From contig NC_015554.1 in NCBI RefSeq assembly GCF_000213655.1, positions 868,001 through 932,000 on the forward strand: a stretch of 64,000 nt of DNA, read 5' to 3'. The notes under the pieces are model-generated. The model did not search any database, had not been told where the DNA came from, and saw only the letters and a list, made by a program, of their open reading frames with translations. Shown here in pieces: positions 1-64,000 of this stretch. Positions within the stretch are counted from its first letter, which is position 1. Each line of letters begins with the position of its first letter. This DNA is from Alteromonas naphthalenivorans (GTDB taxonomy: Bacteria; Pseudomonadota; Gammaproteobacteria; Enterobacterales; Alteromonadaceae). The position numbers were made by a program, and so were the translations under genes.

Positions 1-66
1 AGTGGGGAACTCTCATTTAGGGGTAGCTGCGCTTACGTCATTGAGCAAGCGCATTAATTGGTCGGT

Positions 67-765
67 CTACTGATTAATAAAATCATCTAACTCTTCGCCA
101 GTTATCTTCTTAATCTGGCTGAATAAATACCATAGTGCGGTAATAAGCAATATCATGCTGGGTATGACAATGACGGGGTAGCTTAAGGCTGTCATTCGGC
201 CTAGTTCTTCGGTATAAGCCGTAGTGCCAGGCTCGCTTACCAAAATCACCTTGGCTAAAATGTAGTTTAAGGCTGAAGATAAAAAGAACGAGCTTGCCAC
301 AATATAAGAACTGACTGCGACTTTGCGTTTAAACAAAGCTTGCTTGTTCTGTGCATCGAGCACGCTATTTAAGTGTGGCCAATTTATAATTTGGTCGTTT
401 AATATCAGCATTTTTACCAGTGGCTTTTCAGTATATTGGGTTATCAATACTGCCAAACCAATAGCCGCAGGAATAGCTGCCTCTTTAATGGCGATATACT
501 CGGCAGGCAGTTTTAACAAACTAAAACCACCCGTTAGCAATACGCTGATAATACCTAAAACAGAAAATCCGTTCACTTTGCCTGATGCTTTCAAATCCCA
601 TAATCCATAACCTATGGGGAAAGCGAGTGCGGCGACAATACTCCATTCGGGGCCTAAATAATCTTCAGAGCTTGCATAGCTCATTAGCACCACGGGTATA
701 ATAATATTGAAAGCAAGGTTGCCGAAAAAGCCCTGATTCTTTTGCTGCGATTGTACTTCTGCCAT
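67..765 (-). CDS. VC0807-like multi-spanning inner-membrane protein
   Basis: A 232-residue hydrophobic protein with about six predicted membrane helices, starting after a short polar N-terminus (MAEVQSQQKNQGFF). The conserved-looking block NIIIPVV followed by a loop with GPEW and FPIGYGLWD resembles the VC0807 family, sometimes annotated as intracellular septation protein A-like. That assignment is from memory of the family. No catalytic motif is visible and the function is unknown. It lies downstream of the rhomboid and YjfC-like genes on the same strand, but the 63-nt gap to the rhomboid gene contains a TATAAT-like box, so it may have its own promoter. Confidence 0.7.
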   Translation of the reverse strand: MAEVQSQQKNQGFFGNLAFNIIIPVVLMSYASSEDYLGPEWSIVAALAFPIGYGLWDLKASGKVNGFSVLGIISVLLTGGFSLLKLPAEYIAIKEAAIPAAIGLAVLITQYTEKPLVKMLILNDQIINWPHLNSVLDAQNKQALFKRKVAVSSYIVASSFFLSSALNYILAKVILVSEPGTTAYTEELGRMTALSYPVIVIPSMILLITALWYLFSQIKKITGEELDDFINQ

Positions 766-828
766 AACGCCTTTATCTTTCTCTTATTTGCCGCACTGTT
801 TAATTGAGCACAATTATACGGCATCCAT

Positions 829-1368
829 TCATCGTGCCCAGTGCCAAGCGGCAAATAACCCACCTAAAAAGCCAAATAGATGATATTCAAATGAAATAAA
901 TCTAGAGGTTGGCAATATACCTACCAGCATTCCGCCGTAAAGGACAGCAACAACGATAGAAATAAGCAGGTATTTCACTTTCTTACTCTTAAAGCCAGCT
1001 AATACTACGAAGCCGAAGTAGCCGTAAACCATACCACTTGCGCCAATATGCATAGCACTACGACCAAAAATCCACACCCCCAGTCCGCCAATAATCAACG
1101 CACTTGCGGTGGCGATGAGAAAGGTGCGCTTTCCCCACTGCATAGTAAGCCACATAAACAGCAATAAGGGGATAAAGTTAGCCATTAAGTGGGACGGCGT
1201 ACCGTGTAAAAATGGGGCTGTGAAGATATAGGGCAAATGAGACAAGGAGCGTGGATATACGCCAAACTGATTCAAGCTATTTCCCGTTACCAGGTTCACT
1301 ATCTCAATGACGATAAGAAATGCGCCCAAGGTAAGTAACACGCGAAGTTGAAAAGACAATGGCTTCAT
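829..1368 (-). CDS. rhomboid family intramembrane serine protease
   Basis: A 179-residue membrane protein with about six helices, the size of a minimal bacterial rhomboid. The catalytic serine is in GASG (S111) and the catalytic histidine is at H163 in the last helix (EYHLFGFLGG). H60 and N64 (HLMAN) match the oxyanion-hole His/Asn pair of GlpG. Rhomboids cleave substrates within or near the membrane; the substrate here is unknown. Unlike E. coli GlpG, there is no N-terminal cytoplasmic domain. The gene follows the yjfI-C-type envelope operon by about 94 nt on the same strand, so a link to that operon is possible but not shown. Confidence 0.88.
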   Translation of the reverse strand: MKPLSFQLRVLLTLGAFLIVIEIVNLVTGNSLNQFGVYPRSLSHLPYIFTAPFLHGTPSHLMANFIPLLLFMWLTMQWGKRTFLIATASALIIGGLGVWIFGRSAMHIGASGMVYGYFGFVVLAGFKSKKVKYLLISIVVAVLYGGMLVGILPTSRFISFEYHLFGFLGGLFAAWHWAR

Positions 1369-1462
1369 AAACAGTTTTATATTCCTTCGTTATAACACTT
1401 GCCTAGTATGGAAGTATTGTTGGGCGGCTATGCTTATTAAACAACAGCGTTTTGGTGTTCAA

Positions 1463-2656
1463 CTACAAGATGATGTGGGGTAAATATCGAGACAAGTCTT
1501 GCGTAATCGCATTGCTGTCTTCACGCACCGAAATGCCTGCTGGCATGTCATCTACCAACCAGCTACCAATGAGTGTATGGTTTCCATCAAACACAGGAAG
1601 GGGGTGAAAAGCTTGTACAATAAACCCTTCTTCTCCATACGGACCAGGGCTTAATTCCGATTCCTTTCCATTTTCAATTAATGAAATATTCGCGCCTTCT
1701 CTTGAAAATAATGGCTTTTTGACCCACTTGCCGCCGTGCATGGCATTATGAGGGGTTTTATGATGGATATTATGAGGAATATCGTCGGCGAAATAGGCAG
1801 GGAGTAAATTAGGGTGGCCTTTAAATTTCTGCCATAACAAAGGCAGTAGTGCTTTGTTTGAAATAATAGACTTCCACGCAGGTTCTAACCAATTTACCTT
1901 TGCATCAGCGAGTGAGTCACCAAACTCTTCGCGCAGGATAAACTCCCAAGGATATAACTTGAAACAATCGGTAATGGGGGCATCAGCCAGGTCGGTAAAT
2001 ACCCCTGTATCTGCCAAACCAATGTCTTCAATAAAAACGAAGTCGCTTTGAATACCAGCTTCTTTTGCGCAGTCTTGAAGGTATTGCACCGTCCCTCGGT
2101 CTTCTTCGGTATCTTTGCAGCAAGAGAAGTGCATTTGATTTAATTGATAATGCTGGGCTATTTCACCGAAGCGAAACACCAGCTTTTCCTGCAAGCTATT
2201 AAACTGATCAGCATTTCGCGCCAGTACACCCGCATTCACTTGTTGTTCTAACCATAGCCATTGCCAAAAACCTGATTCGTACAAGCTGGTGGGCGTATCT
2301 GCATTGTTTTCAAGCAGTTTTGCGGGGCCTTTGCCGGAATAAACTAAATCTAAGCGGGAATACAAACTAGGGTCGCGGTTGCGCCAACTGTCTTTAACTA
2401 ATCCCCAGTGGGCTTCGGGAATAGAAAAGCGGGTGAGTAACTGCTCACTATTAACCACATCATCTACCACAGCTAAGCACATTTGATGAAGCTCAGCGGT
2501 GGGGTCTTCAATGTCTTTTTCAATCTGAGCAAGCGTAAATTGATAATAGGCGCGCTCATCCCAATAGGGTTCGCCATACATGGTATGAAAATGAAACCCA
2601 AATTCGCCGGCCAATTGCTGCCAACCTTTGCGAGGCTGGCATGGCATTCTAAACAT
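1463..2656 (-). CDS. yjfC: glutathionylspermidine synthase-like ATP-grasp ligase (YjfC-like)
   Basis: A 397-residue protein of the glutathionylspermidine synthase pre-ATP-grasp family. Visible family blocks are the N-terminal [24 protein letters not shown] and WLWLEQ, and towards the C-terminus [12 protein letters not shown] with [11 protein letters not shown] (ATP-grasp). It has only the synthetase half; the amidase half of E. coli Gsp is absent, as in YjfC and YgiC. The family joins an amine to a peptide carboxylate using ATP; the substrate of YjfC-type members is unproven. It begins 3 nt after the DUF1190 gene, so the two are almost certainly cotranscribed and probably work together. Confidence 0.88.
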
Positions 2657-2659
2657 GGC

Positions 2660-3340
2660 TTATCCGCCCCAACTGCCCTTGCGTGAGCTACTTCCCCACG
2701 ATGATTTTGCCCTTACACTGCTACCAAAACCGCCGCGCTTCATTGTGCGATTTACCGTAGGTTTGGGTTTCAGTGTATCTGAGCCCACTTTGTAATTGCG
2801 CTTGCGAATATCACCGCTAAACACATTTCCATCAGCCGTAACCCAACGAGAGCGATATGAAGAGTAGGGTGAATATGAGGTATAGAGAGGCTGTGAGTAA
2901 TAGCGATTTGGCGATAACAACTGACTTACCATGAAGCCTGCCATAAAGGGCATAAATACACTGCCTGAATTGGTATTCACCGTGCGGCATTGGTTGGCAC
3001 CAAATTCGTACTCACAATCGTATTCGCTATTAAAGCGAGGGCTAGTACGCATGGCTTCTTCTGTCGCGGTTTTATAAGCTGCATCACAGCGCTCTACTGC
3101 ATCAGGGAAATCTCGCTTGCAGTCTTCCAGTGAAGTGTAAATTTGTGCGTCTTGTTTCTCTTCACCACAAGCACTTAGGAAAACGCTGGCAATACCAATA
3201 GCGAGAGGCTTTAACGCGTAGCTTTTGCGCATACGAGAAAGGTTAATACCTGAGCTACGTTTTCGGCTGGTGGCAGAACCACTTGACTGATTATCTGTCA
3301 TAGCATCTTGTGCTGCGTGTGATTTATTAGAGTTTGTCAT
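2660..3340 (-). CDS. yjfM: DUF1190 lipoprotein (YjfM/YgiB-like)
   Basis: A 226-residue protein related to E. coli YgiB/YjfM. There is a lipobox LSAC followed by GEEK, then a Cys-containing domain (SLEDCKRDFPDAVERC, DCEYEFGANQC), a hydrophobic FMPFMAGFMVSQLL segment, and a C-terminal RGGFGSSV and Ser/Gly-rich tail typical of the family. The start at 3340 has a strong ribosome binding site (GGGGGA). However, about 45 residues then precede the lipobox, so an internal start near MRKSYALK would give a more conventional lipoprotein signal. Function is unknown. It is paired with the YjfC-like ligase 3 nt downstream. Confidence 0.85.
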   Translation of the reverse strand: MTNSNKSHAAQDAMTDNQSSGSATSRKRSSGINLSRMRKSYALKPLAIGIASVFLSACGEEKQDAQIYTSLEDCKRDFPDAVERCDAAYKTATEEAMRTSPRFNSEYDCEYEFGANQCRTVNTNSGSVFMPFMAGFMVSQLLSPNRYYSQPLYTSYSPYSSYRSRWVTADGNVFSGDIRKRNYKVGSDTLKPKPTVNRTMKRGGFGSSVRAKSSWGSSSRKGSWGG

Positions 3341-3349
3341 GGGTCCCCC

Positions 3350-3766
3350 TTAATAGGTCATGCATGCCGCATTTAATAAACCCACTGCAATAGACATACT
3401 GGCTAGCATCACGCCTGCAGAAACTTCATTTTCGTTAATACGCTGAGCAATTTTAGGCATAAAGGTAAAACGTAATAACGCAAAGGCTAACGATTGCGCA
3501 ATAATAGCGACAACAGCCCAAATAATGAAATCGACAATAGCGACTGAGTGTGTCGCTGCGCTAGCAAGTGCAATAGCAAAACCAACAATCGCGCCGCCAA
3601 AACCAATTGCAGCTGCTACGTTTTTCTCTTCTTTAACTAGTTTCCACTCATCATGTGGGGTCACTAGGGCATACACCAGTTTGAAGACGAATAAGAAAAC
3701 AATTGAGAGGCCGAAATACACCGTAAAGTTATCTAATCCTGCCAATGAGTCCATAATAGTGTTCAT
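3350..3766 (-). CDS. yjfL: DUF350 inner-membrane protein (YjfL-like)
   Basis: A 138-residue protein with four hydrophobic helices and the DUF350 pattern of two similar two-helix halves. The first half contains AAAIGFGGAIVGFAIALAS and the second begins near EVSAGVMLASMSIAVGLLNA. It matches the E. coli YjfL (UPF0719) family by resemblance. No enzymatic residues are evident. It lies in the middle of the yjfI-C-like operon, 26 nt after the DUF2491 gene and 9 nt before the DUF1190 gene. A role as membrane partner of the lipoprotein and the ATP-grasp ligase is inferred. Confidence 0.85.
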   Translation of the reverse strand: MNTIMDSLAGLDNFTVYFGLSIVFLFVFKLVYALVTPHDEWKLVKEEKNVAAAIGFGGAIVGFAIALASAATHSVAIVDFIIWAVVAIIAQSLAFALLRFTFMPKIAQRINENEVSAGVMLASMSIAVGLLNAACMTY

Positions 3767-3792
3767 AGAACGTCCTTACCTTTATATGTCGA

Positions 3793-4437
3793 TTAACCGT
3801 TTATCGTAATGTCTGCGGGTTCTACGTCAAACCCCGTGGAAATAACTAGGCAGCGGTCGAAATTGCTACCCACTATCTTTTCTTCGCCCGCCACCAGTAA
3901 TGACTCCACTCTATCATTTTCTATCTCTCGTTCGTAGAGCATCATAAACTGATCGGTAGTGCTGATATCTTCATCTTCTTCGTAGGTGGTTTCTGTCACT
4001 GCTACGGGCGGTGATTCTGCCCCTACGGCCTCCCAGACTCGCTTAAATACTTTGCCATCAAGAGTATAAGTAGGTTGGCTAATCAGGGTATTTACGCACG
4101 ATTTCCATTGCTGTTCACTGCCAATGGTTTCAGTACTGTAAAAATGCCAAAGTTTAACGTCGGTAATATGATTCTCTGTAAGCCCGCCATCAAGTACTAC
4201 TTGTAAAAAACCATCATCGTCTGTGTAAAAGCGCAGCAAAGTACCGCCAGTATCAAGTGGTGCTTCACCCACGGCTTGAATCAGTTGTGAACGTGCAGCG
4301 CCTTCTATGGTAAGCGATGGCTCAAGTAACGACAGCTTTAAATTATCTAGTTCGAATGAACCACCTAAATACAAGCCCATCACTTCAGGCGCTTTAGGTT
4401 TTTCTGGCGCTTTTTTCTTAAATAATTTACTAAACAC
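3793..4437 (-). CDS. yjfK: DUF2491 protein (YjfK-like)
   Basis: A soluble protein of 214 residues resembling E. coli YjfK (DUF2491). It starts VFSKLFKKKAPEKPKAPEV and then has a globular domain with EVMGLYLGG, LRFYTDDDGFLQVVL and a C-terminal FDVEPADITING. The open frame extends to an ATG at 4476. I place the start at the GTG at 4437 because ACAGGAGTGTATT lies directly upstream, with AGGAG 6 nt before GTG, and the homologous part begins there. With this start it no longer overlaps the channel gene, which ends at 4452. Function is unknown. It is probably a cytoplasmic component of the operon. Confidence 0.83.
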   Translation of the reverse strand: MFSKLFKKKAPEKPKAPEVMGLYLGGSFELDNLKLSLLEPSLTIEGAARSQLIQAVGEAPLDTGGTLLRFYTDDDGFLQVVLDGGLTENHITDVKLWHFYSTETIGSEQQWKSCVNTLISQPTYTLDGKVFKRVWEAVGAESPPVAVTETTYEEDEDISTTDQFMMLYEREIENDRVESLLVAGEEKIVGSNFDRCLVISTGFDVEPADITING

Positions 4438-4451
4438 AATACACTCCTGTG

Positions 4452-5507
4452 TTATTCGGCGTCTAACGATGGCCAATTGATGGCATTAATGCGCCTGTCG
4501 GCAATGTAAAATAAGGTATCGCCTGGAGCCAGAGTTGAGTCTAACGGTGGATTCACCACCATGTCTTTCACTTGTCCGTGTGGAGCATAACCAATAAATA
4601 TGGCATCGTGTCGACGCTTTAAGTTCATAAATAGTTTGGCAACGGAAATAGAAGGGCTGTCGTTAGGTATCTTCACAGAGAACTGCGCTTGCCCTTCGCC
4701 AATGCTTAATAAGTCGTGGTGCAGCATACTGGAACCGGGATCGAATGCCGCTTTAGCCAGCATTTCAACGGCGACACTAGGCGTACATTCCACTTTTGGG
4801 CAGTGTTCTTGTAGCAAGCCCACTAGGCTATCATCATTGAAATAAGCAACTTGATGAGCTTGCGGATTTCGTTTCGAACAATAAAGCGCAGTGGTCATAG
4901 TGACATCATCTTGTGGATTATCGATGAGAATTGTTTGAGCCGCGTCAATACAGGCCCGGTCCATATCGTCGTCTTTGTTAAACGAGTCTACTTTAACGAA
5001 TTCGATAATACCTGGCATGGGGTTGGTGATATCTGCTTTTACACACAGAACAATGTCGGGCCGTTCGGTCATGGCTTCGCGTTCTTGCAATAACAAATTT
5101 AACAACAACATAGTGCGTTGCTCGTTCCAACCAATCACCAAAATATGTTTACTAACATTTAGGCTTGTCATGCCCATTACCCCTTTTTTCCATTGTTCAG
5201 ATACCCAGGCTGCAATTCGGCCAATTACCATGGCAAAAATACTTAGTCCTAAGGGAATAACGTAAAATGCTACGATGAGCTTGCCGGCGGAGGTCGTGGG
5301 TGATAAATCGCCATAACCCACCGTCGATGCGGTAACAGCTAACCAGTAGATAAAATCGGCTTGTGCAATTAATGCATTTTCGTTGGCGGCATAGAGTAGC
5401 CAATAACTACTCACACCATAGAAGGCGGTAGCGCCTAGAATCGTGTACCAACGAGATTCGGCGAAATACTGCAGCATGATTTTGCGCAGCTGTATCCATT
5501 GCGACAT
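4452..5507 (-). CDS. two-helix potassium channel with RCK/TrkA-N domain
   Basis: A protein of about 351 residues. Two hydrophobic helices flank a pore loop with the potassium selectivity filter TVGYGD (in ASTVGYGDLSPTT). A Rossmann-like RCK domain follows (HILVIGWNEQRT) and then a TrkA-C-like end (PGDTLFYIADRR). It should be an inner-membrane K+ channel gated through its cytoplasmic regulatory domain. The frame can start at TTG 5519 or ATG 5507; I favour ATG, but the ribosome binding site is weak for both. E. coli yjfI-C lacks this gene; here it sits between yjfJ and yjfK. A hairpin upstream (5579-5600) may separate its transcription from yjfIJ. Confidence 0.9.
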   Translation of the reverse strand: MSQWIQLRKIMLQYFAESRWYTILGATAFYGVSSYWLLYAANENALIAQADFIYWLAVTASTVGYGDLSPTTSAGKLIVAFYVIPLGLSIFAMVIGRIAAWVSEQWKKGVMGMTSLNVSKHILVIGWNEQRTMLLLNLLLQEREAMTERPDIVLCVKADITNPMPGIIEFVKVDSFNKDDDMDRACIDAAQTILIDNPQDDVTMTTALYCSKRNPQAHQVAYFNDDSLVGLLQEHCPKVECTPSVAVEMLAKAAFDPGSSMLHHDLLSIGEGQAQFSVKIPNDSPSISVAKLFMNLKRRHDAIFIGYAPHGQVKDMVVNPPLDSTLAPGDTLFYIADRRINAINWPSLDAE

Positions 5508-5578
5508 AGCGAGAAACAACCTTTGTTTGTCTTTCTTTAACTGTGCCTTTAAGCGGGGAATATGTCTATAAAAGACGA

Positions 5579-5600
5579 AACGGGAGCTTAAGCTCCCGTT
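5579..5600. terminator. Perfect 22-bp palindrome between yjfJ and channel gene
   Basis: AACGGGAGC, TTAA, GCTCCCGTT forms a perfect 9-bp stem. On the minus strand it is followed by an imperfect U-rich stretch (TTTCGTCTTTT), so it could partly terminate transcription leaving yjfJ or stabilise the 3' end of a yjfIJ mRNA. That role is inferred; the dyad itself is seen directly. Confidence 0.55.
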
Positions 5601-5610
5601 AAATATTACT

Positions 5611-6291
5611 TTATTTGCCTAAAATACGAGCAAGCTCATCATCGGCGGAGGTTTTTCCCCCTTTTATACCGGCTTCAGAAAGGCGCTTTTCTAAATCGCT
5701 GCTCGACTCTTCAGTGGCAAGTTCTTCTGCCGCTTGAAGTTCAGCGTTGCGCATCTTCTGCTTATCTTGAATACGTGAAAGCGATTCCGTTGCAGTTTTC
5801 ATCTTGCTGTTCGCGCCCATGTGGCGAGACGAAACAGCAACTTGAGCCTTTTGTACACTTTCAGTGGCTTTCACCATATCCACTTGCTGCTCTAAACGGC
5901 GTAAGTTTGCTTTTGCTTGCTGGATATTCTGTGCCAATTGCTTTTCTGATTGTTGGAACTGATCAAGATACGCTTGTTCTTGCGCTTGCTCTTCTTTCAA
6001 CTCAGATACCTTTTGGGCACAATCAAGGGCTAACTGACGATCGTTATCAATAGCTTTGCGTGCATGCGCTTCGTATTCTTCAATGGAAGAATTAAAGCTA
6101 GCGACTTTTTGCTGAGACAACTTACATTTCGCTAAAATCTGCGTTCTAGCATGATCAGATTTACGTAATTCTTCTTTAGCTTCTCTAATTTCCTGCTCCA
6201 GAATACGGATAGCCTGGCTATCTACTACCGACTGTGCCGCTTCGTTGGCACCACCCTTTACTGCAGTAACTAATTTTTTCCAAACTGACAT
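5611..6291 (-). CDS. yjfJ: PspA/IM30 family protein (YjfJ-like)
   Basis: A 226-residue, almost wholly helical coiled-coil protein of the PspA/IM30/Vipp1 (ESCRT-III-like) family. It starts MSVWKKLVTAVKGGANEAAQ and continues with long heptad-rich Lys/Glu/Gln helices (ILEQEIREAKEELRKSDHAR). The C-terminal helix contains KRLSEAGIKGGKTSADDELARIL. The family binds stressed membranes and stabilises them or transfers lipid. It corresponds to E. coli YjfJ. It is the second gene of the operon, 23 nt after the DUF2170 gene. Its presence beside a K+ channel and a lipoprotein suggests that the operon serves inner-membrane integrity. Confidence 0.88.
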   Translation of the reverse strand: MSVWKKLVTAVKGGANEAAQSVVDSQAIRILEQEIREAKEELRKSDHARTQILAKCKLSQQKVASFNSSIEEYEAHARKAIDNDRQLALDCAQKVSELKEEQAQEQAYLDQFQQSEKQLAQNIQQAKANLRRLEQQVDMVKATESVQKAQVAVSSRHMGANSKMKTATESLSRIQDKQKMRNAELQAAEELATEESSSDLEKRLSEAGIKGGKTSADDELARILGK

Positions 6292-6314
6292 TCGCTTCTC
6301 CTTCGAAGTAAATA

Positions 6315-6704
6315 TTAACTAAGGTGTGTTTCGTAGGCATCTAAAAATGATGCAACGTTCTGAAACAGTGTTTCTACTTCAATCACAATACTTTCTGATT
6401 TCGATTGGGCACTAAGCGCACCAAAGGCAACGTAGTATTCCTCATCGCCAACAGTTGAAATACCAACCGTAGTTAACGGGAACAACATATGGGTAGATAA
6501 AATTTCGTGATCTAAAGCCGCTTTGTCTTTAACTTCTGATGAAGCAAACAATAAGGTTTCCACTAAAATTTGCTCGCCGCTAATAGCCAGCCACGCGTCT
6601 ATACCGTCTTGATTCGCAATGAGTAAACAGTTTTCCTCACGCGTCACCACAAAGTCATCGTGCTCTTTAAACAAAGATTCGATGCTTTCTAGATCCCAAC
6701 TCAT
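6315..6704 (-). CDS. yjfI: DUF2170 protein (YjfI-like), first gene of the operon
   Basis: A small acidic soluble protein of 129 residues resembling E. coli YjfI (DUF2170). It begins MSWDLESIESLFKEHDDF and contains WLAISGEQILVETLLF and MLFPLTTVGI. The open frame extends to 6755, but a clear AAAAGGAGAACTGT ribosome binding site sits just before ATG 6704, so I use that start. No catalytic motif is visible. It opens the yjfI-J-(channel)-K-L-M-C operon, and homologues elsewhere occupy the same first position. Function is unknown. Confidence 0.83.
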   Translation of the reverse strand: MSWDLESIESLFKEHDDFVVTREENCLLIANQDGIDAWLAISGEQILVETLLFASSEVKDKAALDHEILSTHMLFPLTTVGISTVGDEEYYVAFGALSAQSKSESIVIEVETLFQNVASFLDAYETHLS

Positions 6705-6798
6705 ACAGTTCTCCTTTTCGATTGAAGCGATAATGTCGAGTGCCACTGTAACCACAATTTACGCACTCGCCAATATTCTTGACTTGCAGTGTAGACGT

Positions 6799-6807
6799 AT
6801 TATGCCA
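6799..6807 (-). promoter_or_regulatory. Possible extended -10 promoter for the yjfI-type operon
   Basis: On the minus strand the sequence TGGCATAAT fits an extended -10 element (TGn plus a TATAAT-like hexamer). It would give a leader of about 85 nt before the DUF2170 start. No good -35 hexamer is seen 17 bp upstream, so the call rests on the extended -10 alone. Confidence 0.35.
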
Positions 6808-6887
6808 TAATCGTCAATAACGAATATGCTTTTAATGTGTAAAAAAGTGTGTTTTTGTAAAATATACGTCACAAGTGGGGTGTTTAA

Positions 6888-7154
6888 TTGAGTGCTAAAA
6901 ATGCATGGCGACAAACCGTAGCGCGACTCGTTAAGTCTGAAATGTCTGTGCGTGGAGTGAAATATCAAGCGCTCAGTCAGCGTTTAGCCGACATTGGTGT
7001 AGAACAAAGTGCTGATAATTTAAGAAATAAGGTGAATAAAGGCATTATGGGCGCAGATTTGTTAGTACAAATATTATACGTCCTTAAAGCGCGAGCAGTA
7101 GATGCGGCGTTAATAGAAGAAATCTTAACTGATCTTGACGATACAAACAGGTAA
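6888..7154 (+). CDS. DUF6471 small protein
   Basis: An 88-residue protein beginning at TTG 6888 (SAKNAWRQTVARLVKSEM). It has the pattern of DUF6471 proteins: a compact helical fold with GVKYQALSQRLADIGV and NLRNKVNKGIMGADLLVQIL. The arrangement recalls a helix-turn-helix regulator but no DNA-binding role is established. A weak GTGGGG ribosome binding sequence precedes the TTG; no ATG is available upstream in frame. It is transcribed divergently from the yjfI-type operon and shares a roughly 180-bp upstream region with it, so it could be a local regulator, which is inference. Confidence 0.72.
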   Translation: MSAKNAWRQTVARLVKSEMSVRGVKYQALSQRLADIGVEQSADNLRNKVNKGIMGADLLVQILYVLKARAVDAALIEEILTDLDDTNR

Positions 7155-7222
7155 AATGCTTCATTACAAAAAGGATATTAAGTGAAAAGCTCGCTTAAGA
7201 AGTCGATACCAATCGACAAGCG

Positions 7223-7247
7223 AAAAAAAACCCGACTAATGTCGGGT
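7223..7247 (-). terminator. Intrinsic terminator, minus-strand orientation
   Basis: ACCCGAC (7230-7236), loop TAAT, GTCGGGT (7241-7247), with eight A on the plus strand at 7223-7230, read as a U-tract on the minus strand. On the plus strand there is no T-run after the hairpin, so it does not serve the DUF6471 gene well. Confidence 0.7.
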
Positions 7248-7366
7248 CTAAGATAAGGAATGTTAAGGGAGAACATCATCACTATCTGGGATGAATCTTA
7301 ACCGTTTAAGGTTCTTTCTTCTATCTTTGTTTGATATACGACCGTATTGGGTCCCATAAGTAGGTA
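7223..7366 (-). ncRNA. Candidate small RNA, minus strand
   Basis: On the minus strand a TATAAT box (plus positions 7373-7378) with a weak TTATTA -35 at 16 bp would start an RNA near 7366. About 140 nt later comes a textbook intrinsic terminator: ACCCGAC, TTAG... loop, GTCGGGT, then eight U (hairpin 7230-7247, T-run 7223-7230). An internal hairpin built on CTTAA/TTAAG (about 7294-7315) lies midway. No open frame of note is inside. Nothing else on the minus strand needs this terminator, which argues for a free-standing transcript. I do not recognise the family. Confidence 0.45.
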
Positions 7367-7533
7367 TGGTAAATTATACATAGCTACTTTAGGCTAATAA
7401 AAATAACAGGTTGGATGATTGAGTGAAGTTGTATTTCGGTTGAATTAACCGATGTGTATAAAACTTAAATTTACTTAATATTCAACTTTTGTCTTAATTC
7501 TTTAGTTCAATTTTAGCGTTTTAAATAGTAAAT

Positions 7534-8598
7534 ATGAAATTATCAGATTATCGCTTCACACTACCAGAAAACCTGATTGCCAAGTACCCAACAGAAAATA
7601 GAACGGCAAGCCGGTTACTTCAGTTGAATGGTAAGTCGGGCGCAGTTACGCATTCCATGTTCAATGACATGCTGTCTTTAGTAGACGAGGGCGACCTTCT
7701 GGTTTTTAATAACACCCGCGTTATACCTGCGCGGCTGTTAGGCAAGAAAGAAACCGGTGGCCACGTTGAAGTGCTTATTGAACGTATTTTAACCGAGCAC
7801 ACCGCACTTGCGCATGTTCGAGCCAGTAAAGCACCAAAGCCTGGTACCCGTTTGTTGCTAGAAGAACATGTAAATATCACGGTTGAAGGGCGTGATGATG
7901 CTTTGTTCTTGCTTCGCTTCGACCATGAAGAAACGGCGCTTTCATTATTAGAGCAATATGGTCATATGCCATTGCCACCCTATATTGACCGCCCAGATGA
8001 ATCTACCGACAAAGAACGCTATCAAACGGTTTACAATGAAACGCCAGGCGCAGTTGCAGCGCCCACGGCGGGCTTACACTTTGATGACAATATGCTGGCG
8101 GCGTTAAAAGCAAAAGGCGTGAACTTGGCTTTTGTTACTTTGCACGTTGGTGCAGGTACTTTCCAACCTGTAAGGGTGGAAAATATCGAAGAGCATAAAA
8201 TGCATGCTGAGTATGCCGAGGTATCTCAAGAAGTGGTAGATGCCGTATTGGCAACCAAAGCAAAAGGTAAGCGGGTGATTGCGGTAGGCACTACATCGGT
8301 ACGTTCGTTAGAATCTGCGGCAAAAGCCAGTGCAGAGCAATCAATCGAAAATAATACAGGTGAAAACCCTGTGATTGCGCCGTTTTACTCAGATACTGAA
8401 ATTTTTATTTATCCGGGCTTTACCTTCAAAGTAGTCGACGCCATGTTCACTAATTTTCATTTGCCCGAATCGACACTAATGATGCTGATAAGTGCTTTTG
8501 CTGGTAGAGAAAATGTGATGAATGCTTATCAAGAAGCCATCGAGAACGAGTACAGGTTCTTCAGTTATGGCGACAGCATGTTTATCGAAAAAGCCTAA
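7534..8598 (+). CDS. queA: S-adenosylmethionine:tRNA ribosyltransferase-isomerase
   Basis: A 354-residue protein colinear with E. coli QueA. It transfers and isomerises the ribosyl part of S-adenosylmethionine onto 7-aminomethyl-7-deazaguanine in tRNA to make epoxyqueuosine. Family signatures are visible: [19 protein letters not shown], the [14 protein letters not shown] block, [26 protein letters not shown] and [20 protein letters not shown]. It precedes tgt, the enzyme that inserts the queuosine precursor base, so two steps of the same pathway are adjacent. A hairpin after its stop suggests that tgt also has its own promoter. Confidence 0.97.
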
Positions 8599-8630
8599 TT
8601 GAAAGATAAAGCTTCAGCGATATTTTAGGG

Positions 8631-8662
8631 AATAGGGCAGAGGATGACCGCCCTATTTCTTT
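8631..8662 (+). terminator. Probable terminator after queA
   Basis: AATAGGGC (8631-8638), an 11-nt loop, then GCCCTATT (8650-8657), followed by TCTTTA. The stem is perfect but the T-run is short, so termination may be partial. Confidence 0.55.
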
Positions 8663-8710
8663 ATCTCAACGATAAACATGCGTATTGGGCATGATCTCCG
8701 AAGAATAACT

Positions 8711-8719
8711 GGTATAATC
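8711..8719 (+). promoter_or_regulatory. tgt: Extended -10 promoter before tgt
   Basis: TGGTATAAT is an extended -10 with a perfect TATAAT hexamer, about 58 nt before the tgt ATG. No good -35 is seen at 17 bp. It would drive tgt-yajC-secD-secF independently of queA. Confidence 0.5.
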
Positions 8720-8761
8720 GCCCACAATTTCGTTTGACCCAGCGCCAGAGCGCGCACCTGA

Positions 8762-9889
<1,128 letters not shown>

Positions 9890-9913
9890 CAACGAAAATA
9901 TTTGGGGAATTTT

Positions 9914-10252
9914 ATGAGCCTATTTATCTCAAGCGCACATGCGCAAGCTTCTGGCGGCGCTGCACAAGGCGGTGGCATGGAAATGATCATCATGTTGGCC
10001 GTATTCGGTTTAATTTTTTACTTCCTACTTTATCGCCCTCAAGCGAAGCGTGTAAAAGAGCATAAAAACTTAGTTACTTCATTAGGTAAAGGCGATGAAG
10101 TGCTAACGCAAGGTGGTATTGTTGGTCGTATTACGAAAGTGTCTGACGACAAAGATTTTATCGAAATTTCTCTTAACGACACGAACAACATCGTTGTGCA
10201 GAAGTCGTCTGTAACAGCTGTGTTGCCAAAAGGCACTATGAAGTCGCTGTAA
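9914..10252 (+). CDS. yajC: preprotein translocase accessory subunit YajC
   Basis: A 112-residue single-span inner-membrane protein. There is a short periplasmic N-terminus, a helix around MIIMLAVFGLIFYFLLYRPQ, the family's RPQAKR turn, then a small cytoplasmic domain with GDEVLTQGGIVGRITKV. YajC associates with SecDF and SecYEG. The frame opens at TTG 9902, but TTTGGGGAATTTT ahead of ATG 9914 makes that the likely start. A GC-rich hairpin separates it from secD 55 nt downstream. Confidence 0.95.
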   Translation: MSLFISSAHAQASGGAAQGGGMEMIIMLAVFGLIFYFLLYRPQAKRVKEHKNLVTSLGKGDEVLTQGGIVGRITKVSDDKDFIEISLNDTNNIVVQKSSVTAVLPKGTMKSL

Positions 10253-10268
10253 TTGACAAACGCCGGGG

Positions 10269-10283
10269 CCGGGACCTTCCCGG
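10269..10283 (+). other. Hairpin between yajC and secD
   Basis: CCGGGA, loop CCT, TCCCGG forms a tight 6-bp GC-rich stem in the 55-nt gap. There is no T-run, so it is not a terminator; it may be an mRNA processing or stability element. The role is inferred. Confidence 0.4.
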
Positions 10284-10307
10284 TACTGGCACGAAAGGAA
10301 CTATCCA

Positions 10308-12155
10308 GTGCTAAATAAAAATTCAATCTGGAAAGTGCTAAGTACGCTTATCGTCATTGGACTATGCGCACTTTATGCACTTCCCAATATCTACGGTGAA
10401 GATCACGCAGTGCAGATTTCTGCAGGCCGTGACGCTGTCGTAACCGAGTCAATGATAGGCCAAGTTGAGTCTACGTTGGCGGCAAAAGGTATTACTCCCA
10501 AGCGCATCGAATTCGAAGATGAGCAAATTCTCGTTCGTATCTCAGATTCAGACACTCAATTAGTTGCCCGTGAAGCATTAGAAGATGCATTAGGTGACGA
10601 TTACTTTGTGGCAATGAACCTTGCACCTGATACGCCGGAATGGCTTGAAGGGTTAGGTGGCACGCCAATGAAACTTGGTTTGGACTTACGCGGCGGCGTT
10701 CATTTCTTAATGGAAGTGGATATGACCGAAGTCATCACTAAGTCATTAGAAGATGCTGAAAGTGGATTTCGTACCTCTTTGCGCGAAGAAGGCATTCGCT
10801 ATCGTGGTGTTACACAGAAAGAAGACTACGTAGAAATTACGTTCCGTGATGAAGAAACGCTTGATAAAGCAGAGTTTTTCTTACGTAACCAAAATCGCGA
10901 CCTTACGCTAAACCAAACTGACGACCTAGTACTTCGAGCGGTTTTCTCTGAAGCTAAACTTCAAGAGATTCGCGAGAACGCGGTTAAGCAAAACATTACC
11001 ATTATTCGTAACCGTGTTAACCAATTAGGTGTTGCTGAGCCTTTGGTTCAAAAACAAGGTGCTGACCGTATTGTTGTGCAACTTCCTGGTATTCAAGATA
11101 CGGCCCGTGCTAAAGAAATTCTAAATGCTACCGCAACCTTAGAATTTAGAATGGTTGATCAGAAAAACGACGTGCGTGACGCTATTAGCGGTCGTGTACC
11201 AGCGGGTTCTCAAGTTATTGAAGACCAGCAAGGTATTCCGCAGTTGCTTGAAAAACGCATTATGCTTACCGGAAGTCATATCATTGATGCCAATAGTGGT
11301 GTAGATGAATACGGTTTGCCTAACGTTAATATTTCTCTTGATTCAGAGGGCGGCAATAAAATGTCTCGCTCGACCCGTGGCAACATTGGCAAACCAATGG
11401 CGACGGTATTTATTGAATACAAGTCGAACGGCGAGCGTAATAAAGACGACAAGCTAATCTTCGAAAAGCACGAACAGGTTATTTCTGTAGCCACTATTCG
11501 TGCACAGTTAGGCAGTAAGTTTCAAATTACGGGTCTAGATTCACCAAAAGAAGCGCGTGATTTAGCCTTGTTACTCCGTGCCGGAGCATTGATTGCGCCT
11601 ATCCAAATTGTTGAAGAGCGCACAGTAGGGCCAAGTTTAGGTAAAGAGAACATTGAGCTTGGTACACAAGCTATTGTGTATGGTTTGTTGGCGGTACTTG
11701 TGTTTATGCTCATTTACTACAAAGCCTTTGGTATTGTGGCAAACATTGCACTTATCACCAACTTGGTGATGATTGTGGGTATTATGTCTATGATCCCTGG
11801 TGCGACGCTAACCTTACCGGGTATGGCGGGTATCGTACTTACCGTAGGTATGGCAGTAGATGCCAACGTGCTGATATTCGAGCGTATTCGCGAAGAGATA
11901 CGTGATGGAAGAAGCCCTCAACAGGCCATTCATCATGGCTATGACAGCGCGTTCTCTACCATTTTAGATGCTAACATCACAACGTTCATTGCGGGTCTTA
12001 TTCTGTTCGCTGTAGGAACCGGTCCAATTAAAGGCTTCTCTATTACGCTAATGATTGGTATTGCTACCTCTATGTTTACTGCCATTTTACTAACACGCGT
12101 TATTGTTAACGCTGTGTGGGGCGGTCGACGTAATGTACAGAAATTAGCGATATAG
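10308..12155 (+). CDS. secD: protein translocase subunit SecD
   Basis: A 615-residue SecD with GTG start at 10308 and AAAGGA upstream. With SecF it uses the proton gradient to pull preproteins out of SecYEG on the periplasmic side. It has an N-terminal helix ([17 protein letters not shown]), a large periplasmic P1 region with [18 protein letters not shown], and five C-terminal helices. The signature [18 protein letters not shown] carries the conserved Asp used in proton transport. Length matches E. coli SecD (615). It is cotranscribed with secF, 9 nt downstream. Confidence 0.97.
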
Positions 12156-12164
12156 GAGCAGGAC

Positions 12165-13106
12165 ATGCAATTATTAAAGTTATCTGAAACCATTAATTTC
12201 ATGCGTCTGCGTGTGCCAGCGATGGTGCTATCTACCATTCTTATTTTAGGCTCGTTTGTCTCTTTGGGCGTTAACAGTCTTAACTGGGGATTAGATTTCA
12301 CTGGCGGAACGCTAATTGAAGTGGGTTATGAAGATTCGGCAAACCTAGAATCGATTCGTGCGTTACTTAACAACGCGGAATTCGAAGACGCTATTGTACA
12401 AAACTTTGGCAGCAGTCAAGAGGTGCTAATTCGTATTGCACCTCGTGACGGTGTTAAAGCGGCCACCATTGGTGAGCAAGTATTAGCAGCGTTACGTGCC
12501 GACGGCACTACGGTTGATATGCGTCGTATTGAATTCGTAGGACCAAATGTGGGTGAAGAGCTTACTGAGCAGGGTGGTTTGGCCATGCTAGTGGCGCTCA
12601 TCTGTATATTGGTTTACGTTGCCATGCGTTTTGAATGGCGTTTCGCGCTAGGTTCGGTATCGGCCCTTGCTCATGATGTTATTCTAACCTTGGGGTTATT
12701 TTCGATACTTCAAATTGAATTTGATCTAACGGTACTCGCAGCGGTATTAGCGGTAATTGGTTACTCGCTTAACGATACCATTGTTGTCTCTGATCGTATT
12801 CGTGAAAACTTCCGCAAAATTCGTAAAGGCGAGCCTATTGATATTATCAATATCTCGCTTACGCAAACCTTGAACCGTACCATTATCACGTCATTAACCA
12901 CGGTATTGGTATTGGTAGCACTGTTTTACAAAGGCGGCGCACTTATTCACGGATTCGCTACTGCATTGTTGTTTGGTGTTGTTGTTGGTACGTATTCTTC
13001 CGTTTATATTGCAAGCTCAGTTGCACTAGCACTGGGTATTAGTAAAGAAGATTTGATGCCACCTCAGGTAGAAAAAGAAGGCGCTGATTTAGACCCAATG
13101 CCCTAA
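12165..13106 (+). CDS. secF: protein translocase subunit SecF
   Basis: A 313-residue SecF with a good ribosome binding site (TAGGAGCAGGAC). Visible are the first helix near MVLSTILILGSFVSL, the family block NWGLDFTGGTLIEV, and the transmembrane signature VIGYSLNDTIVVSDRIREN, followed by LTQTLNRTIITSLTT. It partners SecD in the inner membrane. It is the last gene of the tgt-yajC-secD-secF run; a strong intrinsic terminator follows within 30 nt. Confidence 0.97.
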   Translation: MQLLKLSETINFMRLRVPAMVLSTILILGSFVSLGVNSLNWGLDFTGGTLIEVGYEDSANLESIRALLNNAEFEDAIVQNFGSSQEVLIRIAPRDGVKAATIGEQVLAALRADGTTVDMRRIEFVGPNVGEELTEQGGLAMLVALICILVYVAMRFEWRFALGSVSALAHDVILTLGLFSILQIEFDLTVLAAVLAVIGYSLNDTIVVSDRIRENFRKIRKGEPIDIINISLTQTLNRTIITSLTTVLVLVALFYKGGALIHGFATALLFGVVVGTYSSVYIASSVALALGISKEDLMPPQVEKEGADLDPMP

Positions 13107-13412
13107 CTTTTGACGCTAGGTTTACAAGTTACAAAAAGCTAGTCAGCAATTGACTAGCTTTTTTTTGTCATCACCCTTGTCACCTTACATACAAGTTAGG
13201 TTAGCTTCCCTCTATATCTTTTCAACTTAAAAATTATCATTAAGTATTACATCCATATATACACCCTTAGATTATAATTTAAGCGTCCTAACCTGTTGTG
13301 GAAAGACTTCTATGATTTATCAATAACAGGGTTTGGGTTAGTACGTACTCTTTTCTTAGTCTATAAACGCTAATCAGAAAAATGCATATAGTCTCTTCTG
13401 GGTGATTAATGG
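13107..13412. other. 306-bp gap before the TonB receptor gene
   Basis: Apart from the secF terminator this AT-rich gap holds no gene. It probably contains the receptor operon promoter. An ATTATCATTA run near 13230 faintly recalls half a Fur site but does not match well enough to call. The receptor ATG at 13413 has only a weak GGTGATTAAT ribosome binding sequence. Confidence 0.4.
13134..13166 (+). terminator. Intrinsic terminator after secF
   Basis: AAAGCTAGTCA, loop GCAAT, TGACTAGCTTT followed by a run of T. A perfect 11-bp stem makes this a confident terminator for the secDF transcript. Confidence 0.9.
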
Positions 13413-15365
13413 ATGAAAGTTTTAACCGGACTATTGCTTGCTTTGCTTACCCCCCTTTGGGCGGTCTCGCAGACGATAGATAGTAACCATCTAGCGTTAG
13501 ATGCGTTAATGGATTTAGATGTCCAACTTTCTACTGTTACCCGTCGCTTACGTGATGCAGAGGAAAATGCTGCTTCCATTTATGTTCTCCCTGGCGATGA
13601 AATAAAACGTTCAGGTGTGACTTCTATTCCCCAAGCACTGTCACTTGTACCTGGAGTACAGGTGCGGAAAATCGATAACAACAACTGGGCTATTACGTTA
13701 CGAGGGGTTGCTGGGCGTTTTTCTAGCCGAATGCTAGTGCTCGTGAACGGACAGAGCATATACGATGCCGTTGATGGTGGAGTCAACTGGGAAGCACTTA
13801 ATATTCCGTTATATGATATTGAACGAATTGAAGTGGTTAGAAGCAATGGAGGATTATCGTGGGGAAATAATGCCACCAACGGCGTGGTCAATATTATTAC
13901 AAAACACAGTGAAGATACCCGTGGCTTGTTGAGCAACCTAGAGGTGGGAAGCGAACTGACAAATGCCTCAATTCGCTTTGGCAAAGATCTCGATTCTTTG
14001 GGGTCGTTTAGGGTTCACGCTTTTAGCAAAAACCTACGTGAATCAAACAATGCCTATTTCACTATTTCTCCCAACGATAGCAATCATACTCAAGGGGTCG
14101 GTACACGCTTCGATCTCAATTTAAGTGATACTGTGTTCATGCTAGTACAGGGGGAATATCAAAATATAGACATTAGAAATGTCGTGTTAACACCTGATTT
14201 AGTAACAAATATTACCCAATTTAACGAAGATATAGAAACAAGAGACTTATTTAATTTTGCGGTTCGTCTTGACCATATTATCGATACCAATACCAGCCAA
14301 GTTTTCCAGGTAACCTATAACAACGAAGAGTACGATTCGTTTTATTTTGAAGACAAACAAGACGATGTCAGTATCGATTATTTAATTAGTTCGCAAATCA
14401 ACACGGTTCAGTTCGACTTTGGATTAAATTATCGACATATCGATTTGAAGCTGACAAGCAATGACTATCTCACCTCACTGAATGATCTTGATAGCTTGCA
14501 GTATTACAGTGCTTTTCTACAGGCTCAGTATGAACACCTTCCTAGCCAAATTAGCGTTAGCGTAGGAACTAAAGTTGAACGAAATAGTGCCATAGGATGG
14601 GAGCATCAACCCTCAGTTAAGGTGATCTGGGAAGTGAGTGAGATGTCTAAGCTCTGGGCTTCAATATCAAAAGGCAGTCGCTTTCCATCGTTCACTGAAA
14701 TGGATCTATCCTTCCGGGCTGCCGGTATCCCATTCGGCAATATCATATTGGCGCAAATCATCCAAGGAAATAGAGATATACAAGCTGAACAGTCAGTTTC
14801 AAAGGAGGTAGGTTACCGCTACAACGCGAGGCAACTTAATATCGATTTATCGTTGTTTAAAACTGATGCTGATAATGTCCTTACCACAGACGTTGCGATA
14901 ATTCCGCCTGCGTCATTTATTCAGACATTTGTCTCTGACGGTAGCCTTGATACCTATGGGGGAGAGGTATTTGTAGATTGGCAAGTCGCTTCTTGGCTCA
15001 ATACAGAACTGACTTATAGTTTTGCGAAAATCGACTACGATCTCTCAGAAAATTTACAATCACCGACGGGCGAAAATTCAAAAGTCGAACAGTGGCTGTT
15101 TAAAACAAGTTTGCAGCTTAATGATGTTCACTCACTATTTACTACTACTCGCTGGGAGAAGGGAGAAGCGTACAGTACTGATGACTACTATGCGTTAGAC
15201 GTGTCATGGCAATGGCAATTATCGGAGAACCTTCAGTTCAGTGCGACCGGAAATAATTTGTTTATTAGCGATAGGGTTGAGTATACAAATACACGGCAAC
15301 TTTTTGTTGTTCCTTCGTTTATTGAACCTTCTTTTGTAATCAACTTCAGCTACTTTTTTGAGTAA
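13413..15365 (+). CDS. TonB-dependent outer-membrane receptor
   Basis: A 650-residue receptor with signal peptide (about residues 1-19, MKVLTGLLLALLTPLWAVS). A plug domain follows (about 45-165) with IYVLPGDEIKRSGVTSIPQ, ALSLVPGVQV, RGVAGRFSSRMLVLVNG and GLSWGNNATNGVVNIITK. A 22-strand-type barrel extends to the C-terminal FVINFSYFFE with terminal aromatic. The plug resembles receptors of the TonB-dependent-siderophore/vitamin B12 type. Lack of a nearby transport gene and tight linkage to a YfiR-like gene 6 nt downstream suggest a sensory or signalling role. The ligand is unknown. It could instead take up a polymer or peptide. Confidence 0.9.
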   Translation: MKVLTGLLLALLTPLWAVSQTIDSNHLALDALMDLDVQLSTVTRRLRDAEENAASIYVLPGDEIKRSGVTSIPQALSLVPGVQVRKIDNNNWAITLRGVAGRFSSRMLVLVNGQSIYDAVDGGVNWEALNIPLYDIERIEVVRSNGGLSWGNNATNGVVNIITKHSEDTRGLLSNLEVGSELTNASIRFGKDLDSLGSFRVHAFSKNLRESNNAYFTISPNDSNHTQGVGTRFDLNLSDTVFMLVQGEYQNIDIRNVVLTPDLVTNITQFNEDIETRDLFNFAVRLDHIIDTNTSQVFQVTYNNEEYDSFYFEDKQDDVSIDYLISSQINTVQFDFGLNYRHIDLKLTSNDYLTSLNDLDSLQYYSAFLQAQYEHLPSQISVSVGTKVERNSAIGWEHQPSVKVIWEVSEMSKLWASISKGSRFPSFTEMDLSFRAAGIPFGNIILAQIIQGNRDIQAEQSVSKEVGYRYNARQLNIDLSLFKTDADNVLTTDVAIIPPASFIQTFVSDGSLDTYGGEVFVDWQVASWLNTELTYSFAKIDYDLSENLQSPTGENSKVEQWLFKTSLQLNDVHSLFTTTRWEKGEAYSTDDYYALDVSWQWQLSENLQFSATGNNLFISDRVEYTNTRQLFVVPSFIEPSFVINFSYFFE

Positions 15366-15371
15366 ATATCT

Positions 15372-15911
15372 ATGAAGAATTACATCAAAATAGTACTAAT
15401 CATCTCTTTAAGCGCTCTGTCACTGAGTGAGTCTCATGCTCGCTCTAGCAACAGAGAAAATGCAATAAAAGCGGGGTTTATCTACAACTTTGCGCTTTAC
15501 AGTACTGGTGAGTGGTTCGATCCCAATACCAGTGATTTCTATAGGATATGCAGCAACGATTCTGATTTTGTAAAGGCAGCGCAAATTACACTTGCGAGTC
15601 AGAGGGTAAAAGGAAAGCCTGTAGTGGCTACTTACATTGATCATGCCGAGGCGGGTTGTCACTCACTGTTTATCGTAGAAAGAAACGAACATCAGCCAGT
15701 TTCTCTTGATAGTGTTGAGTTCGTCAGTACTATGATTATTTCAGAGTCAAAGAATATTGCTCAGTGGTCGGGGCATATAAACTTATTCAAAACGGGCGGA
15801 AAAATACGTTTTGAAATAGCGCCACAAAGGCTTAATAGGTCAAATATCGTCTTAAGTTCGAAGGTAATGAGATTGGGGCGAGTTGTTGACACGCCGCGAG
15901 AGCCATGGTGA
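15372..15911 (+). CDS. YfiR family periplasmic protein (DUF4154)
   Basis: A 179-residue exported protein with signal peptide (KIVLIISLSALSLSESHA). The YfiR/DUF4154 pattern is visible: AIKAGFIYNFALYSTGEW, then CHSLFIVERNEH, a GGKIRFEIAPQRLNRSNIVLS block and SSKVMRLGR. In Pseudomonas, YfiR binds and represses the diguanylate cyclase YfiN in the periplasm. The gene overlaps the GGDEF-EAL gene by 7 nt (15905-15911), indicating translational coupling. It follows the TonB receptor by 6 nt. I infer that it transmits the receptor or periplasmic state to that enzyme. Confidence 0.88.
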   Translation: MKNYIKIVLIISLSALSLSESHARSSNRENAIKAGFIYNFALYSTGEWFDPNTSDFYRICSNDSDFVKAAQITLASQRVKGKPVVATYIDHAEAGCHSLFIVERNEHQPVSLDSVEFVSTMIISESKNIAQWSGHINLFKTGGKIRFEIAPQRLNRSNIVLSSKVMRLGRVVDTPREPW

Positions 15912-17980
15912 GCATATTCCTGAAAAAGCGTTCACTATTATTTAGATTGACGGCTATGTTCATGGCTGTGGCTTCGTTTTCTACACTTATTACGTTGTTA
16001 GTCATGTCTGTGTATCAAATCAATATCTTAAGCAGTGCTGAGATTAGGCGGGTAAACTCACTGGCACAAATACTGGCGCCAAATGTAACTGCATCACTCA
16101 TTTTTAATGACAAAGAAACTATCCATGAACTTATAGAGCCACTAGCCCATCAAGACAGTGTGGTCATGGTGAGTGTGATTGATGAGCAGGGTGATGAGTT
16201 TACGTCAATTGATATCGCTGAGAATGCAGCACGATTAGATAAGCAAGCCCTCACTAAAACTGAGGCTTCGTTAGAAGCATATGACTCATATTATGGTTCA
16301 CTTATTATTTATACGGATGATAGCTCAATAAGAAAACACGTGTCATTTTACCTAATATTTCTAGGCGCTATCTTTATCGCCATAATCATTCTTGGCTTTT
16401 TTCTCTCACTCTTTGCCAGCAAGCGTTTTATCTATCCTATTTTGCGCTTGGCAGCAGTGGTGAATAAGGTGACTCACAGCCATGATTACTCAATAAGAGC
16501 GACATTCAGTTCTTTTGATGAAATAGGGGATTTAACGAAGGGATTTAACTCAATGTTAGAAACTATCTCCCTTCGGGATAACTTACTAGAGAGCACGGTA
16601 CAACAACGAACCGGTGAGTTGAAAAAGGCCAATATTGAATTACGTGATCAAGCTTATAAAGATAGTTTATCGGGTTTGCCAAATCGGCGTTATATTTATG
16701 AATTAATCAACGAGGTAAGTAAAAATTCAGAGACTCATACCTTTAGTTTGTTATTTCTCGACTTGGATGGTTTTAAGGAAGTAAACGATACCTTAGGCCA
16801 TGATTATGGTGATTTGTTAATTGTTGATGCAGCAAAGCGTATACAGGCCATTATTAACAAAGGGGATACCCTTGCGCGACTAGGGGGTGATGAATTCACT
16901 ATATTCCTAGAGAATGTGGTAGAACCCTGCGTTATTGAAAGTATTGCTAATCGAATTAGATATGAGTTTAACAAACCCTTCCTGATCCGAGATGAAAGTG
17001 TTCATATTACCGCTAGCATTGGCGCGAGTTCGTATCCAGAGTGTGGTAAGTCTGCAGAAGAGATAATGAAAAAAGCTGACTTAGCAATGTACGATGCAAA
17101 GTCGTCAGGAAGGAATTGCTATCGTTTCTTTCATGCTTCAATGTTAGAAAAACTAGAAGCCAAAAAACTGGTGATAAGCGATTTACGCCAGGCGTTAAAA
17201 AATGACGAACTAGAACTTTTCTATCAACCGATTTATAACATTGAAACACGAAAAATTGATAAGGCTGAGGCCTTAATCCGTTGGCATCATCCTGCGAAGG
17301 GCGTTATTTCACCTCAGGACTTTATTCCTATTGCGGAAGAAAATGGCTTAATTGTCGAGCTGGGAAATTGGGTTCTTCAAAATGCTATTGCCAATGTCCG
17401 CGTGTTCAGACAGAATTTATGCCCTGAATTTTGCGTAAATATTAATGTTTCCGCCGCGCAATTAAAGCCAGAAGACAACTGGTTATCTGAATTGATCCTC
17501 AGTCTCGATACCGCTAATTTAGGCGCAAATGCAATAGCGATAGAAATCACCGAGACGGCATTGATGACTGACAGGAAGAAAGTGGTTGAAGACCTACGCT
17601 TACTGAAAGAGAAAGGCGTTGAGATCGCTATTGATGACTTTGGAGTGGGTTACTCTTCGCTATCTTATTTGCAACAGTTAAAAATTGATATTATCAAGAT
17701 TGACAAAAGTTTCGTCCAACAGCTAGGTATCGATTCAGCGGGTACCACACTATGCAAGACTATCGCTCAGATGGCAAAAAACCTAAATATTAAAGTGGTT
17801 GCTGAAGGGATTGAGGACGAGATTCAACTTGAGATGTTAACAGAGTTTGGTTGTCATTTTGGTCAAGGGTATTTTATTGCTAAACCAGCGCAGGCAAAAA
17901 AATTCGAAACGTTTTTCCATTCGTTTAAACCCGCCCATATAACACCGAGAAATGCGCTTAGAGAGGACGCGCTATTATAA
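15905..17980 (+). CDS. membrane GGDEF-EAL c-di-GMP enzyme (YfiN-like sensor region)
   Basis: A 691-residue protein. Transmembrane helix 1 is near residues 13-36 and helix 2 near 148-171, bracketing a periplasmic sensor of the CHASE8/YfiN kind. HAMP follows (about 172-225), then GGDEF (about 250-410) and EAL (about 420-680). The cyclase motif is intact (LGGDEF). The EAL domain keeps EALIRWHHP, NVSAAQL, EITETALM, DDFGVGYSSLSYL and VAEGIE, so both activities look possible. At the inhibitory site the residues before GGDEF read NKGD instead of RxxD, so product inhibition at that site is probably lost. It is coupled to the YfiR-like gene upstream. Confidence 0.93.
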   Translation: MVSIFLKKRSLLFRLTAMFMAVASFSTLITLLVMSVYQINILSSAEIRRVNSLAQILAPNVTASLIFNDKETIHELIEPLAHQDSVVMVSVIDEQGDEFTSIDIAENAARLDKQALTKTEASLEAYDSYYGSLIIYTDDSSIRKHVSFYLIFLGAIFIAIIILGFFLSLFASKRFIYPILRLAAVVNKVTHSHDYSIRATFSSFDEIGDLTKGFNSMLETISLRDNLLESTVQQRTGELKKANIELRDQAYKDSLSGLPNRRYIYELINEVSKNSETHTFSLLFLDLDGFKEVNDTLGHDYGDLLIVDAAKRIQAIINKGDTLARLGGDEFTIFLENVVEPCVIESIANRIRYEFNKPFLIRDESVHITASIGASSYPECGKSAEEIMKKADLAMYDAKSSGRNCYRFFHASMLEKLEAKKLVISDLRQALKNDELELFYQPIYNIETRKIDKAEALIRWHHPAKGVISPQDFIPIAEENGLIVELGNWVLQNAIANVRVFRQNLCPEFCVNINVSAAQLKPEDNWLSELILSLDTANLGANAIAIEITETALMTDRKKVVEDLRLLKEKGVEIAIDDFGVGYSSLSYLQQLKIDIIKIDKSFVQQLGIDSAGTTLCKTIAQMAKNLNIKVVAEGIEDEIQLEMLTEFGCHFGQGYFIAKPAQAKKFETFFHSFKPAHITPRNALREDALL

Positions 17981-18008
17981 TACACCTATCGTTAAGTGTA
18001 TTTTCTCT
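17979..18008 (+). terminator. Possible terminator after the GGDEF-EAL gene
   Basis: AATACAC, 10-nt loop, GTGTATT then TTCTCTT. The stem is only 7 bp and AT-rich, so a weak or partial terminator. Confidence 0.4.
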
Positions 18009-18023
18009 TACAATGATTCCCGT

Positions 18024-18932
18024 TTAGCTAGGGGTTAATCGCGACTTCAAACTTTCTTTGTATCGCCGTGATATAGCTACCTCTGTTCCATCCAGTAAAA
18101 TGGCGGTCCCGTCTCCACTCTCTTCAAATGCAATATTGTTTATGAATGTGTATTGAATAGCAAAGGAACGGTGAACGCGAATAAAGCCTTTTTCACTTGC
18201 GCTTTCACAAAAGTGCTTCATGGTACATCGCAATGGAAACGTCGATTTTGAGGTGTGAAGGTTGATATAATTGCCCGATGCTTCTACCCAATAGACGTCA
18301 CTAAGTTTTACTAAAAATTCTCTGTTTAGCTTTTTTACCAACAAATTGTCGGGCATGCCCGAGGTGGAGGGATTCCCTCTAGCGCCATTAACTTCCACAC
18401 GCTCATCATGCTCCCGAATAACGGAAGCCTCTCCTATAAGTCTTCTATAACTGAACATTATGATGTAATAAAAGGTGATAAGGGTGATATAACCCCATAA
18501 ATCCTTACGGTACTCATAGAAAAATTCGTTGGCTATAGGTCCAAAATTGTATTCCTTGTCCGATAGTAAATAGCACAGCTCTCTAAAGGCCACCATCAAA
18601 GTGACATGTGCAATTGAAAAAAGGCTCGCAAACGCAAAATGCCAAAGTAGCCATGTCCTTGCCCTAAATGAATGAGTATCAAGTTTACGAATGAAATAAA
18701 TAAGGGGGACGACTAATAATGCAGTGGCCAATGCGCTGCTATATTCCCACAGATAAGGCTCCCACAAAGCCGTACTGTTATTTGAATCCCTCGATAGCTC
18801 TGTCCAATCTGATGCAGCATTAATCGAGTTATTCAAAAATAAATATATCACTAGCAGTAAAAACGCTGCCCATTTGTGATATCGCTCTGTATTGCGAAAA
18901 AACTGACTGAGTTTTTCGTCACTGCTACCCAC
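18024..18932 (-). CDS. membrane LytTR-family transcriptional regulator
   Basis: A 302-residue protein. About four membrane helices lie in the first 170 residues (WAAFLLLVIYLFL, ALATALLVVPLIYFI, and others). After a linker comes a LytTR DNA-binding domain (about 200-298) with DVYWVEASGNYINLHT, FIRVHRSFAIQ, and VAISRRYKESLKSRL. It starts at GTG 18932, preceded by GGGGGTAAGCG. There is no receiver domain, so the signal is probably sensed through the membrane part. It is divergent from the acyltransferase gene with a 107-bp shared upstream region, making that gene a plausible target. This is inference. Confidence 0.85.
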   Translation of the reverse strand: MGSSDEKLSQFFRNTERYHKWAAFLLLVIYLFLNNSINAASDWTELSRDSNNSTALWEPYLWEYSSALATALLVVPLIYFIRKLDTHSFRARTWLLWHFAFASLFSIAHVTLMVAFRELCYLLSDKEYNFGPIANEFFYEYRKDLWGYITLITFYYIIMFSYRRLIGEASVIREHDERVEVNGARGNPSTSGMPDNLLVKKLNREFLVKLSDVYWVEASGNYINLHTSKSTFPLRCTMKHFCESASEKGFIRVHRSFAIQYTFINNIAFEESGDGTAILLDGTEVAISRRYKESLKSRLTPS

Positions 18933-19039
18933 CGCTTACCCCCAATTACTCATTCCTTCGTCACTCTATGCTAGTGCAAGTAAGAAAATGTACGTTATAT
19001 CAAACCCTATTACTACATTATTGAATAGGACAGACAGAA

Positions 19040-20326
19040 ATGACACAAGCAATAAATCGCAGCGAATCAACCCGATTTTATGCACTCGATGCATTAAGAG
19101 TTATTGCGTTTGGTGTGTTAATTCTTTATCACATTGGTATGTACTACGTGTTGGAATGGGGATGGCATATCAAAAGTGAACAGCCTCAAGCGTGGCTGCA
19201 AGACGTGATGATTTTAACTAATCAGTGGCGAATGTCGCTGTTATTTCTAATTTCTTCGATGGTACTGACGGTATTGTTGACGCGCGTAGAGCCTAAACCG
19301 CTTTTATTCTTAAAACGGGCAGGGGAGTTGATAACTCAGCGAACTCAACGATTAATGATTCCGTTATTATTTGGCATGTTTGTGATAGTTGCCCCACAAG
19401 TTTATATTGAATGGACGGTTAATGGGGTGATAGACACCACTTTTACGCAGTTCTATTTAGAATACATTAACCCTAATACTCAGTGGCTTGCCGAGCGTCA
19501 TTCTGACATTGGCTTACTCACGTGGAATCACCTTTGGTTTTTACCTTACTTGTGGGTGTATTCGTTACTGTTAATTTTGCTGTTTCCGATAATGGCTCAG
19601 TTAGCAAAACTCCAGATTGGAATAATAAGCTTTTCTTTTGCATCCTCTACAGCAATGGTCGCAATATGGCTAATGCTGCGAAATACATACCCCACTACAC
19701 ACGATTTGCTAAATGACTGGTACAGCCATGCTAAATACTTCCTTGTTATGGTGGTAGGTGCCGTTATCATTTTGCAGCCCAAGCTATGGGAAGCACTAGA
19801 GCGTACTCGTTATGTAAGCGCGGTGGTGGCGTTGTGCATGTATTCACTTATTATCGCAGATAGGCATGACATGTTTGGGCCTGTTGGCGACTGGATGACT
19901 GAGTATTGGTGGTTCAGAGTGATGGTCGGTTATATTGTAGTGCTGAATCATTGGGCTTGGTTGGCGGCGATACTGGGCTTTGGTAAGCGTTACTTAAATA
20001 AACCCATGGGCTGGGTAAAATACCTTAATGGCGGTGTGCTTCCCTACTACATGATGCACCAAACACTGATTGTAGTGGCCGCGTATAGCCTGCATTCAAT
20101 AGGCTTTCCAGTAGGCATTCAGTTTGTGCTCATTTTACTATTTACGTTAGTTGGTTGTGCGCTAACTTATGAACTTGCCAAAAGAAACATGGTTACACGA
20201 CTACTATTTGGCTTGAAGGGAAAGTCGCAAGAAACTAACCGAGATACTGATACAACCATTACGCCATCTTCTGCATCGGTTTATTCAAAGACCGCGATTA
20301 AAGCGCCTACTAAAGCCAGCTACTAA
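19040..20326 (+). CDS. acyltransferase-3 family membrane protein
   Basis: A 428-residue protein with about ten membrane helices. The family's N-terminal block is present: LDALRVIAFGVLILYHIGM with conserved Arg and His. WNHLWFLPYLWVYSLLL and PYYMMHQTLIVVAAY also match the acyltransferase-3/OpgC style. Such enzymes move acyl groups (acetyl, succinyl) onto exported glycans or lipids. The start has AGGACAGACAGAA before ATG. The C-terminal ~30 residues (Thr/Ser/Ala/Lys-rich, ending KAPTKASY) look like a low-complexity tail encoded by degenerate repeats that continue past the stop. It is transcribed away from the LytTR regulator. Confidence 0.85.
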   Translation: MTQAINRSESTRFYALDALRVIAFGVLILYHIGMYYVLEWGWHIKSEQPQAWLQDVMILTNQWRMSLLFLISSMVLTVLLTRVEPKPLLFLKRAGELITQRTQRLMIPLLFGMFVIVAPQVYIEWTVNGVIDTTFTQFYLEYINPNTQWLAERHSDIGLLTWNHLWFLPYLWVYSLLLILLFPIMAQLAKLQIGIISFSFASSTAMVAIWLMLRNTYPTTHDLLNDWYSHAKYFLVMVVGAVIILQPKLWEALERTRYVSAVVALCMYSLIIADRHDMFGPVGDWMTEYWWFRVMVGYIVVLNHWAWLAAILGFGKRYLNKPMGWVKYLNGGVLPYYMMHQTLIVVAAYSLHSIGFPVGIQFVLILLFTLVGCALTYELAKRNMVTRLLFGLKGKSQETNRDTDTTITPSSASVYSKTAIKAPTKASY

Positions 20327-20365
20327 AGCGGTTACAAATTTAGCAATAAGACCAGCTACTAAGCG
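20316..20365. repeat. Short degenerate direct repeats past the acyltransferase stop
   Basis: CCAGCTACTAAAGCG at 20316 recurs as CCAGCTACTAAGCG at 20352. Further weaker copies with AAAGCCAGT and TAGCCAGCTTATAA run to about 20410. The first copy spans the stop codon. This looks like a decayed tandem repeat that extended the coding tail. Confidence 0.5.
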
Positions 20366-20418
20366 AGCAGCAAAGCCAGTCTGAAAGTTAGCAAAAATAG
20401 CCAGCTTATAAACAGGCA

Positions 20419-20449
20419 CAAAAAAGCGGTGTATGAACACCGCTTTTTC
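20419..20449. terminator. Bidirectional terminator between acyltransferase gene and suhB
   Basis: AAAAAGCGGTGT, loop ATGA, ACACCGCTTTTT forms a perfect stem with A-run on one side and T-run on the other. It can serve the plus-strand acyltransferase gene and the convergent suhB gene. Confidence 0.85.
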
Positions 20450-20498
20450 ACTTTATATAAGACACTAAGTCAATGAGCTGCCTTCTAAAATTCAAAGG

Positions 20499-21275
20499 CT
20501 ATTTTAAATGCTTAACTAAGCCTTGAACTACCTTGGCGCTACCAGCAACAATTTCACCGCTATAAAGTGGATCGTTACCGCCTTTAAAGTCGGTTACTAG
20601 GCCGCCAGCTTCACGAACAATAAGTTCGCCTGCTGCGATATCCCACGTTTTAATACCACGTTCCCAGTAGCCATCATGACGGCCAGCAGCAACGTAGGCT
20701 AAATCTAACGCTGCACTACCTGCACGGCGAATGTCGCCACACTCATGGAAAATTTTGTTTAGGCTTAGCGCATACTCGCCAAACTTAGCTTTGTTTTTAA
20801 ACGGCATGCCAGTGGCGAGAATAGTCTCATTTAAATCACGAGGCTTAGACGCACGAATACGGTAACCATTTAGCTGAGCGCCTTGTCCACGGCTAGCTGT
20901 GAATAACTCGCTACGAATAGGATCGAATACAACAGCTTGGTCTAGACGACCTTTGTGAAGTAATGCAATTGATACGGCAAAATGAGGAATGCCTTTAATG
21001 AAATTGGTGGTGCCATCTAATGGGTCAATAATCCACTGGAAATCTGTATCTGCGCCGGCAGTTTCGCCAGACTCTTCGCCCATAAAGCAGTGATTTGGGA
21101 ATGATTGCTGAATTTTAGCAATAATAGCTTGTTCAGCATCTTTATCGATTTGCGTAACGAAATCGTTAGCGCCTTTTGATTCAGTTGCTACTTCGTTGTG
21201 TTTTTCGAAACCACGAACAATAATTGTGCCAGCCGCACGCGCTGCGCGCACCGCAATATTCAGCATAGGATGCAT
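20499..21275 (-). CDS. suhB: inositol-1-monophosphatase SuhB
   Basis: A 258-residue protein colinear with E. coli SuhB from the first residues (MHPMLNIAVRAARAAG). The metal-binding motifs of the family are present: EESGE, IDPLDGTTNFIKG and WDIAAGELIVREAGG. It hydrolyses inositol monophosphate and in E. coli also joins rRNA transcription antitermination complexes. It is divergent from trmJ across a 275-bp region. This suhB/trmJ arrangement is common in gammaproteobacteria. Confidence 0.96.
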   Translation of the reverse strand: MHPMLNIAVRAARAAGTIIVRGFEKHNEVATESKGANDFVTQIDKDAEQAIIAKIQQSFPNHCFMGEESGETAGADTDFQWIIDPLDGTTNFIKGIPHFAVSIALLHKGRLDQAVVFDPIRSELFTASRGQGAQLNGYRIRASKPRDLNETILATGMPFKNKAKFGEYALSLNKIFHECGDIRRAGSAALDLAYVAAGRHDGYWERGIKTWDIAAGELIVREAGGLVTDFKGGNDPLYSGEIVAGSAKVVQGLVKHLK

Positions 21276-21550
21276 AGATAAACCACCAATTGTAAAAGAC
21301 CAAAGAACAGACCTTGACCATAGGTTAGCCCAACATGCGTTTTACGCAAGTGACCCACAAGGTAAGGTGTTCAAAACGCGCGCATCTTAACCAGAATGCT
21401 CGTGTGATGCAAATGAAATGTGGGTAGGTCGCACAACTACGGATGATGCCGACTGGTTTGAGGCATCAATGTAGGCCTTCAGATAGCCATCTATACCGCC
21501 ATTGTGCTACTATTCGCTCAATATTGACGAGGCTACAGGTAATAAAAAGC

Positions 21551-22318
21551 ATGCTCGAGAACATCCGTATTATTTTGGTGAGTACATCACACACTGGCAA
21601 CATTGGCTCTACAGCGAGAGCAATGAAAACCATGGGCTTGAGTAGCCTTTATTTAGTTAATCCTGTTCATGAGCCTGATGGCCAAGCAAGTGCCTTGGCA
21701 GCAGGTGCTGGAGACGTCCTCGCCAATGCTAAAATAGTGAGTACATTAGAAGAAGCCGTGTCTGATTGTGGTTTGGTGGTCGGTACTTCGGCCCGTTCTA
21801 GAACCCATTCATGGCCTATGCTTGGGCCACGTGAATGCGGCGAAAAACTAGTACAGGAAGTCAGTAATTTCCCCGTAGCACTGGTATTTGGTCGTGAAAA
21901 TAGTGGATTAAGCAACGAAGAGTTGCAGCAGTGTCACTTCCATATGTGTATTCCAGCAAATCCTGAATATAGCTCGCTTAACTTAGCTGCCGCGGTACAA
22001 ACCTTATGTTATGAAATTCGTATGGCCTATCTTAATCGCGAAACCTACCCCAGCGTTGAAGAAGAGTACCCACTAAACGAAGATTTAGAGCGTTTCTATA
22101 CCCATCTGGAAACGACTTTGGAAAGCACCTCTTTCATTCGTAAAAGCCATCCTGGTGTAGTGATGACTAAACTTCGACGTTTGTTCAATCGCGCGCGTCC
22201 TGAGTCTCAAGAACTGAACATACTACGTGGTATATTGGCGTCTATCGATAAATCGGTGAAAGCGCCAGCGCCTGAACCTGAGCCTGAAATTGATAACGAT
22301 AATGAATCACCTAACTAG
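21551..22318 (+). CDS. trmJ: tRNA (cytidine/uridine-32 2'-O)-methyltransferase
   Basis: A SPOUT-family methyltransferase of 255 residues. The open frame begins at 21443, but the homologous N-terminus [20 protein letters not shown] starts at ATG 21551. The knot-forming motifs are visible: [34 protein letters not shown], and [23 protein letters not shown]. It methylates position 32 of several tRNAs using S-adenosylmethionine. cysE follows after 11 nt, probably in one transcript. The C-terminal Pro/Glu-rich tail ([11 protein letters not shown]) is low-complexity. Confidence 0.95.
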
Positions 22319-22329
22319 ACGAGGCACTC

Positions 22330-23154
22330 GTGTTCTCTAGAATTAAAGATGACATTCAAGGGGTATTTCATCGCGATCCAGCGGCACGAAATACCTTTGA
22401 GGTTTTAACCAACTATCCAGGTTTACATGCGGTATGGCTGCATCGTGTTAGCCACAAATTGTGGAAAGCCAACTGGAAATGGTTGGCACGTAGCCTCTCT
22501 ACATTTAACCGTTGGCTGACTGGGATTGAAATTCACCCCGGTGCTACCTTAGGGCGCCGTGTATTTATCGACCATGGCATGGGCGTAGTGATTGGTGAAA
22601 CTGCAGAAGTGGGCGACGATGTTACTTTGTATCACGGGGTGACATTGGGCGGTACAAGTTGGACGCCGGGGAAACGTCATCCTACGTTAGAAAAAGGCGC
22701 CGTAGTGGGCGCGGGCGCTAAAGTGCTTGGTCCTATTACCATAGGGGAAAATGCCAAAGTAGGCTCAAACTCCGTAGTGGTGAAAGATATACCTGCGGGG
22801 GCAACTGCAGTGGGTATTCCTGGGCGTATAATTATCTCTAAACAACAAAGTGATGCAGCGCAGGTTAACCCCAACCGCAATAAAATTGCGGAAAAATATG
22901 GGTTCGATGCTTATGCAGTTGCGCCTGACAATCCAGATCCTGTCGCTAATGCCATGGGCATCATGCTGGAGCATATGCATCAAATGGATACCAAGGTGGA
23001 AGAGATGTGCAAAGTGATTCAATCACTCGGCGGTGACGTTTGTACTGATAACTTGCATAACATATCTGCGCAAGATTTCGCTGATACGGGTATTGAGTTT
23101 GCAGATGAGAGTAAAGCTAAAGCTGGCCAAGAGGCGTTTGACCCAACAATCTAA
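22330..23154 (+). CDS. cysE: serine O-acetyltransferase
   Basis: A 274-residue enzyme starting at GTG 22330 with GAGG five bases upstream. It makes O-acetylserine from serine and acetyl-CoA, the first step of cysteine synthesis. The left-handed beta-helix of hexapeptide repeats is obvious from residue 75 ([41 protein letters not shown]). The catalytic His region is DHGMG and YHGVTLGG. It is the compact SAT form with an N-terminal helical region of about 70 residues. In related bacteria cysE is close to iscR; here 21.6 kb separates them. Confidence 0.95.
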
Positions 23155-23606
23155 TCATTAGAGGTTTGTTAAACTAACGGTATTTAAGTTACTAATTTTA
23201 GAGCTTAAATAGTTCAGCGGTAAAACCCTTTTTACGCTAGCCGCTGCTCGAGAAATGGTAGTAGAGCGCGACATGTATGACAAAATCATTGTCGCGCGTG
23301 TCTGACAGAAATTACCTATTCCATTGGCTTTCTACCGAACAGAGTAAGAAAAATTGCTGCCCTGGCTGGCGGCTATAACCGATTCACTTGAAGTGCTTCA
23401 CAAACATGACGAGAACGCTAAAGGCCTGTGAACTACATTCTGAAAAAAGCCAACCGTCTGTATTGACCGAAAGGCCAACGCTATTATTGTTCGATCACTG
23501 ACTTCATGTTGCCATACCGATAAAATTAAAACTGGCTGTTCCAACCTCCTCTTGATATATTTCCATGCTCAATAAACAAGGCCAGAAGTAACATGGACGT
23601 GCCGTA
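23155..23606. other. 452-bp gap after cysE, left edge of the accessory block
   Basis: No intact gene is supported. Short frames with protein-like composition interrupted by stops suggest decayed coding sequence, but I could not name a family. No terminator with a clear T-run is seen after cysE. This is the junction with the accessory region that ends near 44650. Confidence 0.4.
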
Positions 23607-25625
23607 GTGGGAATACCAGACAAACATAAACAGGAAATTTCTCTATTACACGGCTTTATTGCCCTTTTCTTAATTCTCGTTGTTAGTGGTTTTACTTCTT
23701 ATGCGCTGAACCTAAGTTGGGGATGGCTTCGTCAGGCGCTAGCCCTTGTGCACCTGTTTGCAGGTTATGTAATTGGTGCCATTTTCTTTTTTTACTCCTA
23801 TAAGCATTTTAAACGAACGGTGGGTTTTCGACGGACTGGCTCGATCATTCTTGGCGTGATTTTATTTCTTGCAATCTGCTATCTCGCGCTAACAGGTGTT
23901 CTGATCAGTTTTACCGGAGTATTAAAAAAACAAGCTTGGTTGCTCGACAGCCACATAGTGTGTGCAATCCTAACGCTTTTCCTGTTAGTCGTTCATTTAA
24001 TTTGGCATTACATAACATTCCCAAGAAACAGACGTTCAAGCGTTCCGTCTGGGTTTATTACGCTTTCTAATAAAATAATCAAACCTATTTTAGTTGTAGT
24101 AGGGGTTGCATGTGCTATCACCATTACCCTGTTGACTGGAAACTACTTAATCCAAAATAACTACCCAAATAATACGGTGGACGATTATCTTTATGCTTAT
24201 GGCGACGGTCCTTTTTTGCCCAGCTTAACTATGACCGAGAGTGGTACTTTTGTACAACGAAGGTATATTGCAGAATCTGCACAATGTATTGAATGCCATA
24301 AAGGGATAGGTGAGCAATGGATGGCTTCTACGCACAGACATGCGGCGGATGACCCTACATACGTACGAAACGTGAATTTGCTGACGGAATCTAAGGGCAT
24401 TGCACCAACCCGATATTGTGAGGGGTGTCACGCACCAGTGGCTTTGTTAACTGGACAGTTAACACCGGGGGGGAGCCATGGAGGTAAACTAGGTACTGTT
24501 GCAAACAAAGAAGGGATCAGCTGCATGTCATGTCATGGCGTGAGTCACTTAACTAGCTCAGAAGGGGTGGCAAGTTTTCACTTTTCCCCCAGAGAATCAT
24601 ATCTGTTTGCCAATGTGGATGTATGGCCTCTTAATTTTTTACATCAACAGGCGCTAAAGTTGGTTCCACAGCGTCATGCGAAGGATCTCTTATCACCGCT
24701 GCTGCAAGAGTCGCAATTTTGCAGTTCATGTCATATCCAGTTTATGGATAAATCCATGAATAACTGGGGCTGGGTAAAAATGCAGGATGAATTTCTAGCC
24801 TGGTCAAACAGTAAGTTTAATTCGCCTAAAGAGCTGAGGTTTTCTCATCCACAAAACAAACAATGCCAAGACTGCCACATGCCGATGATAAAGGCTGACG
24901 ACATCGCAGCCGATGGCGCAGGGCAAGTACGTTCTCACTACTTTGTCGGTGCCAACGTAATGTTGGCGAAACATTTCGGTAACGAAACATTATTTGAAAT
25001 GACCAAAGAATTTCTGCAGCAAGACAAAATTCAGTTGTCGATTGAGCCTCCCGAAGATGAGCAGGCCAAACAAAGCGCACTGTACCTTAAAGCTGAGCTG
25101 AGAAACCAGCACAAATATCCGGTTGCGATGTATCGGGGAGAGCACAAAAAAATCAAAGTGTTATTGACGAATCAAGGCGTTGGGCATAGTTTTCCCGGTG
25201 GCACCATAGACTTAAATGAAGCTTGGATTGACTTTAAGGTATATGACGGACAGCAACGTCTTGTCACCTCCAGTGGTCAGTTGCAAACAGACGGGTCCTT
25301 GGGGGCAGACACGGTTGTTTACAAAGAAATCGCAATCGACAGACACGGTAAAGAAGTATGGCGTCACGACTTGTTCAATATGGTTGGGCGAAGTTATGTT
25401 AATGTGATCCCTGCGGGGTCTACTGACGTCGTAGAATTTGATCTCATAGTGCCAGACTGGGCCACATCACCACTTACTATTTCAGCCACACTTAAGTTTC
25501 GCAAACTCAACCAGAAGTATTTAGATTGGGTTAATCTAAAACAATCAGTTGATACGAATCCAATTATAGATATTGCACGAGACAGTGTCAGCGTAAAAGT
25601 GCTCAAAGCACCAGCGAGTCAGTAG
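23607..25625 (+). CDS. membrane-anchored pentahaem cytochrome c
   Basis: A 672-residue protein. The first ~190 residues hold about five membrane helices with well-placed histidines (LLHGF, LVHLFAGY, LDSHIVCAIL, VVHLIWHY), resembling a cytochrome b561-like haem-b module. The exported part has five CXXCH haem-c sites at roughly residues 227 (CIECH), 271 (CEGCH), 306 (CMSCH), 372 (CSSCH) and 419 (CQDCH), as in cytochrome c554-type proteins. A beta-rich C-terminal domain follows, with GHSFPGGTIDLNEAW. It probably passes electrons between the quinone pool and a periplasmic partner. The GTG start lacks a strong ribosome binding site. Its 3' end overlaps the convergent gene by 23 nt. Confidence 0.87.
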   Translation: MGIPDKHKQEISLLHGFIALFLILVVSGFTSYALNLSWGWLRQALALVHLFAGYVIGAIFFFYSYKHFKRTVGFRRTGSIILGVILFLAICYLALTGVLISFTGVLKKQAWLLDSHIVCAILTLFLLVVHLIWHYITFPRNRRSSVPSGFITLSNKIIKPILVVVGVACAITITLLTGNYLIQNNYPNNTVDDYLYAYGDGPFLPSLTMTESGTFVQRRYIAESAQCIECHKGIGEQWMASTHRHAADDPTYVRNVNLLTESKGIAPTRYCEGCHAPVALLTGQLTPGGSHGGKLGTVANKEGISCMSCHGVSHLTSSEGVASFHFSPRESYLFANVDVWPLNFLHQQALKLVPQRHAKDLLSPLLQESQFCSSCHIQFMDKSMNNWGWVKMQDEFLAWSNSKFNSPKELRFSHPQNKQCQDCHMPMIKADDIAADGAGQVRSHYFVGANVMLAKHFGNETLFEMTKEFLQQDKIQLSIEPPEDEQAKQSALYLKAELRNQHKYPVAMYRGEHKKIKVLLTNQGVGHSFPGGTIDLNEAWIDFKVYDGQQRLVTSSGQLQTDGSLGADTVVYKEIAIDRHGKEVWRHDLFNMVGRSYVNVIPAGSTDVVEFDLIVPDWATSPLTISATLKFRKLNQKYLDWVNLKQSVDTNPIIDIARDSVSVKVLKAPASQ

Positions 25626-28600
25626 TTTTTTTTGATGCGAGCACATAATGCTGGCGCCACTGCGAATCAAGTACATAACCTTTAGCTTGCGCGTAACGGA
25701 TAAAGCTAGCAATCCAAACATTATTTACCTGATTAGTAGAGACACCGGTGTAACTGTGCTGAAGATACAAAAACTCAAAAATTCTGGTCAGCTGTGGGCT
25801 TTGTTCTGTTAACCCTTCTTTGTGTACATTTCGCGCAGCACGGGCCAGTTGATTTATCACTACCCGTTTTTTCACCTTTGAGTCGGATTGCATCAAGTAA
25901 CTAAGTGCCATGGGGTTGTCTTCCAAGATAGCACTAAAACCACTTCTAAGGTACTTCATGTCTGGCTCAAAGCGTTGCTTACAATACTCTGTTAAAGAAG
26001 CGCGAATACGACACTCTTTTGATATAGCTGACCGAAATGCTGGGGAGTACTGGTTTAAATCTTGGTTTTCGAAAAAGGACTGTAAGCTTTGCAAAGTTAA
26101 GTAAGGAATAAACCAAGATTGCTCAGGATAATGCTCTAGTAGTAACTGTGAGTAATCTTCAGATAGGGGCAGACCGAGTTGGTTCATTTTTAAGATAATG
26201 CGTTCAATATCCTTTTCTGAGCGCAACCGATTGAGTTGACTTATCGCTCGCAATTTATCCTGCTCTGTTGCTGCTGAGACAATATCGATAGTATGGGCGA
26301 TGGAAAAATGACTAAACAGAGTCGAATTAAGGTAGGTGCTGACCCACGAAGTTTTAGTTGGGTCCGATTCCGTCGTTATTGTGGGCCCAAAAACGTTTTG
26401 TAAAACAAGTCTGTCAGTATGAAGCCTGAATACCAATTCATCATTTTCAGTCCGCTCAACAATAGATTTTATCCTGCCAGGTTTTACGTCAAGTTTAGTT
26501 AACGTCACTACGCATTCGGCTTTAAGAACCGGTTCGTTAACGTTGGAACAGATCTGCGCTAATGGGGCTAGTGCTTTTCGGTACTTCAAAAAGCCAATTG
26601 TTCTAATGACGGATGCAATTAGGGCGTTTGATGCGTGTTGATTCTGTTGGTCCTGGCGAAGAAATGCCATGAGCGAAGCGCCTATTGTTGGGTCTTCGCT
26701 CGCGCTCAAAGCATGAAGCGCACAAATTGTCTCAGACTCGAAGGGCGTTCTCAGCGCGCGGTGCAATAACTGAGACTTCAGTACTGGCTTATTTAATGGA
26801 GCCACCTCTTCTTCCCAGAACCAGTAATTAAGGTTATCTGTTAGTTGGCAAAATTGTGGTTCTGGCAGTGAACGAATCAAATAATCCAAGTGTTCTACAA
26901 ACAGATCACTTTCGGTTTTACTGATTAACTCAATAAGCATGGCATAAAGTTCACCACGCTGCTGCGATGGCGGAAATCGCTGCATCTGGTTAAATAACCA
27001 ACTGATTAATGTGATGACTTCCTGACTTCTCGCCTGCGAAGTTTTCACTGTTACAAATTTATCATGGTTTAATTGTCTGGCAAATGTCAGCAGTGAGCTA
27101 AGCGAGGGATCAATTGTTTGCGATAGCGCGGGAATAAGTTCATTTACCGGTAAATCTATATACGCAAAAAAATTGTAATGGCCGGCCTCAATTGAGTCAG
27201 TATGGCTTCTTGTTTTTTTCGAGATAATGTCGATCTTGCCTTGTGCCAAACTCAACTGATAAATGTTGTTTAGTGCTAAGTTTTCAAAAATATTTTTGTT
27301 ATCAGGTCCTGTCACTTTAAGAGATACGTTAGATTCAAATTGACCTAGGCCGAAATGCACCCTGCGTTGGCTTGAAGACAGAAAGGGCTGAGGCTTCACT
27401 AATGTCTTGGTTGCTAACTGCGTGTTTGACTCAGTGTTTAAAGTAAATTCTACTAGATTACAGAGGTTTATTGGCTGACAGGTGAAAGATATCCAATTAT
27501 TATTGGTGTCAGTGCGATTCATATACAGTGACAGCGCACCATTATTGTTGTTTACGGCGTAATCAAGTTTCCCATCGTTGTCAAAATCAGCAGACGCGAT
27601 CCCTCGGGAGGAACGTTTTAGTGTGGGAAACTGGGAAAATAAAGTTGACTCAAATCGCCCATTGGCTATCTGAAGTCTTCCGGAATTGACATTTCCTACT
27701 GGCACATAAGGGGTGTCAATATGGGGTTCTGCGTTGCCCTTTGCTATGATGAAGTCTTCACGGCCATCATTATTTAAATCCTCAACAATTGCTCCCCAAG
27801 ATTGCACTGAAGCGTCCTTATCGGACGTTGCGAATAATTGCCAAGCTCTGTCCTTGTTTACTTGTTCACCTGCCAAATGCAATTGAGTGCTTCCCCCTCC
27901 AAAGGGGATGAACAACAATGCAGTTTTATCTGAAACCTTTATAGAACTGAGTTGAACGTTGGGGGACTTCTTAAAACTCAATAGTTTGGTAAAGAGGTCA
28001 CTTGACTGGTTATCGCCAAAACCAATAAAGTCTGAATTTGAACCTGAGCCGTTTGCAATATAGTAGCCGCTTGAAGCGGACTTATTTCCGGCAATAATTT
28101 GTTTGGGTATAATACTTAAAGTTCGGTCATAACTTGATAGTTGCAGAGTTTCGAATAGAGGAGTAGGTGTGTTGGCTTGGGTACCGCTATTCAGCAGAAT
28201 TGCGTTTCTTAATCCATTGTAGTTTTCAGCATTAAATTGCGAATCGGTTTCATACCCGTATTCCTGGTTCCCTATCTTTATGTCATTCTCATAATCTAGA
28301 AAGTTGGCGACGAGAATATCCTGCTTGCCATCTAAATTGTGATCCCAAATAGTGATCGATAGCGGCCAGTAAGGTTTTGGGATCTCACCTATTGTGGACC
28401 GACTAAAAGTTTTGCCATTTATGTTAGTGAGCAAGATTAATTCGTTAGTTTTACCATAAACTAGCTCTGGATATCCATCGTCATTCAAATCGCCAACAGC
28501 ACAGCCATATCCACCAGGTAACTGCGCTTCTCCTGCTAAGGTGGTGACATCTGTAAAATACTGTCCGGCGATATTCTGATAAAGCTTGGAACCTGTCGGG

Positions 28601-28950
28601 TTGTTCCACCAATGTTGTTTTCCATATCGACGAGTAACGCCTTCGCCACCCACAACAAATACATCTTCATACCCATCTTGATTGAAATCTATGACACATA
28701 CACCTGAACCCATTGCATCTTTGATACCGGATAGCTTTTCAGTGCGCTGAATATGTTTGAACATGATGCCCTTTACAAAGGCTGATTCTACAAATTGAAC
28801 AGGCGTTTGCTCAGTTTGAAAATTGATAGGATTTACTGACTTGGAGGTTGTCGAAAAAGTAAAATCAAAAATGAGATTTAGTGATAAACAGATAACACTT
28901 ATCAATCCAAAGGTAGGTAGTACTTTGATATTAAGAAGAGCTTTTTTCAC
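25603..28950 (-). CDS. CRTAC1-like FG-GAP/UnbV exported protein with long helical C-terminus
   Basis: A 1115-residue protein with an N-terminal signal anchor (LPTFGLISVICLSLNLIF). Residues about 75-500 carry FG-GAP/VCBS calcium-loop repeats (DFNQDGYEDVFVVGG, DLNDDGYPELVYG, DHNLDGKQDILVANF, DLNNDGREDFIIAKG, DFDNDGKLDYAVNNN), predicting a beta-propeller. An ASPIC/UnbV segment follows (QRRVHFGLGQFESNVSLKV). The final ~500 residues are mostly helical with HEAT-like spacing and match nothing I recognise. It faces the pentahaem cytochrome gene tail to tail with overlapping 3' ends, suggesting a functional pair. Substrate and role are unknown. Confidence 0.82.
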   Translation of the reverse strand: MKKALLNIKVLPTFGLISVICLSLNLIFDFTFSTTSKSVNPINFQTEQTPVQFVESAFVKGIMFKHIQRTEKLSGIKDAMGSGVCVIDFNQDGYEDVFVVGGEGVTRRYGKQHWWNNPTGSKLYQNIAGQYFTDVTTLAGEAQLPGGYGCAVGDLNDDGYPELVYGKTNELILLTNINGKTFSRSTIGEIPKPYWPLSITIWDHNLDGKQDILVANFLDYENDIKIGNQEYGYETDSQFNAENYNGLRNAILLNSGTQANTPTPLFETLQLSSYDRTLSIIPKQIIAGNKSASSGYYIANGSGSNSDFIGFGDNQSSDLFTKLLSFKKSPNVQLSSIKVSDKTALLFIPFGGGSTQLHLAGEQVNKDRAWQLFATSDKDASVQSWGAIVEDLNNDGREDFIIAKGNAEPHIDTPYVPVGNVNSGRLQIANGRFESTLFSQFPTLKRSSRGIASADFDNDGKLDYAVNNNNGALSLYMNRTDTNNNWISFTCQPINLCNLVEFTLNTESNTQLATKTLVKPQPFLSSSQRRVHFGLGQFESNVSLKVTGPDNKNIFENLALNNIYQLSLAQGKIDIISKKTRSHTDSIEAGHYNFFAYIDLPVNELIPALSQTIDPSLSSLLTFARQLNHDKFVTVKTSQARSQEVITLISWLFNQMQRFPPSQQRGELYAMLIELISKTESDLFVEHLDYLIRSLPEPQFCQLTDNLNYWFWEEEVAPLNKPVLKSQLLHRALRTPFESETICALHALSASEDPTIGASLMAFLRQDQQNQHASNALIASVIRTIGFLKYRKALAPLAQICSNVNEPVLKAECVVTLTKLDVKPGRIKSIVERTENDELVFRLHTDRLVLQNVFGPTITTESDPTKTSWVSTYLNSTLFSHFSIAHTIDIVSAATEQDKLRAISQLNRLRSEKDIERIILKMNQLGLPLSEDYSQLLLEHYPEQSWFIPYLTLQSLQSFFENQDLNQYSPAFRSAISKECRIRASLTEYCKQRFEPDMKYLRSGFSAILEDNPMALSYLMQSDSKVKKRVVINQLARAARNVHKEGLTEQSPQLTRIFEFLYLQHSYTGVSTNQVNNVWIASFIRYAQAKGYVLDSQWRQHYVLASKKTTDSLVL

Positions 28951-29224
28951 AACAATCCTTGTTTTTCAATAAACTGTAACACTTTACGGGGAAGATGCCT
29001 TTAACGAAAGTCTATTCCGTTCACAGAATAGCAACAAGAAAAAAGAATATTCTTTACTTGAAAAAGTGACAAGTGTAATATTTACCTGTTGGTGTGAAAA
29101 ATATACAATTTCTAGTGCTTTACTCATACGTCGATGATTTGCACTAGGTCTTAAGGTTCATGAAATACGACCCCGTGGGTGCAGGCTGGGCGTAATTTGT
29201 ACGGAAAAAATAATAACAGAATGG
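28951..29224. promoter_or_regulatory. Divergent upstream region with two dyads
   Basis: Between the CRTAC1-like and PEP-CTERM genes are a perfect 14-bp palindrome AAAGAATATTCTTT (29042-29055) and an inverted repeat CTATTC, 8-nt gap, GAATAG (about 29011-29030). Their shared GAATA core suggests binding sites for one regulator. No confident -35/-10 pair is visible. Confidence 0.4.
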
Positions 29225-29890
29225 ATGCGGTTTATGGAAAGCAGTAAAATAACTAAAGCCTGTATTGTGCTTTTATGTCTTGTGCAATCTCTCTTTTTTA
29301 GTACGGCAGCACTTGCGACCCTAATTAATAATGGTGATTTTTCATCAGGACTGAATGACTGGAGCGACGCGAGTTTCACTGGCTCAGTGACAGAGAATGA
29401 CGGTCAGGCTATTTTATCATCAGGTGATAATACTGACCCGTTTGCAGCCGTCCTAATACAAGGTGATGATGGAAGCTTCCTTTTTGATTCTCCAATCATG
29501 GTTGACCCTAATGTATCAATGTTAAGTGTCGATGCGGCGCTACTAAGTATGCTTTTTGATCCAACAGAGCAAGGCGGCTCTGCTTTCAGTGACACGCTTT
29601 TTTTGGCAATTTATGATGCGGTTGACTACACCTTTGATGCTGTGTTTGAAATTCCTGCACTTGGAAATGTAGCTGAAACCTTCTTATTTGATATGAGTGA
29701 TTGGTTAGGCCGAGGAATTGCCATCTCATTTGAACTTGCCGATGAAGATGATGGTTTTAATCTTTCCTACTCAGTAGACAATGTCCTCTTTACTTACAAT
29801 AACACGCCGGTGCCTGTGCCGGAACCAGAGTCCTTCATTATGTTACTCGTTGGCCTCACGCTGTTAGCTCGTTGTCGCAAGTCTGCGTAA
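29225..29890 (+). CDS. PEP-CTERM sorting-signal protein
   Basis: A 221-residue exported protein. A signal peptide (about residues 10-32, ACIVLLCLVQSLFFSTAALA) precedes an acidic beta-rich domain beginning LINNGDFSSGLNDWSD, typical of carbohydrate-binding-like PEP-CTERM proteins. The C-terminus carries the PEP-CTERM signal: VPEPESF, a hydrophobic helix (IMLLVGLTLLA) and a basic tail (RCRKSA). Such proteins are processed by exosortase and linked to exopolysaccharide. No exosortase gene is in this window. ATG 29225 and ATG 29234 are both possible starts and neither has a strong ribosome binding site. Confidence 0.85.
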   Translation: MRFMESSKITKACIVLLCLVQSLFFSTAALATLINNGDFSSGLNDWSDASFTGSVTENDGQAILSSGDNTDPFAAVLIQGDDGSFLFDSPIMVDPNVSMLSVDAALLSMLFDPTEQGGSAFSDTLFLAIYDAVDYTFDAVFEIPALGNVAETFLFDMSDWLGRGIAISFELADEDDGFNLSYSVDNVLFTYNNTPVPVPEPESFIMLLVGLTLLARCRKSA

Positions 29891-29983
29891 ACAAAAAACA
29901 AATTTATTATAGGGGCTAATTAGGTCCTTTTTAAGGAAGACGCTCGTTCTTTTAAAAGATCGAGTTATCAGGGAGATAAAAGT

Positions 29984-32900
29984 TTGAACACGGTTAAGTC
30001 ACTACTTTTCATATTCGTTTGTTCGGTTGCTGCTTTACTCGTGAACGTAGGTAAGGCGAATGCGCAAGCGAATTCAGATGGTTGGGTAAAAGATACAAAT
30101 ATAGAAGTAAGCTGGAATAACCCAACACGTAGTAGGCGCTCACCCGATGCTACCGTTACGGCACAAATCACAAACAATAGTGATGAACCGATACACGGCC
30201 CGGTCCGCTTTGTTATCGAATCGCTTACGCCAGCTACTATATCGGTTGGCAATGCTGACGGCGAGTTAGGCGAACTGGACTATGTTGTAGCACTTCCGCA
30301 AAACCAGATACTGGAACCCGGTCAAAGCTTGACGGTTGGTCCCATCACTATTGTTGGTGGGCGCAGCAGTTTCGATATCAGTGGCTCTGCCTATGTTCAG
30401 GTATCATTAGAGCCTGTAGCACTGGAAGTGGATATCCTTTCACCCACCACGTTGTCCACCTTTGGAAGTTCGCCAGTAAATGTTACGGGTACTATTAATC
30501 AGGAAAATGCGGAATTAACATTAAATGGTGCAGTCATTGCGCATGATGGCAAACAATTTAGTGCCAATGTTGAACTAATCGAAGGATTTAATACCGTCGT
30601 AGCACGAGCGACCAATGCAAGTGGTGAGCAAACAACCGATTCTATTTCTGTATCACTGGACTTAACCCCTCCTTACATAACAATCGAATCTCATACAGAA
30701 GCACAAGAAGTTTACAGTGACAAAATAACTGTAACAGGCCTAGTTAATGATATTGTGCGCGGAACCGTCTCTGAAGAACAGGCAACGGTTGAAGTTAATG
30801 GCATTAAAGCGACCGTGTCTAACCGTAGCTATGCCGCAACGGATGTGCCCTTAAACGAGGGCGAAAATGTTCTTACGGTTACCGCTATCGATGAATCAGG
30901 CAACAGCGCATCTATATCGCAAAAAGTTATCTACAAAATTGCAACAGATAAACGCTTAGTATTGGTAAGTGGCCAAAACCAGACTGCACAAATCGGCAAT
31001 AAACTACCTGAACGACTAATTGTAAAATTGGTTGATGGCTCTGATGCGCCAATCGCAGATGCAACTGTTGTTTTCAGGGTAACGCAAGGTGCGGGAATTG
31101 TTGGCAGCACGCCAGAAACATCCGGCCGAGCTATCATTGCGACGACTGACGCTGAAGGTATGGCGCGCACTGAATTTCAGGTGGGCTATCGCACAGGTGT
31201 CGCTAACCATAAGGTTCGCGCTAAAGTTGTTGGGGTTGAAAACGAGGTTGTTTTCCCTGCTTCAGCAACCAGCGTAACGGGCGACAAAATCAGCGTTAAC
31301 TCAGGTAATAATCAGCGTGGTGTTGTAGGACAAACCTTACCAGCTCCGTTTGTTGTTGCAGTAACAGACAGTGGTGCCAATGTAGTGCAAGGAGCACGTG
31401 TACGATTTGATGTGATTAAAGGCGAGGGTGCTTTCCAAAATGAAGAAAGCAGCTATGAAACCTCGACCGACAGCGATGGTCGTGCGTCGGCGCAACTTAC
31501 TTTAGGTTCACTTACGGGCATAGATGCCCAGCGCGTTGAAGCTGTATTGATTGACTCGCTTGAGGGTATGGATTTATTGGCAGGTTTCTCTGCGACAGCA
31601 TTTGTACCAGCAGACGCCGGAATCACTAGCGTAAGTGGTGTTGTACTGGACAATCAAGACAAACCTTTGCCCGGTGTGACGGTGCGTATAGAAGGCACAG
31701 ACAGGACCGCATTTACAGATCAACAAGGTCAGTTCACTGTTAATCAAGCGCCAGTTGGACCGGTTCATTTAATCGTGGATGGCTCAACCACGACTGCTTT
31801 TGGTGAGTATCCGACGTTAAGCTATCATATTGTAACCGTGTCAGGTGTGGACAACCCACTTTCTGGCCCGATCTACATGGTCAAACTAGACACAGATAAT
31901 GGTGTGTATGCGGGTAAAGAAGACGTAGTACTTACTCTTGATAACTTCCCAGGATTTAAACTGGAAATCGCAAAAGATTCAGTGACATTCCCAGACGGTT
32001 CGCGTGAAGGGATTATTTCAGTCACACCTGTAAATGCTTCAAAAGTACCAATGGCGCCGCCCAATGGCATGCAACCTCAATTCATCGTAACAATCCAGCC
32101 AGTTGGCGCGACCTTCTCTCCTGCTGCGAAATTAACGCTACCTAATGTAGATGGCCATGCGCCAGGTGCACAGGTTGAAATGTATTCTTTTGATCACGAC
32201 TTAGAAGAATTCGTAGCTATAGGTTTGGGTACAGTTTCGGAAGATGGCTCAGTTGTTTCATCCAACCCTGGTGTGGGTGTTGTGAAAGCAGGCTGGCACT
32301 GTGGTTCACAGCCGGGCGGTTCAGGTACAGCCCACAACTGTCCAGAGTGTCAGAAGTGTCAAGGCAGTTCATGTGTAAGAGATCCTGCACAGGATAATAA
32401 ACCTCGTTCTCAGCAGACGCCAGAAGATTGTAAAACACAGTTGTGCAAGGGCTCTAAACCAAATCCGGGCGACATTCCGGTAAGTGCAGATGTGAAATAC
32501 GATTGCAAAAAGCCAGGGTGCGATGGGGAAAATCCAATTTTTGATGTTCCAGATGATGGAGATATATCTGAAGACGACAAAAAGTGCGGAATGTGCTCTG
32601 GCGGTGAAAAAGTGCCAGATGAAAGTAAGAATAAACAGGAATGTGGTGACGGTTCCGATGCTAAAGCGTGTTACACCTGTAAAGATGGAAGTTGTGGAAA
32701 CCATTGCGAAGCAAGTAATGAAAAAATAACAAAGTCCATTGAGGTAAAAGGCGATCACCCTTTGTTAAAAGGACTTGATGTTTTAAACAATGGTATGCCG
32801 TACGCAAAGCTTGAAATGAAAGGTTCATTTGCATTAAACGAAGAAAGTGGTGAAAAGTGCTGCAAAGATTGCTCTATTGGCAAAAACCCGAAACCATACA

Positions 32901-33451
32901 CTAAAACCGAATTAAAGGGCTCAGGTTCACTGGAAGCGACCTTTATTGTTCCTGGACTAGGCCTATTGTATAAGTTGCCAATCAAAACCTATGGCCCAGT
33001 TAAACTAGGTGGTGAGGTTGAGTTTGGGCCTGGTGCGAAAGGTAATTTAGGTGTTTCTGCATCTGGTTCAACAGAAGAATCAGAGTGTGACCCAGAAACG
33101 TGCGGTTTATTGAAGCTCGGAACCTCAGGGTCGCTAGCTTTAGGTGTTTTTGCAAAGGTCGCAGGCGCGGTCGAATACTGTAATATTTTTAATGAACAAG
33201 ACTGTGACAAATTAATTGCAGGTGAAGCTGAAGCTTCATCAACTATTAATGTTGGTGCTTCTGCAGATTACAAAGACTATAAAGGTGAAAAATGCACCAG
33301 CTCTGATTGTTATAGCTATAGCTATGGCAAAGCGGAGTTTAAAGCAAATGCTCAGTATAAAGTTGAAGTAGGTGGGTTATATAAATATCAATATCAAAAC
33401 GAAGTTTCAGTAACTTTTGGTGAGGCTGGTTCAGGAGGTACGTGTGGATAG
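29984..33451 (+). CDS. large exported Ig-like and Cys-rich protein
   Basis: A 1155-residue protein from TTG 29984 with GGGAG eight bases upstream. Order: signal peptide (to about residue 27), N-terminal beta domain, two bacterial Ig-like domains (DILSPTTLSTFG, TIESHTEAQEVYSD), two invasin/Big_1-like domains (about 320-545, PIADATVVFRVTQGAG, VVQGARVRFDVIKGEG), a carboxypeptidase-regulatory-like domain (SGVVLDNQDKPLPGVTV), a ZU5-like beta domain ending VGVVKAGWHCG. A Cys-rich stretch follows (16 Cys between about residues 770 and 905), then a Gly-rich beta C-terminus with 10 more Cys. No anchor is visible. It heads a six-gene run ending in a DsbC-like gene. Resembles the non-toxin part of some Rhs-type proteins, but has no YD repeats. 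Confidence 0.8.
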   Translation: MNTVKSLLFIFVCSVAALLVNVGKANAQANSDGWVKDTNIEVSWNNPTRSRRSPDATVTAQITNNSDEPIHGPVRFVIESLTPATISVGNADGELGELDYVVALPQNQILEPGQSLTVGPITIVGGRSSFDISGSAYVQVSLEPVALEVDILSPTTLSTFGSSPVNVTGTINQENAELTLNGAVIAHDGKQFSANVELIEGFNTVVARATNASGEQTTDSISVSLDLTPPYITIESHTEAQEVYSDKITVTGLVNDIVRGTVSEEQATVEVNGIKATVSNRSYAATDVPLNEGENVLTVTAIDESGNSASISQKVIYKIATDKRLVLVSGQNQTAQIGNKLPERLIVKLVDGSDAPIADATVVFRVTQGAGIVGSTPETSGRAIIATTDAEGMARTEFQVGYRTGVANHKVRAKVVGVENEVVFPASATSVTGDKISVNSGNNQRGVVGQTLPAPFVVAVTDSGANVVQGARVRFDVIKGEGAFQNEESSYETSTDSDGRASAQLTLGSLTGIDAQRVEAVLIDSLEGMDLLAGFSATAFVPADAGITSVSGVVLDNQDKPLPGVTVRIEGTDRTAFTDQQGQFTVNQAPVGPVHLIVDGSTTTAFGEYPTLSYHIVTVSGVDNPLSGPIYMVKLDTDNGVYAGKEDVVLTLDNFPGFKLEIAKDSVTFPDGSREGIISVTPVNASKVPMAPPNGMQPQFIVTIQPVGATFSPAAKLTLPNVDGHAPGAQVEMYSFDHDLEEFVAIGLGTVSEDGSVVSSNPGVGVVKAGWHCGSQPGGSGTAHNCPECQKCQGSSCVRDPAQDNKPRSQQTPEDCKTQLCKGSKPNPGDIPVSADVKYDCKKPGCDGENPIFDVPDDGDISEDDKKCGMCSGGEKVPDESKNKQECGDGSDAKACYTCKDGSCGNHCEASNEKITKSIEVKGDHPLLKGLDVLNNGMPYAKLEMKGSFALNEESGEKCCKDCSIGKNPKPYTKTELKGSGSLEATFIVPGLGLLYKLPIKTYGPVKLGGEVEFGPGAKGNLGVSASGSTEESECDPETCGLLKLGTSGSLALGVFAKVAGAVEYCNIFNEQDCDKLIAGEAEASSTINVGASADYKDYKGEKCTSSDCYSYSYGKAEFKANAQYKVEVGGLYKYQYQNEVSVTFGEAGSGGTCG

Positions 33452-34607
33452 CACGAGAATTTTTAAAGCTTTATTTTTTTGTATTTTCTTAAGCTCATAT
33501 TCAATTGGTGCATTAGCAGAGCAAAAGAGAACCTCATTTATTTTGGCCGAATCGCCCAGAGGTGAGGTTTCAGTTGCTGGTAGCATTGTTGTAGATAATT
33601 TGTTTCATAAAACTCAACTGTCGTTGAATGAGAGCGATACTAAAAACAGTATTCAAACCTTATCTAGGTATTACACACTTGCGAAGGAAAACGACAAGGC
33701 AAAGTTGCGAAAGTTGTCGTATGTTAAAGATGGTTCTTATTCTTGGATGAGTAGAGAACTGAATAATATCCCTGATAAATTCGAGGGGTTTGCTAAGTTG
33801 CGAAAAGCTGATGCCACTCACAAATTGTTTTGGGGAGATTACGAACTTTTTATTGTTGATTGGTTCACCGAAGCTCCTCAGAAAGTTATGAGCTGGTACG
33901 AGGCGGTTATATGTGCAGAAAATAGCCAATGCCACATCAGCAATTTATTGCTTAATGGGAAAACTTCGAGTTCTATCTTCTCCAGTGTGCTTACAGATGT
34001 TTACGCTAAGCCACTAAAAAAAGTGCCAAACCTGCCATACTCTGTTAGCTATAGACCCAAGCCAATTAGTGATTCTAATCAAAATGCGCTCGTTTTTAAT
34101 TTTGAAGTTGAGTGGTTGAACGAGCCATTGAACTTTAATGCAGATAAAAAAAGTAAACTACAAGATAAGAATGTTCAGTTCACACATTTAGAGTCATTCC
34201 TGAGAGAACTTTGGGCTGTGCGCGGAGATACAGTAAAAAGAATAGTTAAAGAAAAGACATATAAAACGTCTTTAGATGCCCATTGGCTCGATTTTTCTAC
34301 GAGAAATCTTATTCCTGTGATAGATCCTCGCTTGGGTTATAGCCTAAGCAACTACACGCCTGTTGCTTATTTGGACAGGTTGTCCAAAATTGATGAAGTG
34401 AAAGTTGAGGGTGTACTTCATGCTAGAAATGAAATGTACGTCATCATTACTGCTTCACTACTAAATCAACAGCAGTTAGTTATTATTACTTTGGATCGAA
34501 AAACTAAAAAACTAAAACAAACACCAAACAACTTTAAACTTCAAGAGATTGTTAATTCTCCAGAGTTTTATAGAAAAATGGCTTCTATCGTTAATAAGAG
34601 AGCTTAA
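33444..34607 (+). CDS. exported protein of unknown function
   Basis: A 387-residue protein I do not recognise. The track-independent start is GTG 33444, with AGGAGG five bases upstream; it overlaps the previous gene by 8 nt, so translation is coupled. A signal peptide is clear (IFKALFFCIFLSSYSIGALA). The mature part is mixed, Lys/Ser-rich, with few Cys (the ICAENSQCHISN pair), and no repeats or catalytic motif. The bases here are AT-richer than in the flanking housekeeping genes. Tight coupling says that it acts with the Ig/Cys-rich protein, possibly as chaperone, anchor or secretion partner. That is inference. Confidence 0.75.
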   Translation: MDSTRIFKALFFCIFLSSYSIGALAEQKRTSFILAESPRGEVSVAGSIVVDNLFHKTQLSLNESDTKNSIQTLSRYYTLAKENDKAKLRKLSYVKDGSYSWMSRELNNIPDKFEGFAKLRKADATHKLFWGDYELFIVDWFTEAPQKVMSWYEAVICAENSQCHISNLLLNGKTSSSIFSSVLTDVYAKPLKKVPNLPYSVSYRPKPISDSNQNALVFNFEVEWLNEPLNFNADKKSKLQDKNVQFTHLESFLRELWAVRGDTVKRIVKEKTYKTSLDAHWLDFSTRNLIPVIDPRLGYSLSNYTPVAYLDRLSKIDEVKVEGVLHARNEMYVIITASLLNQQQLVIITLDRKTKKLKQTPNNFKLQEIVNSPEFYRKMASIVNKRA

Positions 34608-34609
34608 AT

Positions 34610-35176
34610 TTGAAAGCGGGCGACGAAATTGATGCTACAGGCAACCTAGTTGCTTCTAGTTATTGCAACGCCAAATTGAACATAAATAAAGATGTAGTCG
34701 CTATCACTCCTAACCTCAGAAGTTATTTGTTTGAATGGGGATTACACATATTTTGTTGGACAGTGTGCATATTTATGTCGGTTAAAGTTTGGCAGTTGGA
34801 GCCAAACCTTGATTCGAAAACCGAATTCGTTATTGTCGTGTTTACACTGGGGGGACTCTTTAGTTTAGGTACGGCCTTTATATGCAGAAGAAGCAGAAGA
34901 AAATTCTATTTTGACCTAAACGAAAGAGTGCTGAATGTCGGCAGTTCGAATAGCCCGAAAACTAAAGTTGCTTTTGATTCGTTTGAAAAGCTTCTGCTTG
35001 TTACAACTCGAATATATAGTACTGAGTCGCCACTCACTTGTTTTGAACTAAGCGTTCTAACCAATAACCAAAAAAGAGTTGTTTTAATGTATCACAGTGA
35101 TTATCACCAAATCCAAAATGATTCAGATGTACTCGCTGAAATACTGGGATTAGAAGTGGAAAGTCTAGAGGCTTGA
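34610..35176 (+). CDS. small two-helix membrane protein of unknown function
   Basis: A 188-residue protein starting at TTG 34610, two bases after the previous stop, with GAGAG upstream. There are two adjacent membrane helices (about residues 45-65, GLHIFCWTVCIFMSVKVW, and 73-92, FVIVVFTLGGLFSLGTAFI). A cytoplasmic beta-rich domain follows (RRKFYFDLNERVLNVG, FDSFEKLLLVTT), reminiscent of bacterial PH-like domains in small membrane proteins. No enzyme motif is seen. Position inside the run suggests an inner-membrane component of the same system. Confidence 0.7.
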   Translation: MKAGDEIDATGNLVASSYCNAKLNINKDVVAITPNLRSYLFEWGLHIFCWTVCIFMSVKVWQLEPNLDSKTEFVIVVFTLGGLFSLGTAFICRRSRRKFYFDLNERVLNVGSSNSPKTKVAFDSFEKLLLVTTRIYSTESPLTCFELSVLTNNQKRVVLMYHSDYHQIQNDSDVLAEILGLEVESLEA

Positions 35177-35282
35177 CACCACCAATAATTAGTTTTGCTC
35201 ACATTAAAATGATTGCAATTGCAGTAAAGTTGCTTGTTTAAGTTAACCAATATACACCACAATGAGTGTCGCAGGGATAGAG

Positions 35283-38200
35283 ATGAGAAAGGGACAATTA
35301 AACTTACTTTTACTCACTGGTTTATGTTTTTCAGCATTTTTTCTCAAGACTAATGCAACAGAGCTTGATAAAAACTGTGTCATAAATATTTTAAATCGTA
35401 CCATTCAAGTAAGTGAAGATGGTGGCTGGGCTTTACCAAACGTTCCTTCCAATATGGGGCAAATCAGAGCCAGAGCGACCTGTAAACTGGAAGATGGCCG
35501 CACCGTCTCTGGTCAAAGTGATTATTTTAATGTGGTACGTAACGGCATTACAAAAGTTGGTGATATCAAGTTTGAAAAATTGGATCCTATCCCCGTATCA
35601 TTGCGTTTTTCGACAACGGATACGCTCCTTCTAGACAATCCAAAACAAACCTTCCCTTTAACCGTCACTGGTTTTTTTGCCGATGGCAGTGTAGATGACT
35701 TAACTGCAGGGGACAAAGGAACAAACTACTCAAGTACAAACGAGACGATTGCTTCTGTTAGTACAGACGGTGTGGTTACAGCTAGAGCTAATGGTGTTGC
35801 ACTCATAAGTGCTAGGAAGGATGGCGTGCTAGCAAGCCGTCGAGTAGAAGTCAGAATCGGTGGCGATATGGATTCAGACGGAATTCCGGATGATGCAGAA
35901 CGTGCGCTTGGACTTAATCCAAATGACCCAATTGATGCGTTAGAAGATCACGACAACGATGGGTTATCGGCGCTCGAAGAGTATCAGGCGGGTACCAACA
36001 TTTTTGAAGCCGACACAGATGGTGATGGTCTTACTGATTTAGAAGAACTTACTGGTGGAACGAATGGTTTTGTTACTAATCCGCTTTTAGCTGACTCCGA
36101 TGGAGATGGTATTTCTGATGGACTGGAAATAGCCGGTGGTTCAGATCCGAATGATTCAGAAAGCGGCAATTTGACAGACTATCTTGATTTCATAACGGTA
36201 TCCCCAGAGAACTTACTCCTAACTTATAATGCCATTGATGGTGAAGCTAGCGGCAAGCTTTCTGTCACAGGCTACATGCTTGACGGCACTTCTGTAGATT
36301 TAACTCAGCAATCTAGTGGTACTCGCTATACTACCGACGATATAACCATTGCTAACTTCGGCTTATCAGACGGCGAAATTTTTGCGGGTCAATCAGGCGA
36401 AACGACAATAACGGTGACCAACCGTGACGAGAGTTTCGTTGTTAATGTGACGGTGACTCAGTTCGATCCAGTTGTGCAATCTACGGTGTCTATTCCGGGC
36501 TACGCAAATAATGTCGATATTCAAGGTAACTTAGCTTATATAGCCGCTGGCGATTCTGGGCTGCAAGTGATTAGCGTCGTAGATACCTTGAATCCTGAAA
36601 TCATTGGAAGTGTAGATACACAGGGTATTAGCATCGATGTTAAAGCAGTTGGATCCTACGCTTATTTGGCTGACGGTTCTGAGGGTGTGCAAATAGTAGA
36701 TATATCTGAACCTGAAAACGCGAAAATTGTATCAAAACTTGACACTGCTGGCACTGCGCAAGACTTATCGGTAAAAGGAGACTTCGTTTTTGTTGCGGAT
36801 GGCTCTGCCGGTATCGAAATATTCAATGTTGCGAATCCTAACAAACCTTTTGCAATTGGTTCTACCGAACACCTTACCGATGTAAAAGGTATTGCTGTAG
36901 AAAACAACTTTATGGTCGCCGTGGGTGGAACAACGTTATCCTTATTTGATATTGAAGACCCATCAGCGCCATTACACCTTTCTTCGGTTAATATCGGCAC
37001 AGTTAAAGACGTCGAAATCAGTAATGAATATGTTTATGTTGCAGCTTACAGCACTGGCTATCGTATTTATAAGATCACGGATGCTGGAATGTTGGAACTC
37101 AAAGGCGGAGACAGGACCTTCGTTCCACGCGATGTTGCGGTGACAAATGGCTTTACCTTTTTTGCTGAGCAATTATTCCCAAATGTTGTTGCTTATGTGA
37201 ATACTAAAAATCCTGACGAACCATTCTTCCAGGATACGATCAATCTTTCTCCTTTAGGTGATTACGCAGGTACCGGTATTGCGCTTAACGCAACCCATGC
37301 TTTTATTACAGAAGAAAGATATGTTGTGGGCTCAGACTACAAAGCGACGGGCGATACGAAACTGTTTATCGCGCAATATAGAGAGCTAAACGATGCGAAT
37401 GGAATACCTCCAACTGTCTCGCTAGTTGAGCCTGCAACAGACGGCGTTACAGTTGAAGGTGCAAGACTAACGTTAACTGCAGATGCACAGGATGACATTG
37501 CCGTTGGCAAAGTCGATTTTTATGTCAATAATTTGCTCGTTGCACAGGACACTACCTATCCGTATTCCGTTCCTTTCACTGTTCCTCAGAATGTTGGAAA
37601 TATTGCGGTTAAAGCAGTAGCAACAGATCTGGGCTCTAACAGTACAACAACGGTTACCGTTACGCTTGAAGTGCAAAATGATGAAGACGGTGACGGTCTC
37701 GGTGATGAAGAAGAAGCTAACACCTGGATGACGGACGCCAATAACCCTGACACCGATGGGGATGGTCTGATAGACGGGGAAGAAGTAGCGCGTGGGATTA
37801 ACCCTAACAATCAGGATTCCGATGGCGATGGCAGAAAAGACGGCGATGAGGTTGCAGCAGGTACCGACCCAGCGAACCCCGATATTATTGCGCCTACCAC
37901 AGTTGCAACTGAGCCGACTACTGATGAAACTGAGGTGGCGGAAAACAGTGCTATTATTGTTACTTTTTCAGAGGCTCTATCGCGTAAGTCTGTCAACGCT
38001 AATTCTATCCGTGTGTATGGAGACGGTGGAGTACCAGTTCCGGGTAATGTTAAGTTAATTGGCGGTGATACGCAGGTATTGTTTACGCCTAATGCACTAA
38101 TGGCAGATTACACAGTGCATGAAGTTGTTATCGGTATTGTAAAAGACACTGCAGGTAATCCGTTGGCACAAGAACAACGGTTTACTTTCGAAACCGGAAA

Positions 38201-41200
38201 TACTGTTGATACAGTTAGACCAACTGTTAGCAATATTAACCCAGTTCACAACGCAAAAGACGTTCCCGTTAATATTGCATTAACTGTGGTGATGAGTGAA
38301 CGGATCGACCCGGAAAGTGTAACCAGTGATAGCTTCTATATCGAAGATAACTCGACAAGGGAACGTATTGAAGGGTTAATAGATGTTAAGGACGATAGCA
38401 CGACTATCACTTTTACCCCTAATGCGGCGTTTCTTGTAGGAAGGCAACACAGAATATATTTGAGAAGTGGAATTAAAGACCTCTTTGGTAATTCCATGTC
38501 TAACCGTAATTACTATTTTACTACAGCGTTTGATGCTGATGGTGTTGCTCCACTGATCAGTAGTATTAGTGTTAATGAAGGAGAAACATCTGTACCTGTT
38601 AATGCCAGGTTGAATGTGAGGTTTGATGAAGCGATAAACAGCTATTCAACTAAGAACATACAACTCTTTAAGAGTGATGAAATTGTTGCAGTAGACCTTA
38701 CCAATAGCAGTGATCTGCGCACAGCAACCTTAAAGCCTAAGTTAAACTTGGAGCCTGAGACAGGCTATACCCTAGTTGTTGATGGTATTTCTGATCTTAG
38801 TGGTAATCTGCTTGAATCTGCACAATCAACTTCTTTCACCACAGGTACTCAAACTGATACACAAACAGGGTCATTGATGAGTTACAGCCCGAAAAGTGGT
38901 GCAACGGACGTGGCATTGAATGCGACGATTACGGCAGACTTCAGTGAGCGTATTGACCCGACATCACTGACCAGTGAGTCATTCAGGTTGTATAACAATA
39001 CGGAAAAACGCAATGAGGCTGCGACATTGAGCCTAAGTGCAGACGGTAAGCGTGTGACGTTAACCCCGGATGTATTGTTAGAAGAAGGGCATCATTATTA
39101 CGTGTATATCAGTTGGGGTAGCTACCTGAAGGATATCGCAGGTAATAACGTGGGCAGTTATCATCAGTATACGTTTACGGCAGGTGTCAGTGAAGACGCG
39201 CAGGCGCCGAGTGTGATAGCAAACAACCTGTCGCAAGGGTTAACGGATGTGCCAGTGAATGCCCCGGTGAGACTGTTTCTGGATGAGACGTTAGCGGCAC
39301 ACTGTGTGAATGAGGAGACGGTATCGCTCCAAAATAGTACAGGTACAGTATCGGGCAGTGTGGCACTGAGCAGTGATCGCAGAACGATTACGTTTACGCC
39401 GGATGAATATCTGGTGGCGGGTGAAGATTATGAGCTACTTGTTGCGGGTGTGTGTGATGTAGCGGGTAATGAAGTTGCTGAGTATCGCATGGACTTCACA
39501 GCCGATAGTAGCGGCAGTGTTGATACTGCCTACCCAAGAATAAGCAGTGTTACACCGACAAACAATACATCAGATGTATCAGTTAACACAGCGATTGTGG
39601 TGACCTTTAACGAAGCAGTCGATGCACTAAACATTAATGATGCAGTGCGAGTTCAGGTGAATGGCCAAAGTGGTTATGTAGCGGGTGACTATCAGGTAGA
39701 AGGCAGCGTGGTGACGTTTACGCCAAGTGAGCCATTACCGGGTAGTACACAAATCAGAACAAGTATTTACTACGTCAAAGATAGAGTTGGAAATAGTGCA
39801 TGTTGTTGGAATTATTACTTCACAACAGAAGACGAGCTTGATACTACGGCACCAACCGTAAGCAGTATCAGTCCGGCAGACGGAGCCATGGATATAGGAG
39901 TAGGTACGCCAATCGTACTAAGCTTCAATGAATCGTTAAATGCAGCTACGGTCAACAGTAATCACTTCAAGTTATATTCAGAGGGCAGCATTATTACGCC
40001 GAGCGTTTACCGCTCTGCAGACAGTAAAACAATCACCTTGCGTGGCACCTGGCCAGCCGGAAAGTCACTGTCAGTAATCGTCACGGACGATGTGCAGGAC
40101 TTAAGCGGTAATGCAATGGCGGATTATGTCAGCCTATTTAGCACAGCAGTGGTAGATAATGACAACGGTAGGCCAAGTGTCTCACGCCTATACCCGAACA
40201 GTGGTGCCAATAATGTACCGAGTGTTGGCAGTATAGTGATGTACACCTCAGAGCCAATGGATGAAAGTTCCTTACATGATGCTTTCCATGTAGCGGAAAA
40301 CGGTGTACTGGTAGAGGGACAGATTACGCTGTCAGCATCAGGTCAGGCAATCGAATTCACACCGGATGAAGCCTTTGTAGAAGGTGCACTCGTTCATGTT
40401 TATCTGGATAGCACAGCGCGTGATGATTCAGGTAATGCGATGAACCATTATCAAGGTCAGTTCCGCATGGCGACAACTACGGCAACAGCAGGGGTGCGAC
40501 CAACGCCTAATGCTTATCTGCCAAGTAACGGTTTAACCAATGTGTCGCTAAATCCGAGCATGCGTATCGTTTATAACCAAGATATGGATGAGACTACCAT
40601 TACTGATGAATTCATTGTGATGCGCAACAATGATGGCAGTGCCTTTCCGGCTACGATAAGTCTGGCAGATGATTTACGTACAGTGGAAATCACGCCGCAA
40701 TCACTCTTATCGGCTGACAGTTACTATTATGTGAGTCTGTCAAGTAACATTCTGGATACAGATGGTGACCGTCAGTACTGGAGTCGCAGTTATGGCTTCA
40801 CCACAGGTGAAGTAGCGGTAGAAGACTTGCAGGCCCCACGAGTAACTGCGATGAGTCCGGCAACGGGAATGGAAAACGTGGCATTGAATCCGCGTTATCA
40901 CGTGCGCTTTGATGAAGCGATTAACCCATACAGCTTCGAACGCATAGCAGATATGAGTATCTCGTACAGTGCAAGTAATACCGAAGTGTTGTACCACCGT
41001 TACTCACCATTATCAGAGAGTACGGAACACACAGAAACAATTACACAGGTAGAAGACTTGTCGGGCAATAAAGTTGTTTCACACAGTGAAACCTTTACAA
41101 CCGGAACAGGACCAGACCTGACCAGTCCGAATTACAGTACTTATTTACCCTACTCGAACAGTACAGTTGCAGTAAATAGTAGTGTGATCTGGGTAATGAA

Positions 41201-42752
41201 CGAGGTTGTTGATCCACTCACGGTGAACAGCAGCACCGTATATGTACGAGATGTAAACAATGGTTCGGTTCATGTCGCGGGTAGTGCCAGTATTGGTCAG
41301 GATGGCAAGACAATAACTTGGGTACCAGACAATGTACTGACAGCAGGTCGACGGTTTAATGCACGGCTCGGCGGTGTGGCGGACATCAGTGGTAATACAA
41401 ACTCATCAGATAGCTTCTACTTCTATACCAGTTTGGAAGAAGATACAGCAGCACCAGTTGTAACAGGCACATCAGTGCACGAAGGCTTAACCGACGTGGC
41501 GGTAAATGCCCGAGTGAGAGTGAAGTTTAGTGAAACGATAAGTCATTTATCACTGGGTGGCATTACCCTGACTCATAACGGTGAGCAGATTGCGGTAAAT
41601 CGTGCACTGGATAGCTCACATGCGCTGGTCACGCTCACCCCGGTGACCCTGCTTCCGGCGGGTGAGACGCTAAGCTTGAATGTAAGCGGTGTGAAAGACC
41701 TGGCAGATAACGTGCAGGTAGAAGACATCAATATCAACTTCACAACAGAGCTGGGTATCGATACACAAACAGGGTCATTGATGAGTTACAGCCCGAAAAG
41801 TGGTGCAACGGACGTGGCATTGAATGCGACGATTACGGCAGACTTCAGTGAGCGTATTGACCCGACATCACTGACCAGTGAGTCATTCAGGTTGTATAAC
41901 AATACGGAAAAACGCAATGAGGCTGCGACATTGAGCCTAAGTGCAGACGGTAAGCGTGTGACGTTAACCCCGGATGTATTGTTAGAAGAAGGGCATCATT
42001 ATTACGTGTATATCAGTTGGGGTAGCTACCTGAAGGATATCGCAGGTAATAACGTGGGCAGTTATCATCAGTATACGTTTACGGCAGGTGTCAGTGAAGA
42101 CGCGCAGGCGCCGAGTGTGATAGCAAACAACCTGTCGCAAGGGTTAACGGATGTGCCAGTGAATGCCCCGGTGAGACTGTTTCTGGATGAGACGTTAGCG
42201 GCACACTGTGTGAATGAGGAGACGGTATCGCTCCAAAATAGTACAGGTACAGTATCGGGCAGTGTGGCACTGAGCAGTGATCGCAGAACGATTACGTTTA
42301 CGCCGGATGAATATCTGGTGGCGGGTGAAGATTATGAGCTACTTGTTGCGGGCGTGTGTGATGTAGCGGGTAATGAAGTTGCTGAGTATCGCTTGGCGTT
42401 TACCACTGAAAACACGGGTGTAGTGGATAATTCTTACCCAACCCTTACAGCTATGACGCCAGCACATAGCTCAACAGGCAATGCGGTTAATGCGCCTATC
42501 GAGATGACTTTCAGTGAGCCACTTGATATTAGAAATATTACGTCTAATCATTCAGGTGGTGAGATTCGAATTTATTCGGGGTCAAATTATTACGACGGTT
42601 TTTTCTCATTCAATGGTGATGTCGTTACCTTTTGGCCGACCAATCCGTTGCCGCAAAATACGCAAATTACGATTTATTTACGATATATTAAAGACCGCGT
42701 TGGAAATTCATATTGTTGCAGAAGTTATTCGTTCACAACGCAAACCTTGTAA
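35283..42752 (+). CDS. giant repeat protein with 15 Big_5-type Ig-like domains
   Basis: About 2489 residues. ATG 35283 is preferred over 35262 because AGGGATAGAG precedes it and a signal peptide follows (LNLLLLTGLCFSAFFLKTNA). Order: beta domain; Big_2-like domain; thrombospondin-3-like Ca loops (DMDSDGIPDD, DTDGDGLTDLEE, DSDGDGISDGLE); second Big_2-like domain; LVIVD-type propeller repeats (GLQVISVVDT, GVQIVDISEP, GIEIFNVANP); bacterial Ig domain; second Ca-loop cluster (DTDGDGLIDGEE, DSDGDGRKDGDE); then 15 Big_5/SbsA-type domains of about 105 residues. Domains 4-5 and 13-14 are nearly identical in DNA. Ends in FTTQTL with no anchor, barrel or LPXTG. Probably a secreted or surface adhesin-like fibre; binding partner unknown. 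Confidence 0.85.
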   Translation: MRKGQLNLLLLTGLCFSAFFLKTNATELDKNCVINILNRTIQVSEDGGWALPNVPSNMGQIRARATCKLEDGRTVSGQSDYFNVVRNGITKVGDIKFEKLDPIPVSLRFSTTDTLLLDNPKQTFPLTVTGFFADGSVDDLTAGDKGTNYSSTNETIASVSTDGVVTARANGVALISARKDGVLASRRVEVRIGGDMDSDGIPDDAERALGLNPNDPIDALEDHDNDGLSALEEYQAGTNIFEADTDGDGLTDLEELTGGTNGFVTNPLLADSDGDGISDGLEIAGGSDPNDSESGNLTDYLDFITVSPENLLLTYNAIDGEASGKLSVTGYMLDGTSVDLTQQSSGTRYTTDDITIANFGLSDGEIFAGQSGETTITVTNRDESFVVNVTVTQFDPVVQSTVSIPGYANNVDIQGNLAYIAAGDSGLQVISVVDTLNPEIIGSVDTQGISIDVKAVGSYAYLADGSEGVQIVDISEPENAKIVSKLDTAGTAQDLSVKGDFVFVADGSAGIEIFNVANPNKPFAIGSTEHLTDVKGIAVENNFMVAVGGTTLSLFDIEDPSAPLHLSSVNIGTVKDVEISNEYVYVAAYSTGYRIYKITDAGMLELKGGDRTFVPRDVAVTNGFTFFAEQLFPNVVAYVNTKNPDEPFFQDTINLSPLGDYAGTGIALNATHAFITEERYVVGSDYKATGDTKLFIAQYRELNDANGIPPTVSLVEPATDGVTVEGARLTLTADAQDDIAVGKVDFYVNNLLVAQDTTYPYSVPFTVPQNVGNIAVKAVATDLGSNSTTTVTVTLEVQNDEDGDGLGDEEEANTWMTDANNPDTDGDGLIDGEEVARGINPNNQDSDGDGRKDGDEVAAGTDPANPDIIAPTTVATEPTTDETEVAENSAIIVTFSEALSRKSVNANSIRVYGDGGVPVPGNVKLIGGDTQVLFTPNALMADYTVHEVVIGIVKDTAGNPLAQEQRFTFETGNTVDTVRPTVSNINPVHNAKDVPVNIALTVVMSERIDPESVTSDSFYIEDNSTRERIEGLIDVKDDSTTITFTPNAAFLVGRQHRIYLRSGIKDLFGNSMSNRNYYFTTAFDADGVAPLISSISVNEGETSVPVNARLNVRFDEAINSYSTKNIQLFKSDEIVAVDLTNSSDLRTATLKPKLNLEPETGYTLVVDGISDLSGNLLESAQSTSFTTGTQTDTQTGSLMSYSPKSGATDVALNATITADFSERIDPTSLTSESFRLYNNTEKRNEAATLSLSADGKRVTLTPDVLLEEGHHYYVYISWGSYLKDIAGNNVGSYHQYTFTAGVSEDAQAPSVIANNLSQGLTDVPVNAPVRLFLDETLAAHCVNEETVSLQNSTGTVSGSVALSSDRRTITFTPDEYLVAGEDYELLVAGVCDVAGNEVAEYRMDFTADSSGSVDTAYPRISSVTPTNNTSDVSVNTAIVVTFNEAVDALNINDAVRVQVNGQSGYVAGDYQVEGSVVTFTPSEPLPGSTQIRTSIYYVKDRVGNSACCWNYYFTTEDELDTTAPTVSSISPADGAMDIGVGTPIVLSFNESLNAATVNSNHFKLYSEGSIITPSVYRSADSKTITLRGTWPAGKSLSVIVTDDVQDLSGNAMADYVSLFSTAVVDNDNGRPSVSRLYPNSGANNVPSVGSIVMYTSEPMDESSLHDAFHVAENGVLVEGQITLSASGQAIEFTPDEAFVEGALVHVYLDSTARDDSGNAMNHYQGQFRMATTTATAGVRPTPNAYLPSNGLTNVSLNPSMRIVYNQDMDETTITDEFIVMRNNDGSAFPATISLADDLRTVEITPQSLLSADSYYYVSLSSNILDTDGDRQYWSRSYGFTTGEVAVEDLQAPRVTAMSPATGMENVALNPRYHVRFDEAINPYSFERIADMSISYSASNTEVLYHRYSPLSESTEHTETITQVEDLSGNKVVSHSETFTTGTGPDLTSPNYSTYLPYSNSTVAVNSSVIWVMNEVVDPLTVNSSTVYVRDVNNGSVHVAGSASIGQDGKTITWVPDNVLTAGRRFNARLGGVADISGNTNSSDSFYFYTSLEEDTAAPVVTGTSVHEGLTDVAVNARVRVKFSETISHLSLGGITLTHNGEQIAVNRALDSSHALVTLTPVTLLPAGETLSLNVSGVKDLADNVQVEDININFTTELGIDTQTGSLMSYSPKSGATDVALNATITADFSERIDPTSLTSESFRLYNNTEKRNEAATLSLSADGKRVTLTPDVLLEEGHHYYVYISWGSYLKDIAGNNVGSYHQYTFTAGVSEDAQAPSVIANNLSQGLTDVPVNAPVRLFLDETLAAHCVNEETVSLQNSTGTVSGSVALSSDRRTITFTPDEYLVAGEDYELLVAGVCDVAGNEVAEYRLAFTTENTGVVDNSYPTLTAMTPAHSSTGNAVNAPIEMTFSEPLDIRNITSNHSGGEIRIYSGSNYYDGFFSFNGDVVTFWPTNPLPQNTQITIYLRYIKDRVGNSYCCRSYSFTTQTL
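38856..39488 (+). repeat. 633-bp internal duplication, copy 1
   Basis: Encodes Big_5 domains 4 and 5 of the giant protein. It matches 41760-42392 at a constant offset of 2904 bp. By eye the only difference is T at 39449 against C at 42353, which is silent (Gly codon GGT/GGC). Flanking domains are related but clearly diverged, so this is a recent conversion or duplication event. Confidence 0.95.
41760..42392 (+). repeat. 633-bp internal duplication, copy 2
   Basis: Encodes Big_5 domains 13 and 14 of the giant protein, nearly identical to 38856-39488. The identity stops sharply on both sides (after GAGTATCGC on the right), with diverged but homologous domains following each copy. Confidence 0.95.
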
Positions 42753-42770
42753 GTCGTTTAAGGAAAGACA

Positions 42771-43202
42771 ATGGAAACAAAAAAAAACAGAGTCATAGTA
42801 GTAAGTGTCGGTGTCTTAGCTATAGCGGCACTGGGTTACCTGTTTTTCAGCGAAAATAGTGAACATAGCGAAAATCTGCAATCACTTGCTGGTAATGAAA
42901 AATTTGATGAACAGTCCATAGATAAGAACAGGGATAGTAATATCGTAAATGTTCCTGTGGAGTATCCTGATTATCGTCCGAAAGTTGCAGAACAAAATGC
43001 GAGTGCTAGCACCGAGAAGAACAACGCTAATGTCGATGCTATGCTACAGGAATCTGAAGAGAAGCTTGTTGCAGCTATTACTTCTTTCAACGATGTACTA
43101 GATGATCCAACAGCGCAAAGAGAAATAATAGAACAAAACCAGGAAGCACGTGAAGCAAAGAAAAAGGCTATCCTGCAGAAGCTAAAGAATGGAGACTTGT
43201 AG
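42771..43202 (+). CDS. small membrane-anchored protein of unknown function
   Basis: A 143-residue protein with AAGGAAAGACA before ATG 42771. One N-terminal membrane helix (VIVVSVGVLAIAALGYLFF) anchors a charged, probably periplasmic, region with a disordered linker (SENSEHSENLQ) and a Lys/Glu/Gln-rich helical end (NQEAREAKKKAILQKLKNG) of coiled-coil character. No Cys and no known domain. It lies 18 nt after the giant repeat gene and just before the thioredoxin-like gene, so it likely belongs to the same complex. Function is not known. Confidence 0.7.
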   Translation: METKKNRVIVVSVGVLAIAALGYLFFSENSEHSENLQSLAGNEKFDEQSIDKNRDSNIVNVPVEYPDYRPKVAEQNASASTEKNNANVDAMLQESEEKLVAAITSFNDVLDDPTAQREIIEQNQEAREAKKKAILQKLKNGDL

Positions 43203-43206
43203 CAGT

Positions 43207-44085
43207 ATGAAGTACCTAATACTCTTTTTAAGTATTTTGTTGGGGTATAGTGGTTTCGCTAAAGCAAATGACACAAACGAACTAAACGCAAAAATAATCC
43301 CTACCCCAGAGGTTTATAGTGACTTTTTAATAGAGCCTTGGAAACCGAGTGCACCCAGCGTAATTGTGTTTAAAGATCCCAATTGTGGTTATTGCATTCG
43401 TGCACTGAAGGCGCTAGATAAATACAAAGACTACAATGTGTTTATGTTTTGGTCTCCGATCTTGGGTGATTACAGTGACAAACGTGTTGCAGCTATTATG
43501 GAGTGTGATGATCCGATTAGTCAGGGCGTTTTTGATGACGTTATTACTCGCAAGCCAATTGAATGCAAAAGTTCGGATGCCCTCAACCACGAACATTTTA
43601 GGTTGCAACAACTGAATAAAGAAATTGTTCAAAATTACAACCCTCAGTCAGTGCCTTCTTATTATTTCGGCGGGCAAAAAGTATATCTGAGCTCGTTGAA
43701 AAAGTTCAAGCAACAACTCACCAATGGTATTACACCAGTACAACTGGATTGGGCACGATATGAAACATTGCGTTTAAAACAGAGTGGAAATCAAGGGTTA
43801 GCTAACGCAATCCTATTTGTATCTAATGAGTTGTCTACCAATAAGAGTCTCATTTCTTCACTGGAAAATGACTTTCGTTACAACTGGCATCTTGCGCAGA
43901 GTACTTGTGAAAACAAAAATTGTACAAAAGACGAAGAATCAAATCGCTCGGCAGAGCTGAGACTATTAATGGATGTACCAGAAGGTGCTCAAATTGCTTT
44001 AGCGATCGATGGTATGGTTATTCAATCAGAACGCATCAACCAATATCTAAGCAATGACTCTATTAATGCGATCAATGTTCTTTAG
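43207..44085 (+). CDS. periplasmic DsbC/DsbG-like thioredoxin-fold oxidoreductase
   Basis: About 292 residues from ATG 43207 (an upstream in-frame ATG at 43189 overlaps the previous gene; the signal peptide MKYLILFLSILLGYSGFAKA begins at 43207). The thioredoxin fold has the active site NCGYC in VIVFKDPNCGYCIRALKAL, and the cis-Pro loop SVPSYYFGGQ, as in DsbC/DsbG-type disulfide isomerases. Two more Cys (MECDD, IECKSS) may form a structural disulfide as in DsbC. The C-terminal ~90 residues are extra. Last gene of the run headed by a 26-Cys C-terminal exported protein, which is its obvious candidate client. Confidence 0.85.
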   Translation: MKYLILFLSILLGYSGFAKANDTNELNAKIIPTPEVYSDFLIEPWKPSAPSVIVFKDPNCGYCIRALKALDKYKDYNVFMFWSPILGDYSDKRVAAIMECDDPISQGVFDDVITRKPIECKSSDALNHEHFRLQQLNKEIVQNYNPQSVPSYYFGGQKVYLSSLKKFKQQLTNGITPVQLDWARYETLRLKQSGNQGLANAILFVSNELSTNKSLISSLENDFRYNWHLAQSTCENKNCTKDEESNRSAELRLLMDVPEGAQIALAIDGMVIQSERINQYLSNDSINAINVL

Positions 44086-44110
44086 TTAATCTGTCCTAGC
44101 TCGGACCTGA

Positions 44111-44148
44111 TCTGACAGTTCCCCAGTGTTTCTAGGGGCATCGTCAGA
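44111..44148. repeat. Interrupted inverted repeat at the IS remnant end
   Basis: TCTGAC (44111-44116) and CCCC (44121-44124) pair with GGGG (44135-44138) and GTCAGA (44143-44148). It lies just outside the transposase fragment stop and resembles the terminal region of an IS481-type element. It could also act as a transcript-ending hairpin for the upstream run, although no T-run follows. Confidence 0.45.
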
Positions 44149-44154
44149 TTAGAT

Positions 44155-44412
44155 TTAAGCTAAATTATTTTCAGCCCAATTCTGTTTCCCACCAATTAAT
44201 TTTTCCATTGGCGTTCTGCCACAGCATATTTTCCCTTGATGAGATTGTTCACTATTGTAATAATTCAGCTACTCGTATATATCTTTCTGCAACATCTCCA
44301 GCGAATCATAAATTTTCTTGCCGGATGTGACCGGATAAAACTCGTTGAGATTGGTTTTGTGGAAGCGTTCACAGATCCCATTAGTCTGTGGATGACACTC
44401 TATTGATAGAAT
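44155..44412 (-). pseudogene. IS481-type transposase, 3' remnant
   Basis: Minus-strand translation gives the C-terminal part of an integrase-core transposase: HPQTNGICERFHK (containing the last Glu of the DDE triad), LNEFYPVTSGKKIYDSLEML, then YNSEQSHQGKICCGRTPMEK and a stop at 44155-44157. An in-frame TAG interrupts it after LQKDIYE. Upstream similarity fades and a stop occurs beyond about 44525, so most of the gene is missing. It resembles IS481-family transposases. This dead element sits at the right end of the accessory block, next to iscR. Confidence 0.8.
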
Positions 44413-44655
44413 ATGACTCAATTCTATCGGCACGATATGATTACCAAGAGAAATTTGCTCGGGAGTGAAATTGCCACCTAACTTGGTAATTAAACTAACC
44501 CAAATAAACGCATTACCCGCGATCGGCTATATTAGGTGCTTAGATAGAAAAAAATACGAGGCTGCTAAAACACTACGGCTTGGCCCCTCGCCCATGCTGC
44601 GTGAGCATTCCAGATTCGTTAGAAACCATTCCTGCTTTGGAATGGAAACGACAAA
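44413..44655. other. Non-coding stretch between IS remnant and IscR sites
   Basis: No supported gene. A plus-strand frame through here (44465-44746) runs across the iscR promoter and has no family-like features. A dyad CCATTCC, 6-nt gap, GGAATGG lies at 44626-44645, about 10 bp upstream of the first IscR-type site, and may be an operator. Its role is unknown. Confidence 0.4.
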
Positions 44656-44680
44656 ATACTTGACTAAATTACTAGGTCTT
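44656..44680 (+). promoter_or_regulatory. IscR type 1-like site, distal
   Basis: ATACTTGACTAAATTACTAG followed by GTCTT resembles the 25-bp type 1 IscR site of E. coli iscR (ATA, TTGACC/T, AATT, AC/GTC, GG). It directly abuts the proximal site. It is the weaker of the two, lacking the final TAT. Confidence 0.6.
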
Positions 44681-44705
44681 ATACTTGACCAATTTAGTCA
44701 GGTAT
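44681..44705 (+). promoter_or_regulatory. IscR type 1-like site, proximal
   Basis: ATACTTGACCAATTTAGTCA followed by GGTAT is a near-ideal type 1 IscR site. TTGACC inside it could serve as a -35. Its position just upstream of iscR implies autorepression by [2Fe-2S]-IscR, as in E. coli. Confidence 0.75.
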
Positions 44706-44716
44706 GTGAAAATTCT

Positions 44717-44725
44717 TGCTATATT
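44717..44725 (+). promoter_or_regulatory. iscR: Extended -10 of the iscR promoter
   Basis: TGCTATATT fits an extended -10 (TGn plus TATATT). The start would fall near 44732, giving a very short leader holding GGGAGG. Alternatively TTGACC (44685) with a poor -10 near 44708 gives a longer leader. The choice is unresolved. Confidence 0.5.
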
Positions 44726-44742
44726 AATAGCGGGAGGATTCT

Positions 44743-45228
44743 ATGAAATTAACATCTAAAGGGCGCTACGCAGTAACGGCAATGCTTGATGTAGCATTGC
44801 ATTCGACACGCGGTCCTGTGCCTCTCGCTGATATCTCTGAACGCCAAGCTATCTCGCTATCTTATTTAGAACAGCTTTTCTCTCGACTACGTAAAAACCA
44901 GTTAGTCGATAGTGTTCGTGGGCCAGGTGGTGGTTATTTACTAGGGCGCGATGCTGCCAATATATCAATTGGTGAAGTTATTCGTGCGGTAGATGAATCT
45001 GTAGATGCCACCCGTTGCCAAGGTCAAGCGGATTGTCAAAGTGGCGACCGTTGCCTAACTCATAGTTTATGGCAATACTTAAGCGATCGGATAAGTTCCT
45101 TTTTGAACGATATTACCCTTGGCGAATTAATGGCCAAGCGCGATGTTCAAGAAGTGGCTGGGCGTCAAGATAAAAGCGCCTCCCTTCGTAATGTTGCCAA
45201 CGATATCGAAGTTAGCTTTCAGTTATAA
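44743..45228 (+). CDS. iscR: iron-sulfur cluster assembly transcription factor IscR
   Basis: A 161-residue Rrf2-family regulator. The N-terminal winged helix begins [20 protein letters not shown], with the recognition helix near [15 protein letters not shown]. The cluster ligands C92, C98, C104 ([14 protein letters not shown]) and H107 are at the E. coli positions. It senses [2Fe-2S] supply and controls iron-sulfur assembly genes. The ribosome binding site is GGGAGG. Two tandem IscR-type sites lie upstream, and iscS starts 30 nt downstream. Confidence 0.97.
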
Positions 45229-45258
45229 CAACAGTTTTAGAGAATGTTTTAGTCGCTT

Positions 45259-46437
45259 ATGTCTCGTTCAACACCTATTTATTTAGATTACGCCGCTACC
45301 ACGCCTGTCGACCCAAAGGTTGCAGAAAAAATGGTGCAGTGCCTGACTATGGATGGCAATTTTGGCAACCCAGCTTCCCGTTCGTATCGTTTTGGTTGGA
45401 TGGCGGAAGAAGCGGTAGACGTCGCCCGTAATCAAATAAGTGATGCACTGAACTGCGACCCGCGAGAAATCGTATTCACCTCGGGTGCGACAGAATCAAA
45501 TAATTTGGCCATTAAAGGTGTAGCAGAAGGCTATGTGAATAACGTTAAACATATCATTACCGTTAATACCGAACACAAAGCTGTTTTAGATACGTGTGAA
45601 TACCTTGAAAAGCAAGGTTTTAAAGTGACTTACCTAGATGTGGATACGTCAGGTCTTGTTTCACTTTCACAGCTTGAAGCAGCAATAACTACCGACACCA
45701 TTTTAGTGTCAGTAATGCACGTGAATAACGAATTAGGTGTTGTTCAAGATATTAGCGCTATTGGTGAGCTTTGCCGTGCTAAGAACATCCTGTTTCACGT
45801 AGATGCGGCGCAGAGCGTGGGTAAGCTTCCCATTGACTTGCAAGCATTGCCAGTCGACTTGTTATCTATTTCAGCGCATAAAATTTATGGTCCGAAAGGC
45901 ATGGGCGCCTTATACGTTCGCCGTCGACCAAAAATCAATTTAGCTGCCCAAATTCATGGTGGCGGACACGAACGGGGTATGCGTTCAGGCACGTTGGCAA
46001 CACACCAGATTGTGGGGATGGGCGAAGCGATACACCTTGCCTATCAACAGTTAGAGAATGATACCGCCCACATTAGCAAGTTGAAAACCGCGTTGTGGGA
46101 AGGGCTAAGCCAGTTAGATGATATTTACCTTAATGGCCATGAAACTCAGCGAATAGCGAACATTTTAAATGTGAGTTTTGGTGGTGTGGATGGGGAAAGT
46201 ATGATGATGGCGATGAACGATATTGCGGTATCGTCTGGCTCTGCCTGCACATCGGCAAGTTTAGAACCCTCATACGTATTACGCGCCATTGGAAGAAGCA
46301 GTGAACTGGCTCACGCTGGAATACGTTTCAGTATAGGCAGGTTCACCACATTAGATGACATCACTTACGTCATCAATAAAGTGACAGATGTTGTTACCCG
46401 TTTGCGTGAGGCGACTGTATTGGCCGCAAGCCGATAG
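45259..46437 (+). CDS. iscS: cysteine desulfurase IscS, short C-terminus
   Basis: A 392-residue PLP enzyme, very similar to E. coli IscS ([59 protein letters not shown] with the PLP lysine, [12 protein letters not shown]). The sulfur-carrying Cys is in [21 protein letters not shown]. It removes sulfur from cysteine for clusters and tRNA thiolation. The protein ends at [15 protein letters not shown] and so lacks most of the final E. coli segment that ends SIEWAHH and is implicated in IscU binding. No iscU is encoded; sufB follows instead. Confidence 0.95.
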
Positions 46438-46508
46438 CACATTTTATTGAACGTTATCGTAATTACCGATTGGTATGATATTTAATTTTTATTTAATTGG
46501 GCTGTTGA

Positions 46509-46541
46509 ATATTTGAGTGAAATACTCAGGTATTATATAAT
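46509..46541 (+). promoter_or_regulatory. sufB: sufB promoter with embedded IscR type 1-like site
   Basis: An IscR-like 25-mer (46509-46533: ATATTTGAGTGAAATACTCA then GGTAT) overlaps a promoter with TTGAGT (46513-46518), 17-bp spacing and a perfect TATAAT (46536-46541). Transcription would start near 46548, leaving a leader of about 150 nt before sufB. This gives the suf genes a separate IscR-controlled start from iscRS. Confidence 0.75.
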
Positions 46542-46547
46542 ACGGCT

Positions 46548-46700
46548 CCAAAATTTTAGGCTGTCTAGATATTCGATAGGAATATCGCAAATACGTTTTG
46601 GCAAATACGTAAGTAGCTAAAACGGCAACGTGACTTACTGGCAAGACCGAGAGGCCAGTAGTGAAGGCAGCGAACGCAGGCAAACAAGTGAGATCCCAAC
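46548..46700 (+). other. Structured leader of sufB
   Basis: The ~150-nt region before sufB contains dyads GATATTC, 5 nt, GAATATC (about 46566-46585) and TACTGGC, 10 nt, GCCAGTA, plus a direct repeat AAATACG. No small open frame with a good ribosome binding site is seen. It may carry a post-transcriptional control element; no known class is recognised. Confidence 0.4.
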
Positions 46701-48137
46701 ATGAGTGAACAGATCGAACAGGCGTTAGAAAGAAAGTACGATGCTGGATTTTATTCAGAGATCGAATCTGAGACTTTTGAAAGTGGCCTCGACGAGTCAG
46801 TAATTCGCCGTATTTCAGCAATGAAAAACGAACCAGAGTGGATGCTAGAATGGCGCTTAAAGGCGTATCATTCGTGGCTTGTAATGGAAGAGCCTGATTG
46901 GGCCCATGTCGACTACCCTAAAGTTGACTATCAAGCTATCTCTTATTATTCAGCGCCAAAGAGTATGAAAGATAAGCCTCAGTCACTTGATGAAGTTGAT
47001 CCTGAACTACTGCGTACCTACGAAAAGTTAGGTATTCCGTTGCATGAACAAGAGATGCTTGCGGGTGTTGCTGTGGATGCGGTATTTGACTCAGTTTCAG
47101 TGGTAACGACTTTTCGAAGCAAGTTAGAAGAGGCGGGCGTTATCTTTTGCCCTATCTCTGAAGCACTTGTGAAATACCCAGATTTAGTGAAAAAGTACAT
47201 CGGATCGGTAGTGCCGCGCACCGATAACTACTTTGCCGCACTAAACAGCGCCGTATTTACTGATGGGTCATTCGTTTATATTCCTAAAGGCACACGTTGC
47301 CCTATGGAGCTTTCTACGTATTTTCGTATAAACGAAATGAACACCGGTCAGTTTGAACGTACGTTAATCGTTGCCGAAGAAGGCAGCTATGTAAGCTACC
47401 TAGAAGGCTGTACTGCGCCTCAGCGTGATGAAAACCAATTACACGCTGCTGTGGTTGAATTGGTTGCTATGGATGATGCCACTATTAAGTACTCTACAGT
47501 ACAAAACTGGTACCCAGGTGACGAAAACGGTAAAGGCGGTATTTACAACTTCGTGACTAAGCGTGGTATTTGCCATAAAAACGCAAAAATTTCTTGGACT
47601 CAGGTTGAAACCGGTTCAGCGGTTACGTGGAAATATCCAAGCTGCGTGCTTAAAGGCGATAACAGTGTAGGTGAGTTTTACTCAGTGGCGTTAACCCGTG
47701 GTAGGCAGCAAGCCGACACCGGTACCAAAATGATTCACCTTGGTAAGAACACGCGCTCTACCATTATCTCTAAAGGTATTTCAGCAGGTAACAGTAACAA
47801 TGCGTATCGTGGATTAGTGCAGATGGGCCCTCGTGCCGATGGCGCGCGTAACTTCACAGAGTGTGACTCGCTGTTAATCGGCGATAAATGCGGCGCACAT
47901 ACGTTCCCATATATCGAAAGTAGAAATCCAAGTGCCATTGTTGAGCACGAAGCAACAACGTCGAAAGTAAGCGACGAGCAGTTGTTTTTGTGCCAGCAAC
48001 GTGGTTTAGACACAGAAAAATCCGTTTCCATGATTGTTAACGGTTTCTGTAAAGAAGTATTCAAAGAGCTGCCGATGGAATTTGCCGTAGAAGCCGGCAA
48101 GCTGCTCGAAATTAGTCTTGAAGGTTCAGTGGGGTAA
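46701..48137 (+). CDS. sufB: Fe-S cluster scaffold subunit SufB
   Basis: A 478-residue SufB. With SufC and SufD it forms the SufBC2D scaffold on which clusters are built using sulfur delivered by SufE. Conserved blocks are visible: [59 protein letters not shown], and the C-terminal [20 protein letters not shown] with [16 protein letters not shown]. The Cys in TECDSLL corresponds to the catalytic site region. sufC begins 3 nt after the stop. Confidence 0.97.
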
Positions 48138-48140
48138 TCA

Positions 48141-48902
48141 ATGCTTAGTATCAAGAATTTACATGCCAGCGTAGAAGAGAAAAACATCATTAAAGGGCTT
48201 AACCTAGAAGTTAAGCCAGGTGAAGTACACGCTATCATGGGCCCTAACGGTGCCGGAAAGAGTACCCTTGGTTATGTGCTTTCTGGCCGTGACGGCTATG
48301 AAGTTAGCGAAGGTGAAGTAACACTGAACGGTAAAGATTTACTCGATTTAGAAGTGGAAGAACGTGCCCGTGAAGGTTTGTTCTTGGCGTTTCAATATCC
48401 AGTAGAAATTCCAGGCGTAAGCAACATGGAATTCATGAAAGAGTCTGTCAACGCCATGCGTGAACAGCGCGGCGAAGACCCGCTTACTGCTGCAGAGTTT
48501 TTAAAGAAAGCGAAAGAAGCCTGCAAGCAAGTGCAATTGCCACTAGATTTCTTAAAACGTGGTGTTAACGAAGGCTTCTCTGGTGGTGAGAAAAAACGTA
48601 ACGAAATCATGCAAATGATTTTGTTAGAGCCAAAGCTTTGTATTCTTGATGAGTCTGATTCAGGTCTAGATGTTGATGCACTTCAAGTGGTTGCTGATGG
48701 TGTAAACAGCCAACGTGATGGTGAACGCAGCTTTATCGTAGTAACTCACTACCAGCGTTTGCTTGATTACATCAAACCTGACTTTGTACACATTCTTGCT
48801 GATGGCAAAATTGTGAAAAGTGGTGATGCATCTCTGGCACTAGAAGTAGAGAAAAGCGGTTATGCCTTCTTAGGTAAAGCCTACGAGGAGGCTGAAGCAT
48901 GA
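48141..48902 (+). CDS. sufC: Fe-S assembly ATPase SufC
   Basis: A 253-residue ABC-type ATPase. Walker A GPNGAGKST, Q-loop FLAFQYPVEIPGV, signature FSGGEKKRNEIMQM, Walker B LCILDESDSGLDVDAL and switch His (VVTHYQRLL) are all present. It powers conformational change of the SufB-SufD dimer. Length equals typical SufC (about 250). The stop overlaps the sufD start by 4 nt (ATGA), showing translational coupling. Confidence 0.97.
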   Translation: MLSIKNLHASVEEKNIIKGLNLEVKPGEVHAIMGPNGAGKSTLGYVLSGRDGYEVSEGEVTLNGKDLLDLEVEERAREGLFLAFQYPVEIPGVSNMEFMKESVNAMREQRGEDPLTAAEFLKKAKEACKQVQLPLDFLKRGVNEGFSGGEKKRNEIMQMILLEPKLCILDESDSGLDVDALQVVADGVNSQRDGERSFIVVTHYQRLLDYIKPDFVHILADGKIVKSGDASLALEVEKSGYAFLGKAYEEAEA

Positions 48903-50155
48903 GTCAATGGCTAGAACAGGTCATTGATGGGGCAGCGCTAGATGATTATCTGGCGCCCGTGCGTCAGCAGGCCTTAACACAATTAAAAAACGATGGTTGG
49001 CCGAAACGCCGCAACGAAAGCTGGATCAATACGCCACTTACGCCCGTTGAAAAGCGTAACGTTGCTATTGCTACTCAGGCTGACAGCGTACCTGTGCCAA
49101 ACATCGATAACCTAAACGCGTTAGATATCGTGTTTGTCGATGGTGTGTTAGTTACGCAAATTAACACGCTAGACGTGCCAGAAGGCATGGCAATTACATC
49201 GCTAAATGTTGACGATGCGGCTACACAGCAAGCCATTGCCAGTGTGTTCGGACAAGTGAAGCCAACACGCCATTTATTTGGTCGCGTTAACGATGCACTT
49301 TGTCAGCACGGTGTTTTCATTAATGTGGCAGATGGCGCAAAAGTAACCAAGCCTATTCGCATAGTGAATTTAGCGACTAAGAACGTGGATGCACATACTC
49401 GGGTATTGGTTAAGCTAGGTAACGCATCAAGCGCGGTTATCATTGAACAAGGTTCAGGTGATACCGATAGCCTTACCACCGCATTCGCAGAATACGATAT
49501 TGCTGACGATGCGCACTTAGAGCATTACCGCTTTGCTATGTTCACAGGCAGCGCCAAGCAACTTGGTGGTAGTCACTTTATGTTGCACGACCGCTCAACC
49601 TTAAATAGCACCCTAGTGGGCTATGGCAGTGAGTTGTCTCGTTTAGATGTAGATATGCATCATGCCGGTGAATTTGCTAACGCTAAAATGAACGCGATTT
49701 ATTTGTTGGCTGAAGGTGAGTTATTTGATTTACATTCAACCATTGAGCACGCCATGCCTAACGGCACCACAGAAGAAAATGCACGTGGGATTGTGGGTGA
49801 TAAAGCGCGCGCTGTGTTCAATGGCCGTATTCACATTCACCGTGACGCACAAAAGACCTTGGCAGAGCTTAACAACCGTAACTTATTGTTGTCTCGTCGC
49901 GGTGTTATCAACACCAAACCTGAACTTGAAATTTATGCTGACGACGTGCGCTGTGCTCACGGTGCAACAGTGGCAGAAATTGAAGGTGAAGCGCTTTATT
50001 ACATGCTGACTCGCGGCGTACCGCGCAGTAAAGCCTTAGTGATGTTGAACTTTGGTTTCATACAAGAGCTAATTAACGATATGCCAAATGCGGCTATCCG
50101 CGATTGGTTACTTCCTGTGCTAAGCGAGCGCTTTGCACACATGGAGGTTAAATGA
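48899..50155 (+). CDS. sufD: Fe-S cluster assembly protein SufD
   Basis: A 418-residue paralogue of SufB. The beta-helix core and C-terminal features are visible: NDALCQHGVFINV, ENARGIVGDKARAVFNGRIHI, RDAQKTLAELNNRNLLLS, NTKPELEIYADDVRCAHGATV (with the conserved Cys-Ala-His) and EGEALYYMLTRGVPRSKA. It partners SufB and SufC and has a role in iron entry. It overlaps both neighbours by 4 nt. Confidence 0.96.
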   Translation: MSQWLEQVIDGAALDDYLAPVRQQALTQLKNDGWPKRRNESWINTPLTPVEKRNVAIATQADSVPVPNIDNLNALDIVFVDGVLVTQINTLDVPEGMAITSLNVDDAATQQAIASVFGQVKPTRHLFGRVNDALCQHGVFINVADGAKVTKPIRIVNLATKNVDAHTRVLVKLGNASSAVIIEQGSGDTDSLTTAFAEYDIADDAHLEHYRFAMFTGSAKQLGGSHFMLHDRSTLNSTLVGYGSELSRLDVDMHHAGEFANAKMNAIYLLAEGELFDLHSTIEHAMPNGTTEENARGIVGDKARAVFNGRIHIHRDAQKTLAELNNRNLLLSRRGVINTKPELEIYADDVRCAHGATVAEIEGEALYYMLTRGVPRSKALVMLNFGFIQELINDMPNAAIRDWLLPVLSERFAHMEVK

Positions 50156-51369
50156 GCTTAGACGTTGCTGCGCTTCGCGCCCAGTTTCCAATCCTTGCTA
50201 AAACGGTAGATGGTAAGCCATTGGTTTACCTCGACAACGCGGCTACAACACAAAAGCCGCAAGCGGTGATTGATGCCATTGTCGATTTCTATACGAACAC
50301 CAATGCAAACGTGCATCGCGGCGCTCATCATTTATCTGATGAAGCAACCCGACGTTATGAAAATGCGCGCACGAGTGTAGCGGGCTTCATTAACGCCAAT
50401 GCGCGGGAAGAAGTGATTTGGACCAGCGGGACCACTGAAGCCATTAATATTGTGGCCAACGGGTTGGGGCAGTTGCTTCGCGAAGGCGACCAAGTCATGG
50501 TGACAGAACTAGAGCACCACGCGAACTTGGTTACGTGGCAGCAAGCGTGTCGACGTTCAGGCGCAACATTAAATATTGTGCCTGTGTTCGATAACGGCGA
50601 GCTCGATATCGACGCTTTCGATAGACTCTTAACACCTAGCACCAAAATGGTAGCGTTTCCGCATGTATCAAATGCATTAGGTACGGTTAACCCTATTAAA
50701 CTGCTAACGGAAAAAGCGAAAGCAGTAGGTGCATGGGTGTTAGTGGACGGCGCGCAGGGCATTGCTCACGGCGGCGTTGACGTACAAGACATAGGTTGCG
50801 ATTTTTACGCTTTCTCTGGGCACAAGCTATTCGGACCTACTGGTATTGGTGTTTTATGGGGCCGTAAATCGGTGCTAGAAGACTGGCCAGTATGGCAAAC
50901 CGGCGGTGAAATGATTAAAGACGTGTCTTATCATGAGGCCACATGGGGCGAATTACCGAATCGCTTAGAAGCGGGTACGCCTAATATTGCGGGCGCTATT
51001 GGTTTAGGTGCTGCTGTTGACTGGTTTAAAAATCTTGATATGGCCGCATTACATAACCATGAACAAGCACTATTAAGCTACGCCACTGAACAAGCACTTG
51101 CCTTTGAAGGTATGCGTTTAATTGGCACTGCGCCTAATAAAGTGGGTGTTTTAAGCTTTTTATTAGACGGTGCGCACCCTGGTGATGTTGGGTTTATTCT
51201 TGACAGGCAAGGCGTAGCAATAAGAACGGGCGATAACTGTGCTCAGCCGCTGATGAAGCGCTTTGGTATTCCAGGCACTGCTCGTGCATCGTTCTCAATT
51301 TACAACACGCTTGAAGAAGTGGACAGCTTATTTGCTGCACTTAAGAAAGCGAAAATGATGTTGGCCTAA
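50152..51369 (+). CDS. sufS: group II cysteine desulfurase SufS
   Basis: A 405-residue PLP enzyme (LVYLDNAATTQKPQAVIDAI, NVHRGAHHLSDEATRRYE, TSGTTEAINIVAN, FSGHKLFGPTGIGVLW with the PLP lysine, GGEMI). The catalytic Cys is in RTGDNCAQPLMKRFG, placed as in SufS/CsdA. It passes persulfide to SufE, encoded at the operon end. The operon thus carries two desulfurases (IscS and SufS). It starts inside the sufD stop (ATGA). Confidence 0.96.
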   Translation: MSLDVAALRAQFPILAKTVDGKPLVYLDNAATTQKPQAVIDAIVDFYTNTNANVHRGAHHLSDEATRRYENARTSVAGFINANAREEVIWTSGTTEAINIVANGLGQLLREGDQVMVTELEHHANLVTWQQACRRSGATLNIVPVFDNGELDIDAFDRLLTPSTKMVAFPHVSNALGTVNPIKLLTEKAKAVGAWVLVDGAQGIAHGGVDVQDIGCDFYAFSGHKLFGPTGIGVLWGRKSVLEDWPVWQTGGEMIKDVSYHEATWGELPNRLEAGTPNIAGAIGLGAAVDWFKNLDMAALHNHEQALLSYATEQALAFEGMRLIGTAPNKVGVLSFLLDGAHPGDVGFILDRQGVAIRTGDNCAQPLMKRFGIPGTARASFSIYNTLEEVDSLFAALKKAKMMLA

Positions 51370-51378
51370 GGAGGCACT

Positions 51379-51735
51379 ATGAGTGTTGAAACATTTGTTC
51401 CTAGCACAAAGCTTATTACCTTGAGCGACAGCGCCATTAAGCATTTTGAAAGCAAGCTTAAAGACAAGCCGGGTCAGTTAATTCGCTTGTCTACCCGTGT
51501 AAGTGGCTGTACCGGTTATGCATACGAACTTGATTTTGCTGATAGCGCGAAAGACGGCGACGAAATCGTAGAAATTTCACCAACCCTTCGTGTTGCGGTA
51601 TCAGAAGATGCTGCCGAGCTAGTACGTAGTACAGAAATTGACTACGTAACTGAAGGCGTGAACGGCATTATTAAGTACAACAACCCGAATGTGGTTGATG
51701 AGTGTGGTTGCGGCGAAAGCTTCAACGTTGGCTAA
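51379..51735 (+). CDS. sufA: A-type Fe-S carrier SufA
   Basis: A 118-residue A-type carrier (HesB/IscA/SufA). The three conserved Cys are visible: one in VSGCTGYAYEL and two in the C-terminal ECGCGESF. The central beta domain LITLSDSAIKHFESKL is typical. It carries a cluster or iron from the scaffold to apo-proteins. The ribosome binding site is AAGGAGG before ATG 51379. Unlike E. coli, where sufA is first, here it follows sufS. Confidence 0.92.
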   Translation: MSVETFVPSTKLITLSDSAIKHFESKLKDKPGQLIRLSTRVSGCTGYAYELDFADSAKDGDEIVEISPTLRVAVSEDAAELVRSTEIDYVTEGVNGIIKYNNPNVVDECGCGESFNVG

Positions 51736-51758
51736 CTGCAATATTAAGAAGTTATAGC

Positions 51759-52292
51759 ATGAAGCAGAAGATGGTGGTGACAGAACGAGAGTGTAAAGCA
51801 CGTCTTGTTCCCGCAGGAAACCCTGCAACCATACCAGAAGGTGAGTTTGTTACGATCACGCAAGATTTAGGCGGAAACTACACGGTTACGTGGCGTGGCA
51901 ATATGTACCGTATTGACGGCACCGATGCCGATGCAATTGGCCGTAAAGCCCAAGTACTTAACTTCGCTGAGCCCGAAGATGGCAAAGTGAGTGAACAGCA
52001 GGTGTGGGATGCGCTTGAAACTATCTTCGACCCTGAAATACCGATTAACTTAGTATCGCTAGGGCTTATCTATAAGGTTAACGTTAATCAAGATAGCGGC
52101 GAAGTTGATATTGATATGACGCTAACTGCGCCAGGTTGTGGCATGGGGCCGGTATTGGTAGGCGATGTTGAATATCGTGTAGCACTCGTTCCCTTCGTTA
52201 CGGCTGTAAATGTAGAGTTAGTATTTGACCCAGCGTGGTCAAGAGAAATGATGAGTGAAGAAGCGCAGCTAGAAGCGGGTCTTTTCTTTTAA
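51759..52292 (+). CDS. sufT: SufT-type Fe-S maturation protein (MIP18/DUF59)
   Basis: A protein of 177 residues. The open frame extends to 51702, overlapping sufA, but ATG 51759 (MKQKMVVTERECKARLVPAG) is the natural start. The N-terminal half is a SufT-specific region (TITQDLGGNYTVTW). The C-terminal half is a MIP18/DUF59 domain with ALETIFDPEIPINLVSLGLI and TLTAPGCGMGPVL containing the conserved Cys. SufT assists maturation of selected Fe-S proteins. It is absent from E. coli suf but common in other bacteria. Confidence 0.92.
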   Translation: MKQKMVVTERECKARLVPAGNPATIPEGEFVTITQDLGGNYTVTWRGNMYRIDGTDADAIGRKAQVLNFAEPEDGKVSEQQVWDALETIFDPEIPINLVSLGLIYKVNVNQDSGEVDIDMTLTAPGCGMGPVLVGDVEYRVALVPFVTAVNVELVFDPAWSREMMSEEAQLEAGLFF

Positions 52293-52308
52293 TAACACAG
52301 GATTATTC

Positions 52309-52719
52309 ATGGCATTACCCTCTACTGAAGAAATAATTGATGATTTAGCGTTTTTCGATGATTGGGAACAGCGCTATCAATATATTATCGATTTAGGTAA
52401 ATCTGTGCCTGGTTTGCCAGAAGACAAGCGCACGGCAGACAGACTGGTAAAAGGTTGCCAAAGCAGTGTGTGGCTGGTTGAATCTTACGACAATAACCTA
52501 ATTACCTTCGAAGTAGACAGTGACGCAGTGATTGTTCAAGGCTTATTAGCGTTAGTTTTGGCGGCTTATAATAATAAATCGCCGAAAGATATTCTTGAAT
52601 TTGATATTGATGGCTATTTCGAAGCGCTAGATTTAGAGCGCCATATTACGCCGACGCGTGGAAATGGTCTTCGTGCAATTGTGTCTAAAATTCAACATCT
52701 TGCTAAAGAAAACAGTTAG
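52309..52719 (+). CDS. sufE: sulfur acceptor protein SufE
   Basis: A 136-residue SufE. The sulfur-accepting C50 lies in LVKGCQSSVWL, matching C51 of E. coli SufE. Flanking blocks DWEQRYQYIIDLGKSVPGLP and TPTRGNGLRAI are typical. It takes persulfide from SufS and hands it to SufB. It is the last gene of the operon; no clear terminator follows within 200 nt. Confidence 0.96.
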   Translation: MALPSTEEIIDDLAFFDDWEQRYQYIIDLGKSVPGLPEDKRTADRLVKGCQSSVWLVESYDNNLITFEVDSDAVIVQGLLALVLAAYNNKSPKDILEFDIDGYFEALDLERHITPTRGNGLRAIVSKIQHLAKENS

Positions 52720-52857
52720 TTAGATAAAAATTGGGTGTAGGCGTTAGGTAAAGTTAAGTGTAATATGCGTCCATAACCAAGTGCGTCATAAACGCTGTCA
52801 TAATAGTGTCACCGTTATCACGTGTAGTAGAGCGCCATGGGGTGTTGAAATCGCCGC

Positions 52858-52886
52858 TGGTCAAGCCGTTAATAATTGCCTATAAT
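52858..52886 (+). promoter_or_regulatory. ndk: ndk promoter
   Basis: TGGTCA (52858-52863), 17-bp spacer, perfect TATAAT (52881-52886). The start would be near 52893 with a leader of about 40 nt. Four of six -35 bases match the consensus. Confidence 0.65.
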
Positions 52887-52931
52887 TCGCGGCCAAAAAT
52901 TCATAAGACTTAAATTTGTTTGGAGAAAACA

Positions 52932-53363
52932 ATGGCTCTAGAGCGTACTTTTTCGATTATCAAGCCTGATGCGGTAGCTAAAAACGTTATCGGTGCAATT
53001 TACAACCGTTTCGAATCTGCTGGTCTTCGCATCGTGGCATCTAAGATGATCCACATGAGCAAAGAACAGGCTGAAGGTTTCTACGCAGAACATAAAGAAC
53101 GTCCTTTTTTCGGCGCTCTAGTTGATTTCATGACATCTGGCCCAGTAATGGTTCAGGTTCTTGAAGGCGAAAACGCTGTTGTTAAAAATCGTGAAATCAT
53201 GGGTGCAACTAACCCAGCTGATGCTGCTGCTGGAACACTTCGTTCTGACTACGCTGCTTCAATTGATGAAAATGCATGTCACGGTTCTGATGCACCAGAA
53301 TCAGCTGCACGTGAAATTGCTTACTTCTTCTCTGAAGAAGAGATTTGTCCTCGTACGCGTTAA
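52932..53363 (+). CDS. ndk: nucleoside diphosphate kinase
   Basis: A 143-residue Ndk. It moves phosphate from ATP to nucleoside diphosphates through a phosphohistidine. The start is ATG 52932 after TTGGAGAAAACA; the frame is open 12 nt further but the protein begins [15 protein letters not shown]. The active-site His is in [21 protein letters not shown], with [15 protein letters not shown] and [14 protein letters not shown] also visible. It is a single-gene unit bounded by its own promoter and a strong terminator. The neighbouring rlmN-pilW-rodZ-ispG order is common after ndk. Confidence 0.97.
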
Positions 53364-53382
53364 TCGCAAACGACCGAATCTA

Positions 53383-53411
53383 AAAAAACGAGGCTTCGGC
53401 CTCGTTTTTTG
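53383..53411 (+). terminator. Intrinsic terminator after ndk
   Basis: AAAAAACGAGGC, loop TTCG, GCCTCGTTTTTT. A perfect stem with a stable tetraloop and T-run. Confidence 0.92.
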
Positions 53412-53845
53412 TTTCTGTAAGTCTATTTTTTCAGCTTTATCGTCCGGCCTCTAGTTTTGGCTAGCTTCGTCAAGAAGCCGCAACAATGTAGCAAGTTACA
53501 CCCTGTATTTAGTCTGTGGGTTACGCTTTTTCTACTTGAACAAGTATGGTAAAATCCGCGCAAATTTTGAACGGCTTTGGTCTATGACTTTTGACCGTTT
53601 TGGGCGTAACGTTTTTCTTAGCAGTATTGCTTCTGCTTACGTCCTACAAGTGAACGGCTTTTCACTACTTTTGCTTTAAGAGTAACTCGTTATCTAGAGG
53701 CTCTCGATAGAGGCTCATGAAGCTTTAGCTTTATAACCCAAGTAGATTTAGAGCAGCATGGATTCGAACCTCCTAATGTCCGTTCGCGTCATCATATTAG
53801 CAGTACAAGGCAATAGCCTTGAATAGGTAAAAGGGTCATCATTTT
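53412..53845 (+). other. Long upstream region of rlmN
   Basis: 434 bp without a gene. TGGTAAAAT at 53547-53555 is a plausible extended -10 and would give a leader of about 285 nt. The leader has several hairpin candidates: GTGAA/TTCAC near 53650, the repeated GAGGCTC around 53697-53720, and AAGGC, AATA, GCCTT near 53809-53822. A tRNA-like GGATTCGAACC string at about 53760 does not fold into a tRNA. No known riboswitch class is recognised. Confidence 0.45.
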
Positions 53846-54964
53846 ATGGCAAAGACAAATTTGTTAAATCTTAATCGCGAAGGCTTGCGTAATTTCTTCA
53901 AAGAAAAAGGAGAAAAACCATTTCGTGCCGATCAGGTAATGAAATGGATTTATCAGCAGGGCGAAAGCGATTTTGAGAAAATGAGCAACCTTAATAAAAA
54001 CCTGCGCGCTATGCTGATAGAGCACTGTGAAGTGAAAGCGCCAGAGATTGCCTATTTCCAAGAAGCTAGCGATGGCACCATTAAGTTTGCGTTAGCGCTT
54101 GAGGGCGGTCAGGAAGTGGAAACGGTATGGATCCCAGAAGCTGACCGTGCAACGCTGTGTGTATCGTCACAAGTAGGCTGCGCCCTTGAATGTACGTTCT
54201 GCTCTACCGCTCAACAAGGTTTTAACCGTAATTTGAGCGTGAGTGAAATTATAGGTCAAGTATGGCGTGTAGCCACTTTTCTTGGCTTATCAAAAGATAC
54301 CAGCAAACGTCCCATTACTAACGTAGTTATGATGGGCATGGGTGAGCCTTTGCTTAACCTTAAAAACGTGGTGCCAGCCATGAACATTATGTTAGATGAT
54401 TTTGGTTTTGGCCTTTCTAAGCGCCGCGTAACGTTAAGTACCTCAGGTGTTGTACCTGCACTTGATATGCTGGGCGATCAAATTGACGTGGCCTTGGCGA
54501 TTTCATTACATGCGCCAAATGACGAGCTGCGCAATGAAATTGTACCAGTGAATAAAAAATACAATATTGAAGCCTTTTTGGCTGGCGTACGCCGTTATCT
54601 TGAAAAATCGAAAGCTAATCAAGGTCGAGTGACGGTTGAATACGTTATGCTTTCACATATTAACGACAGCACCGACCAAGCGCATGAATTAGCGAAAGTA
54701 TTGAAAGATACACCGTGCAAAATAAACTTAATTCCATTTAACCCTTACCCGGGTTCACCGTACCTTTGTTCAAGTAATTCGCGTATCGATAGATTCTCAA
54801 AAGTTCTTATGGATTATGGGTTTACCACTGTTGTACGCAAAACACGAGGCGACGATATCGATGCGGCTTGTGGGCAATTAGTAGGTGATGTTGTAGACAG
54901 AACTAAGCGATTATTAAAAAAACAGGTGAAGGGCGAAGCGATTTCGGTAAAAATGGCCCAATAA
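53846..54964 (+). CDS. rlmN: dual 23S rRNA A2503/tRNA A37 C2-methyltransferase RlmN
   Basis: A 372-residue radical-SAM methyltransferase. The cluster motif CALECTFC (about residues 112-119) is present, with [13 protein letters not shown] before it. The conserved resolving Cys lies near the C-terminus in [16 protein letters not shown]. Other family blocks are [24 protein letters not shown] and [13 protein letters not shown]. It methylates C2 of adenosine in rRNA and tRNA. It heads the rlmN-pilW-rodZ-ispG cluster. Confidence 0.97.
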
Positions 54965-54988
54965 TCATTAAGATATTAGGGTAATAAC

Positions 54989-56017
54989 ATGCGAATAGGA
55001 TTGATAGCAGCTGTAATCTTTTTAGCGGGGTGCGTAAGCAACTCGCAACCTGGGAGTTACAATAGTAACTTTGACCGCCAGGAAGCTGCTAAAACTCGTA
55101 TGTCTTTAGGGTTAACCTACCTTAAAAACAATAATTATAAACAAGCTAAAGTGAATTTAGACCAAGCGTTGGAGTACGATCCGCGTTCGGCTGAGGTCAA
55201 CTATGCAATTGCTTACTACTATCAACTGGTAGGGGACGTTAAGCGAGCAGATGATCTCTATCAAACGGCAATGTCGTTAGCACCATATAACGGTGATATC
55301 GCAAACAGCTATGGCGCGTTCAAGTGTCAAGATGGTGATTACGAGGACGCTAAGGAGTATTTCCTTAAGGCCGTGAGTAATCAACAATATGCTAATTCAG
55401 CAGAAACTTACGAAAATCTCGCCTTATGTGCACAAAGCCAAGGCAATGTTGATGATGCTATTACCTACTTTCAAAGTGCTCTTAAACACCAACCCTTACG
55501 TGCTAAAAGTTTATATTTACTGACAGAGCTTTATATTGCCACCGAGCAGTGGACATCAGCGAAGTACACGTTAGACAAGTACCAACGCGTTGCTAAACCT
55601 TCTCCCGATTCCTTATGGTTGTCCTTTGAAATACACCAAGGAACAAACGACTGGGAAGGGGCAAAAGAAGTAGGGTATAAATTATCAACCTTATTTCCTG
55701 ACAGCCCGTATACAGCTGACTATAAGAATATTCTTGCGCAGCATACGCCTCAGGTTGAACGAAAAGTAAAAGGGGAAGATACTAATGCTGATACAGTATC
55801 TAACTCAGCACATGCGAATACAGAAACAAAAACGGGATTGTCTTCCCAGCAAGCGCAATTCCACATAGTAAAGGCGAACGAAAACCTTTATCGTATTTCT
55901 CTGAAGCATAACATTAAAATTACCTCGCTGAAGGAGTGGAACAACATTGAAAATGCTGGCTCGATTTTTGCCGGTATGAAGCTTTGGTTAGTACCACACA
56001 ACATGCAAGGGGAATAG
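54989..56017 (+). CDS. pilW: type IV pilus stability lipoprotein PilW/PilF with LysM domain
   Basis: A 342-residue lipoprotein (lipobox LAGC in AAVIFLAGCVSNSQ). About six TPR units follow (LGLTYLKNNNYKQAKVNLDQ, NSYGAFKCQDGDYEDAKEYF, and others) as in PilF/PilW, the pilotin that helps PilQ assemble. The C-terminal ~45 residues form a LysM domain (HIVKANENLYRISLKHNIKI), which adds peptidoglycan binding. Classical PilF is about 250 residues and lacks this. The gene lies between rlmN (24 nt) and rodZ (8 nt), the standard pilW position in gammaproteobacteria. Confidence 0.88.
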   Translation: MRIGLIAAVIFLAGCVSNSQPGSYNSNFDRQEAAKTRMSLGLTYLKNNNYKQAKVNLDQALEYDPRSAEVNYAIAYYYQLVGDVKRADDLYQTAMSLAPYNGDIANSYGAFKCQDGDYEDAKEYFLKAVSNQQYANSAETYENLALCAQSQGNVDDAITYFQSALKHQPLRAKSLYLLTELYIATEQWTSAKYTLDKYQRVAKPSPDSLWLSFEIHQGTNDWEGAKEVGYKLSTLFPDSPYTADYKNILAQHTPQVERKVKGEDTNADTVSNSAHANTETKTGLSSQQAQFHIVKANENLYRISLKHNIKITSLKEWNNIENAGSIFAGMKLWLVPHNMQGE

Positions 56018-56025
56018 GAAGTCGA

Positions 56026-57093
56026 ATGGTGTCAGAACAACAAACGACTGAAGAAGCAGGTTTAGCACAAGAATCTACCGTGCCAAGCCCAGGTAAAATG
56101 CTTCGAGAGCGACGGGAATCGCTAGGGCTAACGCAGCAGCAAATTGCTGACAAGCTTTTCTTGAAAGTCACTCAAATCAATGCCTTAGAAGAAGATGCTG
56201 TGGATAAAACCACCTCTATTACTTTTACAAAAGGCTACGTAAGAAACTACGCAAAACAACTAGGATTAAATGCCGAACATGTTGTTGCTGCCTTCGAGCA
56301 ATATCATACAAGTGTAGAACCACCGGCCAAACTGCAGAGTTTTTCTCGTCGTGTCGCTAAACAGACACACGATGATCGCTGGATGATGGTTACCTATATT
56401 ATTTTATTGCTGATAATCGGTGGCATTGTAGCGTGGTGGGTTCAACAACCTAGTGATGAAGCTATCGTTGAAGCGCCTAATCTTGAAAAAATTAAAGAAG
56501 AAGCTGCAAACACCCCCATTCCTCAAGCAACTAACCGCACTAATTCGGGTGTGTTAACCGGCGGGAGTACTAATACAGCTACAAGTACTAATACGGGCAC
56601 TGATACGCAGAGCACAGTGCTTCCTCAATCTATCGATGGTAATAGCAACGTAAACAATAGCGTTGTGCCTTCACCATCCAATAATCAAGGTAATAGCAGT
56701 TATACAGATGATGAAAGCTTACCGCCGTCTGCAGGTATTAATGAAAGTAATAACCTGACTGCATTGGTGAGCGATTCCGACTCCGGTGAAATCCGCTTAG
56801 GTAGCCAAGTTGCTAGCAATTCGTCGAGTTCAGGTAGTCAAAGTGGGGCAGTGCCCATATCGATGACATTTACCTTTGATGATGATTGTTGGGTGAACAT
56901 AAAAGACGCAACCGGTGAGGCAATTGCTTACGGTGTTAAGCAATCTGGCCGTGTTATGGAAATTCAAGGTGTGCCTCCTGTTGCAGTTACACTCGGCAAA
57001 CCGGATAATGTACGTATATCAGTTAATGGCGACCCCGTGGATATCACGGCCTTTCAAAACGGCCAGATAGCGCGATTCTCGCTTCCTATGTAG
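56026..57093 (+). CDS. rodZ: cytoskeletal/cell-shape protein RodZ
   Basis: A 355-residue protein. ATG 56026 follows GGAATAGGAAGTCGA; the frame is open further upstream but overlaps pilW. An N-terminal helix-turn-helix (MLRERRESLGLTQQQIADKL, FTKGYVRNYAKQLGL) binds MreB. One membrane helix (YIILLLIIGGIVAWWV) precedes a long Ser/Asn/Thr-rich periplasmic linker. A C-terminal DUF4115 beta domain (TFDDDCWVNIKDATGEAI) ends the protein. It links MreB to the elongation machinery. ispG starts 8 nt after its stop. Confidence 0.94.
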   Translation: MVSEQQTTEEAGLAQESTVPSPGKMLRERRESLGLTQQQIADKLFLKVTQINALEEDAVDKTTSITFTKGYVRNYAKQLGLNAEHVVAAFEQYHTSVEPPAKLQSFSRRVAKQTHDDRWMMVTYIILLLIIGGIVAWWVQQPSDEAIVEAPNLEKIKEEAANTPIPQATNRTNSGVLTGGSTNTATSTNTGTDTQSTVLPQSIDGNSNVNNSVVPSPSNNQGNSSYTDDESLPPSAGINESNNLTALVSDSDSGEIRLGSQVASNSSSSGSQSGAVPISMTFTFDDDCWVNIKDATGEAIAYGVKQSGRVMEIQGVPPVAVTLGKPDNVRISVNGDPVDITAFQNGQIARFSLPM

Positions 57094-57101
57094 GTAATTA
57101 G

Positions 57102-58220
57102 ATGTTTGCAGAAAGTCCTATCAAACGCAGAAAGTCCACGCGTATTAATGTAGGTAATATTCCTATTGGCGATGGTGCACCCATTGCCGTTCAATCTATG
57201 ACGAATACTCGTACCACTGATGTGGCTGCGACGGTCGATCAAATTAATCGTATTGTTGCCGTTGGTGGTGAGATTGTTCGTGTTTCCGTACCTACCATGG
57301 ACGCTGCTGAAGCATTCAAGGAAATTCGTAAACAAGTAAGCACGCCTTTGGTCGCTGATATTCATTTCGACTATCGCATTGCACTTAAAGTGGCCGAGTA
57401 CGGTGTTGATTGTTTGCGAATTAACCCTGGTAATATTGGCAATATGGAACGTGTACGTTCCGTGGTTGATTGTGCCAAAGACAAGAATATCCCCATTCGC
57501 ATTGGCGTAAATGGCGGGTCGCTAGAAAAAGACTTACAAGAGAAATATGGCGAACCTACGCCTGAAGCTTTGGTTGAGTCGGCTATGCGACATGTAGACA
57601 TACTCGATAAGCTTAACTTCGACCAATTCAAAGTGAGTGTAAAAGCCTCTGATGTGTTTCTGGCGGTTGGGGCTTATCGATTATTAGCGCAGCAAATCGA
57701 TCAACCACTACATTTAGGTATTACTGAAGCGGGCGGTCAACGTGCAGGTGCAGTAAAAAGCTCTGTGGGTCTAGGTATGCTTTTGGCAGAAGGTATTGGT
57801 GATACTATTCGTATTTCACTGGCTGCCGATCCGGTCGAAGAAATTAAAGTGGGTTTCGACATTCTAAAGTCGCTCCGAATCCGCTCTCGCGGTATTAACT
57901 TCATCGCGTGCCCGAGTTGTTCAAGACAAGAGTTCGATGTTATCGGTACGGTAAACGCGTTAGAACAACGCCTTGAAGATATTCTAACGCCTATGGACGT
58001 TTCTATTATCGGCTGTGTCGTGAATGGTCCTGGTGAAGCTGAGGTATCAGACTTAGGTTTAACCGGCGCCAGAAACATGAGCGGTTTATACGAAGATGGT
58101 AAGCGTGTGAAAGAGCGATTAGCCAACGATGACCTTATCGATAAGCTTGAAGCAAGAATTCGTGCTAAAGCAACCCGTATGAGCGAAGCCAACAAAATAC
58201 AGGTATCGGTGAAAGACTAA
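57102..58220 (+). CDS. ispG: 4-hydroxy-3-methylbut-2-enyl-diphosphate synthase (IspG)
   Basis: A 372-residue enzyme of the MEP isoprenoid pathway. It carries a [4Fe-4S] cluster bound by CPSC (in [14 protein letters not shown]) and the Cys of [11 protein letters not shown]. Other conserved blocks are [32 protein letters not shown] and [20 protein letters not shown]. Being an Fe-S enzyme it depends on the IscR/Suf system encoded nearby. It is the last gene of the rlmN-pilW-rodZ-ispG group and is followed by a hairpin. Confidence 0.97.
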
Positions 58221-58245
58221 GCCTGTACGATTGTTGTTTATCTAC

Positions 58246-58271
58246 AAAGCCCCTATAATGCGGGGCTTTTC
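58246..58271 (+). terminator. Hairpin after ispG
   Basis: AAAGCCCC, loop TATAATGC, GGGGCTTTTC. An 8-bp stem with a short T-run; a likely terminator for the ispG transcript. The loop happens to contain TATAAT, which could also be a -10 for hisS. Confidence 0.65.
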
Positions 58272-58297
58272 ACTATTTAGCAGTATGAGAATTTCAC

Positions 58298-59578
58298 GTG
58301 GCTAAGACTATTCAGGCAATTCGCGGAATGAATGATTGCCTGCCGGAAGTATCCGGTACATGGCAGAAAGTAGAATCTGTACTCCGTCAAGTGGTGGCCA
58401 GTTATGGCTATCAAGAAATTCGCACGCCTATTGTAGAGAGCACTGACTTGTTCAAGCGCTCTATTGGCGAAGTGACCGACATTGTCGAAAAGGAAATGTA
58501 TACCTTTGAAGACAGAAACGGCGACAGTTTAACCCTTCGCCCTGAAGGTACTGCCAGCACAGTGCGTGCCGGTAATGAGCATGGTTTGTTATATAACCAA
58601 CAGCAGCGCTTGTGGTACATGGGGCCAATGTTCCGCCACGAACGCCCTCAGAAAGGTCGTTATCGCCAATTCCACCAGTTCGGTGTTGAAACCTATGGCC
58701 TTGATGGCCCCGATATCGATTTGGAAGTCATTTTATTAAGCGCTCGACTATGGAAAGCGTTTGGTATTGAAAAGCACGTTACCTTGCAAATTAACTCATT
58801 AGGTTCAAACGAAGCCCGTCAGGCCTATCGTGAAACTTTGATTAGTTATTTGAAAGAACGCGCAGATAAGCTTGATGAAGAATCGCTTCGCCGGTTAGAG
58901 TCAAACCCACTTCGTGTACTTGATAGCAAGAACCCGAATGTGCAAGCAGCCATTGCTGATGCGCCGTCATTGCTTGATCATTTAGATGAAGAATCTAAAA
59001 CTCACTTTGACAGCTTATGTGAACGCTTAACACAAGCAGGTATTTCATTTGAAATTAACCCTCGCTTAGTGCGTGGGCTGGATTATTATAATCGCACCGT
59101 TTTTGAGTGGGTAACCGAAAGCTTAGGTTCACAAGGCACAGTCTGTGCGGGCGGCCGATATGACGGTTTGGTAGAACAGCTAGGCGGAAAAGCCACACCT
59201 GCGGTAGGTTTTGCTATGGGTATGGAACGTTTAGTACTTTTGCTTACCACATTAAGTGAAGACGCATTAGATACTAGTAGTGCTGATGTGTACGTTACCG
59301 CGATGGGCGATGATGCTCAGGCTTATGCCTTGGAAGTATCAGAACACCTTCGTGACACCTTGCCTAATGTACGGGTGATGATGCACTGTGGCGGCGGAAA
59401 CTTTAAAAAACAATTAAAACGCGCTGACAAAACAGGGGCACGTTTTGCCTTGTTGTTAGGGTCACAAGAAATGCAATCACGTGAAGTGGCAGTAAAGCCG
59501 TTACGTGATGGTCAAGAGCAACAGACAATCGCTTTTAATGCGTTGTCGAGCACTATTGCCGACCTGCTGAACGCATAA
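58298..59578 (+). CDS. hisS: histidyl-tRNA synthetase
   Basis: A 426-residue class II synthetase starting at GTG 58298 ([15 protein letters not shown]). Motif 1 ([20 protein letters not shown]), motif 2 ([20 protein letters not shown]) and the His-specific [13 protein letters not shown] are present. Motif 3 lies in [15 protein letters not shown], and the C-terminal anticodon-binding domain follows. Length matches E. coli HisS (424). It is followed by yfgM and bamB as in E. coli (hisS-yfgM-bamB-der). The ribosome binding site is weak. Confidence 0.97.
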
Positions 59579-59590
59579 TAAGAGGAAATC

Positions 59591-60211
59591 ATGGAACAAT
59601 TCGCAACAGAAGATCAACAAGTAGAAGCGATTAAACGCTTTTGGAAAGAGCACGGTACCGCCATTATTGTTGGCGCAGCATTGGGGCTAGGTGGCCTTTG
59701 GGGCTGGCGTTATTACTCTGATACGCAGATGGCAACCAAAGAAGCGGCATCAGTGGAATACCAAAATGCAGTTGAAACCTATGGTGAAGAAGGTAGCGCA
59801 GATAAAATTACCGCCTTTATTAACGCAAACGAAGACTCAGGCTACGCCAGTGTTGCTAGCCTTTTGGCAGCAAAACAAGCTGTAGATGCTGGCGATTTTG
59901 ACGCGGCTGCATCACACCTAAACCGTGTGGTCACCTTTGCTGAAAATGAAGAATTAAAAGCGCTAGCCGCTATTCGTTTAACACGAGTACAAATTGAAAT
60001 GAACCAGCTAGACGCAGCGTTGTCTACGCTAGGCAATATTACGAACGAAGCATTTGCTGCTGAAGTATCTGAACTGAAAGGTGATGTATATCAGCAACAA
60101 AGTAAATTTGATGATGCTCGTTTAGCCTACTCAGGTGCGCTTGAAAAAAATGCCAACAACCCGTTATTGCAAATGAAGTTAGACAACTTAGCCGTTGCTG
60201 CGGGCCAATAA
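59591..60211 (+). CDS. yfgM: YfgM family periplasmic chaperone-associated protein
   Basis: A 206-residue single-span protein with AAGAGGAAATC before ATG. A cytoplasmic N-terminus (QQVEAIKRFWKEHG) precedes one helix (AIIVGAALGLGGLWGWRYY). A periplasmic TPR-like helical domain follows (YASVASLLAAKQAVDAGDFDA, ELKGDVYQQQSKFDDARLAY). E. coli YfgM associates with SecYEG and PpiD in handling exported proteins. It sits between hisS and bamB, the usual order. Confidence 0.93.
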   Translation: MEQFATEDQQVEAIKRFWKEHGTAIIVGAALGLGGLWGWRYYSDTQMATKEAASVEYQNAVETYGEEGSADKITAFINANEDSGYASVASLLAAKQAVDAGDFDAAASHLNRVVTFAENEELKALAAIRLTRVQIEMNQLDAALSTLGNITNEAFAAEVSELKGDVYQQQSKFDDARLAYSGALEKNANNPLLQMKLDNLAVAAGQ

Positions 60212-60242
60212 GCTGGTACATAAAAATAAAGAGGTAAGCAAT

Positions 60243-61499
60243 TTGTTTCACAATACGTGTGGCCGTAAGGGCCGATTTGCTCGGGCGATGGGCATGGCAT
60301 TGGCCATTTCTGTAACGCTTTCTGGTTGTTCTACCGTCTCTGATTGGTTTGCAGATGAAGAAGAGCTCGAAATTCGCCGTTTGAAACCAATCGATGCGAA
60401 GTTTACGCCTTCAGTAAAATGGGACAGAGACATCGGCGACGGTGTTGATCATTACTTCTCTCGCCTTCGCCCAGTGTATGCTTACGAAAACCTTTATGCC
60501 GCTGACCGCCATGGCAGTGTTGTGGCTATGAACCCAGAGAACGGTGATGTTTTATGGGAACGTGACTTCGCTGTATTCGAAGGTGATGGCTGGTGGGACT
60601 CTATTGCACGCCTTTGGCGTAGTGGAGCAAGTGCGCGTATTGGTGGCATTTCCGTTGCCGACAGATTGTTATTTGTAGGCACAGAAAACGGCGTTGTAAT
60701 GGCACTAGATTACGAAACCGGCGAAACCAAATGGGAAGCGTCTGTTCCTGGTGAAGTGTTAGCGGCGCCTTCTGCTGACGAAGGTATTTTAGTTGTTAAT
60801 ACTGGCGCGGGTACCTTGTTTGGCTTTGATACTCGAACTGGTGAGCAGTTATGGCGACATGAAGGCGATACACCGCCATTAACCCTTCGTGGTATTTCTG
60901 GCCCTGTAGCGGCAAACGGCGGCGCCTTGATAGGAACCCCTACGGGTAAGTTGCAAGTTAACTTACTTGAGTCAGGTATTCTTGCTTGGGAAACCGTTAT
61001 TGCCACGCCAACGGGCGCGACAGAGTTAGAGCGTATTGTTGATCTTGATACCACCCCCGTGCTTTTTGGTGGCACTATTTATACGGTTTCTTACAATGGT
61101 ACGCTGGCAGCAGTAGAGCTGCGCAGTGGTCGTATTATCTGGAAGCGTGAGTACGGTTCGTATCGCAACCTAAGCATTGAAGGAAACAGTATTTTTGTTG
61201 TAGATAACAACTCTAATATTTATGCCCTAGACAGACGAAACGGTGTAGAGCTTTGGTCACAAGGTAGCCTGAAGTCTCGTTCTGTTACTGCGGCAACGCC
61301 AGTGGGTGAGCATATTGTTGTTGGTGACAACTGGGGTTTCGTTCATTGGATTGAACAAGAGACTGGCCAAATAGTGGCTCGCGTTGATGTAGGCGGCGAT
61401 GATGAAGACGATGCTATATACGATGCACCATTAAACGTTGACGGTGTGGTAGTAACCATGACCCGTAACGGCGTAGTGGCTGCCATTTCTACGTTATAG
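60243..61499 (+). CDS. bamB: outer-membrane assembly lipoprotein BamB
   Basis: A lipoprotein of 418 residues. The open frame reaches 60195 inside yfgM, but GAGG (60231-60234) eight bases before TTG 60243 and the signal peptide that follows (ARAMGMALAISVTLSGC, lipobox LSGC) fix the start at TTG. Eight PQQ-like beta-propeller blades are visible as repeated GxxxW units (GDVLWERDF, GETKWEASV, GEQLWRHEG, GRIIWKREY, GVELWSQGS). BamB supports BamA in inserting outer-membrane barrels. A terminator follows before der. Confidence 0.95.
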   Translation: MFHNTCGRKGRFARAMGMALAISVTLSGCSTVSDWFADEEELEIRRLKPIDAKFTPSVKWDRDIGDGVDHYFSRLRPVYAYENLYAADRHGSVVAMNPENGDVLWERDFAVFEGDGWWDSIARLWRSGASARIGGISVADRLLFVGTENGVVMALDYETGETKWEASVPGEVLAAPSADEGILVVNTGAGTLFGFDTRTGEQLWRHEGDTPPLTLRGISGPVAANGGALIGTPTGKLQVNLLESGILAWETVIATPTGATELERIVDLDTTPVLFGGTIYTVSYNGTLAAVELRSGRIIWKREYGSYRNLSIEGNSIFVVDNNSNIYALDRRNGVELWSQGSLKSRSVTAATPVGEHIVVGDNWGFVHWIEQETGQIVARVDVGGDDEDDAIYDAPLNVDGVVVTMTRNGVVAAISTL

Positions 61500-61551
61500 C
61501 CTGTTCAACAACATAATTTGTTGGATTGTTGGTCTAATATTTTCTGTTAGG

Positions 61552-61580
61552 CTGACGCATCATACCTAAACAGGTATAAT
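61552..61580 (+). promoter_or_regulatory. der: der promoter
   Basis: CTGACG (61552-61557), 17-bp spacer, TATAAT (61575-61580). Transcription would start near 61587, just before the terminator-like hairpin at 61597-61636. Confidence 0.55.
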
Positions 61581-61596
61581 GCCCAATCACACTCTG

Positions 61597-61636
61597 ACCG
61601 CAAGTAAGCATAGCTTACTTGCGGTTTGTGTTTTTT
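61597..61636 (+). terminator. Strong hairpin with T-run between bamB and der
   Basis: ACCGCAAGTAAGC, loop ATA, GCTTACTTGCGGT, then TTGTGTTTTTT. A perfect 13-bp stem. It surely ends bamB transcripts, yet it also lies within the leader of the predicted der promoter, so it could attenuate der. Confidence 0.85.
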
Positions 61637-61662
61637 AGCTTTTTTCCTTTAGGATTCGATAC

Positions 61663-63108
61663 ATGTTGCCCGTTGTTGCTTTGGTAGGCCGCCCTAATGT
61701 GGGTAAGTCCACCTTGTTTAATCGTTTAACTAATACACGAGATGCGCTGGTCGCTGATTACCCAGGGCTTACCCGTGACCGCAAGTACGGTCAGGCTAAG
61801 TTTGAGCAGCGTCAATTCATCGTGGTGGATACCGGCGGTATCACGGGTGACGAAGAAGGTATTGATGCTGAAATGGCGCAGCAGTCACTTTTAGCCATTG
61901 AAGAAGCCGATGTAGTCTTATTGCTTGTTGATGCCAGAGCAGGTCTACTGCCTGCAGATCAAGGGATCGCCGACCATATTCGTCGCCTCAACAAAAAAGT
62001 GTTTGTTGTTGCAAATAAAGTCGACGGCATTGATGGCGATAGCGAAAGCGCTGACTTTTACGCGCTGGGCTTAGGCACGGTTAAGCAAATCGCCGCGGCT
62101 CATGGACGTGGTGTAAGCCAGTTACTTCAAGATGCTCTAGTGCCACTTGAAGCGTCTTTTCCTGACATGCGTATTGTTGAAGAAGTTCAAGAAGAAGAGA
62201 TTGATGCTGAAGAACAGCTTAAGCGTCTCCAAGAACAGCCTATCAAGCTGGCCATTGTTGGAAAGCCTAACGTAGGTAAGTCTACGTTAACGAATCGTAT
62301 TTTAGGTGAAGAACGGGTTGTTGTTTTTGACCTTCCAGGTACGACCCGCGATAGCGTCTTCATTCCAATGGAACGTGACGAGCGTGAATATATTCTTATC
62401 GATACCGCTGGGGTTCGTAAACGCAGAAAAGTGAATGAGGCGGTTGAAAAATTCTCTATCGTTAAAACGTTGCAAGCGATTGATGAAGCGAACGTTGTAC
62501 TGATGATTATTGATGCCCGAGAGGGCATTACCGACCAAGACTTAAGCTTACTCGGCTTTGTGTTAAATTCAGGTCGCTCTCTGGTTATTGCCGTGAATAA
62601 GTGGGATGGGTTGAGCACAGATATTAAAAACGATATCAAACGAGAACTCGATCGCCGTCTTGGTTTTATCGACTTTGCACGTCTGCACTTTATTTCTGCA
62701 ATGCACGGCACCGGTGTAGGTAACTTATTCGAATCTGTACAAGAAGCTTACCTAAGTGCCACTAAGCGTATTAATACTTCCATGCTTACCCAAATTATGG
62801 AAATGGCTCAAGATGACCATCAGCCGCCGCTAGTTCGTGGTCGTCGTGTTAAAATGAAATATGCACATGCTGGTGGTTATAACCCGCCTGTTATTGTTAT
62901 TCACGGAAACCAAGTTGATGATTTACCTACGTCGTACAAGCGCTTCTTGATGAACTACTTCCGTAAAGCGCTTCAGGTGATGGGCACGCCTATACGCATC
63001 GAATTTAGGGAAGGGGCTAACCCGTTTGAAGGCAAAAAGAACAAGCTTACGCTTACTCAAGAACGTAAACGTAAGCGTTTACTGTCTTATCATAGTAACA
63101 AAAAGTAA
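61663..63108 (+). CDS. der: ribosome assembly GTPase Der (EngA)
   Basis: A 481-residue protein with two tandem GTPase domains. The first P-loop is GRPNVGKST near residue 8 with DTGG and NKVDG. The second is GKPNVGKST near residue 200 with DTAGVRKR and NKWDG. A C-terminal KH-like domain follows ([23 protein letters not shown]). Der acts in 50S subunit maturation. The start ATG 61663 directly gives [17 protein letters not shown] perfect terminator follows. Confidence 0.97.
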
Positions 63109-63192
63109 CACTTAATCGGAAAAAGCTTGGTAACTAAGCGTTTTTGGGCAATGGCGATATGCAGGTTTGAAACGTTATTATTCCAAACATAT

Positions 63193-63228
63193 AAAAAGGT
63201 CGGCGCTATTATTAGCGCCGACCTTTTT
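63193..63228. terminator. Bidirectional terminator after der
   Basis: AAAAAGGTCGGCGCTA, loop TTAT, TAGCGCCGACCTTTTT. A perfect 16-bp stem with A- and T-runs, shared by der and the convergent minus-strand gene. Confidence 0.93.
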
Positions 63229-63260
63229 GGTTTTATGTGGGGTGTGCTTCACGCGTTTAT

Positions 63261-64000
63261 TTACTTGAGCATGGCGCGAACTTGCTGCATAAGCATAGAT
63301 TCTTCTGGCACTGTGATATGTGCAATGAGTTCGTGGGCTAAGTTGTCAGAGAAGTCACTAGGGAAGGTGGTAGCCACTTTCACTATCTTATCTTTGCGCG
63401 TAAATACATAGGTTGTCGCGAAAATAGGATCGTCTACTGCTGACTCAGCTTTAAGCGCTAAGCGCCACCCATTGGCAAAACCTACTACATTAAAAGGGGA
63501 TATCGGCCGGGCTTGAGACAAGGTTAAATTACGCGCGTGGGCAACGTGGTCAGCTTTGTTCCAATCTTCGTCTAATTGTTGGTGAAGCAAAGCGTCGGTG
63601 CGGGCTGAGTTTTCAGTATTAGCAGTGCTGGCCGTTTCGCTTTGATTACTTAGCGTATTTGTGTCGAGTTTAGCCAATATGGGATAAACCGTTACATCAA
63701 CTAACGCATCTTCAAAGAAAGGGTGGGTATACCTGGTAATTGAGCCTTTGAAGGGGTCGGGGTACAGCTGAGTATCAAGTCTGGTGAAATCACCTAAAGA
63801 CTCAGGTACGCTTAAATGGTTGCCGTAGTCGCTCGCGTTTAGCGCATGATATAAAAAACTTGGGGTTAACAGGCCGTTTTCGGTAGCATGTTTATACCAC
63901 GATAGTAGCGGTTCTATGGCTTTATTTGTTGCCGTTTCATTGCTATTTACTTGACTGCTAATAACCAAAGAATCAATCTCTATTCCTCGCCATTGCAGTG
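63261..64000 (-). CDS. unrecognised protein, 5' end beyond the window
   Basis: The frame is open from its stop at 63261 to the right edge. Although TTG 63968 could serve as a start, the upstream codons (LQWRGIEIDSL) look coding, so the gene is probably cut by the window. About 246 residues are visible. They are soluble, with a Ser/Thr/Asn-rich insert (SNQSETASTANTENSART) and C-terminal blocks FNVVGFANGWRLALKAES and TTYVFTRKDKIVKVATTFPS. No family or catalytic motif is recognised and no signal peptide can be judged. Confidence 0.65.
   Translation of the reverse strand, partial: LQWRGIEIDSLVISSQVNSNETATNKAIEPLLSWYKHATENGLLTPSFLYHALNASDYGNHLSVPESLGDFTRLDTQLYPDPFKGSITRYTHPFFEDALVDVTVYPILAKLDTNTLSNQSETASTANTENSARTDALLHQQLDEDWNKADHVAHARNLTLSQARPISPFNVVGFANGWRLALKAESAVDDPIFATTYVFTRKDKIVKVATTFPSDFSDNLAHELIAHITVPEESMLMQQVRAMLK

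Follow-up and report, generated by a model that had tools for sequence, protein, structure and literature searches.

The genes p1 to p6 of Alteromonas naphthalenivorans lie at 29984..44085 of the window (the whole 64,000-nucleotide stretch analysed here, positions 868,001 to 932,000 of contig NC_015554.1). They make up the right half of a locus that recurs and which, judged by its sequence, is probably a polymorphic-toxin-type system, a reading to which we give a probability of about 0.68. The exported protein p1 would carry an exchangeable effector tip, p2 and p3 would be cognate to that tip, and p4, p5 and p6 would be constant accessory parts. The order of the recurring locus is five-heme cytochrome, FG-GAP/ASPIC protein, PEP-CTERM protein, p1, (p2, p3), p4, p5, p6. 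An initial annotation had taken p1-p6 for a self-contained surface assembly; the exchangeable tip changes the meaning of the locus. Between relatives the tip and the two genes after it are swapped as one cassette, a pattern seen in systems for competition among bacteria, and the partner genes are unusual for such a system.

Layout of the locus and its island setting

The features, in window coordinates, are as follows.

23218..44655, no strand: genomic island of ~21.4 kb between cysE and iscR, delimited by flank comparison with same-genus genomes
23607..25625, plus: multiheme cytochrome, 672 aa, five CxxCH; Cytochrome_C554 above cut-off; homologues at other p1 loci
25603..28950, minus: FG-GAP/ASPIC protein, 1115 aa; FG-GAP_3 and UnbV_ASPIC above cut-off; homologues at other p1 loci
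29225..29890, plus: PEP-CTERM protein, 221 aa; PEP-CTERM above cut-off
29984..33451, plus: p1, exported, 1155 aa, TTG start (reading frame, Pfam, alignments)
32726..35372, plus: exchanged segment, from the p1 tip through p2 and p3 to the opening codons of p4; unaligned between the window and Alteromonas marina (locus L040)
33444..34607, plus: p2, exported, 387 aa from GTG 33444 (alignment A2 of 11 sequences)
34610..35176, plus: p3, 188 aa, membrane protein with two helices; L040 has a DUF3592-type protein in its stead
35262..42752, plus: p4, exported TSP3/LVIVD/Big_5 protein, alternative start ATG 35283 (Pfam; neighbour of p1)
42771..43202, plus: p5, 143 aa, one N-terminal hydrophobic segment; a small reading frame in the same place in 6/6 loci
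43189..44085, plus: p6, thioredoxin-like with CGYC, alternative start ATG 43207 (Pfam; homologues after p4)

The six co-directional reading frames are present with the domain content first annotated, and the spacings given for them are reproduced: the 8-nt overlap is obtained with p2 from GTG 33444, the 2-nt gap lies between p2 and p3, and the 106-nt gap precedes p4 read from ATG 35283. Read from ATG 43189, p6 overlaps p5 by 14 nt; from ATG 43207 there is no overlap. Promoter-like sites (34, against 32.1 in shuffled sequence) and terminator-like sites (13 against 14.6) do not inform on operon limits.

The locus is a ~21.4 kb island at the often-occupied cysE-iscR site, as follows from the contiguous flanks of two relatives, the varied spacing of the two genes and a different insert elsewhere in the genus. 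In genomes G804 and G810 the positions matching 23218 and 44655 are only 36 bp apart in the flank alignment; in G032 the left flank stops at 23144, with 119 bp from there to 44655. From the IscR search, loci were obtained for 29 of the 57 other same-genus genomes with a match. In 12 of these 29 loci cysE is found 109-233 bp before iscR, in one it is 1267 bp before it, and in 15 it is outside the 1.5 kb examined upstream of iscR. The remaining locus, that of G805, has p6 at 97% identity and is collinear with the window from inside the cytochrome gene through to iscR. G808 carries another, different large insert at the site. The window genome is a single contig of 4.97 Mb, and full p1 was not found in any of 35 other same-genus genomes, the best matches (E 9e-8 at most) being single domains.

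Architecture of p1 and exchange of its tip

p1 consists of an Ig/carboxypeptidase-regulatory-like backbone (residues 1 to ~860), a cysteine-rich linker and a variable C-terminal tip (~936-1155). Pfam finds Glucodextran_B in two stretches and CarboxypepD_reg, with Big_1 just under its cut-off. There are 27 cysteines, 26 of them in residues 771-1155, which agrees with the annotation of an Ig/Cys-rich protein of 1155 aa with 26 cysteines in its C-terminal third. Many p1 N-termini in the family bear adhesive domains of the lectin or discoidin types. By eye, the N-terminus of the window protein is signal-like.

At least 1092 proteins, among 7990 candidates, scored as significant p1 homologues in a search whose query included the window tip; 120 of the 1092 matches were listed. 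The locus records, of which many are metagenome bins, bear the labels Gammaproteobacteria, Mariprofundaceae, Deltaproteobacteria and Acidobacteria, and in an even sample of class genomes the conserved domain pair of p1 was present at E 1e-10 in 12 of 369, the window genome included. A ZU5 autopeptidase domain, an idea prompted by PMC3482391, was not adopted for the family: one weak match (PF00791, E 0.074, L072) is a lead only, and ZU5 is not among the best 25 of the 44 families matching the set A3.

Comparison of the window with the A. marina locus L040 shows where the variation lies. DNA identity is 86.4% over 23500-32725 and 88.4% over 35373-38875, with no alignment between; the unaligned 2.65 kb carry the p1 tip, p2 and p3. 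At the protein level, L040 and a listed homologue (P0006) are 94-100% identical to window p1 at residues 560-809 and 88% at 810-859, falling to 72% at 860-909, 34% at 910-959 and 14-26% beyond. Another homologue, P0001, keeps 74-100% identity throughout. Since the window and L040 tips are members of one broad profile family, their exchange is one between divergent relatives and not between unrelated folds.

The same pattern is seen among 122 proteins (the 120 listed, the window protein and L040), taken as 7381 pairs that are not independent of one another. Backbones are at least 85% identical in 216 pairs; the tips of these pairs are below 30% in 134, at 30-50% in 25 and at 50% or more in 57. 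Shuffled tails have a mean identity of 24.8% (95th percentile 30.1%), so that the 134 pairs stand at about shuffled-tail level. Between the window and G805 dN/dS is 0.44 for the tip, 0.45 for the linker, 0.14 for the backbone and 0.04 for the cytochrome, and does not exceed 1 for any part compared. The alignments thus show p1 to be a conserved backbone with an exchanged C-terminal tip, p2 and p3 being exchanged along with it.

These findings bear on the idea of a structural fibre on the surface, self-contained and fixed in its role. A conserved cluster that combines a Dsb-like enzyme with large exported proteins rich in Ig domains would suit such a fibre, but the exchange of tip, p2 and p3 between kept flanks, and the enzyme-like tips found on the same backbone (see below), make it very improbable.

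The genes between p1 and p4

The p2 family is fast-evolving, with two invariant cysteines among the 11 aligned sequences. No family was found for p2 with Pfam or the PDB, and an NTF2-like fold considered for it has no backing from either source; p3 likewise has no Pfam family above cut-off. L040 carries another p2 of the same broad family, at 18% identity in the alignment, and at the place of p3 a DUF3592-type membrane protein with no detectable similarity to p3.

Of 15 loci with the window tip family, 12 have a two-helix gene of 130-200 aa in the interval from p1 to p4, against 1 of 15 loci with other tips (Fisher p 1.2e-4, in a count that includes related and hence non-independent loci, such as four from Catenovulum); the p3 genes of the window itself and of L050 escaped the strict hydrophobicity cut-off. 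Where the tip is of another kind, the interval holds other genes or, in L049, L057, L072 and L074, no gene at all, which leaves the place expected for an immunity gene vacant in these four. Because they lie in the exchanged segment, and because the two-helix gene tracks the window tip family, p2 and p3 fit the role of a cognate pair of the tip and may serve in immunity or as chaperones.

The constant partners p4, p5 and p6

Named genomes were scanned with the C-terminal 550 residues of p1, a query that does not include p4, and 41 loci were obtained. Readable were 29, in which the contig extends past p1 and holds either p4 or 5 kb or more of further sequence; seven are too short (among them L062, with 4.5 kb and no p4), and another five have p1 cut by the contig edge. 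Downstream of p1, p4 is found in 26 of the 29 and is absent in L069, L076 and L079; in L045 it is represented by a short stretch just before the contig stops. In the class sample, the p4 N-terminus is matched in 24 of 369 genomes. In five of these the match starts no later than query residue 8 and spans 184 or more of the 300 residues, and all five fall among the 12 with the conserved p1 domain pair; the other 19 matches begin only at query residue 133 or later, mostly in the TSP3 region. Gene neighbourhoods thus show p4 to be the usual neighbour of the p1 backbone whatever the tip. Its Pfam content is Big_5 (15 stretches), LVIVD (three), TSP3_bac (four) and Big_7.

After p4, a small reading frame and a p6 homologue follow in 6/6 gammaproteobacterial loci with a readable p4 end (L049, L139-L143). 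The small frames measure 136-162 aa, with sequence similar to p5 only in L139; p5 itself has no Pfam family above cut-off. No p6 was found in seven loci where the p4 end is readable and 2 kb or more of sequence follows it, namely L060, L066, L071, L074, L075 and L077, which are acidobacterial bins, and L072, a bin labelled Proteobacteria. The linkage of p1 to p4 is more than chance, as it recurs in many taxa, and so is that of p4, p5 and p6, as it recurs in gammaproteobacteria.

The proposal that the genes form a system is therefore upheld in part. Recurrence in order is seen for p1-p4 and for p4-p5-p6, and the Dsb-like enzyme travels with the gammaproteobacterial loci; the same six genes do not form a fixed unit, p2 being fast-evolving, p3 replaced between otherwise near-identical loci and p6 not found in the seven loci above. 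The anchoring or export role first proposed for the membrane proteins p3 and p5 is not supported. The annotation of p6 as DsbC/G-like holds as to a thioredoxin-like protein with CGYC (Thioredoxin_2 at cut-off) and fails against the NCBIfam models, with 16 bits for DsbG (cut-off 124) and 12.6 for DsbC (cut-off 215). In the PDB, p6 has weak partial matches to disulfide interchange proteins including DsbC (best E 4.7e-4).

Upstream of p1, cytochrome and/or ASPIC homologues are found at 14 of the 41 loci and are absent from 18 with at least 6 kb upstream, the other nine being too short to judge. Homologues of the PEP-CTERM protein precede p1 in L035, L040, L049 and L054. These upstream genes, and the polymorphism of p1, had been left out of the initial annotation.

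The repertoire of tips

The window-type tip belongs to one iterated profile family, which accounts for 116 of 167 tails, a share biased upward because the search query held the window tip and 120 of 1092 matches were listed. Five cysteines are invariant across 14 aligned members. Pfam, NCBIfam and PADLOC gave no family for the window tip, which also has no matching solved structure, no enzymatic motif and no place in a known toxin family. It reads as beta-rich by its sequence. New toxin families are usual in polymorphic toxin systems, and the lack of a known one accordingly lowers the toxin claim without excluding it. In the window genome the tip is single-copy, with no displaced modules.

Other tips on the same backbone resemble enzymes or toxins. 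A PLA2G12 tip is above cut-off in L063, on the same backbone beside p4, and is below cut-off in the tails of P0048, P0057, P0062 and P0087; CxxHDxC occurs in 10 of 167 tails. Eight tails outside the window family have HExxH (L045 and P0108 share one tail), and in L045, L071 and L072 such tips are on the same backbone beside p4. RHS tails are found in L056, L057 and L065, the first two beside p4, and G564 (L174) has an RHS plus pretoxin HINT tip followed by two small genes and then p4. Peptidase_M15 appears in the L055 and L074 tails, below cut-off only.

Tandem arrays of a tip and a small gene are known from polymorphic toxin systems, and comparable modules occur here. A 5.9 kb contig of G766 (L171), without p4, has two displaced backbone-tip modules. 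Along the 200 N-terminal residues of the shorter one they agree at 96-100%, in the tips at 22-30%; after each comes an exported protein, of 200 aa in one case and 214 aa in the other, the two being 31.8% identical. L055 has a second backbone piece of 650 bp, 89% identical to the first and split over two frames, with a different tip, and after each tip a protein with a hydrophobic C-terminal segment. In L023 a displaced tip piece and a gene that looks by eye like one for a small membrane protein adjoin a cytochrome remnant.

It is conceivable, if rather unlikely, that the tip is instead a variable adhesin or recognition domain, serving attachment or kin recognition or diversified as a protection against phages, with p2 and p3 as dedicated assembly factors; these would be exchanged with the tip because they must fit it. 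The window tip without enzymatic motif or known family would suit this, as would the lectin or discoidin-type domains on many p1 N-termini, the occurrence of p2 and p3 mainly alongside the window tip family, and cysteine-rich tips fit for a stable extracellular domain. It is the RHS plus HINT, PLA2-type and HExxH tips at the same backbone position beside p4, and tandem tip-plus-small-gene modules typical of effector-immunity arrays, that speak against it and favour an effector.

A possible mode of action

If the locus is a polymorphic-toxin-type system, p1 would be exported by Sec, as its signal-like N-terminus suggests, and displayed at the cell surface with p4, as their linkage and adhesive-type domains suggest. 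With 26 cysteines in p1, and p6 linked to the locus in gammaproteobacteria, p6 may form or correct the disulfides of the cysteine-rich linker and tip. The tip would be a putative effector delivered to competing cells; p2 in the periplasm and p3 in the inner membrane would be a cognate immunity or restraint pair, probably immunity. The presumed places of this pair suggest a tip acting on the cell envelope, and the exchange and likely location together are consistent with action on the envelope of neighbour cells, from which p2 and p3 would protect.

No dedicated secretion-system family is found in p1-p6 with Pfam or NCBIfam, and Hcp, the T6SS family searched for, is absent from the window genome. 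The genome has three secretins and one exosortase; type II export is a possible candidate route for p1.

A further-reaching proposal, which we hold to be unlikely, is that p1-p4-p5-p6 with the cytochrome and ASPIC protein make up a platform for contact-dependent delivery, not described so far and separate from the routes known for polymorphic toxins. In it p4 would be the common carrier for RHS and non-RHS tips, a redox chain (p6, perhaps cytochrome-fed) would arm disulfide-locked tips such as that of the window, the window tip would be a new effector family and its two immunity proteins would lie one in the periplasm and one in the membrane.

On the polymorphic-toxin reading, the loci would form a class of effector-type loci marked by the constant partner p4 and findable by sequence search, and tips of the window type would constitute a new family, of effector or recognition function, whose partner pair is defined. 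The delivery of teneurin-type surface toxins is described as unexplained in PMC13018210. A constant carrier-like p4, together with natural exchange pairs such as the window and A. marina, would make delivery, immunity and disulfide maturation testable.

Comparison with known systems

In a literature search over titles and the starts of abstracts, with most subscription papers outside it, no description of the p1-p4 locus was found; PADLOC at E 0.01 gave no defence-system match for p1, p2, p3, p5, p6 or the cytochrome (p4 was outside the query set). The sequence features that mark polymorphic toxins are present at the level of the family: known toxin-type C-terminal domains on the same backbone (RHS plus HINT in L174, PLA2G12 in L063), downstream genes exchanged with the tip (p2/p3; the tandem pairs in L171) and displaced backbone-tip modules (L171, L055). 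The polymorphic toxin systems described in 2012 have, in the accessible part of PMC3482391, an exported protein with a conserved N-terminal part and an exchangeable C-terminal domain, as p1 does. RHS plus HINT, PLA2-like and metallopeptidase-like domains, all in the present repertoire, are described there; tandem modules with small downstream genes are a further shared trait. The p1 backbone and its partners p4, p5, p6, cytochrome and ASPIC are not met in that part, which makes no mention of carboxypeptidase regulatory, thrombospondin, Glucodextran or Alteromonas. Unlike polymorphic toxins of known type, the window tip is in no known toxin family. This counts against the polymorphic-toxin reading, as do the four loci with no gene between p1 and p4, the three readable loci without p4, the absence of Hcp, dN/dS values that nowhere exceed 1 and the common profile family of the window and L040 tips.

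Resemblances to two more distant groups are by description only and come from the accessible parts of the sources. VARTIG modules of Thermococcales, for which PMC8416519 draws a comparison to polymorphic toxins, have a large Ig-domain protein with a hypervariable C-terminus and varying downstream genes, like the p1 locus, but are archaeal. TANFOR toxins of Bacteroidetes (PMC7073777) are a polymorphic class with a large conserved N-terminal domain, like p1, but the domain and the phylum are other ones.

By its sequence features p1 is neither a T6SS RHS effector nor a bacterial teneurin. T6SS RHS structures are the best match of the RHS-type member in L057, whereas window p1 has no RHS domain and its genome no Hcp. 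Bacterial teneurin-like proteins, as far as the accessible part of PMC13018210 describes them, share with the p1 locus adhesion domains, a transthyretin-like domain, a polymorphic C-terminus and a small downstream gene, in a similar general order of domains; moreover, 5 of the 24 A3 members touch the teneurin TTR model, all below cut-off (best E 0.072), as does one L171 module at E 0.0065. That p1 is such a protein is nevertheless hardly credible, and teneurin identity was rejected: the defining FN-plug, NHL and YD-shell superfold are not found in p1, and an FN-plug match is absent from the window genome. The 16 FN-plug loci (of 21 matches, several cut by contig ends) match p1 or p4 in Ig-type stretches only, namely p1 residues 125-314 in L094, L095 and L101 and p4 residues 712-806 in L103; homologues of the cytochrome and of the ASPIC protein are absent from them, as is the p4 core. 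A profile of the two conserved p1 domains matched no FN-plug locus, its positive control on p1 homologues having succeeded.

An FN-plug match occurs in 17 of 369 class genomes, 15 of them over cut-off. In the genome G458 an FN-plug protein and a p1-p4 locus occur on separate contigs.

Repeat copy number in p4

The exported TSP3/LVIVD/Big_5 protein p4 carries a 637-bp stretch twice, at window 38856-39492 and 41760-42396, and the two copies are 99.7% identical. The open frame of p4 comprises 2496 codons in the window, versus at least 2969 in the same-genus relative G805, where it is still open at the end of the fetched stretch. The near-identical copies and the longer G805 frame suggest that the copy number of the Ig-like repeats of p4 has changed recently.

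Genes beside p1 and at the island site

Upstream of p1, the Ig-like backbone protein with an exchangeable tip, lies the following feature:

29225-29890, PEP-CTERM gene

The gene is also present upstream of p1 at four other loci (L035, L040 from Alteromonas marina, L049 and L054), and the window's genome contains one exosortase match (C1:827019-827762).

The site between the cysE and iscR homologues, which holds the island in the window, is occupied in genome G808 (loci L146 and L147) by a different insert of ~22 kb, with a 1360-aa ORF and genes that by eye resemble Tns-type transposition genes. A 167-aa ORF ahead of the 1360-aa one has YD-type repeats.

Divergent relatives of p1

The conserved domain pair of p1 recurs at 28-36% identity in long ORFs (2092-2812 aa) of L176 (genome G577), G619, G541 and G554. 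These ORFs are best read as a wider RHS branch of the p1 backbone; the L176 member, as judged by eye, has RHS-type sequence at its end. At L022 (G057, contig 7), the genes downstream of a p1 relative encode a 325-aa protein of unknown type and what by eye resembles a DsbA-like lipoprotein; transposase-like ORFs lie nearby.

Among the p1 homologues listed, P0020 and P0021 bear the source name of Vibrio vulnificus choice-of-anchor A family proteins. L068, L076 and L079 share a single metagenome bin, whose label, Klebsiella pneumoniae, is doubtful, since the three look like loci of other phyla.
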